Translations under genes and position numbers: made by a program
Notes under the pieces: generated by a model
Told to the model about the DNA's origin: nothing
What the model saw: only the letters and a program-made list of their open reading frames with translations
Database searches by the model: none
Assembly: GCA_000727475.1 (NCBI GenBank)
Contig: KL647303.1
Coordinates: 2,544,773 to 2,608,772 of the forward strand
DNA length: 64,000 bases
Source of the DNA: Sarcocystis neurona
Taxonomy: Eukaryota; Apicomplexa; Conoidasida; Eucoccidiorida; Sarcocystidae
Direction: 5' to 3'
Shown here: piece after piece, positions 1-64,000 of the stretch
Layout of the letters: every line of letters starts with the position of its first letter
Numbering within the stretch: the stretch's first letter is position 1

Positions 1-85
1 TAGGGGCTGGCACCCAAGCGCCGAAGACAGCGGGGCAACAGCGAGTCGCGCAGCAGGGACTGAGACGAGGAAGCGCTGACTGCAG

Positions 86-484
86 GAGCCGCAGCAGCTG
101 CTAGGTGTCAACGAAGACGCACAAAACAGCGAGACCGTAAGCACGCATGTACCCACACAAAGGCACTGGCGTATACATCCATATATATGTACATATGCAT
201 GTACAAACGAAAGCTTGCATATACGCATACATACACGCATATATGTATATATATACGCATGTATACACCATATATATATACATACAATCCATATATATAT
301 ATATATATAGACCATATATTAAGACATATATATATATATATATGACAGCTTCTCGCATTTGCAGCAGCAAGGGTTGTCCGTAGAGGAGGAGAGAGAAGTC
401 GTCTCGGACCACTCGCAGATAGAAATAGACAACCGCCTTCTGCAAAGTAAACACACGTTATCTGGGAAGCACCGCAAGCAGTAG
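86..484 (+). CDS. 3' terminal exons of a gene entering from the left edge
   Basis: Two small exons fit together. The first, 86-136, follows the acceptor CTGCAG, reads EPQQLLGVNEDAQNSET and ends at a strong donor GTAAGC. The second, 365-484, follows the acceptor CATTTGCAG and reads 39 codons, beginning QQGLSVEEEREVV and ending GKHRKQ before TAG at 482-484. Both junctions are phase 0. The intron (137-364) is mostly TA microsatellite. The peptide is acidic and polar with no low-complexity run, quite unlike the surrounding repeats, which argues that it is real coding sequence. Bases 1-85 may be intron or another exon: all three plus frames stop before 105 (61-63, 77-79 and 102-104). The product is not recognised and the rest of the gene lies left of the window. 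Confidence 0.5.
137..350. repeat. TA-rich microsatellite inside the first intron
   Basis: Alternating purine-pyrimidine DNA with several (TA)n runs, such as 289-309 and 328-343, mixed with ATGTATAC-type units. Reading frames through it give Tyr/Ile/His strings and are not genes. Confidence 0.8.
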
Positions 485-1155
485 TAATAGAAAAACAATT
501 TCGTTTGCACTTTGACTTCCCCTTTTGTGTAAGCACACTGCCGTTACATGTTCATCACGTCGACCGCGATGCTAGTGCTACCCAAGCGTGCGTCCCTGCA
601 GCACCAGAGCAATATATATATGTATTCGCATAAAGCAGTTTACACACACCCGTGTGTACACTTTTGTATATGTATGTAAATCTCTACCTGTATACGTGCC
701 CGTCTCGTCCTCTCTTTCGCAGATACGTGTTCACTGTGTACACATTGTCCTACGGGGAATATCAAGAGAGAGAGATTCACGCAGGAACCTGTGCACAAAT
801 ATAAAACAGCATCAACGGACAGACACGTACACATCCCAATGTAGGTACTATATATATACACACAGTATATATATATATGTATTTATGGATATACACACAT
901 GTGTGTATACAGCTATATATATATATACACGAAGGTATGTTTACGTGTTCATTCGAGTTGCGTTCTTACTTACACACACGCCTCGTACGTATATGTACGC
1001 CACATGCCGTAGTAGGCACGCACACGTTTGTAGTCACAGGTAGACACACTCAGACGCACATATATACATGGATGTATACATAGTTGTTGCCTGCTCATAG
1101 ATAAAGACACGCAGAAGGCGCCGCGCACGCCCGCAAACGCATGCAAAAAGTAGGG
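485..1155. other. intergenic, no gene seen
   Basis: Contains TA/CA microsatellite patches at about 845-930 and 1050-1080 and otherwise unremarkable DNA. The open frames here are microsatellite-driven (Tyr, Ile, Thr, His) and are not annotated. Confidence 0.6.
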
Positions 1156-1159
1156 GTAC

Positions 1160-1480
1160 CTCTAGGGGGCCGCCGGCGTGGTAGCAGTTGGCATCAATTG
1201 CGAAGGGTTTCTTGTTCCATATCCAGACAGCGACTGCAAAGGCAACACGCAGCAAGAAATCAGAAGTCGGCGGCTGCCGTGCCTCGGACAAGTGTCGCTT
1301 GCCATCCTGCTGCGTAGACGTCAACGATCTTCTGCTGCCGTCGCCATTTGCAAACCAGAGGGCAGATGCTGCTGCCGCATCGCCGCTCCTGAGGTTGCTG
1401 AAGAGAATCGTCTGCGGCACGAACGTCTACGTGTTGCACAGAAGTGACCCCTGCACTACAAGCCAGACGCTCCACTACGC
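1160..1480 (-). other. coding-like island, strand uncertain
   Basis: A GC-balanced island between TA-rich blocks. On the minus strand a frame preceded by the possible acceptor GTGCCGCAG (about 1410) stays open for some 80 codons. It includes a hydrophobic stretch reading LLRVAFAVAVWIW, which could be a membrane anchor, followed by a possible donor CTAGAG/GTACCC. Two plus-strand frames are also open across most of the island, so strand and frame cannot be settled by eye. No family is recognised. It could be an exon of a small gene or a relic. Confidence 0.25.
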
Positions 1481-1499
1481 ATAGCCTCGACCCGCGCAC

Positions 1500-2171
1500 G
1501 TGCACCTGCACAGGTGTGTATATATATATATATGTGCATATGTATACATATACGTGGTTGCTCAACAATTCACATATATGTATATATTTATATACATATA
1601 CGCTGAAATCTATAGGTATACCTACATATATATACATATATATATACGTATACTGCTAGATATCTATATATGCGCAGGTACCTACAAGTGCACATAGACA
1701 TACACATATTTATATATATACACACACATTCGCATATAATATATATATATATATATACCTGTGAATATGTATATGTAGAGAGATATTCAGAGGTACACGT
1801 GTATGTACATATATATGTATACCTCTAGGTATCTCTCCCTCTGTATGTACACTTATATCTGTAGCTGCCTTTATGCAAATAAGCATTCGCAGGAGCACGT
1901 TTGTAAGGTTGCCTTGCAGAGGGACATCATTTCCCATAGTCTTGAGGAACCTTTCACGGTCTGCGTCCGCGTGCAGAGCTGCTACCGGTGCACCGCTCTC
2001 TGTGCAGCTCTCATCTGCAGACACCAGGTCGCTGTTCACACGCACACTTTACATATATTGTGCCTACTTACATGTGTCCTTGTCCTCTGCGTATACACAC
2101 GCACGCATCGCTACACAAAACTCGAGGCGTACGCACATATCCACGCATACACACGTATAGAAAAGTCCCCG

Positions 2172-2202
<31 letters not shown>

Positions 2203-2870
2203 GTATATGCAAGCTCCCATAGACGGGCACATACATATCGCACACCTGGATATACAAAAGTGCAGACGTCCAGAAATAAATATATATACACACCCCCGGA
2301 GGCAGACACATACATTGGTATACATACACGCACACACAGATAGACAGAAGTACGCACGTACACAAGTAGACCTACGTGCACTCACCCACAGCCACGAACG
2401 TCCAGGGGATATGTATAGCCAGACACAGGTGGGCAGAAGTATATCCAAGCGTAATCACGTACACACAGACACACGTATTCCCGTCCGTGTACACAAACAC
2501 AGGTGCAGGTGTTTCAACTCTTCGTGGTGAGACAAGTACACGGGTATAACGACATACGCACACATCTGCCATATATATATATACTCACACACACAACCAT
2601 AGATAGTGGTGCAATTCTTATATACACATTTTCTTTTTGTATTTGTGTGTATATACGTATGGGCACCTAAATCCGTTCAGACATGCGCACAGCCATCTAG
2701 ACACCGGTAAAATGTAAATGCACGTACAAACTGATACCTACGCACACTCCTGTACGTACTCGTTGAGGCGAAGGATTCTACACAACCACACAAACACACA
2801 TTCATACATCGTCACATATGCAGGAAGGTGCCGGCGAACTCCGACACAGACCCCGTCTCTCCTCGTCACA
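1500..2870. repeat. TA and CA microsatellite-rich intergenic block
   Basis: Dense (TA)n patches (1515-1535, 1625-1660, 1735-1757, 2572-2583), a clean (CA)n run at 2176-2202, and ACACGTAC-type tracts. Nothing gene-like is seen. Translations are Thr/His/Tyr/Ile strings on one strand and Cys/Val/Tyr strings on the other. Confidence 0.75.
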
Positions 2871-2883
2871 GAGATCCACTAAA

Positions 2884-3161
2884 CTAGAGATACTCTTGCT
2901 TGATATAAACACGTCCACGTCCAGCAGGTTGCTCCGCCTTCTCTCTGCGTGGTAAAGACTTGTCCACGCCCACAAGCCTTTTACTCCAGAAAATCACTCC
3001 TTCTGTCTGTGTCTGAGCTCGTCTCTTACTTGGCTGCCCCTCAAGGAGAAATCGCCGCGGGCGCTGCTGCAGCTGCATGTCACAACGCACACATATTCAC
3101 CGGCACCAGGGGCGCCTTCTGGTCAGCAATCGACATGCAGCGGATCTACAAAGACATATGA
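2884..3161. other. coding-like island, strand uncertain
   Basis: On the plus strand, after the acceptor-like TCTGTGTCTGAG near 3015, a frame reads LVSYLAAPQGEIAAG and runs to TGA at 3159-3161, as a terminal exon might. On the minus strand a frame with an internal ATG reads MQLQQRPRRFLLEGQP before a GTAAGA donor. Both look more protein-like than the flanking repeats. They overlap, so at most one is likely real. No homology is recognised. Confidence 0.2.
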
Positions 3162-4005
3162 AGAAGCCAGACGGCGACGACACGTTTTCGGGGACGTCAC
3201 CTATATACGTGCTTCCCGCGTCAATTCCCCAACTACGTATAAGTTTGAAACATAAGACGCATGTGTAAGACACTCACGCATCATCAGTGGGCACGCATGC
3301 GTTGAGTCGCTTCGACGCACAGAGAAACTGTACACTCACATTACATATATATATATATATATATATGTATATCAGTTCAGGTGTCAGTACGTAGACATAT
3401 GAGAAAGGATAAATACAGACACACGGACACAAACCTACCCACTAGGAATTATACGCACACAGACACAGACAGACAGACACACGTGCATGCGCCGCCACAG
3501 TACACACGACGCGACACTATATCTACCTGCTCATGTACGTACAAAGAAACACGTGGACAGGTATTTTTGTCGCATCTCCTGTTGATGCTGAGATACGTAG
3601 GGGGGCGGCTGGGGGTGGAAAGGTCAAACAGCAAAGTACAGGCATATACAGACGTACAGATGTAGACAGCAGGCTCGCACAGACACGCACACACGGACAC
3701 ACAAAGGTACCGTCACATACATATACGTAGTTTTATATGTATGTATGTATATATATACATATATTTGTGCCGTGTGTATACATATATATATGTACATTGA
3801 TATGTATGTATGGAGATGAACGCCTGCCAGTACGTCCAGACAGAGATGTGCAGCAACAGACGAGAAGGTGCACATGCACGCCCAAGTGTAAAGTTGAAAA
3901 GTTGCCATGTACGTTTTTGCGACGGACACAACACCTCCTGGCACTTTTTTTGTACAAGTGAGCGAGTTTCACGCACGGACACGTCTATGAGTGTATCCAC
4001 GTACA
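3162..4005. other. intergenic with TA runs
   Basis: Contains a (TA)n run at 3344-3366 and TATATG/CATATA patches at 3735-3810. No convincing gene is seen. Confidence 0.6.
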
Positions 4006-4007
4006 AC

Positions 4008-4815
4008 CGCAGAGAGGGAGGACAGACAGAAAGAGAAAGACAGAGGAGGAGGGGGAGAGACAGAGAGAAGACGGATATACGAGGAAGAGAGAAAGAGAGA
4101 AAAGAAGAGAGAGACAGAGAGACAGAGAGAGAGAAAAGAAAAAGAGAGAGGAAGAGAGGGGAAGAGAGAGAGGAAGAGAGAGAGAGAGAGGAAAGAAGAG
4201 AGAGGAGGAGAGAGGAGGAGAGAGAGGAAGAGAGAGAAGAGAGAAGAAAAGAAGAGAGAGAGGAAGAGGGAGACAGAGAGACAGAGAGAAAGGGAAGAAG
4301 AGAGAGGAGGAGAGAAGAGAGACAGAGAGAGAGAGGAAGGAAGAGAAAGAGAGAGAGGAAGAGAGAAAGAGAGAAAAGAAGAGAGAGACAGACAGAGAGA
4401 GTGAAAAGGGGAGAAGAGAGAGACAGAGAGGGAAAGGAAGAGAGACAGAGAGAGAGAGGAAGAGAGGAAGGGGGAGAAAGAGAGGCAAGAAGAGAAAGAG
4501 AGAGAGGAGGAGAGAGAGGAAGAGAGAATGGAAGAGAGACAGAGAGAGACGAAGAGAGAGAGAGAGACAGCGAAAAGGGGGGAGAAAGGAGGAGAGAGGA
4601 AGAGAGAGAGAGAGGAAGAGAGAAAAGGGGAGAAAGAGAGAGAAAGGAAGTGAGAAAGTGAGGAAGGGAGAAAAGAAGAGAAAGAGAGGAAAGGGGAGAA
4701 AGCGAGAAAAGAAGTGAGGAAGGGCGAGCCAAGAAGAGAGAAAGAGCGAGAGAGAGGAGAGAAGAGAGACAGACAGAAGAGAAGAAAGAAGAGACAGAGA
4801 GGAAGCAGAAACGAA
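4008..4815 (+). repeat. ~800-bp polypurine (GA-rich) tract
   Basis: The plus strand is almost purely G and A here. Irregular GAGAGA, GGAAGAGA and GACAGAGA units are broken only by scattered C (as ACAGA) and rare T. The minus strand is the matching polypyrimidine. Open frames of 280-340 codons on both strands (Arg/Glu on plus, Ser/Leu/Phe on minus) simply reflect the lack of stops in such a tract and are not annotated as genes. Tracts like this can adopt triplex (H-DNA) structures. That is general knowledge, not shown here. Confidence 0.9.
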
Positions 4816-5424
4816 CGCTTCACCTCACCTCACCTCACCACCACCACCACCCGCATGAGTTTCTTCGATCAATCTGCACCCGCGCTTTTATCTCCGCTAG
4901 TAGCACCACTTGCCTCCTCGCTTTCCTCTCTCTCTCTCTGTCTCTTGGGGACCGCCGACACCACGACGCATTTAAACAAAGACGTATGTCTTTCAGCATA
5001 CACATGCCGACTGATCTGCCGGTAATATTCATCAGTACACGTATAAACACACACAAATATATACCTCAGTTTATATGCAAATATATATACACATATACGT
5101 ATATATATGCATACGTATATGTCTATATATACACGTACATGTATATATACATACATACATGTGTATATGTATACGTATATGTGTACATATATATATACGT
5201 ATATATATACGTACATGTATATATATATATACATACATGTGTATATATATACGTATATGTGTACATATATACATATATATACGTATATGTGTATATATAT
5301 AGGTAGATATATATCTGCGTACGGGCAGCATTAGATAATTATATGTGTATGTAAAGAAATTACGAACCTCAGACACGGTGCAGACCCTGTGCCACTGCCT
5401 TTCGCCGTTGGTCGACAGCTGCTC
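4816..5424. repeat. short spacer then TATACGTA-type array
   Basis: After a CACCTCACCT microrepeat (4820-4850) and a short unique spacer, 5055-5315 is an array of TATATACGTATATG-like units. TA steps are regularly interrupted by ACGT, GTACAT or GCATAC, giving an alternating purine-pyrimidine block of about 260 bp. Tyr/Ile/Val open frames run through it on both strands by virtue of the repeat only. Confidence 0.8.
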
Positions 5425-6243
5425 CATCTCCACGCATTATCCTTCGCCGCTGTTGCTGTTTAGGTCTGTCTGTCCTTAGTAGCTGCTCTGCTTCTGTCGC
5501 GATTGCTGCTGTGTTTTTCGGTCGTTTCTTCTTGTCTTCTTCTCCTTCTTCGTGTCTCCTGTTTCCGCTGTCTCACGTTTGCCTTCTCGTGTTGCGGCCC
5601 TTATCACGGCTGCCGCAGCTGCTGCTGGCGTCTCTCGCCGCAGCACGTGTGCGTTCGAGCAATTCTGCGTTGTCTGCTGCTGAAACTATTGCAGCGGGTC
5701 TCTTTCGCCTGTCTCTGCTGCTGCTGCTGGTACTCCTCCTCCTCCTCCTCCCACGCAGATCCCTGCTGTGGGCGGCTGCTCTGCGGCTCAGGAAAAGGAT
5801 GAGAGGAAGCAGCCTGCCCGAAAACACTGCCCGGCAAACGTGTATCTCTACACTTGCGCTGCGGCGTCTGCTACGGCTGTCGCAGCTGCTGCTTCTGTCC
5901 TTGGCGGTCCCGTCCCCTGCTGCTGGCAGCTTGTCTCCTGCGACTGGCACTCGCTTCGTGCTGCTCCTCCTGCGTACCCTTTTGCTTCCTCTGCTGCGCT
6001 TACCTCGCGCTGCAGCTCCTTCTCAGGCTGCCGCTTTTGTTTCTTCTGGTAGCGTGCAGCAGCTGCTTCTGCTGTCACTACTGCTTGTGCTTCTGCTGCT
6101 GTCCGTTCTCTTGCCTCTCCTTCTTCTGCTCTTGGCTACCCCGACATCACTCCTGCTGCTGCTGGTGGCGGCGTTCGAATTTCCCCTTGGGCTGCTCTTG
6201 TTGCTGCCGCTCCTGCTGCCCCCGCATTTCTTCGCCTTCCCAT
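5425..6243 (-). CDS. probable small multi-exon gene, function unknown
   Basis: On the minus strand an ATG at 6243 opens a frame that includes AAQGEIRTPPPAAAG. Further down, separate minus frames carry polar, Glu/Gln/Lys-rich stretches typical of coding sequence: YQKKQKRQPEKELQREVSAA near 6040-5980, and a Glu run followed by YQQQQQRQAKET near 5750-5690. These lie in different frames, so a gene here needs introns that I cannot place with confidence. CAG runs are on the minus strand, matching the sense-strand habit of the better-supported genes. The plus strand gives one 246-codon Leu/Cys/Ala frame (5511-6251), which I regard as the shadow of CTG triplets. No family is recognised. Confidence 0.3.
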
Positions 6244-6642
6244 GGACGTGATTTCGCTCAAAAAGTCTCAGAGATATTCAACGATGCAACTATACATACA
6301 CATATATACATACACAAATGCCTGACTACAGCGTTAATATGTAGCGGTGTCGATTCGGTATACACACACGCCACCCATCCTCCATAAACAAGCCTACTCA
6401 CACGATATCTACAACTCTTCGTTACACACACACATATATATATCGGTGTGTGTGGGCCTGCAGACATGCGTGTGTCGACTCGAACAAGCTAAAGAGGGAG
6501 AAAACAAGCACGTAGACAGACGGGAAGGGCGTGGGGGGGGGGAAGGCAGAAAGCAGTACGTGGAGAGATAGCTACAGAGAGAGGCTGCGGTCACTGATGC
6601 TGGAGAGTTGACCTGCGGAGCCAGTAGCGAGAGAACGCGCGC
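6244..6642. other. intergenic, TA/CA patches
   Basis: Contains short (CA)n/(TA)n patches (6425-6445) and a G run at 6531-6542. No gene is seen. Confidence 0.5.
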
Positions 6643-7330
6643 ATGCGTCACTTCTTCTACAGGGACGGAGGCCAAAACCAGGTGGATACTTCTCCCTCCC
6701 CTGCGGATGTGTCTACACAGAAGCCCCAGGGAATTCTACGTGTGGCTGCTGCGTGTGCAGACGACTACCCGCAGCCATACGCGCATGCAGCTGTATTGCG
6801 AATGCTCAAACGGACACACACGTATCTACTGAGGTGCGTGGAGACACACTTATGTGCGTACGAATATATATACACACGTGTGATAAGACGAACACATATA
6901 TATGTGATAGGTACGCATGCTCGTATACACATGCCGGGAGGAGTATACATGTATATGTGAGAATGGTAGGCATGCAGATATGCGTATAGACGCGGGGAAA
7001 TGGAGAGGCAAGGAGAAGACCAGTGGTGGGTTCCGCCTGCCGCCTTAGCTACACAAATATACACGAAGCCAGCTGTAATGACGAGGCAGGTGTGGATGCT
7101 TTCCTCTCTATCTCTATCTGTCTTCTCCTCTGTACTTCTCTCTGTCGCCTTCCCTGTTAAAATCATATATACACATATTTTGTGCAAGCCTTCGCACAGG
7201 AAGTGGGGAGACGATCCTCCCGCGCAGGTGGGTGCGTGCCCGCCTACGAGTGTCTGCGACTCTTCTTCAGCAGCACGCCCTCTACACCGGGAAGCACACG
7301 GACTCACTGCTGTACGTGGCCAGACAGACA
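6643..7330 (+). other. candidate plus-strand exons, unassigned
   Basis: An ATG at 6643 opens a frame beginning MRHFFYRDGGQNQVDTSPSP and continuing through about 55 non-repetitive codons. A second ATG at 7000 reads MERQGEDQWWVPPAALATQI up to a CAG/GTGTGG donor. A short exon-like piece, 7201-7228, lies between the acceptor TTCGCACAG and the donor CAG/GTGGGT. Together they could be pieces of one small gene interrupted by TA-rich introns, but the phases were not all reconciled. No homology is recognised. Confidence 0.25.
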
Positions 7331-9010
7331 CACGTACGACCAAGCAGTGTACCCGTTTATATCTACGTAGAGAAAGAAATACGTATGTATGTACAACCTG
7401 CTCTACTATCTGCATATGTCTATACCTACTTTTACGTATATAAATATGTGTATGTGTACAAGGAGACAAATCTATCTGTCTCTCTCTACATATATGGAAA
7501 GATAGAGAAATCTCTCTACCTCTCTCCTGTCTATATATGTGGATACGCACAGACTGTTGCAGGCTACTGTGGTATAGAGACAACTGTGTACGTACAAGCT
7601 ATTCTTCTACTGGGATGTATTTTTACCGACACCCATACATATATGTGTATATATATGAACGTACAACTGCGTGTCTATATAAACACAATTACGAACAAGT
7701 ACAAGCACACGGTGGTGCAGGTGACTCCCGTCTACGTATACGTAGGCATATAAAGAAACATCTAGGCATGTAGACGCTACTGCTAGTTCTGCACGCGTGT
7801 ATGTACATACGTACGTACACGTGTATATATGCATATATATGGGTAGGTGTACGTAGAAGCATACATATACATACATACATACACATACGTATGAATACAC
7901 ACATAGGCCCTCACGCTGCTCTACTGACGACCTTCCTCTCTCTCTTGCTCTCTGTCTCCCAGACTCTCTCCATAGGAAGGTGTACTGGTGTTAGTTGGTA
8001 GCTTCCTCCTCGTCTTCCTCATATATACAGGCACCACCCCTGCGTACACGTCCCGACATTTATATTTCTACGTACGTACAGAAGCACCATGTACACATAC
8101 ACATTCATGTACATCGTGTAGACATACATACATATATATACATATGTATATATATATATATGTACAGAAGTCCGTACCTGTACACATACATATATATATA
8201 CAGATATAGGCACGTTTTATCGTGTAGAGGCGTATAAAGGTATACGTACGTAATGTACGTATACACGTGTATGCAGGTGTGTGTATATAATCACTTACAG
8301 GTGTATCGCAGCTTCTGTCCACCTTGTGGTCGACTTTGTAAGACACACAAATGTGTCGCATATATATGAAAAGTTCTATGCCGCCGCTGCTGCAGCTACT
8401 CGCATGCAACAGAAATGCAGCGACAAACGTGCACATAGATATATATATATATATATAACTTTGTCTCTGTCGCGTCTGGAGAGGGGGACCCCACTTTACA
8501 CGCGTGTATACGTCGTTGCAAGTGTACACCCGCGCACACTTATATATATAGAGAGAGAGATGCGGACGTATCCATACGTATGGATCTCTGTATAAATGTG
8601 TGTCCGACAAAAGGGGGCTATCAATCTGCCTTTCTATATATGTAGATGACCACGTACACATACGTGTGGATCTCTGTATACATGTGGATACGACGTCGTT
8701 GCACGTATGTATCGGCGCATGCATACATGTATATATATGTATACGGCCACGTACACATACGTGTGGATCTATCAAAAAGTGCGTGTACGACAGAGGTCTC
8801 TGCGCAGTCGTGTGCGTCCGGGTTCATCGGGGTGAACTGCTACGACCATGTATCTATCTATTATCTACATATATATTATGCATATGTGGGCAAATAGATG
8901 GATAGGTAGCTGGATAGATAGCTGGATAGATAGAGCGCCTGTGTGAGTCCACGGACATGCATGCGTCGTAGAACGTATCTGTAGATCTGTAAAAACACAT
9001 TTGAGCACGG
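7331..9010. repeat. microsatellite-rich intergenic block with ~90-bp irregular repeats
   Basis: TA/GTAC/CATA patches occur throughout. A motif of the form CATACGT(A/G)TGGATCT recurs near 8573, 8660 and 8757 (spacing about 87 and 97 bp), flanked by similar CCACGTACA sequence, so this looks like a decayed tandem repeat. A possible exon at about 8302-8440, after TTACAG, reads CIAASVHLVVDFV, but no gene model was possible. Confidence 0.55.
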
Positions 9011-9016
9011 GGGTGG

Positions 9017-9270
9017 TTTTTAGTTGGACAGGCGCTACTGCTGCACTGCATTTATTTTGGAGAAGAAGAGCCGCACGAGGTTTTAGTTGGACAGGCGCTA
9101 CTGCTGCACTGCATTTATTTTGGAGAAGAAGATCCGCACGAGGTTTTAGTTGGACAGGCGCTACTGCTGCACTGCATTTATTTTGGAGAAGAAGATCCGC
9201 ACGAGGTTTTAGTTGGACAGGCGCTACTGCTGCACTGTATTTATTTTGGAGAAGAAGATCCGCACGAGGA
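9017..9270. repeat. 63-bp minisatellite, four copies
   Basis: The motif TAGTTGGACAGGCGCTACTG recurs at 9021, 9084, 9147 and 9210, exactly 63 bp apart. Copies are nearly identical: one G/T change (GAGCCGC versus GATCCGC) and one C/T change (CTGCAT versus CTGTAT) are visible. Because 63 is a multiple of 3, the array is open on both strands. The plus strand gives a 21-residue unit containing SWTGATAALHLFW. The minus strand gives one containing LLLQNKCSAAVAPVQLK. Whether either is translated is unknown. Confidence 0.95.
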
Positions 9271-9399
9271 AAAGACGCCGCATGCACGCGAGGTGCTAGC
9301 GTGCCCAGCGGAATAAGAAGAGAGGAGAACAACTGCTCGCGCTGCTGTAGTAGACAAGGCAAAGGGCGACGCACGTACAGACACACCTGTTATCTACAG

Positions 9400-10560
9400 C
9401 TATTGGTAACTTTCACTGTGTGTGGTCCGTTGGTTTCTTGTCTTCACCAGCAACGCGTACGATCCTGCTGCCTGCCGATTATCGTCTGTCCAGATGTTGC
9501 TCCACACACGAAATTGCTGCTGCTTCCTTTGCGCCGTACATTCGGGTTCGTGCGGCGCAGCTGCTTCCTGCTGCTGTCGCGACAAGTGACGTCTGTTCCT
9601 CCACGGCTGCTGCAGGTGCCCTTGTGCTGCTCTTGCCACTGCTACTGCTACGGATGCTGCGCTGCGGCTGCTGCTCCTGTGCTTGCCGCGGCTGCTGCTG
9701 GCCCACTGCGGCTGTTGCTGCGCCTACAGCGCGGCTGCTGCTGCACCTGCAGCTGCTGCGACCGGTGCTGCGCCTGCGGCTGCTGCGGCTGCTACTGCAC
9801 CTGAGGCTCCGGCCGCTGCTGCTGCATTGGCGGCTGCTGCGGCTGCACCTGCGGCTCGAGCCGCTGCTGCTGCACCTGCTACGGCTGCTCTTGCGCCTCC
9901 TGCGGCTGAACTTGCATGCTGTGACCCGCTCTTGAGTGTGTGTCTGATGTGGCTGCTCTGCTCTTGCGCGTTTGCTCCAGCTCTGCTGGGGGCATGCAGT
10001 TCGCGTGCGTTTCTATGAACGGGCGTATGTAAAGCTTGAAAAGAAGAACTTCTCGAGGCAGATGCTGCACCTCTTTGGTGGGTACTGCAGTATCTGCTGC
10101 ACCTGCTGTCAGGGTCCCCTGCTTCTCCGCAGCCGTCGCTCTTCGCCCCAGTGGCTGCTGCTGCGCGCGTTTTGCTGCTGCTGTTGCCGCTGCTGCTGCC
10201 TCCCTTCATTATTATTTGGACAACGTTGACTCTGACTGTGCTCGTCCGCCCGTGCGTTGTTGCTGCAATTGAATTTGTCGACTGCTGGACGTGAACGGCG
10301 ACACTGCGGCGACCCTCCCGTCGTTTTTGTCCCTTTGCTGCCGGCCTGTCGCTGCTGCTGCCGTTGTGCTGGAGTGCTGCTACGGTGTTATGGCGGCTGC
10401 TCCGACTCGTCTGCCGCTGCGTTCCACGTCTGCTGCTGCTGCATTGCCTGTGGATAATGCACACCTCCGCGGGTCTGCCTAAACTTTCTCCGTTGCAGTT
10501 TTTTTTCTTCGTGCTTTGACATGCCGCGGCTGCTTCTCCTCGAGCTGATGCCGCTGTCAT
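9400..10560 (-). CDS. probable Ala/Ser/Gln-rich gene, divergent from the GDT1 gene
   Basis: An ATG at 10560 on the minus strand opens 278 codons ending at 9724. The N-terminal half is Ser/Arg/Gln-rich (for example KNCNGESLGRPAEVC) and the last ~70 residues are almost pure Ala with Gly and Val. Downstream, a minus frame in 9639-9400 is rich and varied (for example QQFRVWSNIWTDDN, ending HSESYQ before TAG) and looks like a terminal exon, so the poly-Ala end is probably spliced through rather than the true C-terminus. CAG runs are on the minus strand, as expected for a minus-strand gene here. The product is unknown. It would be head-to-head with the gene starting near 11.2 kb. Confidence 0.35.
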
Positions 10561-11220
10561 CGCTTCTCTCCCCCGCCTGCCCCGTTTTTGGCAGTCGTTC
10601 CCGCTCGTTTCCCCCCACTTCTTCGTTTCGCTCCGTTTCCCAGTCTCCTTCCTTTCTTCCTCTCTGTCTTCCGGCTCCTCTTGTCTCTCTGCTCCTCCTC
10701 CGTCCTTCTTCTCTGCATATTCGCCCCGCCGTCCCGCCCTTTCCCTTTTCCATTTGTAAGCGCCTCTCTCTTATGTGTGCCTCCGCGTCCCTTCTTCCAC
10801 CGGCACTTCTTCTCCGTCCGCTTCTCCCTTTCTTGCATTCCTCCTCGTCCTCTCCTCTCCCCGTTTCTGCTTTTGCCTGCGTGTGGGGCTGACTGCTTCT
10901 CTCTCTCCCTCTTCTCCGTCAACTCTTTTACTTTCTCTATTTTTTCCTCCTGCTCTTGCTTGCTTCTCATCGCCGTAACACCGCAGCAACGGGTCTTCGT
11001 CCCAACTTCACGCATTCTGCCCTCTCGAGGCAGCAGCTCTCCCAAATGGCGCTGCAACATTGTCGCTGGTGCTGCTGCTGCGCTGCAGCTGCCTGAGCAC
11101 TCTCGTCTGCAGCCGCTTTTTCAACAACTGGGAGACTCTTGCTGCTGCGTCTACGACTGCCGCTTCCGCTCTGTCGTTGCTGCTGCTGCTCCTCCCGCCG
11201 TGGTGTTTGCTGTCTCTGCT
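10561..11220 (+). promoter_or_regulatory. pyrimidine-rich spacer between divergent genes
   Basis: The plus strand from about 10,560 to 10,970 is strongly C/T-rich (TCTCCCTC, CTTCTTCC and similar units), so the minus strand is polypurine. Charged Lys/Arg/Glu frames on minus and Leu/Ser/Pro frames on plus are products of this bias. The position between two head-to-head gene candidates suggests a shared 5' region. That role is inference. Confidence 0.4.
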
Positions 11221-11224
11221 GTGC

Positions 11225-14200
11225 ATGTGCTGGCTCTGTTGGTGGTGCTCGCGTGCGGGCCGTCTCTCCGCGGCTGCGGCTGCTGCTTCTGGGCGCGACA
11301 CTGCGCGCGTGATGACCCTGCAGCAGCTGCCGGTGCGATGCAGCAGCAGCACACTCCTCTCCAAGAGCGACAGCCGCGCCTTTTGCCGCGACAGCCGCAG
11401 CCTGCATTATTTGCTCAGCAGCAGCGACGCGTCTTTCTTACCGCACAGCAGCAGCACCATGTGGTTGCACAGCAACGGGGTCGTTAAAAAGAGCAGCAGC
11501 ACAGCGGCTCGCTGCTGCTCGCCCCAGCCGAGTTGCTGTACCGACCCGCAGTCCAGTCACAGCAGCAGCAGCGGCCGTACTTCGGGCACCAACAGCAGCA
11601 GGGGGAGGACTGCTTCGACGACAGAAAAATTCTCGGCCGTTAACAGCGTCGCCGTCAGCAGCTTTTCTCATCAACACTGCAACAGGTCACCTCAGCAGCA
11701 GCCAAAGTGGCCTCTTCCTTCGGTCCTCTTTCCCGCGTCCTGCTCTACCTATCTTCCCACTCCAGCCCCGGCGTCTCTGCATTTGCGGCGTTTTCGGTGC
11801 CGCCGTCTCCCTCTTGCGCCGTCTCCGCCTCTTCATGGCGGTCGTGTCCTGCACAGAGCCGCTGCGGTCGCGGTGGTTTGTGTGCTGCTCCTGCTGCAGC
11901 AACACCAGTCGGGGCGTCACGTCCCGGCACAACCGCAGCACCAGCAGTTTCCGCCGTTGCCTCCTTCCGCCCAGCAAGAGCAGCAGAAGCACCATTCCCC
12001 GCTGCACCTTCTGCTGCTCCAGGCTGCGGCCCACATCCATACTGCGCCGGAGCTTTTCTCTGCGTTTAACTCACCCCACATCCCGCGGCCGCCTTCATTT
12101 GCTGCCTGGCTTCAGCAAAGCACGTCGCCACTCCTCTGTTCTCTGCGCGTGCATTCGGCCCCGTTACTCTCTTCTATTTCTTTGTACGTGACAGGTCCCA
12201 GCGACCTGCCTACGCAACAGCGACTGGGGCACAGGTCTGAAAGAAGCAGCAGCAGCAGTGACCGCTCCAGCCAAGGCAGCAGCAGTGCCGCTCCCGCCCA
12301 TGACAGCAGCAGCGGCTTATACCACAGCGTCGTGCACAGCCCCACACGTAGAAACGGCAGCAGCAGCCATAGCAGCAGCACCGGAAGCGGCGACAAACAG
12401 AGTAGGACGGGTGCTGGCACCGGCATCAACACAAACCACAGCCCTAGAAGCGGCAGCAGCAGCGACACCAGCAGCAGCGACACCAGCAGCAGCGAGAGAA
12501 AGGTAAGTAGAACCAGCAGCGTCTTCACAAAGGTAGCTTCTTTATTCGTCGGGTTGAAAGACCTGCGTTTTTTCTTTGGCACTGACAATCAACTACCTGC
12601 GCCACCCTCGCCGCATGCAAGCTCACTCTCCCTGTCGCCTGCTGCACCTACAGCGACAACACTAGCAGCAGCCGCGACGCCAGCAGCAGCCGCGACACCA
12701 GCAGCAGCAGCAACAGCAGCAGCCACAACACCAGCTGCAGCAACAGCAGCAACCGCAACACCAGCTGCAGCAACAGCAGCAACCGCAACACCAGCGGCAG
12801 CAGCAGCAGCAGCCGCAACCGCAGCAACAACAGCAGCATCCGCAACACTAGCAGCAACTCCGGCAGCTACAGGTGCAGCCCCTCCCCGTGCAGCATCAGG
12901 AGGGGGCTCGACAGGAGAAGCATCTGCTGCCGGGAGAGTCGCAGAGGCTGCAGCAGACACGGGGTCAGGTACGCGTTTATTCCCCAGCAGCGTCGTGTCG
13001 CGTCCCGTGGCAGCGACAGCGGCAGGACGAACGGCTGTCAACCGTGCAACCTCTCTTCTTCTGCGTTCTCTTTTCGCCTTTCCTTTGTTCAAGCCTCGCT
13101 CCACTGCTGCTGCTGCTGCTTCTCCCTCCTTTTCCCTTTCTTCAGTAGGAGAGTTAGCAGGGGTGAAACGACAAGTTTCTGCTCTTTCTGCCCGTCGTCT
13201 GCAGGGTGTCTCTTCTTATTTTCCTGCTGGTGCCCCCTCGCCGGCCTCCGAGCAGCAGCAGCTGCCAGTGCCTACGTCCTCGACAGCTGCTGCAGCGTTC
13301 TCCGCTGATGCACCCCATACAGCTGCCCTTCTTTCTGGTGCTGACCGTCCTTCTGGCGCTGCTCTGGGTTCTCTCTCTTCTCGTGCTGTTGCTGAGACTG
13401 CGGCTGCAGTTGGGCTGGAGTCGGCCGCTGACTCCTTGTTGCAGCACCCCCCGCACAAACAGCAACAGCAACACGACGAGCAACAGGAGCAGCAGCGTCA
13501 GCGTCAGCAGCAGCAGCAGCACAAGAAGCAAGAGCCTCAGCATCAGCAAAACCAGGTGCAACAGCAGCACCAGCAGCACAAGGAGGGACAGCAAGAGCAG
13601 GAGCCTCAGCATCGGCAGCACAGGAAGCAACCCCCTCAGCACCAGCAGCAGAAGGTGGAACAGCAGCAGCAGCTGCTGCACGAGGAGCAACAGCAGCAGC
13701 AGCGTCCGCAGGAGGAGGAACACCGCGAAGAACAGCGCCAACCTCGTCCCGGCGATGCAGAGGGGACAGCAGCGCAATCCCAAGTACGTAGCAACACAGA
13801 CGTGCACGCTGTCGATCGCTCGAGCCGATACGCGAGTAGCGCTGCTGCTGCTTCGTCCCCCGCTGTTTCTCTTCCTACCCCGTCTTCTTCGCTATCGTCT
13901 CGCCCTTCCGCACTGCCCTCTGCCGATTCCTCGTCTTCGTCTCTCTCTTATTCTTCGTCTTCTTCTGCCGGTGGTGCTGCTGTTGGTGCCGTGTCGAAAG
14001 TGGGGGGGGGGAGGACGTTGTGGGGCGGGGTGGTCTCTGGCTTCGCCTTGACGTTTGCAGCAGAAGTAGGCGATCGCACCTTCTTCCTCGCAGCAGTGCT
14101 CTCTGCGAAGCACCAGAAACTTCTTGTCTTTGCCGCATCGTGTGCTGCGCTGTTCCTCGCGGCTGCTCCTGCGTCCCTTCTTGGAGCTTGGCTGCAGCAC

Positions 14201-17200
14201 ACATCCACCTCCACCGCTTCCCTGTCCTGGCCTCGGTCCTTTTACAACAGCAGCAGCGACAACAGCAGCAACAGCAGCAGCAGCAACAGCGATGACGGCG
14301 GGAACAACATAGCCGGCAGCACGGGTAACAACGCGAACAGCAACGGCCGCGACAACGAAGACCGCAGCAACGCTGCCAGCACGAAAAAGGGAGAAATGTC
14401 TGTCATCGCGTTGTTGTCTGGGTTGCTGTTTCTTTTCTTCGGGTTCGTGCACCTGAAAAAATGTTGGCAGTGGCGCACCGCAGCACCGCCGACGCACTTG
14501 CCACAGGAGCAGCAAAAAGCGCAACAGCAACAGCAGCAGCGGGAACGGCAGCAAGAGCAGGAGCAGGGGCACCTAGATCAAGAGCAGCAAGACCAGCAGA
14601 TGCGAGAAGGCCAGGCGCAGCAAAAGGAGAAGAAGGATAAGAGGGAGGAGCTGCTGCGCGAGAGGGAGAAGTTGCTGCGCGACAGGGAGGAGCAGCGGCG
14701 CGAGAGGGAGCAGCAGAAGAAGCGCCGCGGAGAAGCGCGGACGAGGTGGGGGCAACAGAGGAGGCGAGAGAAGAAGCAGCAGCAGAAGATTGAAAAAGGC
14801 GAGCTGCAGGTGCCGCTGCGAGAGGTGCTTGACGGCGAAAGGCCTGTGCACGACTTTCAACTGGTGAAAGACGCTGTGGGGTCCGGGCTGCAACCGGAGG
14901 AACAGCAGCTCTTCGAGCCGCAGCAGGAGCCCGTCACCCACCCACAGCGGCAACACCCAGTTCAGCAGCAGCAGCAGGCGAACGAGGAGCAGCAGCAGGA
15001 GAGTAGTGAACAGCAGCAGATGCTTTCGTCCGAGTGGCTACGAGTGTCTGAACGGCTGCTGCAGCATTGCCGTGCGCAAAAGAGCGCTGACAGCAGCTGC
15101 CGCAGCAGCACGAGCTGTGCATGCAGCACCAGCGGAGACGGCAGCAGCAACAGGGAGAGCTGCAGCAGCAGCGGCAGCGGAGACGGCGACAGCAGCAGAA
15201 GTGGGAGCAGCAGCAAAAGTGCGGGTCGCAGCAGACGTACGGAAAGGGTGAGGAGGGACAGCAGCTCCGAAAGCAGCAGCCACAGCAAGGCGGTACCGTG
15301 CAGCAGCAGCAGCAGCGGCAAAGAAGAAGAAATTAACTCGGCTGAAGAAAAAGGAACGGGACGACTTGCTACTGCAGCATCTGCGGAAGTGCTGCAGCAG
15401 GCTCACCGCTGTGTGTCTACCGCCTCGCTGGTGCCACAACACTGTGTTTCTGCCTCTTGGTCTTCTGCCCCACCTCCTTCCTCTTCGTGGAGCGCCTCTT
15501 CTCCATCCTCAAAGTGCGACTGTCTCTTGAGTTCTTCAGCCCCATCTCATGCTGCTGCTGCCGCACCCTCTGCTGCGACTGTGGCGTCACCTGCTGCTGA
15601 TGCTGCTGTTCCTACTTCCGGAGCTGCCCCCTGCGGATGCAGGAGCACCCAGCCACCTGCAGCAGCCGCAGACAAAGAGGTAGAGGCAGCAGCAAGAGCT
15701 GCAGCATTGGAGCTCGCCGTTGCCGATGGCCAAGGCCGTCGCGCAGGCGGCCGGAGCGCCCAGGCGATGGGTGACAGCTGCCGCGCACGCAGCGACCTCG
15801 GCGCCGCCACCGACACGAGAAGCAGCAGCTACAGCAGCACGGCTACCAATGACAGCAGCACCAGCAAGAGCAGCTGGAAGAACAGCAGCAGCTGCATTAG
15901 CAGAAGGAGCTCGACGAGCAGCGGCAGCACCTGTTTGGCTAGCACCAGCAGAACTGGGGGAGAAGACTTGCATGCGTCTGAGCTGGAAGAGCACGTGAAG
16001 GCAGCCGAGGAGTGTGCAGAACAGATGCAGGTGTGTGTCCCGCTGTTGGTTTTGCTGCTTAGCCGCTCTGCACTGCTTCCATTCCTGCTGGTGCTGCAGG
16101 GGCTCATGTTCTTCCCTGGGGCGTCCGCGCATTTCTGCTGCTGTTGCTGCTGCTTCTCTCCTCTCTCAAGCTAGCGAGTGCTGCTCGTGATTGTACTGGT
16201 GTTCGACGCAGGCGGACGGTGTCGCTTTTTCGCTGTTGGTGCTGCCGAACTGGATGTCTCTGCTGTTGTCGCTGCTGCTGCGACTCCTCCTGTTGCTGCT
16301 TTCACTGCTCGACAATGCTGCAGCAGTCGCCACTCTCCAGACGCGCGTCCTGCACGCCGAGGCTGTTGTTATTCCACCCTCGCTCCTGCTTGACGCCCCT
16401 CATGCTGTGGATAGGAGAAGTCGCAGGAAAGCCGTTCTTCACACGTGACTTCTACTTCTTCGTGTTGCTACTGGCGTGTCAGCCCTGCTCGTCTTCTGGT
16501 GGGACAGCAAGCGGCAAAGCAGCCGCAGCAGCAGCCAGGCCGCAGAAGCGCTACATCCCACGCGACTGTCTTGTTTTTTTAACACATGCCTTTCTTCATG
16601 GTTGAAACGCACGCACCTTTGTTAATTTCTCCTTCGTCGAACGTTTCTTTGTTTTGACCTGTAGAAGAAAGCTAGTTCGTGCAGGTGGTATGCATTAGGC
16701 CTTTCGACCGCAAGGGTGTATACATGTGAATATATGTGTGGATCTACGGACACAGATACACACATATGTTTACTGGGAGCCAGGAGCTCATCCTCGTGCC
16801 GCAGGTCCCCTCTGCCTTGCGATGCGCCTTTCGCTAAATTGCCCTTACCTGCTGCTCTTGCCGTCACGCTGCTGTTTCTGCTGCTGTTTTTGGTCCGACT
16901 GTTGCAAGCTGCGCCGCTGACGCTTTTGCTGCTCGTATTACTGCGACGTTTGTTGCACGACATGCTGCTGCTCGTGTGGTTGCTGCTGTTGTGGCGCATT
17001 GCGCCGTTGCCTTCGCTACTCCTGGTGTTTCTTCGGCCACTTCTTTTCTCCATATTCTACTGTTGCTGCTCTTCGTAGGGTTTATACTTTTGCTGCGACC
17101 ACAGCCTCTGACCCGCCTGCAGTTGCTCCGGTGCGGCCCTGTCTGCCGCGCTCGAGTGGCTGGCCGTCCTGTGGTCCCGTGCTACTGCTGCAGCGGTACT

Positions 17201-19907
17201 GTTGCCGCTGTTCCGCCGATGCACTTGCCGTTCTGCTGCTGCTGTTCGTCCGCTTCTGGCGGAGCAGCTGCTTTGCTGCCTCTGCCCTTCCCGCTCACGC
17301 GTCGATCTTCGGTTACTGTTGCTGCTGCGTTTGTGCTGCTTCTGCTGCTTCCCCGTCTGTTGCTACGGTGGTGCTTCTGCGGGTGGTGCTTCTGCGGATG
17401 GTGCTTTTGCTGCTGCTTCTTCTTTTCTGCACGGGATGTAGCACGCTGTTGCTGCTCGTCGCGCGCTGTCTGCTGTGTGTATGTGCTGCAGTACACTCGG
17501 CTGGGGCTCCGGCCGCCTTCTTGGCGAATTTTTTGGGAAGTTTTTGTAGCCGTTCTCGTTGCAGAAGTTGGAGATAGGTCGATGCTGACGATCTTCACCC
17601 TCTCCACGACGCAGAATCCCTTAGGCGTCTTCTTAGGTGAACTGCTCTTCTGTTTCTTCCCTCTCTGTCTTCCTCCAATAATGTGTATGTACGTGCATAC
17701 ACCTGCTTCCAGTATATACGAAGTCATACGCACATACGTATACAGAGATATACACACATGTACATGTGTGTGTATACGCACGTACGTATATACACATACG
17801 CCTACCCCCTTAGGCGTCTTCTCAGGTGAGCTGCTACTTTTTCACTCTTTCTCACCCTCCACGTATATCTGTATACCTGTGTACACTTGCATCCAGTAAA
17901 CATGAAGACACATGCACGTACATATACAGAGATATACATACGTGTGTCCATGTATATACGCACGTGTGTACGTATATACATATATATATATATATATATA
18001 TGTATAAGTAAGTATTAGTGTATATGAAAGTGTGCGAATCTCTCCCTCTCTACATATGTGTACATATACGTGCACTCAGGAAGGCGTGCATGCATACGTA
18101 CCTTACGACGCGAGGTGCTGTCGGTGTCTCATATATATGTATACGTATATATCTATGCACACACGAAAGCGCACACACATACGTATGTGACGGTGCGAGG
18201 CACTGCCGGTGTCTCTGTCTCCGTCTCTGTCTCCGTCTCTGTCTCTGCCTCCGTCTCTGTCTCTGTCTCCGTGTCTCTGTCTCTCCATATATATATATAT
18301 ATGTGCACACACACAGGCGCACACCCATACGTATGTGACGATGCGAGGCACTGCCGGTGTCTCTTTCTTTGTCTCTTTCTCTACGCGCGTATGTACGCAT
18401 ATGTGTATACATGAGTATTTTTACGTGGGTTCGTGCGTGTCACTCGCTCATTCGCTTTGTATAAAGAAAGCTGTGTAGATGAAAGCTGGTGACTTTCACT
18501 GTAGTAGAAGCTGCTTCGTCGCAGGGGCGAAGAGGAGTCGTCGCGGTCTAGAGCACGCGTCGATAAGACGTGGTCCGCCTGCACTTCGTAGCAGCGATTC
18601 CCAGGACAAGGTTCGCACACAGAAGCCTGACGGACGAGGGATAGCCCAGGGCTATACACTTTTACGCCAATAAACGTGTGGAGGCGCAAAGTTGTACACC
18701 TGTCTTTGAGTATGTAGCATAGAGTAGACATATACACGCGTATCTACAAAGACACACACGTATCTGTATGTACGTACACACACACACATATGTGTATATA
18801 TTTGGATAGACAGCGCAGGGATCTAGAAGTGTGTACGTGTGCCAAGTCACAAGAGGGTGCTGGTGAACCAGCCTTTTTTACATGTATTATGACGTCTGTG
18901 TCCACGTTGGGGTGTATATACACGTAGGCGTATATATTGTCACCGCCTACACACCTCGCCGTATATATATATATATGTAGGTCGTGATACGTATATGCTA
19001 TGATATATGTGTATCATATATGTATTCAACGTAATCAACTACGTACGTATATATATATATATATATATATCGAGAGATCTGTGCTTGCTTCTTTATATTT
19101 GCGTATATAGGCATGTGTACGTATACATGTGTGTCTCCGTAGGTATGTGTGTGGAAGTGTGTACACTATGCTACAAATTCGTATATGGGCGTATGTACGG
19201 ACTGCCGTCGTCGCATTTTTATTGCTGTGTATGTGTGTATATATATATAGATATATTTTCGGTGTGCGAGTACACACACGTAGTTGGTTCTTGTCTTCAG
19301 AGAGAGACAGAGGGAGACGAAGTCGTGTACGCTACACGTGTGTGCGTGCATGTATACGGTTTCTCGTCAGGCGCCGAGGTGCACACCCGCAAACAGAGAG
19401 GCACACACTTGCAGATATATATATATATATATCCACGTGTAGATATATGTGGATATATAGAGGCACACAGACTAATAGATACACGCCTTCAGACCCATTT
19501 TGACACATGCTGAGAAACGAGTCTGTCGGCGAGATAACTGCACTGCTGCTGCGTGCGACGGTAAAGAAGATACAAGGGAGCGCAGGTGGGGCCGCGTGCC
19601 CACTCTTGCGTAGCTGTACGTATACCAGTGTGTATATATGAATATGGAGGTGTGCACGTATACATCTTTACATCAAGATGTAAGCTGGCGGAGGTGCATG
19701 CCTGCTATTGTCTGTGTGTGTGTCTGTGTGTGTGTCTGTGTGTGCGGGACATTTGGTTCAGGGAGCTGCGTTGGGAACGGGGCAGTGACTGGGGTGGCTG
19801 TTGCTGCAGGCCTGTTGCTGCAGCAGTGGGTTACGGAGTGGCAGATGAACCTTGCCTGTGGCCTGCTCTTTGTCCTCTTTGGCATCTCGGCGTGTTTTTA
19901 CGGCTAG
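11225..19907 (+). CDS. GDT1: GDT1/TMEM165-family (UPF0016) cation transporter, three exons
   Basis: Exons are 11225-16030, 17492-17636 and 19762-19907 (stop TAG), with junction phases 0 and 1 that agree; the product is about 1,698 residues. The UPF0016 family exchanges Mn2+/Ca2+ for H+ in Golgi-type membranes and consists of two three-helix repeats, each with E-x-G-D-(K/R)-(T/S). Repeat 1 lies in exon 1: AEVGDRTFFLAAVLSAKH (E at residue 947, base 14063), then helices near 14115-14190 and 14396-14465. Repeat 2 has AEVGDRSMLTIFTLSTTQNP in exon 2 (E at residue 1627). Exon 3 carries the usual G..G...TG helix and ends LLFVLFGISACFYG. The first ~920 residues and the ~530-residue loop between repeats are Ser/Gln/Ala low complexity; normal family members have about 200-350 residues. 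The start is uncertain: 11225 is the first in-frame ATG in a frame open from before 11060. Confidence 0.85.
13453..13760 (+). repeat. CAG-type run coding poly-Gln/His/Glu in the GDT1 gene
   Basis: A dense run of CAG, CAC, GAG and AAG codons in the sense frame gives a Gln-rich segment. Comparable CAG-derived runs at 12245-12500 read as Ser (AGC frame) and at 12655-12860 as Ala (GCA/GCC frame). The same triplet is therefore used in all three phases within one exon. Confidence 0.85.
16031..17491 (+). other. GDT1 intron 1
   Basis: Begins CAG/GTGTGT and ends ATGTGCTGCAG, phase 0. It contains CTG-rich blocks (16140-16420, 16850-17450) with open Leu/Ala/Cys frames and a short TA-rich piece near 16720-16760. 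I see no conserved part of the transporter in it, so I treat it as one intron, though a small extra exon cannot be excluded. Confidence 0.6.
17613..17992 (+). repeat. 189-bp tandem duplication spanning an exon-intron boundary
   Basis: The end of exon 2 with its donor (TTAGGCGTCTTCTTAG/GTGAAC, from 17621) recurs exactly 189 bp downstream as TTAGGCGTCTTCTCAG/GTGAGC (from 17810). The following ~170 bp (pyrimidine-rich, then CCAGTA, then TACAGAGATATACA, then GTATATACGCACGT) can be aligned between copies with moderate divergence. Confidence 0.9.
18100..18372 (+). repeat. repeats within GDT1 intron 2
   Basis: CATACGTATGTGACG(G/A)TGCGAGGCACTGCCGGTGTCTC-type sequence occurs near 18178 and 18330, about 152 bp apart, with a diverged third relative near 18105 (GACGCGAGGTGCTGTCGGTG). 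Between them lies a short array of TCTCTGTCTCCG units at about 18210-18285. The function is unknown and it is probably neutral. Confidence 0.8.
18373..19761 (+). other. rest of GDT1 intron 2
   Basis: TA/ACGT microsatellites (18969-18978, 19047-19069, 19417-19432) and a (TGTGTC)n stretch (19710-19745) just before the acceptor GGTTCAG at 19755-19761. No independent gene is seen, although 18480-18670 is relatively free of repeats. Confidence 0.5.
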
Positions 19908-21015
19908 CAGCAGCAGCAACAGCGAAGAAGCAGAAAACGCGTCCAATTTTTCAGAACTCTGTGTCTCGTGCACGCGTGTTTGTATGTACGCGGAGGGACG
20001 TACGTGTCTCTAAGTGTCCGTATACGTATGTAGTATGTATGTGTGTCTTCGTTGGTACTGAGCGATGGATATAGCATATATGGATGATTAGCCTGCATCG
20101 CATAAATATATACGTGTATGTAGGTTGGTGTGTGTGTGGGTTTCATTGCCCTGGCTTACGCGTGGCTATACATGACTTGTTGTGCGCACGGCTTCTGGTG
20201 ACGTCTCTGCTTGCTTTAAAGTCTCAGCGGTGGCGTCACTGTACAAGGTGAAGTGGCGTCCTGGCACAAAGAAATTCGTCACACCTACTATACAAGGTAC
20301 CGATACACATATATATATGCACATATACACAAGTGAGGCATTATATATGTGTGTGTACATTCGTAAGTCGGCACATAGCTCTGCGCGTCTATCAAATTGA
20401 CTTTTGGCTCGCGATGACGTCTGTGTTGGCTGTTTCTTCTGCTGCGCATGAACGGCGCAGAGGAACCACAGACACTGTACGTGTTATAGGTATATGTATG
20501 TATACATTTGGGGTAGGTGGTCAGTTATTTGCTAACACGTATGCATCTATAAACATATATCTACCTTCTGTATGTGTGCAGCATGGCTGTACGTGTATAC
20601 ATGTACGTGTGTGCGTCACGGAGGATTCATCTCGCTGATGCATATATATGTATATATATGCAAATGTACATGCATATGTGTATATGAACATATGTATATA
20701 TATACATATACATATATATATATATATATATATTTCGAAGCGTAGCACGTCGCACCTGTGGCGAGCGTGAAGAGGAAGAGGAAATAGATATATTCATATA
20801 TACATATATATACATATATGTAGAGACAAAGAGAGAACGGTATGCATCCGTGGCGTATCCGTACGCGTATGTACATGTATGTGCCTGCCCAAGGAAACTA
20901 ATGTCAACTTAGACACCGATGTGCGTCTGTGGGGGGAGGAACGTGTACCTATGTCTGTACGTATTTGCATGTCAAAGGATATGCGAATTCAAACACATTT
21001 ATATGTAGTATATTT
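19908..21015. other. 3' flank of GDT1, no gene seen
   Basis: Unique DNA with (TA)n and ATATAC patches (20305-20320, 20640-20735, 20800-20820). No coding-like frame stands out. Confidence 0.5.
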
Positions 21016-21019
21016 GCGT

Positions 21020-21800
21020 GTGAAGGTATATGCGAATGTATATACAGATAACATTTGCGTGTGGAAGAATATACGTGTATATACACCTGTATACAGATGT
21101 ACATTTGGATGGGCGCGGAAACACGCGCGCATCGTTAGATTTGAAGGATCCAGCGGAGAATGCGGTGAAGAAGAACGGAGGGACTTCGAAGAGACCCTCC
21201 CTTGCTGCTTCTTCTTCTTTTTCTGTTTGTGCTGGAACGGCGTTTTTGCATCTGCGACTTCTCCCGCACAGCTGCTCTCTCCTGCTGCTGCCAGAGACGC
21301 GGGCAGCCTGTGCGCGAAGGAACGTGTGGGGTCGCATGTGGAAGGCGCCGCCGGAGAAGGCGCCGGGGAAAAAAGAAGTGGAAATGGACAGGTGGCGGGG
21401 CCACAAGAAAGAATGGGGTTGAGGAGACGGAAGACAGAAGAGTCTTTGAAGAGAGAAGGAAGTCGCTCAAAGGGGCAGCCGCGTCGGTTGCCGTCGACGC
21501 AGCACGCGTTACAGCGAGTGCGTCGGCAGCTCTGAGAATCAGCAGCATCAGCAGCAGACGACGCAACCGCAGCAGCAGATGAGACGCAGCAGCGACAGCA
21601 GCAGCAGACGACGCAGCTAGAGCAGCAGACGACGCAGCTGCAGCAGCAGACGACGCAACTGCAGCAGCAGGTGAGACGCCGCAGCTGCAGCAGCAGCAGC
21701 AGCACCAGAGGATGACGTTGTGCAGCGTCAGGAGCAGGAGGAGCAGGTGTTGAACCGGCAGAAAAGGAGTCAGCAGCTGTAAACGCAGCAGCAGCACGCG
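21020..21800 (+). other. coding-like CAG-containing block
   Basis: From about 21140 two plus frames are open and non-repetitive. One reads DLKDPAENAVKKNGGTSKRP and ends RGHKKEWG. The other reads EERRDFEETLPC and ends LQRVRRQL at 21535. Then 21540-21720 is a CAG/GACGCA repeat, including exact 21-bp periodicity at 21605, 21626 and 21647. Polar text such as VVQRQEQEEQVLNRQ follows at about 21718. It may be an unplaced gene or a relic; no start or splice model is convincing. Confidence 0.25.
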
Positions 21801-22221
21801 TTCAACAAGAAGCGCCGTAGCCTCGTCAAAACGCGTTTTTCCTTGTCACCGACTAAGATTATGTGGACAAATAAGCCCGCCGGAAAAAGAGACGTCTGCG
21901 AGGCAAAGCGCAAGTTTGTAAGTGGTGTAGATGGATACGTCAGACACCGTCACAGGCCTGGGAAGGACGGCCAGCGCTCGCTGCTGCGACCCTGCAAATC
22001 TGCAGGCGCATTTTTCCTTATACGCGCGCAACCGCGTTTCGCGTTTCGACTTTTTACTTCTTTCGTACTGCAGCGGGCCTGAATTTGCCAGGGCCAGGCG
22101 TGTATTCCTGCTCAGACATCTGTGCCTCTGTATGACGCTTTCGTAGGAATGAGTGTTTGCACGTTGTCTATCCTCGTACAGTCGCATCCTGATCTCTCAC
22201 CGCTTCTGTATCTGTTTCTGT

Positions 22222-22725
22222 TTATTTTCTTTGAGTAGTAGTGCGCGTTTGTGTATTTACCTGTGTGTATGCTTCTCTCTCTCCGCTACCTTCTTTACTT
22301 TGCTGGGTTAACATTGACTCACCGATATAGACTTCTGTTTTCTGTCCCTGTGGATCCAACACCGTGTGGAGGTGTACTTTCCCATCCTTTCTGTGTGCGT
22401 TTTCTGTCTCCTTTTTTATTTTTTCCACTTTCTCTCTTTTCTTCGTCGAGTCTGGGAATTCACGTCGCCGTTGGTCTCGATTTGGTCGTTTTACTCGTGT
22501 GGAAGTACCAGCCATCTCCCCCTCTGGCCGCGTCTCTCTCTCGAGTCGCCTGCAACACTTCCCGCTTGCCGCGGAGATCTGCACCTCACACACAGGGTGT
22601 CGACTTCGAAAACGAGTACCGTTGAGTCTGAAGAAAAACAGAGCTGAAGAAGAAGAGTCGAAAACAGGAAAGAATTTTAACAGAGGAGACTGAACACAGA
22701 ACACGTAGATGTCGGGAGAATGCAT
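22222..22725 (-). CDS. hypothetical protein, 167 codons, basic and charged
   Basis: A minus-strand ATG at 22725 opens 167 codons without low-complexity runs. The N-terminus is hydrophobic (YVFCVQSPLLKFFPVF) and could be a signal or anchor. The rest is charged, for example KKREKVEKIKKETENAHRKD followed by GKVHLHTVLDPQGQKTEVYI. The composition is unlike microsatellite-driven frames. An overlapping plus-strand frame (22251-22625, GTG start) is hydrophobic and is probably its shadow. No family is recognised. Confidence 0.3.
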   Translation of the reverse strand: MHSPDIYVFCVQSPLLKFFPVFDSSSSALFFFRLNGTRFRSRHPVCEVQISAASGKCCRRLERETRPEGEMAGTSTRVKRPNRDQRRREFPDSTKKREKVEKIKKETENAHRKDGKVHLHTVLDPQGQKTEVYIGESMLTQQSKEGSGEREAYTQVNTQTRTTTQRK

Positions 22726-23415
22726 AAAGCCACACGTGCACGGTTATCTGCAGTTGCATTCGCTGAGGACGGGGGTTCGGGATGAGGAGACTGATGACGT
22801 CTGCGAGCGTACTCAGTGGCATTCTCCATGTGTATATTATTTATATGTCTGTATCGGTACATGCATATATAAATATATACATATGGAGAGAGAATGAAGC
22901 GGCGTGAAATGGGAATGTGTAAGATGAGGAAGAGGTGACTCTTTCCTCACACGAGTATGCGTACGCACGTCAAAAATGCATCGAGGCAAAAAGGCACCAC
23001 AGAAATAAGAAGGGGACAGATTTTCTTCCCGTGCTCGATGTAGCCGGTAGTTCGTCCCCCCTCACGCGTACGCAGACGGCGCGCGCTTGGTAGTGGCCGT
23101 AGCTTCTTCCTGTTTCCACTGACACAGTGATATGAGTACCTTCTCCTGGCGGTACATTTCATGTGTGTAAACCCCTGGTAGGTATACGGGCACCGGTTAT
23201 TGTAGACCCAAGTGCATGCACGTTCGTAATGTGGTCGCGCGTGTGTGCGTATACACCTATGTTTGTAGTCACAGTTAAAACATACAGATGCATATAACAC
23301 GTGCACAGGGATACGGACTGGCGTGAATCTAAACGCACGGACGCTTCAGCGTGGTAAAACTTAGAGACGAGACGGTCCTTTGAAGACTCATCTTTACTGC
23401 TGCTGCGTCGTCGCG
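22726..23415. other. intergenic, nothing gene-like seen
   Basis: Mostly unique sequence with a short TA patch (22865-22880). Reading frames are short and not convincing. Confidence 0.5.
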
Positions 23416-23419
23416 TCGT

Positions 23420-25060
23420 AGCTTCCTTGCCACTGTTCTGTTGCTGCTTCACGTGCGACTACGAGCTCGCGTGCAGCTGTGATTGCAACTAGTGCTGCTG
23501 CAGCTGCTACGGCGGCAGCTGTTGTGGCTGGACCTGCCCTGTGGAGCGGCGTGCGTAGATCTGGTGCAGTCACTGTTGCTGCAACTGAATGTAGCAAATA
23601 CAGCGCAGACAATTTTTCAAAGCTGCAGAGACCAACGCTACTGCAATATTGTTTAAAGCTGCAGAGGCCAACGCTACTACATGCAGCAGCGGTGACGGAC
23701 AATTGCTGCTTCGTAGGTAGAGGACTCCAGCAGCTGCCGCACGGAATCTGCATCTGAATCCCCGCTGCTGCACATGCAGCACTGCTAGACAGCACGCTCT
23801 GGCGACGTAAACAAGGCGTTGGGTGCCTGCGGCGATATAGCAGACGATACCAGTGGTATTCGGATTACACAGCTGCTTTCGAGAAGATAGACGAGACCGC
23901 TGCTGCTGTAGTCTTCCCAGAGGAAACAACTGCTGTAGGTGCTGTAGGGCCCCTGAAGAGCTCTTGCCGTAAGCTTCTACACGGACAACTGCTGAAAAGT
24001 CTACGGAATATCCGGCTGCTACTGCGACTTGTACAATGCACAGCAGGTACTGCCGCCGTCTCCATAATATTCTGCTTGTGTAGCGTACCTAAATCCTGTG
24101 CATCTGCTGTTGCAACCACCATCCGTTACGTGTGGTTGCATTCCTTACAGAGGGAATCCAGTCTGTCTCCCTCTACTGCTGTAGCACTTGCGTTCAGCTG
24201 CTAAGAAACACATGCGTGTCATGCATGTATTGCGCCATGGCATCTGGAGGCCTCTTCCACTTCTGTTAATTCGGAACATCTACCGCTGCAGACCTTGATC
24301 TTTAGTCTTTTCTACAGTTGCTGTTGCACTAATAGTCCTGCTGTGTACAGCAGCTACGGCGTTCACCCCTAAGGAGCTTCGTATTTGTAGCAGTACCTCT
24401 GCTTCTGTTCGACAATAGTGCCGCTCGACTTATCACCCCCACGCACGAGTGTCGGCTTTCCCGGCCTCTGCGCATTCGCTTGACCTCCGAACGGATGCGA
24501 ACGTGATGCTTCGTTGCCTTAGGCTCCCTGCACCCCAAAACTCACCGACACCTGTTGTGTTTGTATACGATCGTGAAAACAGCGTCGCTGTCGATCTGGA
24601 GAACTTTTCGTTTTACCTTTGTACCACTCTGGTAGCTGCGTGTGAGACAAACCACTTAGAATCTTCAGTGAGATTGAAGGTAGGGCCGTCAGGATCTCCT
24701 GCAACATCGCCACACCTTCATTAAGCTCCATATTTCCAGTCGTACTACAGCAGTTGTTCGACGCTGAGCAGAATGTGTAGACGGCTGGCTGCCTCTGTAC
24801 AATATTTTCACCCGGAGCACTACCTGGTAGCCTTTCCTTTACTTGTACAGAGAGGTGCTCTTCTTGCGTTTCCTTGTTCCCTCGTCGTTGGAGATATGCG
24901 CGTTCACAGTCGGCGTACTCAGTGGACGCCAGCCTGCCACTAGAGGACTTTTGCAGCCCGCATCTGTATCTGAAAGGGCGATTTCTGCCTCGTTCTGCAG
25001 TACTGCTGATGTTGTTTTTGAAACGTGCCTGTTCGATGCGGGACGCCGTGCGTCCTAGGA
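23420..25060 (+). pseudogene. field of Ala-rich, start-less reading frames
   Basis: Several plus-strand frames are open without ATG. 23479-23757 is Ala-rich (TAAAVVAGPALWSG). 23758-24203 is about 148 codons and includes FEKIDETAAAVVFPEETTAV. 24449-24724 includes NSPTPVVFVYDRENSVAVD. Another, to 25058, includes STADVVFETCLFDAG. Codons are GCT/GCA-rich as in coding exons here, but no start, splice sites or conserved domain join them. They could be exons of an undetected gene or a decayed copy. A near-repeat of about 36 bp, AAGCTGCAGAG(A/G)CCAACGCTACT, occurs at about 23620 and 23656. Confidence 0.3.
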
Positions 25061-26487
25061 CCTGGACTGTTACGCTTGCAACTGCTCACTGTTGAGCACG
25101 GTTTCCTAGGTGGATCCCCCGTAGGTGGCAGTACCTACTTCCCCTATATCAGCATCTTGATGCAAAAATGCACACTTGTTCACCTGAGACCCAGTCTGCA
25201 ACAATAACAAAACACTCGAGCGTGTAACTATCTGGATGCATTGACAGGTGCACACACATGTAAAACTGCTACTATATTTGTTGCAGCATGGTCCATGTTT
25301 GAGCTAATGAGATACGAAGAAGACAGACGCCATCCCTTCTACTGTGGAATTTTTATCCGGTGGACGCACACAAGCTTTTACTACGGCGGCAGCGCGTACT
25401 CTCAACTTACCTCACGTGTTCACTCTTTCGTGCACCCGACACACACGTCCTTACACACGAACAAATGCCCGCACACAAAAGTGCACTAACATACCTATGT
25501 GTACACCTGTTTTTGCTGATATGAATAGTACAGATTTGCGTACGTGTCTTTTATTCCAGAATTTCGACTGCCTTGTTGGCAGGTGGCCTTGCTTGCGACA
25601 TTCTCGATCAAACCGCGACACTTAAAGGAAGCAACCACTAGCATCCGCTTCTTCATTACGCTAGACTCACCTCTGCTGTGCAGCACCAGCAAATGCAGCG
25701 TGTAGCAATACTTCTGTTGCCGCAGGATCCGATGTATGCTATGCGTATACGTAGACCTGGATTTGACGTGTTGAGCAGCATGCAGCAGACTACTGCGCGT
25801 GTGAAGTACGGACAAGACTGGCTGCCACACTTTCCTTTGTCTCCGCACTCCTCTCTTTACATTAGACTGGAATGAAGGAGCCGTTCTCCCGTTTCCTTCG
25901 ACATAATGGGAACTGGAAGGTGGATGCATACCCCTGCAGCATCGCGTAGTGGCTCGTCCGTCCGTAGGGACTCAACACTCACGAAGGCACAATCGTATGC
26001 CGATCACGCAAGTAGGTCACTCCCTCTTCAAATTACTAATGCGCACAACTGCATTTAAATATACACAGAGCAACAAAAACAATTTAACACACACGCACAC
26101 AACTATATACATATGTTGTCCGGGAACCGACGTGGCACTGCACTGGTGGACGCTATATTTCTTCACACAAGTATGCATACACACATGGAACTGTACCTGT
26201 GTACACAAGTGGATGAATGCTGCAACCGCCTCTTACATACGAAAGCGATTACACATATGCAGTGCACACAGGCTTATAGACAAACGGTTACGTAGATAAT
26301 TCTCACATAGGTGTCACACGGGTACGTGTGTAGAGCGCACACGTACAAAGCAAATATGGTTCCCACCCTACGGCGAGATCCAGAAAGACGTCCTGTCGCG
26401 TATACTTGTGCAATGGGGGGAATGTTGAAAGAGTGACCGTCGTCCGCTGCAACCTCAAACAGCAGAAAAATTCCTCACGCTTTGTTC
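25061..26487. other. intergenic, weak ORFs only
   Basis: Short plus frames at 25241-25420 (includes FELMRYEEDRRHPFYCG) and 25678-25875 (includes RRPGFDVLSSMQQTTARVKY) are non-repetitive but isolated. I cannot support a gene. Confidence 0.35.
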
Positions 26488-26679
26488 ATGTTGATCCTCA
26501 TTCTTTCTTTGTCTGCGTTCCTTGATCCTGTCCTTGGCCTCTTCCTTCTTTGCTTATTCCAATTCTTCTCTTTCGTCCTTTGCGGTTCTTGCACGTCTCC
26601 TCTACCCTCTTTTTCATGCTCACACCGCCTGCCGAAGAGGGGGACGCTTTACGAGAAATTTGAAAGTCTTAACGAGTGA
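26488..26679 (+). CDS. small hydrophobic ORF, 63 codons
   Basis: ATG at 26488, stop TGA at 26677-26679. The first ~35 residues are strongly hydrophobic (MLILILSLSAFLDPVLGLFL onward), like a signal peptide or membrane anchor. A short polar tail reads PKRGTLYEKFESLNE. It is not microsatellite-derived. It could be a tiny secreted or membrane protein, a first exon, or chance in a T/C-rich stretch. No family is recognised. Confidence 0.25.
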   Translation: MLILILSLSAFLDPVLGLFLLCLFQFFSFVLCGSCTSPLPSFSCSHRLPKRGTLYEKFESLNE

Positions 26680-28362
26680 AAAATCGAACTGGCTCGCATC
26701 ACTACCTACGCGGACGCAGGCTACACGCAGCTGCTACGTGCGTACTTTGGCAAATACTACGAAGATATCTCTCCTCTGCAGAGACACAGAGAGAGAGTGC
26801 GTGTTCGGCAACCTGCAGGCTGCAATGTTGTGTCTCGTTGAGAAGTCTTCCCAAAGGTGACAAAACATAGCAGGCAGCTGACTCTCTGATGCTGCTAGGC
26901 TTACGGCAAGAGCTACGCGAGTCGAACTGTCGGAAGGGTGGCTCTCTTTCGCTGGTAACACCCATTCAGGCAGGCAGGGACTAGGAAAACAAAATAAATA
27001 TGTGTACTTGGCCGGATGCACCCGTGCAAGGACGCCTACACATGTAGACACGTATTTGCGTTTAAAAATCGATTGCAAAGACGTACGCCTGTAGGCTGCA
27101 CATACGTCTAATATACCCGTTCTGGCCCGTTGCCTGATAGACTACATCGTGCACGCTGCCCGCAATAAAAAAACGGATAGACGCGCCCAAACGCCTTCCT
27201 TCATCGACTGCTGGAATTCTCCCTAAAAACGAGCAGCAGGCACTCAACGATACCACTTGCACATTGATGGAGCGGAAAGTGTGACTGCTACGGCGCATGT
27301 ATGAGTGCGTATATAAAGTTCTGTGTGTTTGCACAGAGGACCCCTCGATTTCCCCCTGGTGGTGAACAAGCACTAAAAAATCACACTTGCAAATCTGACA
27401 GCTACGGCATATGTACACATATATATATATATATATATAGATAGACAGATAGATAGATAAATATGGGCGCACGCGTGGGCGGGCACACACGTAGACTTCG
27501 TCCAGTCAAAAAAAGGAGGACAGTTGTGCGGGTGCGAAGTAGCCTGCTGGCTACAACCATTGGCCCAACTGCTCCGGTAGAGCCGGCAGAAAAAAATGCC
27601 GTGTATAAAACCGCCTGAATGCCGTGCGTGCGTCGCCTAGCTAACAACTTGCGCAAGCGTAAAAAAAAGTTGAAAAAATGGTGTCCGCATACGAGAACGC
27701 ACATATATACAATTACTTGTGTACACTACGTATACATGCATATACGCGTGTGTGTTTGCCTACACGTCCTCGTATACAACAAAGAAGGAACGACTGGCTT
27801 TGTACACCGTAAACGCATTTACGTGGCATCATCACACACGCGCACGCACACATGTGTACACCACGGACACAAACATATCTGTCTATCTATCATGTGTACG
27901 CTTCGCCAAACAAGACGAAGAAAAAAAAATGTCCACCTCCATCCATCATCTACAGACACACGTGGACTGCTCGCCCGCGCGCGCGAAGGAGATGTAAGTC
28001 TCCTCACACCTATGTACTTGACAGAGATAGACAGAGAGAAGAAAACAAATAGACGTGTGGACGTCTTTATATCCGTGCATCTGTCCTTGCGGTCTGGGTG
28101 AATGTCTCTCTCTCCACGTGCGCGTGGGCCAGGTGAGACTGCGACGGCGCCACCTGCACAGCAGCGCTGGCGTTGCGTCGGAGAATTTCTCACCTCCGTA
28201 CTCACTAGACACAGAAACATGCGCGCCCCGTAGACACAAACGTAAACACGTTCATAAATACACGCATTCGAGTAGCTACACAGCAGAAAGCTGTGTGGAA
28301 TTTAGCAGACAACACGCATCCCAGCTGCAGGCAGGCTACCACACACACAACCATCTTCAAAT
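26680..28362. other. intergenic, no supported gene
   Basis: Includes a (TA)n run at 27420-27439 followed by GATA units, poly-A/T-rich bits near 27590-27680 and mixed unique DNA. Open frames are short. Confidence 0.5.
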
Positions 28363-28697
28363 ATGAACGGACGGATGCTCGCCCACTCATACGTGTGCGC
28401 CTTGGCGTCTCTGTGCTGCGCTTGGTTGCTGCCTCGCCTCTTATCACTGCTGCATTCACGCCGAGACGTCCGCAGTGTTGGCTTATCGAATGACGAGTTT
28501 GCCGTTTCTTTTGTGCTGCATGACTGCGCGCAGGCGACGCACCAGCTCCTCTCGCTGCGTCACTGCACTTCTCTGTCTTTTTTCTGCCAGCACCGTCTCG
28601 TGCGTGAGGAACAACAGGTGCTCCTCCACTTTCTAAACAAAAAAAAAGCAAGGCAAGCACGCAGCATGCGGACAATTGCACCAGAAGCTGCCTTCGT
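28363..28697 (+). CDS. candidate first exon, unassigned
   Basis: ATG at 28363 reads a hydrophobic leader (SYVCALASLCCAWLLPRLLS) and then varied polar sequence (RSVGLSNDEFAVSFVL, later QHRLVREEQQVLLHFLNKKK) up to a good donor, GCCTTC/GTAAGC, at 28697/28698. The minus strand is also open over most of this (28711-28205, GTG start, Arg/Ala-rich), so the strand is not certain. TA repeats follow at once. No family is recognised. Confidence 0.25.
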
Positions 28698-29717
28698 AAG
28701 CGCGCGCGCACAACTGTACACGTATATACATATACATATGCACGTGCGTTTCGACGTGGGCTATTTATGTGCCAATATCTACAGGCACATATATTTGTGC
28801 AAACCTAGTCCACCCACCAACCCGGCTATATATACATATATGAATGCATATGCATCGATGTAAAAACACATAGACTTGTACTCCCCTGTGGTCAACTGAG
28901 TGGGGATGAATGGACTTTTACAAACAGAAATAAGCATATGTGGAGGCATCAATATATATACGGGTAGATAGATATACGTTTTTGTGCACGCAGAGCGGCA
29001 GACGACACTTATACGCGTATGCATGGAGAGGGAAAGACAGAGAGATATCTGTGTGTGTACACCCAGAGAGGAACACGACAATTATACACATGTATATCCA
29101 TATATATATATATATATATATGCATTCGTGTACGCACGGAGGGGGCAGAGGCGAGAAAGAGGTTCACGCTAGGCGTGTTCTAATGCTTCATCCTGGAGAA
29201 GGGCACTGCACGCGCAAGACGCACTGTACACAAGCCTCCAAAGCCTGCAGTGCCACTTGGGCTTAGAAGCTGCTACACAAACATACAGTAGTGCTTCTCG
29301 TATTCTGTCTGTGATACACTGGCTACGTTGTGAAGCCACCTGCGTGTGTCAGTCTCCCCGTAAGTCACGAATGAAGAAACGTACAAACGCCCAGCGGACC
29401 GCGAAGCACACCCGCACGCCGCAGCAAGGAGCGGGCAAGAGCAGCAGTGGCAGCACAAACAGTTCGAGGACCAGCACCAGCAGCCGCATGCAGCCGCAGC
29501 ACCCAGAGGCGCAGACAGCGACACCCGAAGCAGCACATGGCTCCGCAGCAGTTGCGTGCGGCGCCGCAAGATGCAGCCACAGGAGACAGCAGGACGAGCA
29601 GGAGCAACAACTGTCGCGGTGACGCCGCAGGAAGGAACAGCAGCAAGCGCAGAACAGCAGCGTTGCCAGCGGCAGCAAAAAGTAGTGGCAGCAGGTCAGA
29701 TGCACCGAACACTAACA
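28698..29717. other. spacer before the CLU 3' end
   Basis: Contains (TA)n patches (29101-29121) and then, from 29420, a CAG-rich stretch on the plus strand that gives Gln/Ser/Ala frames on plus and Leu/Cys/Ala frames on minus. Neither was assignable. It may be CLU 3' untranslated sequence or part of a plus-strand neighbour. Confidence 0.35.
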
Positions 29718-32700
29718 TCAAGGACCATGGCAGCAGCAGAGAGCGGTGAAGGCAGAAGACGCAGCATCAGGAGCAGCAGCGGAAGCACGTGTCACCGCCG
29801 CTGCGACGGCTGCACAACGCTGGCAGAAGCAGTCGTGGGGCACTAGCCGAAACGTACCCGAAGCACGTGGAACAGCAGAAGCGACCGTAGAGAGCCTTAC
29901 CTTGAAGTGAACCTCGTCGGCTGTGGTCGCTGCTGCTGAATGACGGTTGCTGCTGAGCAGCTGGTGCGCGCGGCGGCAGTGATGCAACGCCTTTCGGAAA
30001 TTTTCTTGCCCGTAGTAGCACTGAGAAATATCTATATGAAGCTGGAGGCACAGCAGAGGCACACACAGAGAAGGATGAAATGACTTTCCCACAAACCAGA
30101 AAGTTACGTCCTGCGGACGCAACAACAAGCTGCGCAGGAGTCAACGGTGAAGTCAACATGGTCCCGCATCCTTTCAATATACAGACATATGCAGGCGCCC
30201 AAGAAGAATCCCTTAATGCAAGCTGCTCGGATTTTACCTCTTTTCTACACAATCATGCCCGCACAGTCTTCAGATACATATGTACATACGTACATATGCT
30301 TGCCTACAAGTTCCTACACACGCACACTCCACATATATGTACGTGTATATATATACGTATATGTATACACACGTATGGAGGAACGCGTAACTATATTGAT
30401 AGCCGGATCTTTATCTAGTGGTGAGTCGCGTGTCAAGTGTCTGTGCGTAGAGAGTCGTTACTGCTGTGCATCGAGGTATATGTATACACGTACATATATA
30501 TGTGATGCACAGGAAGCCCTGCGTATGTGCGTGCAGAGAGATGAGAAATAGAAGACGGCGACAGATGTAACGGTTTTTTTCAGCTGCTACTATTTTCCAT
30601 GTAGAAAGTATTGGTCGTTCATTCATTTCCCCCCGCGTTCGGCTTTCCTTTTCTACTCGACGACGTTTCCCACACACATACCTCTGCTAGATGAATCGGG
30701 TTCTGCCCTTGGACTGTTTCAAGCAGGGAAGTCGCTTTTGATAGAAAGAAATCCACAACATCTGCGCTGTTTCTTCTCCTGTTCACTTTTTGCAACTGCT
30801 GCTGCTGCAGCTCGAAGGCGCTGCCGCTGCCGCTACCGGAACTTTGCTGTTGCAGCTCCTGCGCGGTCCTGGTGTTTCTGCTGTGACACTTCTCCTGTTG
30901 CTGTGAAGAGGCCCAGCTGCAACCGCCGCCGTCAGCTCTCGGTTGCTGCTCATGCAGCACACTCTTCGATTTTTTCTTCATTGTGCCGTTGCCGCCGCGT
31001 GTCTCTTCTGTACTGCTGCTGCAATTGCTCAGTATCTCCTCGTCTCGCCCGCCACTGCTGCTGTAACTTCCGCCTGCGCCCTGTGTGCTGCTGCTGCTGC
31101 CACTGCTGTTCCCACTGCGGCTAGTATTGCTGCTGCGTCTCTTTCCGTAGAGCTGCTGACCCTGCTGCGTCCGCTTTGCCGCGAGCAGCAGCAACACGGC
31201 CATTTCTTGCGCAGCAGTGGCAGTGCCACCCCACAGTCGCAGCAGCAGAAGCGCCCGCAGCACGTGCTGCATGCTCCGGCGCATGTAGACCTCTCCAGGT
31301 AACTCAGCCAATGCCCTGCTCAACGCCGCATGCAGCTCAATCGTAGCCGGGTGATCTATTCCTTCACACCGCTCCGTTAGAATTAACGCCTTTTGAAAAT
31401 AATTGCACGCGTTCAGGTACTCGTCCAGCGCCAGCATCACGTGACCCATCGCTGCGTAGCACAGCGCTGCTTCCCTGTACAGATCCCCACAGCGCGCGTG
31501 ACGGTAGTAGCAGCAAGAGTGAGGTGGACAACGCACCGACAGAAACAGAGAATCCTGTTGTCGAAGGGAAAAGAGATATTGATGCAGGGAAGGACACGCC
31601 GTAAAGAAAAGCTCGAGAGGGCGAGATAATCGAACAGCCGCAGAAGTGATTCAAAGCAGGAGAAATTTCAATCGAGACGGAGTGGCACACGAACCAACAT
31701 ATAAACCGTTGCTACATTGTTCACCGTTCGCGCGCAAACACACACACGTACACACGTACACACGTACACACGTACACACACATACACACACAAGACGCAG
31801 CGCACAGCCAGCGCACGGACACCCCCCAATATGCTATGGCAGCCACCCCGGCAGACATATACATACATATATATGTATATATTTTTCTCTCTTGGAGACA
31901 GAATATACAGGTACACGTGCAGCTGGATGGTACTCACAATGCAAGGAAGAAGAGCTTACCTGCACACAGCCCCTGTCAGCTGATGAATAATATATAAAGT
32001 CTGTTGGTATAGTTCTAGAGCGACGTCTAGCCAGCCGAGGGCGCACGCCTCCGTCGCAACTGCCAGGAGCCCGCGTACTAATAACGAGACGATCTGCTTC
32101 GTTTTTAAAACCGGGAAGCAGCGGCAGAAACTGTCCATCTGCAGCGGCTGCCAGCTGCAACTTGCCGTCTCGGACTGTCTCTGGTCCTGTTGCTGTTGCT
32201 GCTCTGCGGAGCTTCTCTGACCCTGTTGCAGCCTTTGCTGCTCGCTCTTCTCCTGACCCTCCTGCTGCTCTTGCTTGCTGCTTCTTTTCTGATCCTGTTG
32301 CTGTTTTCCACTGGCTCGCTGCTGCTGCTGTGGCGTCAAATCACGTTTTTCCGCCTGCATCTCTGTCGCTGCTGCTGCGGCGTCTGCTGCTCTACGTTGC
32401 GTGCCGCTGCTGTTGCCGCGTGCCTCGTCAGCGCGACGTGGATGCTTCTCCCGGAGGAGGAGCCGCAGCCCACGCGCACTCTGCTGCGTGTCAGTTTTTG
32501 GCGTTCCCGCCTTTTTCGCATCTGTCGGTGTTGCTGCCTGTGCTGCTGCGCCCGTCGCTGTCTTCTCCAGTGCCGCTGCACTCTCTCCTTCTGCGACTTC
32601 TTCTGACGCTGTCGCTATCTCGGCGGTTGCCGCTGCAGTGTCCTTCCGGGCCGGACTCCCAAGTCCTCTTGGAGGAACGACACACGCTTCTGCCACCTGC

Positions 32701-35700
32701 AGACGTCTCTCCGTCGTGTTGCCGCTGCTGCTGCTGGGACTGCTATCATTGCTGCCATTGCTGCTGGCGATGGCGCCATCGTTGCTGCTGGAAGTGAATG
32801 TCTTCCTGCTGTTCGATGTACTCCTGTGCGCTGCCTGTCTTCCACCCTCTCTGCTGCAGCTTCTCCTTCCTTCTTCGCTGCTGCTGACGCAGACGGGGGG
32901 GCAAAAAGTTGTCGTCTGCTGCGTCGCGTCGCCCCTTACGGAGAGGGCGAGAGCATGCACCTTTTCTTCAGGAGTAGGAAGTACAGGCGAAGAGGCCGGC
33001 GCTTCTTGGTCGGTGGCTTCTGTGGAGGCACCGGAGAGTTTCATATTCAGAGTCCCAGGAAGTCGCGGCGACACGGCGGCAGCACTGCCTTTCTTCTCTC
33101 TTTGACTGGCCACCTTGTTCTGGCCTGCAAGGAGGTCAGTTTTCGCGCTCTCAGCAGACGCAGCAGCAGCGGCATGCGTGCGAGCCCCAGCAGCATTCTC
33201 TGGTAGAGGACGAGGAGCAGCAGCAGCTGCAAGGCCACCAGCTGCAGCAGGAGCGGCAAGACCAGCCGCAACCGCGGGCGCATGCGTGTCGTGCCATGGA
33301 TCTAGAATACGGAGAGACGGTGAAGTGCTGAGGAATGCGGCGAACTGATGTGAAGCATTCAGCTGGATCCCAACCGCGCAGCACACACCTCGAAGCAACC
33401 TGTAGCGGCTGCTGGGCTTTGCGAGCCACGTCCATGCTGCGCGTATATCGCCGTTGCCCGAAGGGAAAACAGCGTGGTAATTAAAGTGGGTGCGCATGCG
33501 CAGCTCCATGCGTTTCCACAAGTCGCGCGCCGTTATATCCCACCACAAAAAAGACGCAGCAAAAGTCGTCCCTTCCTCTGCACGGTTTGTCCCCCCTGCT
33601 TGTTCCTGTTCGGTTCCCCACATGGGTGAAACGCCGCTCCCGTACCCTCCCACGTGATGTCTCTGCTGTACCTGCCGCAGCTGCTGCTGTTCTCCCTGCT
33701 GCTGAGGCTGTGTCTGCTCCTGCTGCTGGTGACGCTGCCGCTGCTGCTCCTGTTGTCGCTGCGGCATGCGATGCGCGTCCCGCAACTTGTAGCATGCGCA
33801 TGACGCGGAGGCGAAGCGAGCGACGGAGAACGGCACGGGGAAGAGCTTTGAAGGGTAGTCTACTGTTTCTGGGCAGAGGAGGCAAGACAACAGGTGGACA
33901 GCAGCAGCAGCAACTTGTTCTTGGCAGATATGGGACAAAATGGTATTGAAACAATGAGTTGCGCAGCGGATAGCTAGTTCCAGCAGCAGCACTCTCAACA
34001 CTACGAGTTGGTGCTCCACTCTTGTAGTACCGCTGAGATTTTTTCCCTCGCTGCTGCTGCTGTTGCTGCTCGTGTTTTTAGTCGTAACGATGCTCCCGCC
34101 GTTGTCGTCTGTGCGGTGATGGTGGCTGAAGCAGACCCTGCTACTGCGGCTGCTGCTGCGGCTGGGGGTGTCGCCGCTGCCACTGCTGCTGTCAGCTGCG
34201 ATGCTGTACTCGTTGGAGGATGCGGCTTCCACCGCGGCTCGTTCGCCGGCAGGTAGTCGTGCAGCAGGAGCAGGAGCAGAGGAAGCGCGCGAAGCTGCAG
34301 AGACAACTTTGTACGCAGCAGCTGCTGCATTAGAGTCGAACGAAAAGGCTGAAGAAGTCTGAGAGGCAGCAGGAACTGCTGATTCCTTGTCCGGACCCGC
34401 AGCTGTTTTAAGACAAGACACGAACGTCGACAAAATTCGGCCTTGTAAGTTGGTGGCCACAGCGCCAATGTAGCGCAGATTCACTCCACAGTAGTGGAAA
34501 AGCTGCTTCACGGTGTTGCTTTCCAAGATCAAATTAGTCGCTACCTGCTGGACCAGCAGCTCGCACAGCAGCGGGATCGCCACGCTGTGTAGATACACCG
34601 CAGCTTCTCGCACACTGGCAAACGCCGCAGTGGGCTCCCGGCGGCCCCCCTTCGTTGCTGCAGCAGAACACAACAAGTCATAGCCGCTGCACCGCTTGTC
34701 TTCTGCTCCGGACCAAGAGACGACGGCGAGGTCGTCGCTACTGCTGCAGCAGCTCCTGCAACGCTGCTGAGGATTCTGCCTGTCTGCGGCCCGCTCGCCC
34801 GACACAGAAGGAGACGGTACGGCAACCGCAGCAGCAGACGCAAGCGACGCGTCCCCTGGAGTAGCAGCAGCTGCAGCAGCAGGAGCAGAAACTTTAGATC
34901 CAGCCCCTTGGAAAGGAGCAGTAGGAGGTCCTGCAGCGACGGCTGCCGTGCACAAAAATGCAGGAGTGGCTGCATCGGCTACCTGTCCGCAAAGCGTCCA
35001 GCAAGGATCGACCTCCCAGAAGTTGCTTTCTTCGGCGCCCGCAGCGCACTTCAGTGGCAAAAACTCTCCACGCTGCAACACCTCATCCTGTGGCAGTCCA
35101 GCTGGCCGTTGCAGTTTTTGCTGTTGTGGTTGCTGTTGCCCTCCCAGGCGGGGCGGCTGTGTTTCGCATGCAGCAAGCGCGGCCGCTACTGCAGTTGCGC
35201 CGTCTGTCGCGCCTTCTGCAATACCTGCTCCTTGAAAATCGGTGTTGTTACCTGCATACTCAGTAGCAGCAATCGGCGCTGCATGAGGACAGCAGCAGCC
35301 ACTCAGCGAGGGCAGGGCAAGCGCTCGCAGCAGCAGCTCTGCAGCCATCTGCTGTGCGCGGGTGGGAATGTCCAGTCCTTCCAGCAGCAAACTCACATCT
35401 ATATCCATCGGGAGGCTTTCCAGCAATTCAAGGTCTTCTCTGGGGAGAGAGAACGCCAGAAGCTCCTCTTCGAAATCTTGTTGCTTCTCCCTTTCTTTTG
35501 CTGCTTCTTCTCCTATCGTGTCCGGCGGCACACCGTTGCTGCTGCAGCTGTCAGGTTCTTGTTGCTCCCTGACGCAGTCCTGCTGCTTCTGCGGTTGCCG
35601 CTGCCCTTCCCCCTCCTGCTGCGGCTTCTGCTTTCTTTCCTCTTGCCGCTGCTCTATGTTATGCTGCTGCTGCTGGTGCACCTGTGTGCCCTGCTGCTCC

Positions 35701-37483
35701 ACCTGCACCTGCCTTTGCTCCCGCCCCCACTGCCGTCGCTTACTCTGCTGCTGCTGCTGTTGTTTCTGCCGCCGTCGGTGCCTCTGCTGCTGCTCTGCAG
35801 TGCCGTCTCCCGCTTGGACCCGCTTCACAGACTTCTCTTTTGCCGGTTGTTGCACTCGCCCTTCTCCTTTCTCCGCTACTCCCTCGTGCAGCTCGATCAC
35901 CTGCGGCTCTTTACCCAGCAGCAGTTCCTTCTGTTCATAGAAACTCGCGCGCTGCTCTGCCTTTGATGTCAGCAGGCAGCGCAGCAGCACTCGCTCCACC
36001 AGCGGCAGTAACCGCTCCCTCATTGGCAATTCTTTTTTCTCATCGGCTGCGGGGGCACGAGGTCGAGCAGCAGCGCCGTCGACAGAAGCAAAAGCTGCAG
36101 CAGACGAAAAAGCAGAAGACGGTGTAACCAGAGCTGCAGAAAATCCAGAAGCGGCGGCTGCTATTGCATCCCCTCTGGCTTCTAACAGGCCGAGGCCTCC
36201 GTTCTGCTTGCACCAGCAGCGCATGTAAGTGAGTGCTCCAGATAGCATCAGCGGCAGACGGCGGTTCATTTCCTTCTCAAGACGATATTGCAGTTCTTTG
36301 TCGAACGAATATACGAGAGTTTCCCTTGCTTCTGAAGCAGCAGCAGGAACACCCAATGCGTCCCAGACAGTTTCGTTACCAGTGTCACCAACATCGGCAG
36401 CAGGTTTTGCTTCAAAGGCAGCAGCTGCAGCAGCCACCACGGGAGTAGAGGCGTTTTTACGAAGCTCTGCTTCTTGCTCAGCAGCTGTCGACGTAGGTGC
36501 TGCTGCCGCCGCCGACCTGGATGCTGCTGCTTCCGCCGACTCGGCGGGCGGCGTTGTCGCATTCGATGTTGCTGCGGCTGCCGCGCGTCCTTGTGCTGCT
36601 CCATTTGGTTTTTCTGCTGCTTCTGCTGCCACGGCTGCCGCGTGTTCTACCGCTACAGCGCTGCCACTGCGGTACAGAAGCGCAGTGTCCCCACCAGTCT
36701 CTTCCTCGCCTGCTGCTCTCTCGTCCTTCCTGTTGCCGCTGCTGCTGCTGGACGGTGCCGTGGGTCTGCAGCGCGCAGCAGCAACAGCATCTCTTCGTTT
36801 GCGAAAGGCAAGGTAAGCAGCTAACAACTCCGGCCGAAGAAATTTCGTCTCCTGCACTTCCTCAGCATCAGCAGCACCGCCGTCCGCCGCGTGCAACTCC
36901 CTTCCACTTGCCCTTACGGCCGTTCCTTCTGCAGCTGCGCCTTCCTTCTTCGCTGCTTCTGCTAGTGCTGTCGCTGTCTCTGCCCCTCCTCCATTTTGCT
37001 CTCCTTCTGCCGGTAAAGCTGTTCTCCCCAGTGGTATCGCCTCCGGCGTTCCCGCACACGCCAGCGGAGAAGCTGCTGCCGCTGCTGCTGTCTTTACTCG
37101 GGGAGTTGCCGGAGCATCATCACCGGTATCGCTATCCTCGTGTTGCCGCAGTCTGCTGCTGCAGTCGATGGGAAGGAGCCCTCCCGTACGCAGCAGATGA
37201 ATCCGCCGCTGCTCAGGGTCTGCCGCCCATGGCACGGACGATACGAGCGGCAGCGGTGTCTGCAGAGCAGGAAAGAGCAACACGAAATTGTAGCAGCATC
37301 AGCAACAGCAACAACTACACCGGCGGTGCATGCACCATAGCAGGAAAGTTGACCAACAGCAGAAAGACCCGTCGCAGTTTGGTAGTGTCAATACTCCTAG
37401 TTTCCACAGTAAACGAAGTGACTGCAGGAAATGTCGTTGTACGCCTCACAGCTGGAGTACGCGCATGAGAACGAGGACGTACA

Positions 37484-37521
<38 letters not shown>

Positions 37522-40500
37522 TGAGACGTATGTACCTGTACACGCGGGTGCTACAGATCGTCTGATGTCCACGAACAGCAGCACAGCAGCGATTTTGGAA
37601 GAAAGCGTTATCCGCAGCGTCCAGCCGGGACAGGTGGAATGCAACGCGACGTGTCAGACGAAGCTGCTGAGATTACGGTGGCTCTCTTGATGCCACTGCT
37701 GCTCCTCTAGCTGCCGAAGGTGCGCTGCTGCTGATGTTGTGGTTGCTGCTGTCGCTCTTGCTGGTAGTGCTGCTGTTGCTGGTGCTGCTACTGACGCTGT
37801 TGTTGCCGCTAGGGTGGCTGGTGCTGTTGCGTCTGCGGCTGCTACTGCGGCTACTGCTCTTTTTTCTCTGCTGCAGCTCTTTCTCCTGCTGAAAGTGCTT
37901 CTGCTGCTGCTCTGCCGGGGCCGCTACCGTGGCTGCTGTGCTTGCAGCAGGAAAGCCTTCATTGGTAGTTCCTCTGGTGAGACGCACCTGCCAGCCGCTC
38001 GGGTGAGGCCGCTGCAAGCCAAAAAGAGATCCCAGACGCGTCTCGAGCAGTTCCTCTGCAGCAGCAGCAGCAACAGTCTTGGCCTCTGTGGCTATCCCGC
38101 GTGTTGCTCCTGCAGCGTAGTCGTCTGCCGCAACTGCTGGTTCCCCTGTGTCTTCTGTAAGCGCTGCTCGTGCGGCGGTTCCGCTCGTCAGCTCTTCTGC
38201 AGGTCTTCCGTCCCCTGACGCGTGGCCGCGACCCAAAGTGCCTGCCGGGTCATTTACTGCTGCCCCTGTCGCTGCAGCACGCAGACAAGCGCTCTCTCCT
38301 AATGACTTCTGACGCAGCAACGAAGGAAGTGGCGCTTTGCAAGCAACGCGGATGCCTTCGTAGTCTATCAGGATGCCGTACGACGCGGCCAGTGTCCACG
38401 CGGCCATTCCCTCACCTCCTCCTTTCCCGTCTCTTGACTCTTGCTGCACACGCTGCTGCCGCCCTAGTGCGTGCAGCTGCTTATCCTGCTGCTCCTGTTC
38501 ACGTTGTTGCTTGTTCGTTGATTGGGACGTTCGTTGGTGTTCCTGATTCTGCGCTTCCTCTTGTTTATTAGTGCTTCTTCTGCCTTTTTGTGGACTTCCG
38601 TCCAGTGCTGCCTCCCCCAGATTCTCTGTTTCTCCCCGGGCTGGAAGAGAGGCCGCCCCTGTTGATCCCATTGCACTTGTGTCTCTTGCTGCCTCTGGCT
38701 CTGCTGCTGCTGCTGCTCCTCCGTTTTTCTCTTGTCGTGCTGCCTCTGCTTTTGCTGGTCCCCCCGTTGCTGCTACGGATGCAGTTGCCGTTGCATCTGT
38801 TGTTGCCGCTGCATCTGCTGCTGCCAGTGGATCGGCTGCTGTCATCGCATCTGCTGCTGTGGATGCTGCGTTCGGGTCAGCGACAGGAACTCCACCGTGA
38901 AAAACCTGCAGGCGCTCTAGTAGTTCCAGCCCGCGCATCTCTGCCCGCAGCTCCTGCCTGCTGAACAGCTGATGCGTCCGTCTCGCTGCAACGCGTACAG
39001 CCTGGTTGTGTGCTTCCCGCTGCAGCTGATGTTGTGTGGGGTGCTGCTGCTGCTGATGTTGTGTTTCACCAACAGACGGCCACTCGTCTGCTTCAGCCAC
39101 AAGAAATTGAATTCCTCTACATGTAAGGACGTGCGGGTTCTCCGTTCCTCTCCATGCAAAGCGATCAACGCCAAGAGCAGCACTGCTGCCCGTGGTGCTG
39201 TCTCGGCTGCTCCTCCTGCTGCTCTCCTTGGCACTGCAACTTCTCTCGTTCGTGCTGTCTCTGCTGAAGCTGCTGCTGCCCTCACTTCTGCTGCATGCGG
39301 CCTGGGCTAGCCGCTCCCGTAGGCATTCTACCGCACAAAGAGCGGTCTGCTGAAAGTCGTAATACAGCTGAGAAGAAGAGAACAACGCAATAGCAACAGC
39401 GCAGTGTGCGGCGCAGCAGCATAGCAAGGTTAGATGTGGAGCCGAAGCGGTACAACAGCTAGCTCTGTGTACTGAGAGCAAGCCAGCGGTACTCGCACGC
39501 CACGAGAGGGACGGCGGCAAGAGGCCAGCGCAAGGCACCAGCGTAGCGTTATAACAAAAGCAGCAGCTCCAGGGAGCAGCAGAATAGCAGTCCCAAATAA
39601 TAGTGCATCACAGCAGTAGCGGCACTACGGCAGCAGCAGCGGCACTACCGCAGAAGCAGCGACACTACCGCAGAAGCAGTGGCACTACCGCAGAAGCAGC
39701 GGCACTACTGCAGAAGCAGCGGTACTGCCGCAGAAGCAGCGGCAGCATTCCGGCGTTTTGTAGCAGCGCCTGAGAGCAGCCCAGAAGCGGCAGGGACCAG
39801 CTGCAGCGGCGCAGCCGTCGGCTGGCCGTACCACTGCATCAGTGTATGTCAAAGAAGTCATCCTAAATTTAGCTCGCATGCAGATTTAAATGGTCCTTCT
39901 TTGCAAGCAATCCCGTAACCATATGCACGCACTGTACGCGCCTGTGAGCAGTGAGACTCCACGCAAACGCAGCTTCGCCCGAGAAAGGGCAGTGCAGAGG
40001 CCATGCGTTAGACTACGGGAAACACTTGACCTCCCTACTTAGGCCGTACTTCTTGGCGGTACACGGATCCATCTAATCTATTACATAGGCAGAGGGTCAC
40101 AGACGGACAGACAGCTACGCAGTCAGGTGGTCATACAGGTGGAACAGAGGCAGACGGTAAACCGTCAAACAGCTGCATGTCGGCCACCCCTAACAGAACA
40201 TTCGTGTGCCTCTGCGCACATACATACCGAGACATCTGAGTGGGTGGCCACGCGTACAGGCTGAAGCCCAAGAGAATCCCTCGATAAGCAGTCGCTTGCG
40301 GCACCTGCTGGCTACACAAATACTCTTCTCCCCTCTTGTCTGTTAGACACGCGCGTGGAAATATGCACACAGATATATATGCATACACGGCACTGTACAG
40401 CCCCACAGACATATGTACATCAATATGTGACACGCGTAGGACTACACACAGTTTTGCACTTCCAGAGGTATGGAGAGGCCCCGTTCCATCGGCCGGCTCT

Positions 40501-43500
40501 TCAGCTTCCGCGATGTGTGGGTACGGTGAAGAGGACAGAGGCAAAGAGAAGAGCGCGCGTACGTGTGTGTGTGTGTGTACATGCGTGTGCACACACAGTC
40601 AGTTTGTGGATATAGACGCTGACGCACGTGGCTGAAGACGACATTCGTACATCTCCCCATTCTACGAAGAACACATATACATGCTGCATATAGGCATGTG
40701 GAGCGCACAGACGTGTACCAAGGTACGTCGGAGGGAGCCGGTAAGCAACACCTCGCAGTTCGCACACCTTGAACGCCGCTTTTTCTCTCTGAAGGACGTC
40801 TTGCAGTGACTCTGCACGCATTTGTCGCACGTGGGCTGCGTCGGAGTACCAGCAGCGGTCATTCTCCTCCTCAACAGCAGGAGCTTGGTCAACGTCAGCA
40901 GCAGCTGCTTCGTCCCGCAGAAAGTGAAGCTGCCCCCTTTGCTTCTTCTCTGAAGTTTCCCTCTCCGACTGGTCGTCAGCTTCCGGTCCCGACACTTCTA
41001 CCTGCAAGTGCGCTGTAACTGCTGCGTTTTCAAATCCCACAGCAGCACCTGCTGCGGCCGCCGGTTCGTGGTGCCCGCCACTGTGACTGTCCTTCTGGAC
41101 GCTGCAGCGCGTGTCCGTCCCCTTGCTGCTATAGGTTCCTCTCTCAGGGCTACTGCAGCCGGCTTTCCTGTCGCTCTGATCGCAGTTCGTTTGCTTCTTG
41201 CTGCTGAGGAAGCATTCTGATTTGTCAAGCGCGGGGCCGCAGCAGCACGAAGGAGACGCAGGCACGAGAAAATGGGAGCGCGCGCGCAGCAGCGGCATCA
41301 AACGATAAGGCAGATCAGCGTCGAGTTCAGGAGGTGCCAGCGCCTGCATTCGTGTAATAAACTGCGGGCTATAGGCAGCAAGTAAGTCGCCTAGAGAGGA
41401 GAAAATGTAGGCTGCCGCTGCTGCGTCTGATACAGAGAGACTCATCTTCGTCTTGTCACCAGACAGACAGACGCACTTAGCGGAGGCCGAAAGCCAGGAC
41501 TTCGAAGAACTCGAAAGGGGACATGCAGCACCAGCGCGCGCATCAGCAGCAGAAGCAGCGCTCGCGAAGGAAGTAGAAGCGAAACGTGCAGCAGAAGCGA
41601 GAGGCGCAGCAGACGCAGGAGGAGCACTGGAGGCCGGAAGTGCAGCAGAAGCCGAAAGCGCTGCGGCGGCAGCAGAAGCGGATAGTGCGGTAGAAGCAGC
41701 GGCACGTGGTAAATGGGTGCCAGCAGCAGCGGAAGCTAAAGCAAAAGAACGGTCGCGGAGACACCGGGGAGACGCGGACGAGACTGTCGTCGTTGAAGAA
41801 GCACCAGGGGCACGCTGTTCTTCTGGTGAGGATGCATCTGCAAAAACAGCACGAGGAGGAGAACGCAGATACTCAAACATACGTACCGGCAGGAGTACTA
41901 ACGTGCTGGGGGCTGCAGCCGCAAAACACGCACTGCTAGCAAAGCAGCAGCAGCAGCCGTCAGAAAGGGTCGTCAACACACGCAAGAAATATACGCTATG
42001 TACGTGTATACATATCTATGTATGTACCGGCTATACACACATGTACCTAACAGCTACGTATATATGTACATATATATATATATATATATGCATGTGCCTG
42101 CGGAGCGACGTCGCAGCAGCAGGAAGAGCTCCGCTGAGAACAGTGATGCTGCAGGATGTCCTCTGGCATCATTTGTCTGAAGCCTCTGCGAGGCAATGGA
42201 TGGGAAGAGCAGGCAGCAACTGCTGTCGCAGGGGATGTTCAGAGTCCAGCAGCAACTAGCGCAGAAGCAGCAAGAGGCAGCTGCAATGCAGTGCACAAGC
42301 AGCAGCGAAGGCGCTGACTTATAGCAGCTGCAGTCGCCCCGTCTCGTCTCTTACGAGACGCCAGGATTGACGCACGTTGCTAGTTGTCACCGCGCAAGCG
42401 CCCTCATGGACCCGCTCCGCTCAAGAAGCGCATATGCGTCAAGGTCACACACGGGTAGATGGACCCAGGGTTATTTTCCGTCTTTGTTGCACAGAGGAAG
42501 ACGTGCTCCATTCAAGCGGCATCCTGTGAGCTGCCGCAGCAGCAGGGGTTGCTGCTCCAATGGCGTCAGGTTCAGAGCTGTGTCAGCGGCAGGTCGAGCA
42601 CTGACAGTAGCAAAACTCTCAGCGAACAGGGGCAGCAGCAACGTACAAGGAACGCAACAACAAGCGCCCCGGGCCGCGTCAATCCTTTGAAGCGCAACGT
42701 CGCGGAGGTCAAAATTCATGCTGGTACCTCAGGAACGTATAGAGTGTCGTGGGTACCATTCCACACACATTTGTAATGCGCGTGAATTTATACACATAAA
42801 AGTGCAGGCAAAAAGATACACGTATGTGTATGCCTAGAAACATTTGCCGACTGCGCGCCGTTCCCTCAGGGCCGCAACCGAAGCCGCTCCTCCTCCTGGC
42901 CCTGCTGCTCTTGGCATTGCACCTGGCGCTGCAGCTGTGTCCGCTGCTTCTACTCGCCGCCCTTGCTGCCATGGACCTGTGCGTCTTTATTCTCATCTAG
43001 GTAAAAAGTTACTGCTGCTACTGGCGTGGTCCACAGCGCATCTCGTGTGGCTCTGCGCCGGAAAGTCGAAAAACGAAGCTCTTGCCTCTGAGGCGGTAGC
43101 AGCTGCAGACGGGTGCTGTGACGTTGCGTAGCTTCATCATTACGAAGCCGAACCCCCGCTGCCTCTTCCCCAGTGCTGCTGTGGCTCTTCCACCACCAGC
43201 TCAAACACAAATGCCCGGAAGCTTCTTCTTAAGAAGACTGCGGCGCTACCTGCGCGCGGTCACGCGAAGGACTGCTACGCTCCACAGCCGAGGTATGCAG
43301 CTGCTGACCGCCATTGCGAGTAGCAGCAGCAGTGGCTATCTATCTACTCCCCTGTAAAGACGGATGTTTCGCACAGCTATCCGCTGAAGCATCGGCTACG
43401 TACATTAGTAGGTGTGCGCATGCGTATGCGCCAAAATACCAATCTACCTGTATGCGTGCATATATATATATATATATATATATGTATACACATATAAACG

Positions 43501-46500
43501 AACATGCCCCCATATCTACGTACGTGTATACACGTTTGTGTACTATCCTTATAAATTTAGACTACGTATTGTGTGCTACCACGTACATACTCCTCTCGTG
43601 TGGTACTCTGCGGGTTAGAGATGCAGAGGATCGCCGCTACGTGGTTCCTTACCGTACAGCCAAGGCATATGCTGGGTAATTGCGAACACGTGGAAGCCCT
43701 CCGCTCTGCAGCAAATGTGCAACAGCTGATCTTCCAGCGTCAGCAGCCGCAGCCGCGCGAGCTCTCCCGTGCGGGAGGAGGAGGACGGGGAGGAGAAGAA
43801 GTGCCACTCCAACCGCCGAACGCACTGCCGTAGCGAAAGAAAAGCAGCACAAGCATGCAGAGCAGCAAACAACAAATGGCACGCACAGCAGCAAAGCACC
43901 GCCGCGTGTACCAAGGCGTACAACTTAGAATATCGCAAGCATGCTCAAGCGAAGCCGGAAAGGCAGGCAAAAGCAGACAGAAGATTTAAAGCAAAGACGC
44001 ACGCACGCAGAGGCTGACAGCTGCACATCTGTCGACAATTTATTCGGAGAGAGAGAGAGAGAAAGAGAAAGAAAGAAAAAACGACGGCGTAGAGGCATGC
44101 ACGCAGAGAAAGTGGATTCTCCAGAGACGCACGCACGCCTGCAACCGACGCACACGCAGCCAGAGCTCGCACACGTGTGCCTTTGTGACCGCCGTGACAC
44201 ACGAACAACTGCGCGTGGCTCGCCGCAAAGCCGTCAAGAGCGCGCGTGCAAACTAACGCAGCATTAAAAAGCAAAGAAAGGCGCAGCAGGTGTACAGACA
44301 CCGCAGTGCGCGCTCAAAAGAACGACACCCAACAGCACGCGGCTGCCGCGGCAGCGCGACAAGCACTGTCTGCGACAACGCAGCAAGGGCAGCGACCAAG
44401 AGCCGCAGCAGCAGCCGCACGCAGCTGTCGAAGCAGCAGCAGAGGAGGAGCCGAAGCCACACGACAAGCGAGGAGGGGCGAAGCAGGGGGCATGGAACAG
44501 GAAACGAAACAGCGACAGCGGCACAACAGCAGTGGGACGTGTTCGTCCTGTGAGGCAGAAGAGAGGATGAGAATCGAGGCGGCAGTCTGTGAAACGGCAA
44601 CAAGTCTACAGACGCATCAGAGAGAGAGAGAGGGCAAGACGCGGGGCCGAGAGTATCAGCAGTAGCACATTCCCCTGCAAGTGACACCCAGGAAAGGCGG
44701 GAGTTGCAGCTCTTCAAGTGCAAGCAGCAGGCGATCTTTCCCCCAGCAGCAGCAACACAATGTGTACGTACTTGCGACGCAGGAGCAGCAGTGGGTCGCA
44801 GCACCATCAAGGCTTTTCGGCGGCGGCTCGTGATACAGCTCTAGTAATAGTAGACAGTTGCTAGGGAAAAAAGCTGCAGAACGGCAGCAGCGTTCGGGCA
44901 GACAGCAGCAGAGCATCAGCAGCAGCAGCGAAACGGCAGCAGGAGTACTCCCTCCTACATGCCGAAAGACTAGTGGCATCTTACCGGTGACCCAGGCGGG
45001 GGCGCAGGTCCACTCGGAGAAGTTAGCAGGACGGTGTCCAGTCGACTGCAGCAGACGCACTTCTTGTAGACAGTCCGCCTCCTTGCTGGTGATGCTGCCA
45101 CTGGTATTTTTGCTGCAGGGATCACCGCTTGCGAAGTCGCTTTTCGGAGGTCGCCTGCTAGCGAGCCGCTTCCTCTTTCGCTGCTGCGTAGCTGTTGTGT
45201 CTCCCCTGAGACGGTGTTCTCGGTCTTGCCGCTGGGGTGGTCTTTCACGCCAGTGTTGCCAGGATTGGAGGAGCTGCAGTGGAGTCTGCTCTTGCTGCTC
45301 CGGCTGCTGCGGTTGCTTCTGCAATCTTCGCTGTCCACAGGGTGGTCGTGTGTGCTGCTGCCGCTGCTGTAGCTTTGGCCGTTGCTGACTTGCTTGCCGC
45401 GAGCGCGGTCGCTCTGGTTGTCCAAAGTGCCTTTACCTGCTGTTGCAGCAGCTGCCACCTCAGCCTCTCCAGAGTCCGACTTCCGATGTCCTTGCCACTG
45501 CTTCACATTCTGCTGCTCTGGCTTTCCCTGTTGCTGATGCAGTATTTTCTTCAGCTGCGTCCGGAGTTGCCGTTTTTGCTGTTGCACCTGCTGTCCGTCT
45601 TGCTGCAGTTGCTTCTGCTGCTGCTTCTGCTGTTGCTTCCTGTTCTTCGACTGTTGCGCCTGCTGCATCTTTGTCGAATCGCCTCCTGCTGCGATATTAC
45701 CAATCGCTGCCGTTGCGTCTACCTTTTCTCGCGCAACAGCCCCGCGGCCGCTGCTGCAGCTATCCTGACCCCCACAGCTGCAGCAAATGGTGCTGCAGCT
45801 CGACTGCTGCCCGCTGCCTGCCAGGTGTGTCGCTGGTTGGGTAGCGCAGCAGCAGGCACTAACTGTTTCGTCATCCAGAGCGAGCAGCATCTGCTCCTGC
45901 TGCTGTTGCAGCATATGGAGCTCTTTCGGCAACAACTTTTTCTGCTGCGGCTGTTGCTCTTCGTGTTGCGCCTCTTTGTTGTGCTGCCGCAGCTGCTGCA
46001 GCACCAACGGTTTCAAAAATAAGCCATAGGGACCAGCAGGATCTGCGGGGTCTGGCAGTTCACGCATAAGCAGCAACGGCTCTGCTGCTGCACATTTCCA
46101 CTTTGCTGCAACTGCTTCTTGTTCTGGCGCGGCCCTAGCGCTTCCCGCTCCTGCTGCTGTTTCTTCTGTCGCAGCAGTTACCAGAGCTCCTGCGTCTGCT
46201 TCTACGACCGCGTCTTCTTCTTCAGTAGCAGTCACTACGCCACTGGTTGCTGGTGTTGCATTCAACGCGACGCTGTTGCTGCATCCCAGAGCAATAGCTT
46301 TGAAGCGCTGTAGGTGCACAAGCAGCGCAGCGGCATCGTAGCGTAGGGGCATCAGCAGCAAATCGTCCTGCTGCTGCAAGCCTATGAGAGAGAAAGGCAC
46401 TGTCTCTTGCAACAGAGTGTTTTTCCATTTGACACAGTAGTTCGTCAACAAGCAGGATGGCAGCAGCTCCAGTAGCACCCCGCGCAAATCTGCTACTGTC

Positions 46501-47300
46501 TCGTGCAGGGCCACGTCCGCCTCCAAGAAGACTGCCGCGTCCTTGTGCTGCTCGGCGCCAGCCTCGCTGCAACGCGCTTGTTGCTCCTCTTGTATTTGCT
46601 GCTGCTCTTCTCTTCTCTGCCGCTCGCTCACGAGGGGCGGCGGCTGCTGCTCTGGTGTCTCCTGCAGTTTGTGCCTCCTCTTTTCAGTCTGCTGTCTTTG
46701 CTTCTCTGCGTTCGCCTGTTGCTGTTGTTCCCCCTCCGCATGCTGTCGCAGTCCTCGCTGCGGCTGCCGTTCGTTCTCGGTCTGCTCCTGCCATGTTTGC
46801 TCAGTGCGTTGCTGCTGCTTGTCTGCCTTCGCATGCTTCTGCAATCGCTTCGCTCCTCGTCTGCGTTGCTCCCCGTGGTGCTGCTTCGGCCGCTGCTGCT
46901 GAGGCTCGTCCTCCAGTCCTAAGCGATGCTGCGGGTGCTGCCTCTGCTGTTGTTGGTGTTGTCGCTCCCCCCTGTGGCCTCCCTCCGAAATGCTTGGCTC
47001 CGTGGGACCGAGACAAGTCGGGTCAGGGACCGTTACAAGGAAAGATGCGAGCGACCGCGGCGTAGCAGCCACACATACGTGTGTGGCTGCTACCGCTGAC
47101 ACGGAAGCGTCTGCCGCAGGCGCTGCGGTTGCGCGATCCCGTCCACATGCTCCCGGAGGGCTGTGTGTATTCACACCAGCAGCTGCAGCTGGCGAAGAAG
47201 CAGTGTCAGACAGAGGATCAGCAGCAGCACAAAGAGATATCAGTGCGGGGCGCGGCAGCACCACCTTAACACGGATGTACTGGTCTGCCAGCAGATCCAT
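29718..47300 (-). CDS. CLU: CLU (clustered mitochondria) family protein, eight exons, ~3,620 aa
   Basis: Exons (descending) are 47300-44985, 43824-43653, 41426-40768, 39367-37988, 37259-31960, 31474-30682, 30041-29901 and 29819-29718 (TGA); every phase agrees. CLU proteins are cytosolic, keep mitochondria distributed and bind mRNAs of mitochondrial proteins. Conserved parts appear in order. The CLU N-terminal domain runs from residue ~7 (YIRVKVVLP) to ~340 (LRGVLLELLPSCLLTNYCVK). Then come GELARLRLLTLED (exon 2), SLGDLLAAYSPQF (exon 3), FK-LYYDFQQTA across the exon 3/4 junction, and the CLU core YGILIDYEGIRV (~1376). Next are RRIHLLRTGGLLPID (start of exon 5), GVNLRYIGAVATNLQGR (~2430), the p135-like LLRGVCCAVGIQL (~2790), and TPR-like helices over exons 5-7 (ALILTERCEGIDHPATIELH). 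Family members usually have 1,200-1,450 residues; the excess is Gln/Ala/Ser insertions. The exon 2 acceptor and the last exon are the least certain parts. Confidence 0.88.
31475..31959 (-). other. CLU intron 5 with 10-bp repeats
   Basis: Donor TGCAG/GTAAGC, acceptor GATCTGTACAG, phase 2. A run of CACGTACA units spaced about 10 bp (31738-31780) and a TA patch lie inside it. Confidence 0.75.
39605..39755. repeat. 20-bp tandem array in CLU intron 3
   Basis: Units of the form GGCACTACCGCAGAAGCAGC repeat every 20 bp from 39621 to about 39740 (starts at 39621, 39641, 39661, 39681, 39701, 39721), roughly six to seven copies with single-base variants. Twenty is not a multiple of three, in line with a noncoding (intronic) location between exons 3 and 4. 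Confidence 0.95.
41427..43652 (-). other. CLU intron 2
   Basis: Donor TACG/GTAAGG; acceptor TCTCTGTATCAG, phase 1. The reading frame of exon 3 stays open upstream to 41985 as an Ala-rich stretch, so part of it could be coding if another acceptor is used. It contains a (TA)n run at 42072-42089 and unassigned frames near 42370-42700 and 42844-43131. Confidence 0.55.
43825..44984 (-). other. CLU intron 1
   Basis: Donor GTAAGA immediately after SGPAPPPGSP; acceptor GCTACGGCAG. It contains a GA run on the plus strand (44046-44080) and CAG-rich blocks (44400-44540). Two nearer acceptors (before 43806 and 43761) are also in phase. The one chosen keeps the conserved GEL motif and has the best pyrimidine tract. 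Confidence 0.6.
45540..45680 (-). repeat. CAG-type run coding poly-Gln/Lys in CLU exon 1
   Basis: CTG/TTG triplets on the plus strand give a Gln/Lys-rich stretch (for example SKNRKQQQKQQQKQLQQDGQ) in the sense frame. It is one of many such insertions in exon 1; another Gln/Glu/Arg-rich one (46560-46980) lies inside the CLU N-terminal domain. Confidence 0.8.
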
Positions 47301-47779
47301 GCCGTCTATTTTATCAAGCAGCTGCACACATGGATCATCACCGGCTGTGTTGCTACAGCCCTTTATCGAGCAGGTGCTGTGCTTCGAGAGCTACATTCAA
47401 CGCGGTTGCCACCGCTGCATTCGCATATAAAGCAGCTCCCCCTGCATCTGTCTGACGTGCAGCAGTGGTGCTGCTGTCGTAGTTGTGCGGAGAGCGAAAG
47501 ACGGAACAGAGATAGACGCCGCAGTGTCTCCGGCAGTAACTACACGCGAAGCAGTGGCGAGCCCCTTCTTCGCTGCAGAAGCAACAACAGTCGCACTGAT
47601 GATGAGACCTTCGCCACGAGAAGGAGAAAGACAGCCGCTTTTACATCCGTATATACATGTACATCTACGCGATTTTCGATTGCTACGTGAGTGTCTAGGC
47701 TACTAGGCTAATGCTGTCGTTGTTTATCGTCCTTGCTGCCTTTACAACTCAGGGATCTACCTGTAGCTACTAAATATGC
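47301..47779. other. 5' flank of CLU
   Basis: The first in-frame ATG is at 47300. The frame stays open upstream to a TAG near 47385, so a small extra 5' exon joined here is possible. The rest is unremarkable. Confidence 0.4.
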
Positions 47780-48900
47780 ATGGGCGGGGCAGTGAGATTC
47801 CAGTTACCGGTCCCTTCTGCGGCGGCCACTGTCGACCCTATTGCCGCTATAACAGTAGTGACGCCGCTGACGGCCTTCTGCTCGGTGAAAGTTCGTGTCG
47901 CTGCTGGCGCTACTGCTACGGGTAGCGCTGCTGCTGCTTCTGGTAGCGCTGCTGCTGCAACGTAGCAGCCGTTGTAGAGAAGGCCAGGGCTTATGATACG
48001 TCGTTGCTATTACTGTGAGGCGGGGCCTGGCGCTACGGCCGCTGCCGGCTACTGATGTGCTACTCAAACTTCCTGATTTATCGCACGACACCAGCGGCAG
48101 CTTGGAATGCGCCCTGCTTTCGATGCGGCTACTGTTGCTGCTGCCGCTGCTGAAGGATTTTACCCTGGTGATAGCACGCTAGTCCTGAAAGTGGCGCTGC
48201 TGTTGCTATTTGTGGTTGTCTCGCATACTGGTAGTCATGTAGGGGCGCCGCTGCTACGGTGGTGCCAGGTTTTGTCGTGCGACTGAGACAACTAGGATGC
48301 ATTAGCTCTGATTGGCGCTAACGCTCCCGTGGGCGCTGGAGGCCTGGTCAGTGCCCTCCCTGGTGTTAATTCCCGGCATCTGCTACTGGTAGGGCTGGGA
48401 GGGTTCGGCTGCCGATGCTATTGTTGCTGCTCCAGCGATAGCAGCTGCTCCTGAGGTAGGGCAGTCTTTCCTGCTTTGCTGCTGCTACAGCTGCTCTGCA
48501 GCTGCAGCTGCATTCTGCGGTTCCAACCGCCACGCTACGTTGGGGCAGTTGCCGCTTTCAGGCTCGGGGTCAGTTGCTGCAGCCGGTGCTAACTCAGCGG
48601 TACCACACCTGCCGGTGTTGCGCTGCGCTGCAGTATTTTCTGCTGGCTTTGGGGGGCAGCTGTTAGATCGGCTGCATCTGCGTCAGAGTGTTTGATGTCT
48701 TGTGTGCCTCTGCGTTACGGACGTCGGTGCTGCCGCACGCTGCCAGTCACTGCAGATACTGCATTGTGCCGTACGCTGCAGCTGCTCCCGTGGCTGCTGC
48801 TGCTGCTGGCGAAGTTTCCGCAACAGAGAAGGAAGAAGGCAGCGCCTGTGTGCGGCGCTGCGTTCCGCTGGCACCCCACACGCCGATGTTGGCCTGCCCT
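47780..48900 (+). pseudogene. Ala-rich reading frames, possible relic
   Basis: An ATG at 47780 opens 61 codons that are Ala/Thr/Val-rich (for example VAAGATATGSAAAASG). Near 48400-48690 a start-less plus frame reads ADAIVAAPAIAAAPEVGQSF and continues about 90 codons. 48688-48903 gives another short frame including GEVSATEKEEGSA. As at 23.4-25 kb, codons are GCT-rich but no splice model or domain connects them. Confidence 0.25.
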
Positions 48901-50650
48901 TAATACTGTTGGTGTTCAATACTCTCCAAGAGGCAGGTACGGAAGCGACTTCTGCGCAGCAGTAGTCTCCTGCGATCAACCGAGTCGTCTGCAGCAGCCG
49001 AAAAGAGCCGAAGGAAGGCAGGTGGAGACGCGCGGATCTGCGATCCTACCTTGTGGGAGCACATTCTCTTATATGGTGTGACGTGGCACTGTATGCAAGA
49101 GCAGAACCGCCCGCAGCAGCGACAGCTACAAGACGGGCAACGCAGCTACTACAACAGAGCCCGCCATGTAGCAGTAACAGGTGCAGCAAAAAGCCGCGTA
49201 GCAGCAACAAATGCCACAACGGCAACAGCATAAAATCATAGTGGCAGGAGTCGTTCTCTGACGTACGCCATCTGCATGTCTTCTTGTCGAGAGACGCGGC
49301 TCTCCCGCCGTCCGTGCAACACAGGGCAGGCCGCTGTGTGGGGCGGCGCTACTCCCCTACAGCTCGCGCACGTGAAGCTGGGCGAGCAGTGTGGCTACGC
49401 TTGTTGCTCAGTACCGTCTCAGACCTGGTTGCTGGACAGCTGCAGTCACCCACCGACCTCTTGAAGCCGCAGTAGCGCGGCAGCGTATTAGCACCGGGGC
49501 CGCCCTGTAACGGCGGGCGGCAGGCGCCAGTGCCGGCAGCACTGTCACCAGAGCGACGGAGACGCCGATACGAAAGAAGCCCGGAAAAGCAGCGACGTTC
49601 GAAGCAGCCGCACCAGGACCGCAGCAGCAGCGAGATCAGCGCAGCCGTACTGTAACATGCTGCCCGCTTCCAACAGGTGGGAGAAAACGGCCGCAACACG
49701 AGCCGCAGCAACGCGCGAGCACCAGCAGCGCACTAGCCACGGTGGCGCCCGTGCAGCAGCAGCGCCCGAGGTAGTCGGGATACAGCTCTGCTGGTGCTAG
49801 CTCTTTGTCTGCGACACAGAGCTAGCCACAAAGACGTTTCCACGGAGGGGGCATGTGAAAGCAAGAGAGCACTCCACGTTATCTCTCGAAATGCAGAAAC
49901 ACTACAGGTTGTACAAGATGCTTCTGGGACGCACGGGAGTACTCACAGTAAAAGCAACACAGCTTTCGACGATATCGCGCGAAACGCAGGGACGCTAGAG
50001 TTGAGGCAAGAGGTTTTCAATACTCCAATGTAGAAGAACGAAGCCCTTCTAGCAAGTGAAGAGATACGCACGTGGCAGTGGGCACAGCTACACGTGTATA
50101 CATGTGTAGGGGGTGTGTGAAGAGGTATGCGTGCAGGAAGAGTACAGACGTATGCGATCTGCAGAGAAGCGTTACGTAGGTATATATGCATTATGTATAT
50201 CCGTACACAAGAGTATTTACCCCTGACGCTACAACAACGGATGAATGTATGTATACTTAAGTATATGTATGTGTGTACCTGCACGTATGACATACTTAGG
50301 TAGAAATGTGCGTATATGGATGCGGTTGCTTATCAATCTCAAAATTGCAGCGGGACAAACCCGTGGAAGGAAAGCTTGTAATTAAATTGAAACGGGGTTA
50401 CCAACTGCAGTTGCTTTTTGCACTGCCTTGCCCGTACCTAGGTATCCCTCCCTCAGGCAAGCCCAATGCGAGGCTGAACGGCTTCGGTCTGAGAGCGCGT
50501 ACGCATTCCGCATCTGTTAGTCTCTTTGAAGGTGTGCCGTTGTCGCGGTGTAAGTATGAATGTATAAGACAATGGTCTCAGAAGCCACCCACCTTGGACT
50601 CCGTGGCAGAAAAGAGTCGGCCACGTTCTTTACAGGAGAGTTCTTTTGTA
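48901..50650. other. intergenic, no supported gene
   Basis: GC-rich with scattered CAG/GCA triplets to about 49760, then unique DNA with no recognisable coding sequence. Short frames exist on both strands at 49280-49720 but have no distinguishing support. Confidence 0.45.
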
Positions 50651-50654
50651 CGTT

Positions 50655-50935
50655 GGATCTAGTCTACTCGCCGATAACTCAGGATACTTTATTGTTAGGC
50701 GTGCGTGGTATACGGATGCGCAGACGAATGCATGTACGTGTATACGTGGCTTAAAAGAAGGCCTAGTATCCTCTTTAGAGATGCCTCTGCCACGTAGGAT
50801 GTAGTCTACCCGCCGATGACTCAGGATACTTTATTGTCAGCCGTGCGCGAAATACGGATGCGCAAACGAACGCACGTGGCTTACAAGAAGGCGTACTCCA
50901 TAGAGATGCCTCTGCCACGTACACACACACACGTA
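50655..50935. repeat. 142-bp tandem duplication
   Basis: TAGTCTAC(T/C)CGCCGAT(A/G)ACTCAGGATACTTTATTGT begins at 50660 and again at 50802. It is followed in both copies by a diverged (G/A)TACGGATGCGCA(G/A)ACGAA and AAGAAGGC segment. AGATGCCTCTGCCACGTA recurs at 50779 and 50904. The function is unknown. Confidence 0.9.
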
Positions 50936-53900
50936 CACCTACGGATACACATATGTGTATATCGTTTACTTTTGCGCGCGTGTAAGTGCAGTGAGTTCTC
51001 TCGTGCACGAAGAAGTCGTCCGCAAACGCAAAACCCTCTGCATATTGATTCGCCTACTCGCAGGAAATCCCTTCGGTGTGGATCCAGTATATAAATAAGT
51101 ATATGCACTCACTCCAATCTATGTTTCGAAGCATATTGATTCGTAGTCTTCCACCATATTTGTAATTCCCTAACACAGGAGGTATCAGTGTGTAGTATAG
51201 TGTAGTCGTGGTACACGTTCGAGCGCGGGAAGAGCTGCAGAAGTACGCCTGCACGTATATACATGCAGGTTTATGGCACGAACATACGCCCGTATGTGTG
51301 TTTAGCCGTAGCGTCCCCATTGCACTCACCGGGAGGTGCCTCGCTCGCGTGTTTCGTATCGTTGTAAGCCGGTGACCCAGTGCACTCCTGTTCAAACACA
51401 AGTCCGTCTTCCGTGTATACGCTAATATGTATATACTAAATCACACAGGTAGACCCTGGTACAGCTGTGCGAACACATACACTTGGGTATTCTTGCAAGT
51501 CAAAGAAGTCTGAGACGTGTGTACACCCAGGAGTAGATCCTGAATGTTTGCGGAGCCGCTGTAACATACGTCGAAGTGCCCAGAGGATAAAGTTCTCTTG
51601 AGCACTGAACACAGACTACCACTGTGCAAGCCTTGGGGCCGGTGACGGGCACTAATGTGTGCAAGCTAATAGCCACGTGCATCAGTCTATATATGTCAGC
51701 TCGCTGTCGCAACACATATGTTGGGGCCTTTGTGTTGGTTGTGGCAGCACAGCACGTCCCTCACTATACTAAAAGAGGTGTTTCTGGATTAATACTCCGT
51801 GTGTAGGTCTCAAAGAGAGACCTTTTTATTGGATATGGATATACAAAGAGACATAAATGCAGGTGCATATGTATTTACGTAGGTAACCACACAGACCGCA
51901 TCCTTCGGTTTGCACCGCTAACGACGCTTCGCCCAATTCCACGCGCACAAATACTAAGAGCCGTACACCGCGCAGCGCTGGACACTCAAATGTCATGCCC
52001 GCTCGAGCACATCAAAGTAGTGGTATCTTGCACCGCAACACACATACGCACACGTTCACCATTCAGTGTACACTTGTGTTATGGGCCCATGTTTGGGTCT
52101 CCGGGCAGCGGATGCAACGCCTATTACCCAAGAGGAAAGATGAACACAGTGTATGCGCATCGGAAACAGGCAGCTCTTAGCTCATGAAACGCTTACGGTT
52201 TGTTCCTATGATGCCACTCAACGTGCCCAGACCGACCTAAAGCGCTTCACGATACAAACGTGAACGAAGAGGCACTGTGCGCGCACACGTAGGCATACAA
52301 ATATATACACCGTATATGTATAGACGAATGGGTGTGCTCTCTATAAGGAGATGTCAAAGCAAGGCTTCCGATGTGCATTTGTAAGTCTTTTCCTGCAGAA
52401 GAGGGGTTAAGAGGATGTGGCCTTCGGCTGTATAGTGTTGTGTGACGCAGTGTCCTTCGTGTGTTGAATCTGACACGTGTGTGCGCCTGAGTGAAGTGCG
52501 GCTTAATGAAGCGGTGACAAATTGAGTCCATTGTGCCTCTGCGTCAACCTTTGGCACATTTTCACTTTTTTAACCGACACGTGTGAAGAAACGCACGTGT
52601 AGAGTGAGGGTACGATCTATCATGGTACAGGTGTTTTTAACTGTGCAGTACTGCTGTAGCAGAACAAACGATCCTGATAAAATACGGAAAGGCTCCTCCC
52701 GGAGACTCACCAGGTGTTCATTCCTGATACATAGGTAATTCTGCAAACTAAAGAAATCAAGAGCGTCCTCGTGCGCGGATGTACTTCGTCAAAAAGATTG
52801 TATTTGCGGAGTTGTTGCCATGCTTCTGCCCGACCGGGGTTCACTACGTAGCTGTGGCTTGTTCAGACATTCGTAAAGGTCTTTCATTCCAGCACGTACA
52901 TTCGTACATCCCGGTACGTCCTTGTGGCAGGACCCTGCGAACGCGTACTTGCATACTAAGGAGACCGATGGAGGTAGGTATATACATATATACATATATA
53001 TATGGATATACACGAGTGAGGGTGGTTGGCGGCGCCTGCGGATAGAACCACACGGTTTTAGCTTCTGCTCTCCACCTGTGCTGACGTTCGCCTACCAAAG
53101 GCGCAAGAAGAACAGTTAGGAGTTTTTGTCAAATTAAATCTCTAAAGCTTTCTGCCGTACCTGGGTGTGCGTTATCACGTAACCAAGAACAATCACAGTA
53201 ACTCTATTACCTTGCACACACACGTCTACCTATATAGAGATACGACAGCGAGCAGCAGTCAAGTGGCACATGGGAAAAGGTCGAAGGGCGGTGAAGGAGC
53301 TGCTGCAGCACCAGTAGACGTGAATCGAGAAAGCTTTTCTGCGTGTTAGTCTACTGAATATACCAGCAAATTTTGATATCTGCGGCTGCGTTCAAATACG
53401 CTGAATGACAACAAATGAGCAGCTGTGCTTTAAACGTGCAGAATTTCCCCCAAACACGAACAATTTCACGTTCAGAAGAGTATGCAGTACGCAGCGAACA
53501 AAAATTCAGACACCGACTGTACTCTATAGACAAGTGTACAAATGTACGTGTATTCAAGTTCATACATGTGTGTGCCAGTACACTATGTATAGATCTCTTC
53601 ACTACATGTGGAGTGCATTCTGGGACTTACACTAATGCGTATAGTTTATCACGTATATACACGTGCAAGTCTACAGACGTTCTGCACTGCGACAGTGTTA
53701 AGAGAGATGTATGTCACTGTGTATCTTTTTCTCTGCCTGTGCGTCAACACACATTTTTGCGGCCCTGAAACGAGTTCTGTGCCGCGGCAGGGTAAAACGT
53801 CTTTGTTCGTAGACGAAAATCCACAGCCGGTGTGAGTAAAAATGTTCGGGGTGTCTAGTTTGTATCTTGTGCACACGCTTGGGCGGTTTGAGTGATTGAG

Positions 53901-56900
53901 TGTTCGCACCCAGATTTCTACCCTGTTCTTCCCTACTTCCTGCAAATGTGTACGCCTGTGTCTCTACCTTCCAAACTAAGGCGTTGATCTGGGAGACAAG
54001 TATACGTATATACGCAGAAATTGGCCTACTTGAGTTGTGCAGTGTCCTCGCGTAGTTCGTCAAGCATGCGCTTGAGGCTATGCGTTCCAGGTGCACATAC
54101 TAACTGCACCTGTGCGGACCACGCACAGGAAAATTTATGCAAATGCACGTACACACGTGTATGCAAGTAAATTCACAGCTGTATTTGCTTACTGAGAATG
54201 AGCCAAATAACTTCACCCGAACTTAAGTACAGAAGCAGAACACCGAAGAGCCCGTCTTAGCTTTGCCGCCACCTACTTTTCTCTACGGCGTTGCAGCAAT
54301 ACATCGTTGCCCGTGGCGAGTCTCTCTACAGTCACACAATTTGTGGGTTGCACTTACGAAGGAAACCCAAAACATCCTTCTCACACTTCCAGTATCACAT
54401 ATCATTGGATGTCAATGTCGATGATTTAGCGTATCTCCTCTAGAAACACAGTCGTCTCGTGCCACATACACATATAATTTTATAGAAACGCCAGCGTGTG
54501 GAAATGTGCGAAGACATGCAAAAAAGGATTGTAGGGCAGTGTGCATTATGAGCCTTTAGGTGCCACCGTAGTGTCCGGTTTGAGTATGGTCTGGTCTAGA
54601 TAACTGTCGTTCGTCGGTACGTGATCGTACGCAGAGTTCCGTGTATTCGCAGGTACCGTAGTTATGCGCAGGCGCACCATTGTAGCCCGTGAGTGCGCAT
54701 TCGTGGTACGAGTACTTTGGGCGCGTACGTAGGCTTATCAGGCATGTATGGATGCAAATGAGAGACTTCGCATGTATGCGTGTATGCATGTATGCTTGTC
54801 TGTTTGAAGTAGGCGTTTCCGCCCACATGGATGTACCTGTTCGTTCACGTTGACGTACGTCTATACAAATCTTCCAAGATTCTTAGACCTTCCCGTGTTT
54901 CTAACTGAAGCTTTGTCCCTTCCATATCCGTACACAGAGAAGCGCAACGATCCGTCAAAAATCCGTCTTTTCTTGAGCGCTATATAGAGACAAGCCCAGG
55001 TGTCTGCATGTGTCTTCGTGTATTACAAACTACACGTGCATATGCACGCCAGCGTCGTTCGCTCAGGACTGCACCTACAACACATGCTTCATGCTTACAC
55101 AGCGAAGGATGCTACTGTTCCCGGCCTTTTCATGTTGACAGTCTACGTAACATCTACCTTCGCACACAATTACTCGGTGCGGAAGGCTTGTCTCTGGCTT
55201 ATTTGTTGTTCAGGGCTTGGGTATCTGTGCAAACTAAGAGACCTGTTATTGTGCCTCTTTCTTTCTATCTCTCTCTAAATATGTGCATCGTATATATACG
55301 TGCATGACACACCCGAATGCCAAGGTGTTCTACCGCTTTGGCGTGTTCGTTTCACTCCGTATTTTTCCTTGTAGACTTATATGCATCCATAGAGACAGGC
55401 GTAACGCCCTTCGTGGTTACAAACAACAAATTTGGTCTGCAGTCGTATGACGGTGTATTAGGTTTCCTCTTCGGCTGAGGTGAGCGTGAATGTTAACACT
55501 ATTTGATGCTGCTCATTTCCTTCTTAATATCAGGTGATACACAAGGAGAACCATGCCTCGCACGTGCGTATTGTCAAGCCTGTCTCACCGCAGCACGTAT
55601 CAGAGATGCGGGTAATGCTGGACAACATTGAAACAAACACTACCACTACAAATTTATGGAGGTGAACGGAAAGAGACAGAGTCGGGCAATAGGTAGTCCT
55701 TCCAGATTCCTGCACTTCTGGCCATCGTGCGTCTGTTCGAATATTCTGACAGTTATTCTCTGTTTATGTGCGTAGATCCGAGCAGGCATCTGTACGCGTG
55801 GCTATCGATCAGCCAGCTTACGCGCGCTATGGAAAAGCCTCAAACATACATATGATTGTGTGAATGTGCGGACATAGCCCCGAAATGTGGAACCACCCTC
55901 ACGGAAATGCTTTACGTGTAGAAAGGCTGGTGCACACCAACGGCGACCGTTAGACAGCGTAGCGGCTTCTCACACTATACTTGCGAAATGTCCTTCAGCA
56001 TGCCTGAACAGCTTTCATCGCAGAATTTGACGTGGGGTCTCTTTCGAAGACTTACACCCGTCCCCTACGGACTGGTAACATACGCGTATGCGGTCGTTTC
56101 CGTGTGCATTGATGTATCTGCACACTCCGAGGCGGGCACGGTATTGCTGCAGGCTCTGCCATTCACGCACCGGCACGGAATGATACACGACTGTGTGCCA
56201 GTTGTGTCGCGTGCACTGCGAAGGAATAACAGCGGAAAGTTTCCGTGCGCGGAAAATATGGGGAAAGGAGGCGTGTGCATGCCTGTGTGTGTCGACTTAC
56301 GCGTTGTGCACACGGATGTTATATCTTCCTGTGCAGAAAAAACACGCTTTGTACGGCGCTCTTCTGCCCCTAGCGCAGTACAGGTGGGCCTGCTTTTTGT
56401 ATAAAAGGGAACTTGGGAGGAGTCGCTTGTTCGTGGTGGACTGCTTTATCGTATGTTAACGAATTCTTCTACCTCTTAAAGACTTGAAGCCTGCTGGACG
56501 TTCAAGTAACCCCGAGGATAGACAAGGAAGCACAGATTTAGAGAGCTGCGGATGCTTACGTGACGGATAGACAACCCTTGCCCCGTCTGCGTACTTAGCT
56601 TAGTGACAGAATAGAGACGTTCGGAAAATGACCGTGTAGTGCTCAAACACTTCTCTAATTTCAATGCCTGTACAACCTTGCCTTCATTAGTAAGGCAGAG
56701 ATAAGAACGTAGACATTCTCTTCTTCTAGTCTGCTGCGATCTCCTCCATGCACAACTTCGTACTTGTGCAGTTTCCTTGCACGCGATTCTGCACATGTGT
56801 CAGTGTTATCTGGATATACGCACATGTCCGTATATACCTATCGCGTGAAATGTCTGGCCATGAAACACGGACTACGGACCACCGTCTGAGATTTTTCTGC

Positions 56901-57058
56901 CGAACAGCCTGCACTACTTGAATCTTTGTCGTGTCTATAAAACTGTAAACACAGTACGAATTTTTCTTTTGACAAGTATGCATGCGCGAATCGTATGTGA
57001 CTGGTATCTGTGAACACGCGTTTGTGTACGCCTGCCTCGGGAAGAAGTTTTTTTCAAA
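50936..57058. other. large repeat-poor intergenic stretch
   Basis: About 6 kb with few triplet runs and only short microsatellite patches (52300-52315, 52985-53005). Open frames are all under about 140 codons, scattered over both strands, rich in Cys/Thr/His/Arg, and show no acceptable start-splice structure. It separates the divergent CLU gene and the gene at 57059, so promoters for both probably lie at its edges. No element could be recognised. Confidence 0.55.
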
Positions 57059-60000
57059 ATGTTGCAGGCGTCGCCCACTCCCCGCGACGCGCTTATTCGA
57101 TTTGAATCAAAGTCTTTTTTGAGCGCGCAGCAACAGGCCTTGTGGGATACTTTTCTTCACCGACACGTCCCTGTTGCTGGTCCTTCGGCAGAAGGCGGCA
57201 AAGCAGTCCCAAGGCGACACCCTAAGACAACCCCTTCGGCCGCTGCGCACACAAGAGCAGCAGCATATTCTACAACAGGAAGGGCAACAGGCAGCACAAG
57301 AATACAAACTCGAAATTCCACGACAGATGGATCTGCAGCTGCTGCTCCGCCGCAGTCCCGTGCAGCAGCAAGCCGCCGGCAGCAGCAGAGTAAAGAGTTT
57401 AGTCGTCACTGTCAGCAGAGAGACAGTGGACACGACACCGCAGCGGACCGCCGGTATGTGCAGCGAACACGTAGAGAAGCAACGGCGGCAGCCACGCACG
57501 TGAGGATAACACACTCAGCGGCAGTGCCGGGCAGAGGTATACAGGCATCTGCAAGAGCAACACCCACATCACGAATTTCGCTCGCAGCAGGCCTAGATCC
57601 AAAAGGCAGTGCCGTGGGTGCTGTAGCAGCAGCCGNTCCCCCCCCGAGTCACATCAACTCCAGATACGTCCCACCTGCTCCTGCCGTTGCTCCTTTGCGG
57701 ACTCCGCGGCCTGTCCCAGCAGCACCACCGCCAGCAGCAGCAGCAGCGCCAGCACCAGCACCAGCCACAATATCGGTGGAGGTGAGAAAAAATGCTGCCC
57801 CGACACCGCTGGACACAGCAACAGCAGCTGCCGCTGCAGCTGCCTTCGCAGTTGCAACAACTACAGAGGACATTTCTTCTCCTCGCCTGTTTGCAACGCA
57901 CTTGTCTACGTGGTGGCGGCAGCAACACGAGCTGCAAGGCTGCACACCCCAGCGGCAGCGGCTTCAACGCATTCAGTCACCGCGAGAGCAAAGCATCCAC
58001 CACAGCAGCAGGTTTGAGGGCTACAACAGATACGACCGTAGCAGCGGACACAACAGCAGCAACAAATACAACGAGAGCAAAGACCTCGCACACCAGCTGG
58101 CGACGAGTACTGCTGTTAATACGCATCGAAAACGAATCTCCACCGACGCACTCTTCCCTTCAGACGCCCACACAGCAGCACAGTGGACTTCAGGAGCAGC
58201 CGCAGAACCCGCGCGAGGTGCAGCTGGCAGAGCAGCAGCAGCAACGAAGGCGAGAACTGCAGCACCAACAGGAGCTACGGTAGCAGCACCAAGGCTGCAG
58301 CAGCCAGAGACTCGTCGAAGCATGACTCCAGTAGGCGCAGAAAGTGTGTCCCCGTCTTACGCCACATCGGCAGGAACAACCACAACTTCCACTGCGCTCC
58401 TGCAGCGGCAGCAACGCCAGCGTCACGGACAGTCTGAGACACACCGGGAGCAGCTCCAGGGTTCACAGCGTCAACAGCTGCAGTCAGCACAGGCTTACTG
58501 GAAACCTCATGAGCAATCACGGCTGCCACAGCCACAGGTTTTGTCGCAGCAGCAGCAACACGGGCAGCGGCAGCAGCACGAGGGGGTGCAGCAAGAGCAG
58601 CACCTGCCTTCTCGACGGCAGCAGCGCCAGTGGGAGCAGAATCAACATGCAGCTCTTCCCCACCTGCATGAACCGTATCAGCAGTGGCATCAGCAGCATC
58701 ATAGATACCAGTGGGAGGATCAACAGAGGCCGCAGCTGACTGCGCCTCTGAAAGAGACGGGTACGCTAATATGTGGTGTGCATCGCATGTTTGCCGATAC
58801 CTCGTGGACATGCAGCGAATACATGTAACTGCGTACTTATCGGCATTTGTACTGACATGAATCTTGAGCGAGACGCGTATGTTGTCTTTTACGACTCCAC
58901 CACACAGCGACATCATCCGTTCTATGACGTAAACGCAGCCCATCTTGCCAGGGCACAGAAGACAGTCTAGTGACTCTGCAGACCAATTAGTGAAAGAGCT
59001 TCTTATAATTATACGTTCTGCTGGTGCAAGGTCGCTTTCACCGGCACGACCAACTAGACCCGCTGAAGTAGCAGGTGCCACTTTTCCGTCATTGCACAAA
59101 CGACTGACGTCTGGAATAGAACTGGTCCGCGTGTTCAGAAACACATTTACAAACACACAGAGGGATATGTCTGTGTCCGTCCATATATATATATATATAT
59201 ATATTCATGTGAACGTACGTACATACATACTTACAAGCTGCAAATTACTTGGACGTCATTGACCCGTCACTTTACATATAAAGACACGTACATTTTTGTG
59301 TGTGTCGAAAATATTTACATGTGTCCACAAGTATAAACGTAGGTGCGTATAGATGAATACAGAGGCATACGTGCACATAAATATATATATATATACGTTT
59401 ATACAATTGTACACACAGATGCTGCAGGCAGTCGGACGCGCGCAGAGGCATACGTACATATACATATATATACATGTGTATATACGTGTATATACAGTTG
59501 AATAAACAGTTGCTGCAGGCACTCGTCAAGGTGCAAGACACACGATTTCCTCACGTACGCTGCGGGTGTTGGATGACGGCAACTGGATGCCCATGCTTTC
59601 GCATCTCTTACCACAAGTGTATACACGCATCTGTTCACGAGAGCAGTCCGCTCTCCCGTCGCATCATATGGAGGTCCGCCTGGGTACGCAAGCATGCGTG
59701 CGTCCACGCATCGGTACCTACACGCGGCAACAACGTGAACATAAGACAGAGCCCAGGTAAACAGGAGATAGTTAATAAAACTGGCGCGCGTAAGGGGTAT
59801 ATCCTGGAACGTTAGAATTTTACGTTATGGGAGCAAAAGCAGCAACAGAGGCCGTTCTTGTTCCCAGTAGATGTAACAGAGTGCACTCCTCTCAGTGTTC
59901 CTCTGCTTTGGCTTTGCAGCAGCGCCACCAGCCTCAAAAACCGTAGCTGGGGGTGTCCCTGGACAAGCCACAGCACCACCAACTCTAGCAGCAGCAGCAG

Positions 60001-63000
60001 TCACGACTGCCGCGGGAGGAGACTCGTCAGCTGCAGCAGCGAGCGTGGCAGACAAAGGACGACAAACAGCTACGAGAGAAGCAGACGGGGGAGCATCACG
60101 AGACAGAGTGACTGTACGTGCTGTCGAAACAGGACCAAACGCAGACGTTGCTGCAGTCAGCGCTCCCTGCTGGGGGGGCATTGCTGCTCAGCAACGAAGT
60201 AACATTCCTCGTGTGGATTTGACCGTGGAGTCCTCATTGAAAGAGCAACAGCAACAGCGACTGCTCCCTCGACAGCAGCGACCACAGCAGCAGCACCAGA
60301 AGCAGTCGCAGCCTTCTACCCAGCAACAGCCGGTCCAGCAGCACGGAAGCGATCGCTTGCGGCCGACGACGGGGCCCAGCAAAAAGCAGGCTTCGCTGCA
60401 CCAACATCAGGTGCTGCTTCAGCAGCAGAAGTTTATCCCTTTCGAACGACAGAGCGGTCAACTGAGGCTGACTGCGAACGTGGAGCAACATGAACAAACA
60501 GAGCGACAAAACAGGCTGCAGCAGTTCCAAGGGACGCAACAACAGGTTCAAAGGCAGCAGCAACAGGTGCGCCCCTAATCATCGCTGTAGCAGGTGCAAC
60601 GGCGCCAGCGGCAAAAGGGCGGACACACAACAGCAGTTTCTGCACATGGGTCGCTCTTCACCCGCTGTAGTAGCAACAGAAGCTTCAGGCAAGCCCCGCT
60701 CGGGCACGGCTCAATGGGAGTTAGGGTGCACAAGCAGCAGACGTAGAAAAATAAAAGGTCTCTCCCCACAACAAGGACAACAAGAGCAATCAGCTGTTCT
60801 TCTAGGCTCAGAGTTTGCCTCTGTGCACGCGTGGTGCAGCAGTCTCTGCGTACAGCCATATACACTGATATGCATACTGGTGCATGTGCATACGCCCGTA
60901 CATATACAATGTTACACACATACGTATATATATATATATATGCTTGTGCGTATGTTTGAGTATATTTTTAGTCATACATATGTATGTATATGTGTGGTAA
61001 AATATTTATATATATATATATGTCCGTATACGTATGAATGTGAGTGAGTGTATATATGTAAGTGTGTATATATATAGATATTTATACGTATGCATGCGTG
61101 CAGACATATGCATACATTCACGCACAGAGGCAAACATAGTCAAACACACCAAAAACGCACGCGCAGGTACGTGCGTGCGTGTGTCCCTGCGCACAAGCGT
61201 ACTTACCCTGTGCTTCTGCATGTAGATATATTTGTGTGTACACGCCCTTATGTATACAAATATGAATCCTCCTTTAGACAGTGAAAGACATAGACAGGTG
61301 CTACGGATTCGCGCTGGAACCAGCTTACTGGCTGCCGCGTGGTAGCGGCAAGAGCTGCATAACTACAGAATCCATCACCACCAAATACTGGAGCTGCACG
61401 GTTAAGTGGTGCTCTCCCCACGTAGCTGCTGCGGTCGCTACGTAACTGCTGCTGGTTCCCCGCCCTCCCCGGTCTGTTACAAGTACTTTTCAGCTTGAGA
61501 TATCTGTGCCGTTGCTCTTGCCCGCACGATCACTTACGGCTCCAGTTGATCTTTCATGTGTTGCTGTATCGGCATCGGCTCCTCCTCCTGCCGCTCACGA
61601 TGCGCCTCTCGACCACGCTACAAGTGCGTGCACTGTTGCTTCCTGCGTTGCTACTTCGGCCGTGTTTTTGCTGTGCCTGTGTGCAGTTCGGTAAACTGCC
61701 GCCTCTCTCCGGTTCGACTTCTTCTTCGACTTCTCCCAGACAGAGGGCAGTGTCACCGGCTGTAGCATCACCGGCAGGACCAGCAGCGAATGAATTACGC
61801 TGGACGGAGCAGCAGCAATTGCTCGGACATCAGCAGTTTGCAGTACTGCGGCGGGAGCTTGCGCAGGCCTTCTCCAAAGTATCACAGCAGACAGTTCGAG
61901 GCATGAGAGGCGAGCTGCAAGTACGCCTTCCTTCTATCTTGTCCTCTCTGTGCTGCTGTTCTTCTTGGTTACCCGCTCCAGTTTGTTCTACGTCTTTCTT
62001 GTGGTTCTCCTCTCATGCGTTGAGGTGGCCTCTTGTTGTTGCTGATTCTCCTGTGTGTCTACGAGTTTTTTTCATCTGTGTGCCTGTGCAACGCTTGTTC
62101 CCGCTGGTCGTGTACTGTACATGCTTTGCTGATGGAGGTGTCGCCACAAGGCATGCGTGTCACTACTGCTGATGCAGAGAGGTATGCCTCGTTGCTTCAG
62201 AAGCGCGGGTATTTATAGTGTTACGTAGCAAGATATTGTGGCTGCTCCTGTCCACCTCTTTCGGCTGCTTCTTCTAAGGGATAAGTTTGTACTGCTGGCG
62301 CTCGGTCGTGCATATCTGCCGCGAGCACTGACGTGTAATTCTACGCTGCTGTTCATAATGCATAGTAGTGGCCGCTGGATGTTCCGCGTCCACGGCTCTG
62401 CATCTACTGAGACGGAGTTAATCATTTCCGCTGTCTCAGCTGCATGTGCTGATGCTGCTTCAGGGCCTCAGGAAAGACTTTGGCACACTCGTCGAACACG
62501 TGAAGCATCAGCAACGCGCTTGTACTCCTTCCTTGCCTACAGCCGCTGCTGCTGGCTCTTTTCCCCCTCCTCTCTGTTTGTCTACTTCCTTTTCTGCTAC
62601 AGAAGCTGCAGCTCCCTTTGCTGCAGGAGCTGCCGGTTCGACCTCTTCGGGTGCCGTTGTTGCGCCTTTTGGCTGTATACCTGGTGCAGCGGGTCCCTTC
62701 GCCGCACCTGCTGCTGCTGTGGACTTCCGTGCAGCCGCTGCCTTTCCATTTGCTGTTCCGGCTACCGCCGCTCCTTTCGGAGGCCCCGCCCCATCTTTTA
62801 CTCTCCCTCCTGCTGCTGCTTCCTTCTCTTCTGCCACTGCTGCAACCCCGCATCCTGCTGCTGGCGCTCCTTTCCCGGCTGTTTCTGCTGTTCCTTTTCC
62901 CGGTTCTGGTGGTTTCCTTCCCGGCTTTGCATACCCACCAGCTGTCGCGGGGCACTCTGCTGCAACAGCAACTGCTCACACAGCTTCATCAGATGCTTTG

Positions 63001-64000
63001 AAGGGACCGCGTTCCTCCAGTGAGCCTCGTCGGCGGCGACGCAGCTGGCGACGTCAACAGTTTGACGCAGAATTTGGAGGCGATGAGCGTAGCATCAGCA
63101 GCGACACAGCGTGGGAGGTGTCGTCTGCTTCCTCTCCTGCTGTTGCAGCTTCAGCGAAGGAGTGGCTTCATAAGATGAAACAGAAGGAACAGAAACTCAC
63201 ACTACGAGAGCACCGCGAACACCAGCAGCTACACCGTGCAGAAGTGGAGCTGCAGCGGATCACGCAGCAGCGGCGGGTAGCGGCAGAGCAGCAGTATCCA
63301 TTAGGGCAGCCACAAAAGCACACGCACCTGCATGCCCGCCCGCCGCACCAGCAGCAGGCGTTCTTCGAAGAACAGCAACGGCAACAGAAGTATACAGGTT
63401 TTAAAACGAGCGTAGTTGCTTTGGATTTGCCGGAGCGGCCGTTGCGTGAGACAGGGAGGCAGCGGGCGCGCAGGCAGAGAGGCCTGAATACGAATGAGAC
63501 CAGCGTTCAAAACAGAAGCAGCAGCAGCTGCATTGCGGCTGCCAAAGAGAGAGCTGTTCTGTCGCCTGCTTCCGCAGAATGCAACGCCAGAACAATAATT
63601 ACCTCACTGAACGAACTCTCACAAAATCTGGAGAGTCTTGCGCGCACCTCCGCGGCAGTCGCCGCAGGTCGCTCCTCGTCGCACTCTGCAGATCTCGCTG
63701 CCTTCATCGATGACGCTGCTGTTGCTGCGGTGCGTGCTGGCTCTGGTCGCGGAGGTGCGTCGGCAGCAGCCCCTGGTGACACTGTGCTTGCATCGAAAGC
63801 TAGATCGACAAGAGAAGCGCCAAGAGCAGTTGCAGCAGCTGAAAAAATAGTGACAGCATCACATGTCAGCCTGTCCATCACCCATCCTCTCCAGCAGCAA
63901 TGGCAGCAGCAGCAGCTCCGGCAGCGACACGGGGAAGGGAGAAGCCCTCGCACCACGTGCTCCTCTCTAGTAAACTTGATGCAGCAGCACAGCCTGCAGC
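57059..64000 (+). CDS. Gln/Ala-rich protein of unknown function, six exons, 3' end outside window
   Basis: ATG at 57059 (context TTTTTCAAAATG). Phase-consistent exons are 57059-58760, 59920-60566, 61687-61920, 62138-62208, 62279-62499 and 62603 onward, giving at least 1,424 residues. Exon 1 is Gln/Ala/Ser/Thr-rich with an Ala-Pro block (57710-57770). Exon 2 is Ala-rich and then Gln-rich. Exon 3 encodes LRWTEQQQLLGHQQFAVLRR, a likely helix. Exons 4-5 give a compact non-repetitive segment (DKFVLLALGRAYLPRALTCN, then SSGRWMFRVHGSASTETELI) that looks beta-rich; it loosely recalls immunoglobulin-like repeats of ciliary HYDIN/CFAP47-type proteins, too weak to name. Exon 6 goes from Ala/Pro/Phe-rich to basic (EPRRRRRRSW) to a probable coiled coil (EWLHKMKQKEQKLTLREHRE). 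One undetermined base (N) lies at 57636. Confidence 0.6.
57636..57636. other. undetermined base (N) in exon 1
   Basis: A single N sits just before a run of eight C (57638 onward) inside a coding exon. The frame is open on both sides, so no frameshift is implied, but a homopolymer-length error nearby cannot be ruled out. Confidence 0.95.
58761..59919 (+). other. intron 1 of the 57-kb gene
   Basis: Donor ACGG/GTACGC, acceptor GGCTTTGCAG, phase 1. It contains (TA)n patches at 59182-59204 and 59378-59394 and non-repetitive stretches at 58830-59100 and 59520-59760 that could hide an exon. Confidence 0.55.
60567..61686 (+). other. intron 2 of the 57-kb gene
   Basis: Donor CAACAG/GTGCGC, acceptor GTGCCTGTGTGCAG, phase 0. 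It has TA-rich patches at 60925-60940, 61008-61021 and 61065-61085. Confidence 0.6.

What the first reader, a model, noticed from the sequence alone, without database searches (positions are those of the whole stretch)
29718..47300. Giant CLU protein assembled from eight phase-matched exons
Every junction between motif-bearing pieces on the minus strand is GT-AG with matching phase, and the motifs follow the CLU family order. The predicted product (~3,620 aa) is two to three times normal length. Almost all the excess is Gln/Ala/Ser/Glu insertion between, and even inside, conserved blocks. How such a protein folds and still serves mitochondrial distribution is worth study.
Basis: partly seen in the sequence, partly recalled or inferred. 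Interest (0 to 1): 0.75.

Follow-up and report, generated by a model that had tools for sequence, protein, structure and literature searches.

The report
Overgrown coccidian CLU mitochondria gene
This is the CLU (clustered mitochondria) gene of a Sarcocystis-like parasite, apparently intact, but swollen to about 3,770 amino acids by filler sequence between its conserved parts, as another gene nearby is too.

Summary
Orthologues found here (Besnoitia 2,092 aa, Neospora 2,126, Hammondia 2,062, Toxoplasma 2,068, Eimeria media 1,723, Cystoisospora partial) support an eight-exon model, window 47300-28483: 3,773 aa (about 402 kDa), no internal stop, seven GT-AG introns. The start is right. The end (29718) is wrong: exon 7 splices at 29901 to a last exon at 28632-28483. 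CLU_N and eIF3_p135 pass Pfam cut-offs on plain open frames, CLU on the joined exons, TPR_12 on a trimmed joined piece. Of 150 residues invariant in six orthologues, 116 are kept. A genome search found no second copy. The excess (1,658 residues without partner in four relatives) looks coding: 0 stops in 1,574 in-frame codons, against 29 and 53 in the other frames. It is not nearly pure Q/A/S/E (43%) and prefers sites that vary in relatives. A GDT1-family gene in the same window is swollen likewise, so gigantism is not peculiar to CLU. Most likely an ordinary CLU translation/mitochondria factor with long flexible loops; transcript proof is lacking.

The parts
44985..47300 (-). Exon 1 (aa 1-772): start codon at 47300; CLU_N domain; low-complexity inserts; donor CCG|GTAAGA
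   Evidence: CLU_N 31.1 bits, cut-off 25, on the open frame; start MDLLADQYIRV aligns to MELFGDQYIRI of orthologues; splice site
43653..43824 (-). Exon 2 (aa 773-829): GSKIP-like block GELARLRLLTLED...; acceptor could also be at 43806
   Evidence: tblastn of Besnoitia 457-486, 53% identical, E 0.04; alignment; phases
40768..41837 (-). Exon 3 (aa 830-1186): end of GSKIP-like region, start of CLU domain; donor AAG|GTGTGC
   Evidence: tblastn 535-581 E 1.7e-11 and 609-642 E 0.012; donor seen
37988..39367 (-). Exon 4 (aa 1187-1646): middle of CLU domain (LIDYEGIRV), inserts; donor CAG|GTGCGT
   Evidence: joined exon 3-4-5 piece, inserts kept, passes PF13236: 26 bits, cut-off 24, E 9.6e-6. No Besnoitia tblastn match in this exon; Eimeria match at 39379-39311 is weak, E 0.58
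31960..37259 (-). Exon 5 (aa 1647-3412): end of CLU, eIF3_p135 domain with internal inserts, start of TPR region
   Evidence: eIF3_p135 60.7 bits, E 2.4e-16; several tblastn matches, best E 2e-21
30682..31474 (-). Exon 6 (aa 3413-3677): TPR region
   Evidence: tblastn 1840-1950, 55% identical, E 4e-27; TPR_12 26.7 bits, below cut-off 30.1, on this open frame alone
29901..30041 (-). Exon 7 (aa 3678-3724): TPR; donor AAG|GTAAGG
   Evidence: TPR_2 19.8 bits, E 8e-4, below cut-off; no tblastn match of its own; aligns to Besnoitia ...VAEIHSDCSQIYQ...
28483..28632 (-).
   Evidence: Besnoitia 2030-2083 matches 28632-28474, 46% identical, E 5e-5; acceptor TTTAG|AAA and TAA stop

Best explanation
An apparently intact CLU/CLUH-family gene, single in a search of its genome, of a Sarcocystis-like coccidian. 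Shown: conserved blocks in CLU order, in a model with seven introns, with about 1,660 extra residues of in-frame, largely low-complexity sequence at mostly variable positions. Inferred: the conserved helical blocks fold as in other CLU proteins; the extra sequence is looped out as flexible linkers; [quoted passage not shown] The inserts most likely arose by CAG-type coding-repeat growth that is not specific to this gene and need not serve CLU function.
For: Pfam cut-offs passed by CLU_N and eIF3_p135 on plain open frames, by CLU on joined exons with inserts kept, by TPR_12 on a joined TPR piece with an insert left out. Six coccidian orthologues (Cystoisospora partial) align along the model: 32% identity to Toxoplasma over 1,972 positions, 116 of 150 invariant columns kept. 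Tree place between Eimeria and (Cystoisospora + Toxoplasma group), 97/97 support. All 7 genome matches at E 0.001 or better, of 16 candidates scored, fall in this gene. 0 stops in 1,574 insert codons against 29 and 53 in the other frames. Inserts prefer variable sites: 0.62 against 0.73 flank conservation, reached by none of 20,000 random draws. GDT1-family gene in the same window swollen too. Ribosome, mRNA and granule role of Clu1/Clu/CLUH: passages of PMC12262889.
Against: No transcript or protein data. CLU passes its cut-off by only 2 bits, and the exon 4/5 join adds nothing to its score (15.6 bits with, 16.4 without, on short pieces). The GSKIP region gives no Pfam hit here (piece 2) and is below cut-off in Toxoplasma and Eimeria. 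Exon 2's acceptor and the exon 2/3 join lie in variable sequence. The structure prediction of the eIF3_p135 part was too poor to show loops (pLDDT 43). No functional work on a coccidian CLU turned up in my searches, so function is family inference. 31% of the non-insert residues are also low-complexity. Elsewhere in the genome low-complexity is uneven, so genome-wide growth is not shown.
Confidence: 0.92

Rival explanations
1. Some inserts are unrecognised introns or are removed by alternative splicing, so the real protein is nearer the 2,100 aa of its relatives.
For: No RNA data. The coding exons hold 7 GTRAG sites (0.62 per kb against 0.93 in the introns), so a few in-frame introns are possible, above all in the 5.3-kb exon 5. 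Three of the model's own donors are not GTRAG (GTGTGC, GTGCGT, GTATGT), so other sites could serve too.
Against: 0 stops in 1,574 insert codons against 29 and 53 in the other frames. Insert runs reach at most 85 residues (255 nt), while the seven introns are 485-1,815 nt, although the aligner splits long variable stretches. Insert GC is 0.592, like the aligned coding sequence (0.59); introns 0.531. Seven GTRAG sites cannot flank 49 insert runs.
Confidence: 0.08
2. A chance assembly of unrelated open frames by a reader free to choose GT, AG and phase.
For: The region has many long open frames on both strands, and phase-matched GT-AG pairs are easy to find (judgement, not computed).
Against: Orthologues were found with this sequence and align through the joins, for example GAVC|REAALCYA against GAVCREAALCYA in Besnoitia; the tblastn matches kept place Besnoitia residues 1 to 2083 in order.
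Confidence: 0.01
3. A decaying CLU pseudogene filled by repeat growth.
For: Second longest end branch in the tree, 35-36% identity to the five sarcocystid relatives (27% to Eimeria) at 826 shared columns, large inserts.
Against: Open over 3,773 codons with GT-AG splice sites, 116 of 150 invariant columns kept, and no other copy found.
Confidence: 0.02
4. The inserts have been recruited for function, for example to drive CLU granule formation by phase separation.
For: Clu/Clu1 granules are described as forming by phase separation (PMC12262889, passages); 39% of this protein is low-complexity.
Against: The GDT1-family open frame in the same window is 59% low-complexity; inserts prefer variable sites; orthologues do without most of them.
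Confidence: 0.06

Closest known systems
Toxoplasma gondii ME49 'tetratricopeptide repeat-containing protein' / KIAA0664 homologue (P0006, 2,068 aa) and the Hammondia, Neospora and Besnoitia orthologues
   Same: Same start motif, CLU_N, CLU in two stretches, eIF3_p135, TPR and C-terminal segment, in the same order (Pfam scanned for Toxoplasma and Besnoitia)
   Different: Window protein is about 1.8 times as long, 32% identical to Toxoplasma over 1,972 aligned positions, 39% low-complexity against 8% in Toxoplasma
Eimeria media hypothetical protein Emed_006924 (P0002, 1,723 aa) and Cystoisospora suis partial protein (P0003, 1,769 aa)
   Same: Same family; also rich in low-complexity (19% and 29%)
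   Different: Eimeria: CLU_N below cut-off (19.4 of 25 bits) and 187 residues for eIF3_p135. Cystoisospora: lacks both ends as deposited, rich in S and E rather than A and Q
CLU family: yeast Clu1/TIF31, Drosophila Clueless, human CLUH
   Same: CLU_N, CLU, eIF3_p135 and TPR families of Pfam
   Different: About 1,280-1,310 aa for yeast and human (recalled); function tested there, no test in coccidia found
Eimeria-type CAG coding repeats (homopolymeric amino acid repeats)
   Same: CAG-rich coding repeats described as general in Eimeria (PMC8785600, passages)
   Different: Here mixed A/S/Q/G/E stretches, homopolymers no longer than 6

Membership tests
CLU (clustered mitochondria) family | CLU_N domain (PF15044) near the N-terminus | tested here: met
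   31.1 bits, cut-off 25
CLU (clustered mitochondria) family | CLU domain (PF13236) | tested here: met
   26.0 bits, cut-off 24, E 9.6e-6, two stretches, on the joined exon 3-4-5 piece with inserts kept. Single open frames gave at most 13.2 bits; two earlier joins, linkers left out, 17.1 and 16.6
CLU (clustered mitochondria) family | eIF3_p135 / CLU central domain (PF12807) | tested here: met
   60.7 bits, cut-off 22
CLU (clustered mitochondria) family | C-terminal TPR repeats | tested here: met
   TPR_12 37.0 bits (cut-off 30.1) and TPR_2 33.9 (cut-off 27) on a joined exon 5-6-7 piece from which an insert was left out; below cut-off on single open frames
CLU (clustered mitochondria) family | GSKIP/DUF727 domain (PF05303) between CLU_N and CLU | tested here: inconclusive
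   No Pfam hit in the window piece; below cut-off in Toxoplasma (12.0 of 20.9 bits) and Eimeria (14.3), absent from the Besnoitia list; the block aligns to orthologues
CLU (clustered mitochondria) family | Domain set and order on one protein (domain set of CLU1 as given in passages of PMC8775565) | tested here: met
   Order in the model and in the orthologues, Cystoisospora partial
CLU (clustered mitochondria) family | Association with ribosomes and mRNAs of mitochondrial proteins; effect on mitochondrial distribution | not testable with these tools
   Ribosome and mRNA association of yeast Clu1 and CLUH: passages of PMC12262889. Mitochondrial morphology and distribution: only a paper title in a reference list seen and recalled knowledge

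The most novel reading that the evidence does not exclude
In the Sarcocystis lineage the CLU protein has become a 400-kDa, 39% low-complexity scaffold whose lineage-specific flexible segments, some inside the eIF3_p135 domain, alter its granule formation or ribosome binding, making it a natural insertion-tolerance map of a CLU protein.
Probability: 0.06. Interest if true: 0.45.

Novelty: new member of a known kind. Interest (0 to 1): 0.22.

Why it matters
It gives a corrected full gene model for a CLU orthologue in a Sarcocystis-like genome, ties it to Toxoplasma and Neospora proteins named only as TPR-containing or KIAA0664-related, and maps which parts of CLU proteins tolerate large inserts. 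It also warns that long phase-matched assemblies from raw reading need orthologues to find their ends.

Tried and rejected
An extra exon between exons 3 and 4 (window about 40311-40228) and later exon-3 donors (40666 and others) looked plausible by eye. They were rejected because orthologues read FEKASFK|LFVEFQHSAL straight through this point, which fits the AAG|GTGTGC donor at 40768 and exon 4 at 39367. The corrected join also scores 26.0 bits for CLU against 17.1 and 16.6 for two earlier joins, but those two pieces had linkers left out, so the comparison is not clean.

The first protein search, with a repeat-rich region, found nothing (0 of 7,980 scored candidates). The second gave 3 of 7,983, the third 5 of 7,988, the query itself among them. 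All three exclude proteins above about 3,660 aa, so a Sarcocystis orthologue of this size could not have been seen. P0007 (1,273 aa, E 4e-10, 12% covered) carries many TPR-type Pfam labels and was left out of the alignments. In one search only minus-strand matches between 27 and 48 kb were printed; others were dropped unseen.

The PF13236 search of the own genome rang nowhere, controls included, and says nothing. The PDB search gave 17 sequences up to E 1, best E 0.004, all matched within the TPR part of the query, no CLU structure. The structure prediction (mean pLDDT 43, pTM 0.27, seven sequences) was not used for a fold search. NCBIfam gave nothing for two proteins, Rfam nothing at its cut-offs. 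The pooled low-complexity share printed is spoiled by N bases in two loci and is not used; the rows of the 18 unmasked loci are.
Full report
What was claimed.

What is in the sequence. Minus-strand open frames in order carry CLU_N (31.1 bits, cut-off 25), eIF3_p135 (60.7 bits, cut-off 22) and TPR signals below cut-off. A protein search with conserved blocks found Besnoitia besnoiti BESB_029120 (2,092 aa), Eimeria media Emed_006924 (1,723) and a partial Cystoisospora suis protein (1,769). A search from the Besnoitia protein found Neospora (2,126), Hammondia (2,062) and Toxoplasma ME49 (2,068) orthologues, and one TPR-type row, P0007, left aside.

Corrected gene model. tblastn of the Besnoitia protein, with matches up to E 1 kept for the minus strand of this region, places residues 1 to 2083 in order (15 matches, E 4e-27 to 0.36). 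With the splice sites read, the model has eight exons: 47300-44985, 43824-43653, 41837-40768, 39367-37988, 37259-31960, 31474-30682, 30041-29901 and 28632-28483. It has 11,322 nt, 3,773 residues, one terminal stop, and all introns GT-AG with consistent phase. The start agrees with the orthologues (MDLLADQYIRV against MELFGDQYIRI). Two corrections follow. With this join and nothing removed, the CLU domain passes its cut-off (26.0 bits, cut-off 24). Exon 2's acceptor (43824 or 43806) and the exon 2/3 join lie in variable sequence and are the least sure. The exon 4/5 join rests on the alignment, not on the CLU score, which it does not raise (15.6 bits with, 16.4 without).

Are the inserts coding? 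1,658 of 3,773 residues have no partner in any of the four closest orthologues; 49 runs of at least 8 residues hold 1,574 of them. These have 0 stops in frame, against 29 and 53 in the two other frames. Their GC (0.592) is that of the aligned coding sequence (0.59), not of the introns (0.531). GTRAG sites in the coding exons are few, 7 in 11.3 kb. So most are probably translated if the gene is expressed; a few hidden introns cannot be excluded without RNA.

What the inserts are. A+S+Q+E make up 43% of them (41% of the whole protein, 31% of Toxoplasma); 48% of insert residues and 31% of the other residues are low-complexity by a 12-residue entropy measure. Whole proteins: window 39%, Cystoisospora 29%, Eimeria 19%, Neospora 11%, Hammondia 9%, Toxoplasma 8%, Besnoitia 5%. 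The longest homopolymer is 6. Insert sites have lower flank conservation among the relatives than random sites (0.62 against 0.73; none of 20,000 random draws as low), but 5 of 49 lie in strongly conserved surroundings (flank at least 0.85). Within eIF3_p135, 163 profile positions spread over 392 residues here, against 206 in Toxoplasma, 212 in Besnoitia and 187 in Eimeria. The CLU domain is matched in two stretches in Toxoplasma and Besnoitia too, so that interruption is older than this lineage. The aligner may scatter residues within low-complexity stretches, so run lengths and insert counts are approximate.

Is the gene intact and single? 204 of 343 columns invariant in five sarcocystid orthologues (5 gaps) and 116 of 150 invariant in six coccidian ones (1 gap) are kept; these columns cover only the part that the partial Cystoisospora protein has. 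All 7 genome matches to the Besnoitia protein at E 0.001 or better, of 16 candidates scored, lie in this gene. One of them runs over a stop, at the exon 5 border where it enters the intron. Short exons were below that search's reach, so fragments of another copy could be missed.

Whose genome. 123 Mb in 74 contigs. The protein tree puts the window between Eimeria and (Cystoisospora + Besnoitia/Neospora/Hammondia/Toxoplasma), 97/97 support (root at midpoint, Eimeria branch long, window and Cystoisospora letter make-up unusual). Published Sarcocystis genomes are about 127 Mb (S. neurona) and 113.89 Mb in 75 contigs (S. calchasi) (passages of PMC6381282 and PMC12132954). A Sarcocystis species is the likeliest source; the species was not established.

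Is the gigantism special to CLU? In the same window on the plus strand a GDT1-family gene has its two GDT1 repeats in open frames of 1,731 and 353 aa (46 and 30.9 bits, cut-off 27). About 1,000 codons of open frame precede the first repeat (start codon not determined), and about 650 codons of largely Q/S/A-rich sequence follow it in the same frame; 59% of the 1,731-aa frame is low-complexity. GDT1 proteins are usually about 200-350 aa (recalled). The 15 open frames of at least 300 aa in the window have 18-72% low-complexity, though these include antisense and intron-bearing frames. Elsewhere the picture is uneven: in 18 unmasked 10-kb stretches, of 26 open frames of at least 300 aa (not shown to be genes), 12 reach the CLU protein's 39% and 4 have 5% or less. 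CAG/CTG x4 sites average 7.3 per 10 kb in the window; 7 of the 18 stretches have 7 or more and 7 have none. CAG coding repeats giving amino-acid repeats are described as general in Eimeria (PMC8785600, passages). So the swelling is shared by at least one other gene nearby and by open frames elsewhere, but a genome-wide rule is not shown.

How it most likely works. [quoted passage not shown] The window protein keeps the family's domains, so the same role is inferred, with the extra sequence looped out. A structure prediction of the eIF3_p135 part with seven sequences was too poor (pLDDT 43) to test looping. Four literature searches pairing CLU names with apicomplexa, Toxoplasma or Plasmodium listed no paper on a coccidian CLU. 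The library holds open-licence papers only; one search listed 20 of 74 papers and 15 of 7,249.

Verdict. A real, apparently intact CLU orthologue, oversized as another gene in its window is; ordinary in kind, with a corrected structure.

Noticed in passing
window 10979-17899, + strand: GDT1-family cation/proton antiporter gene, its two GDT1 repeats (AEVGDRTF and AEVGDRSM) far apart, with about 1,000 mostly low-complexity open codons before the first and about 650 after it in the same frame; swollen like the CLU gene.
   Followed up: partly
window 57014-58828, + strand: A 604-aa open frame without any Pfam match at E 0.05, 37% low-complexity.
   Followed up: no
window introns, e.g. 43500-43380, 42100-42060, 31860-31740, 30540-30300: Introns rich in TA/TG and TACGTGTA-type simple repeats, seen while reading splice sites.
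   Followed up: no
L004 and L011 (own genome, C4 and C11): 10-kb stretches whose open frames of at least 300 aa are 78-96% low-complexity, perhaps tandem arrays.
   Followed up: no
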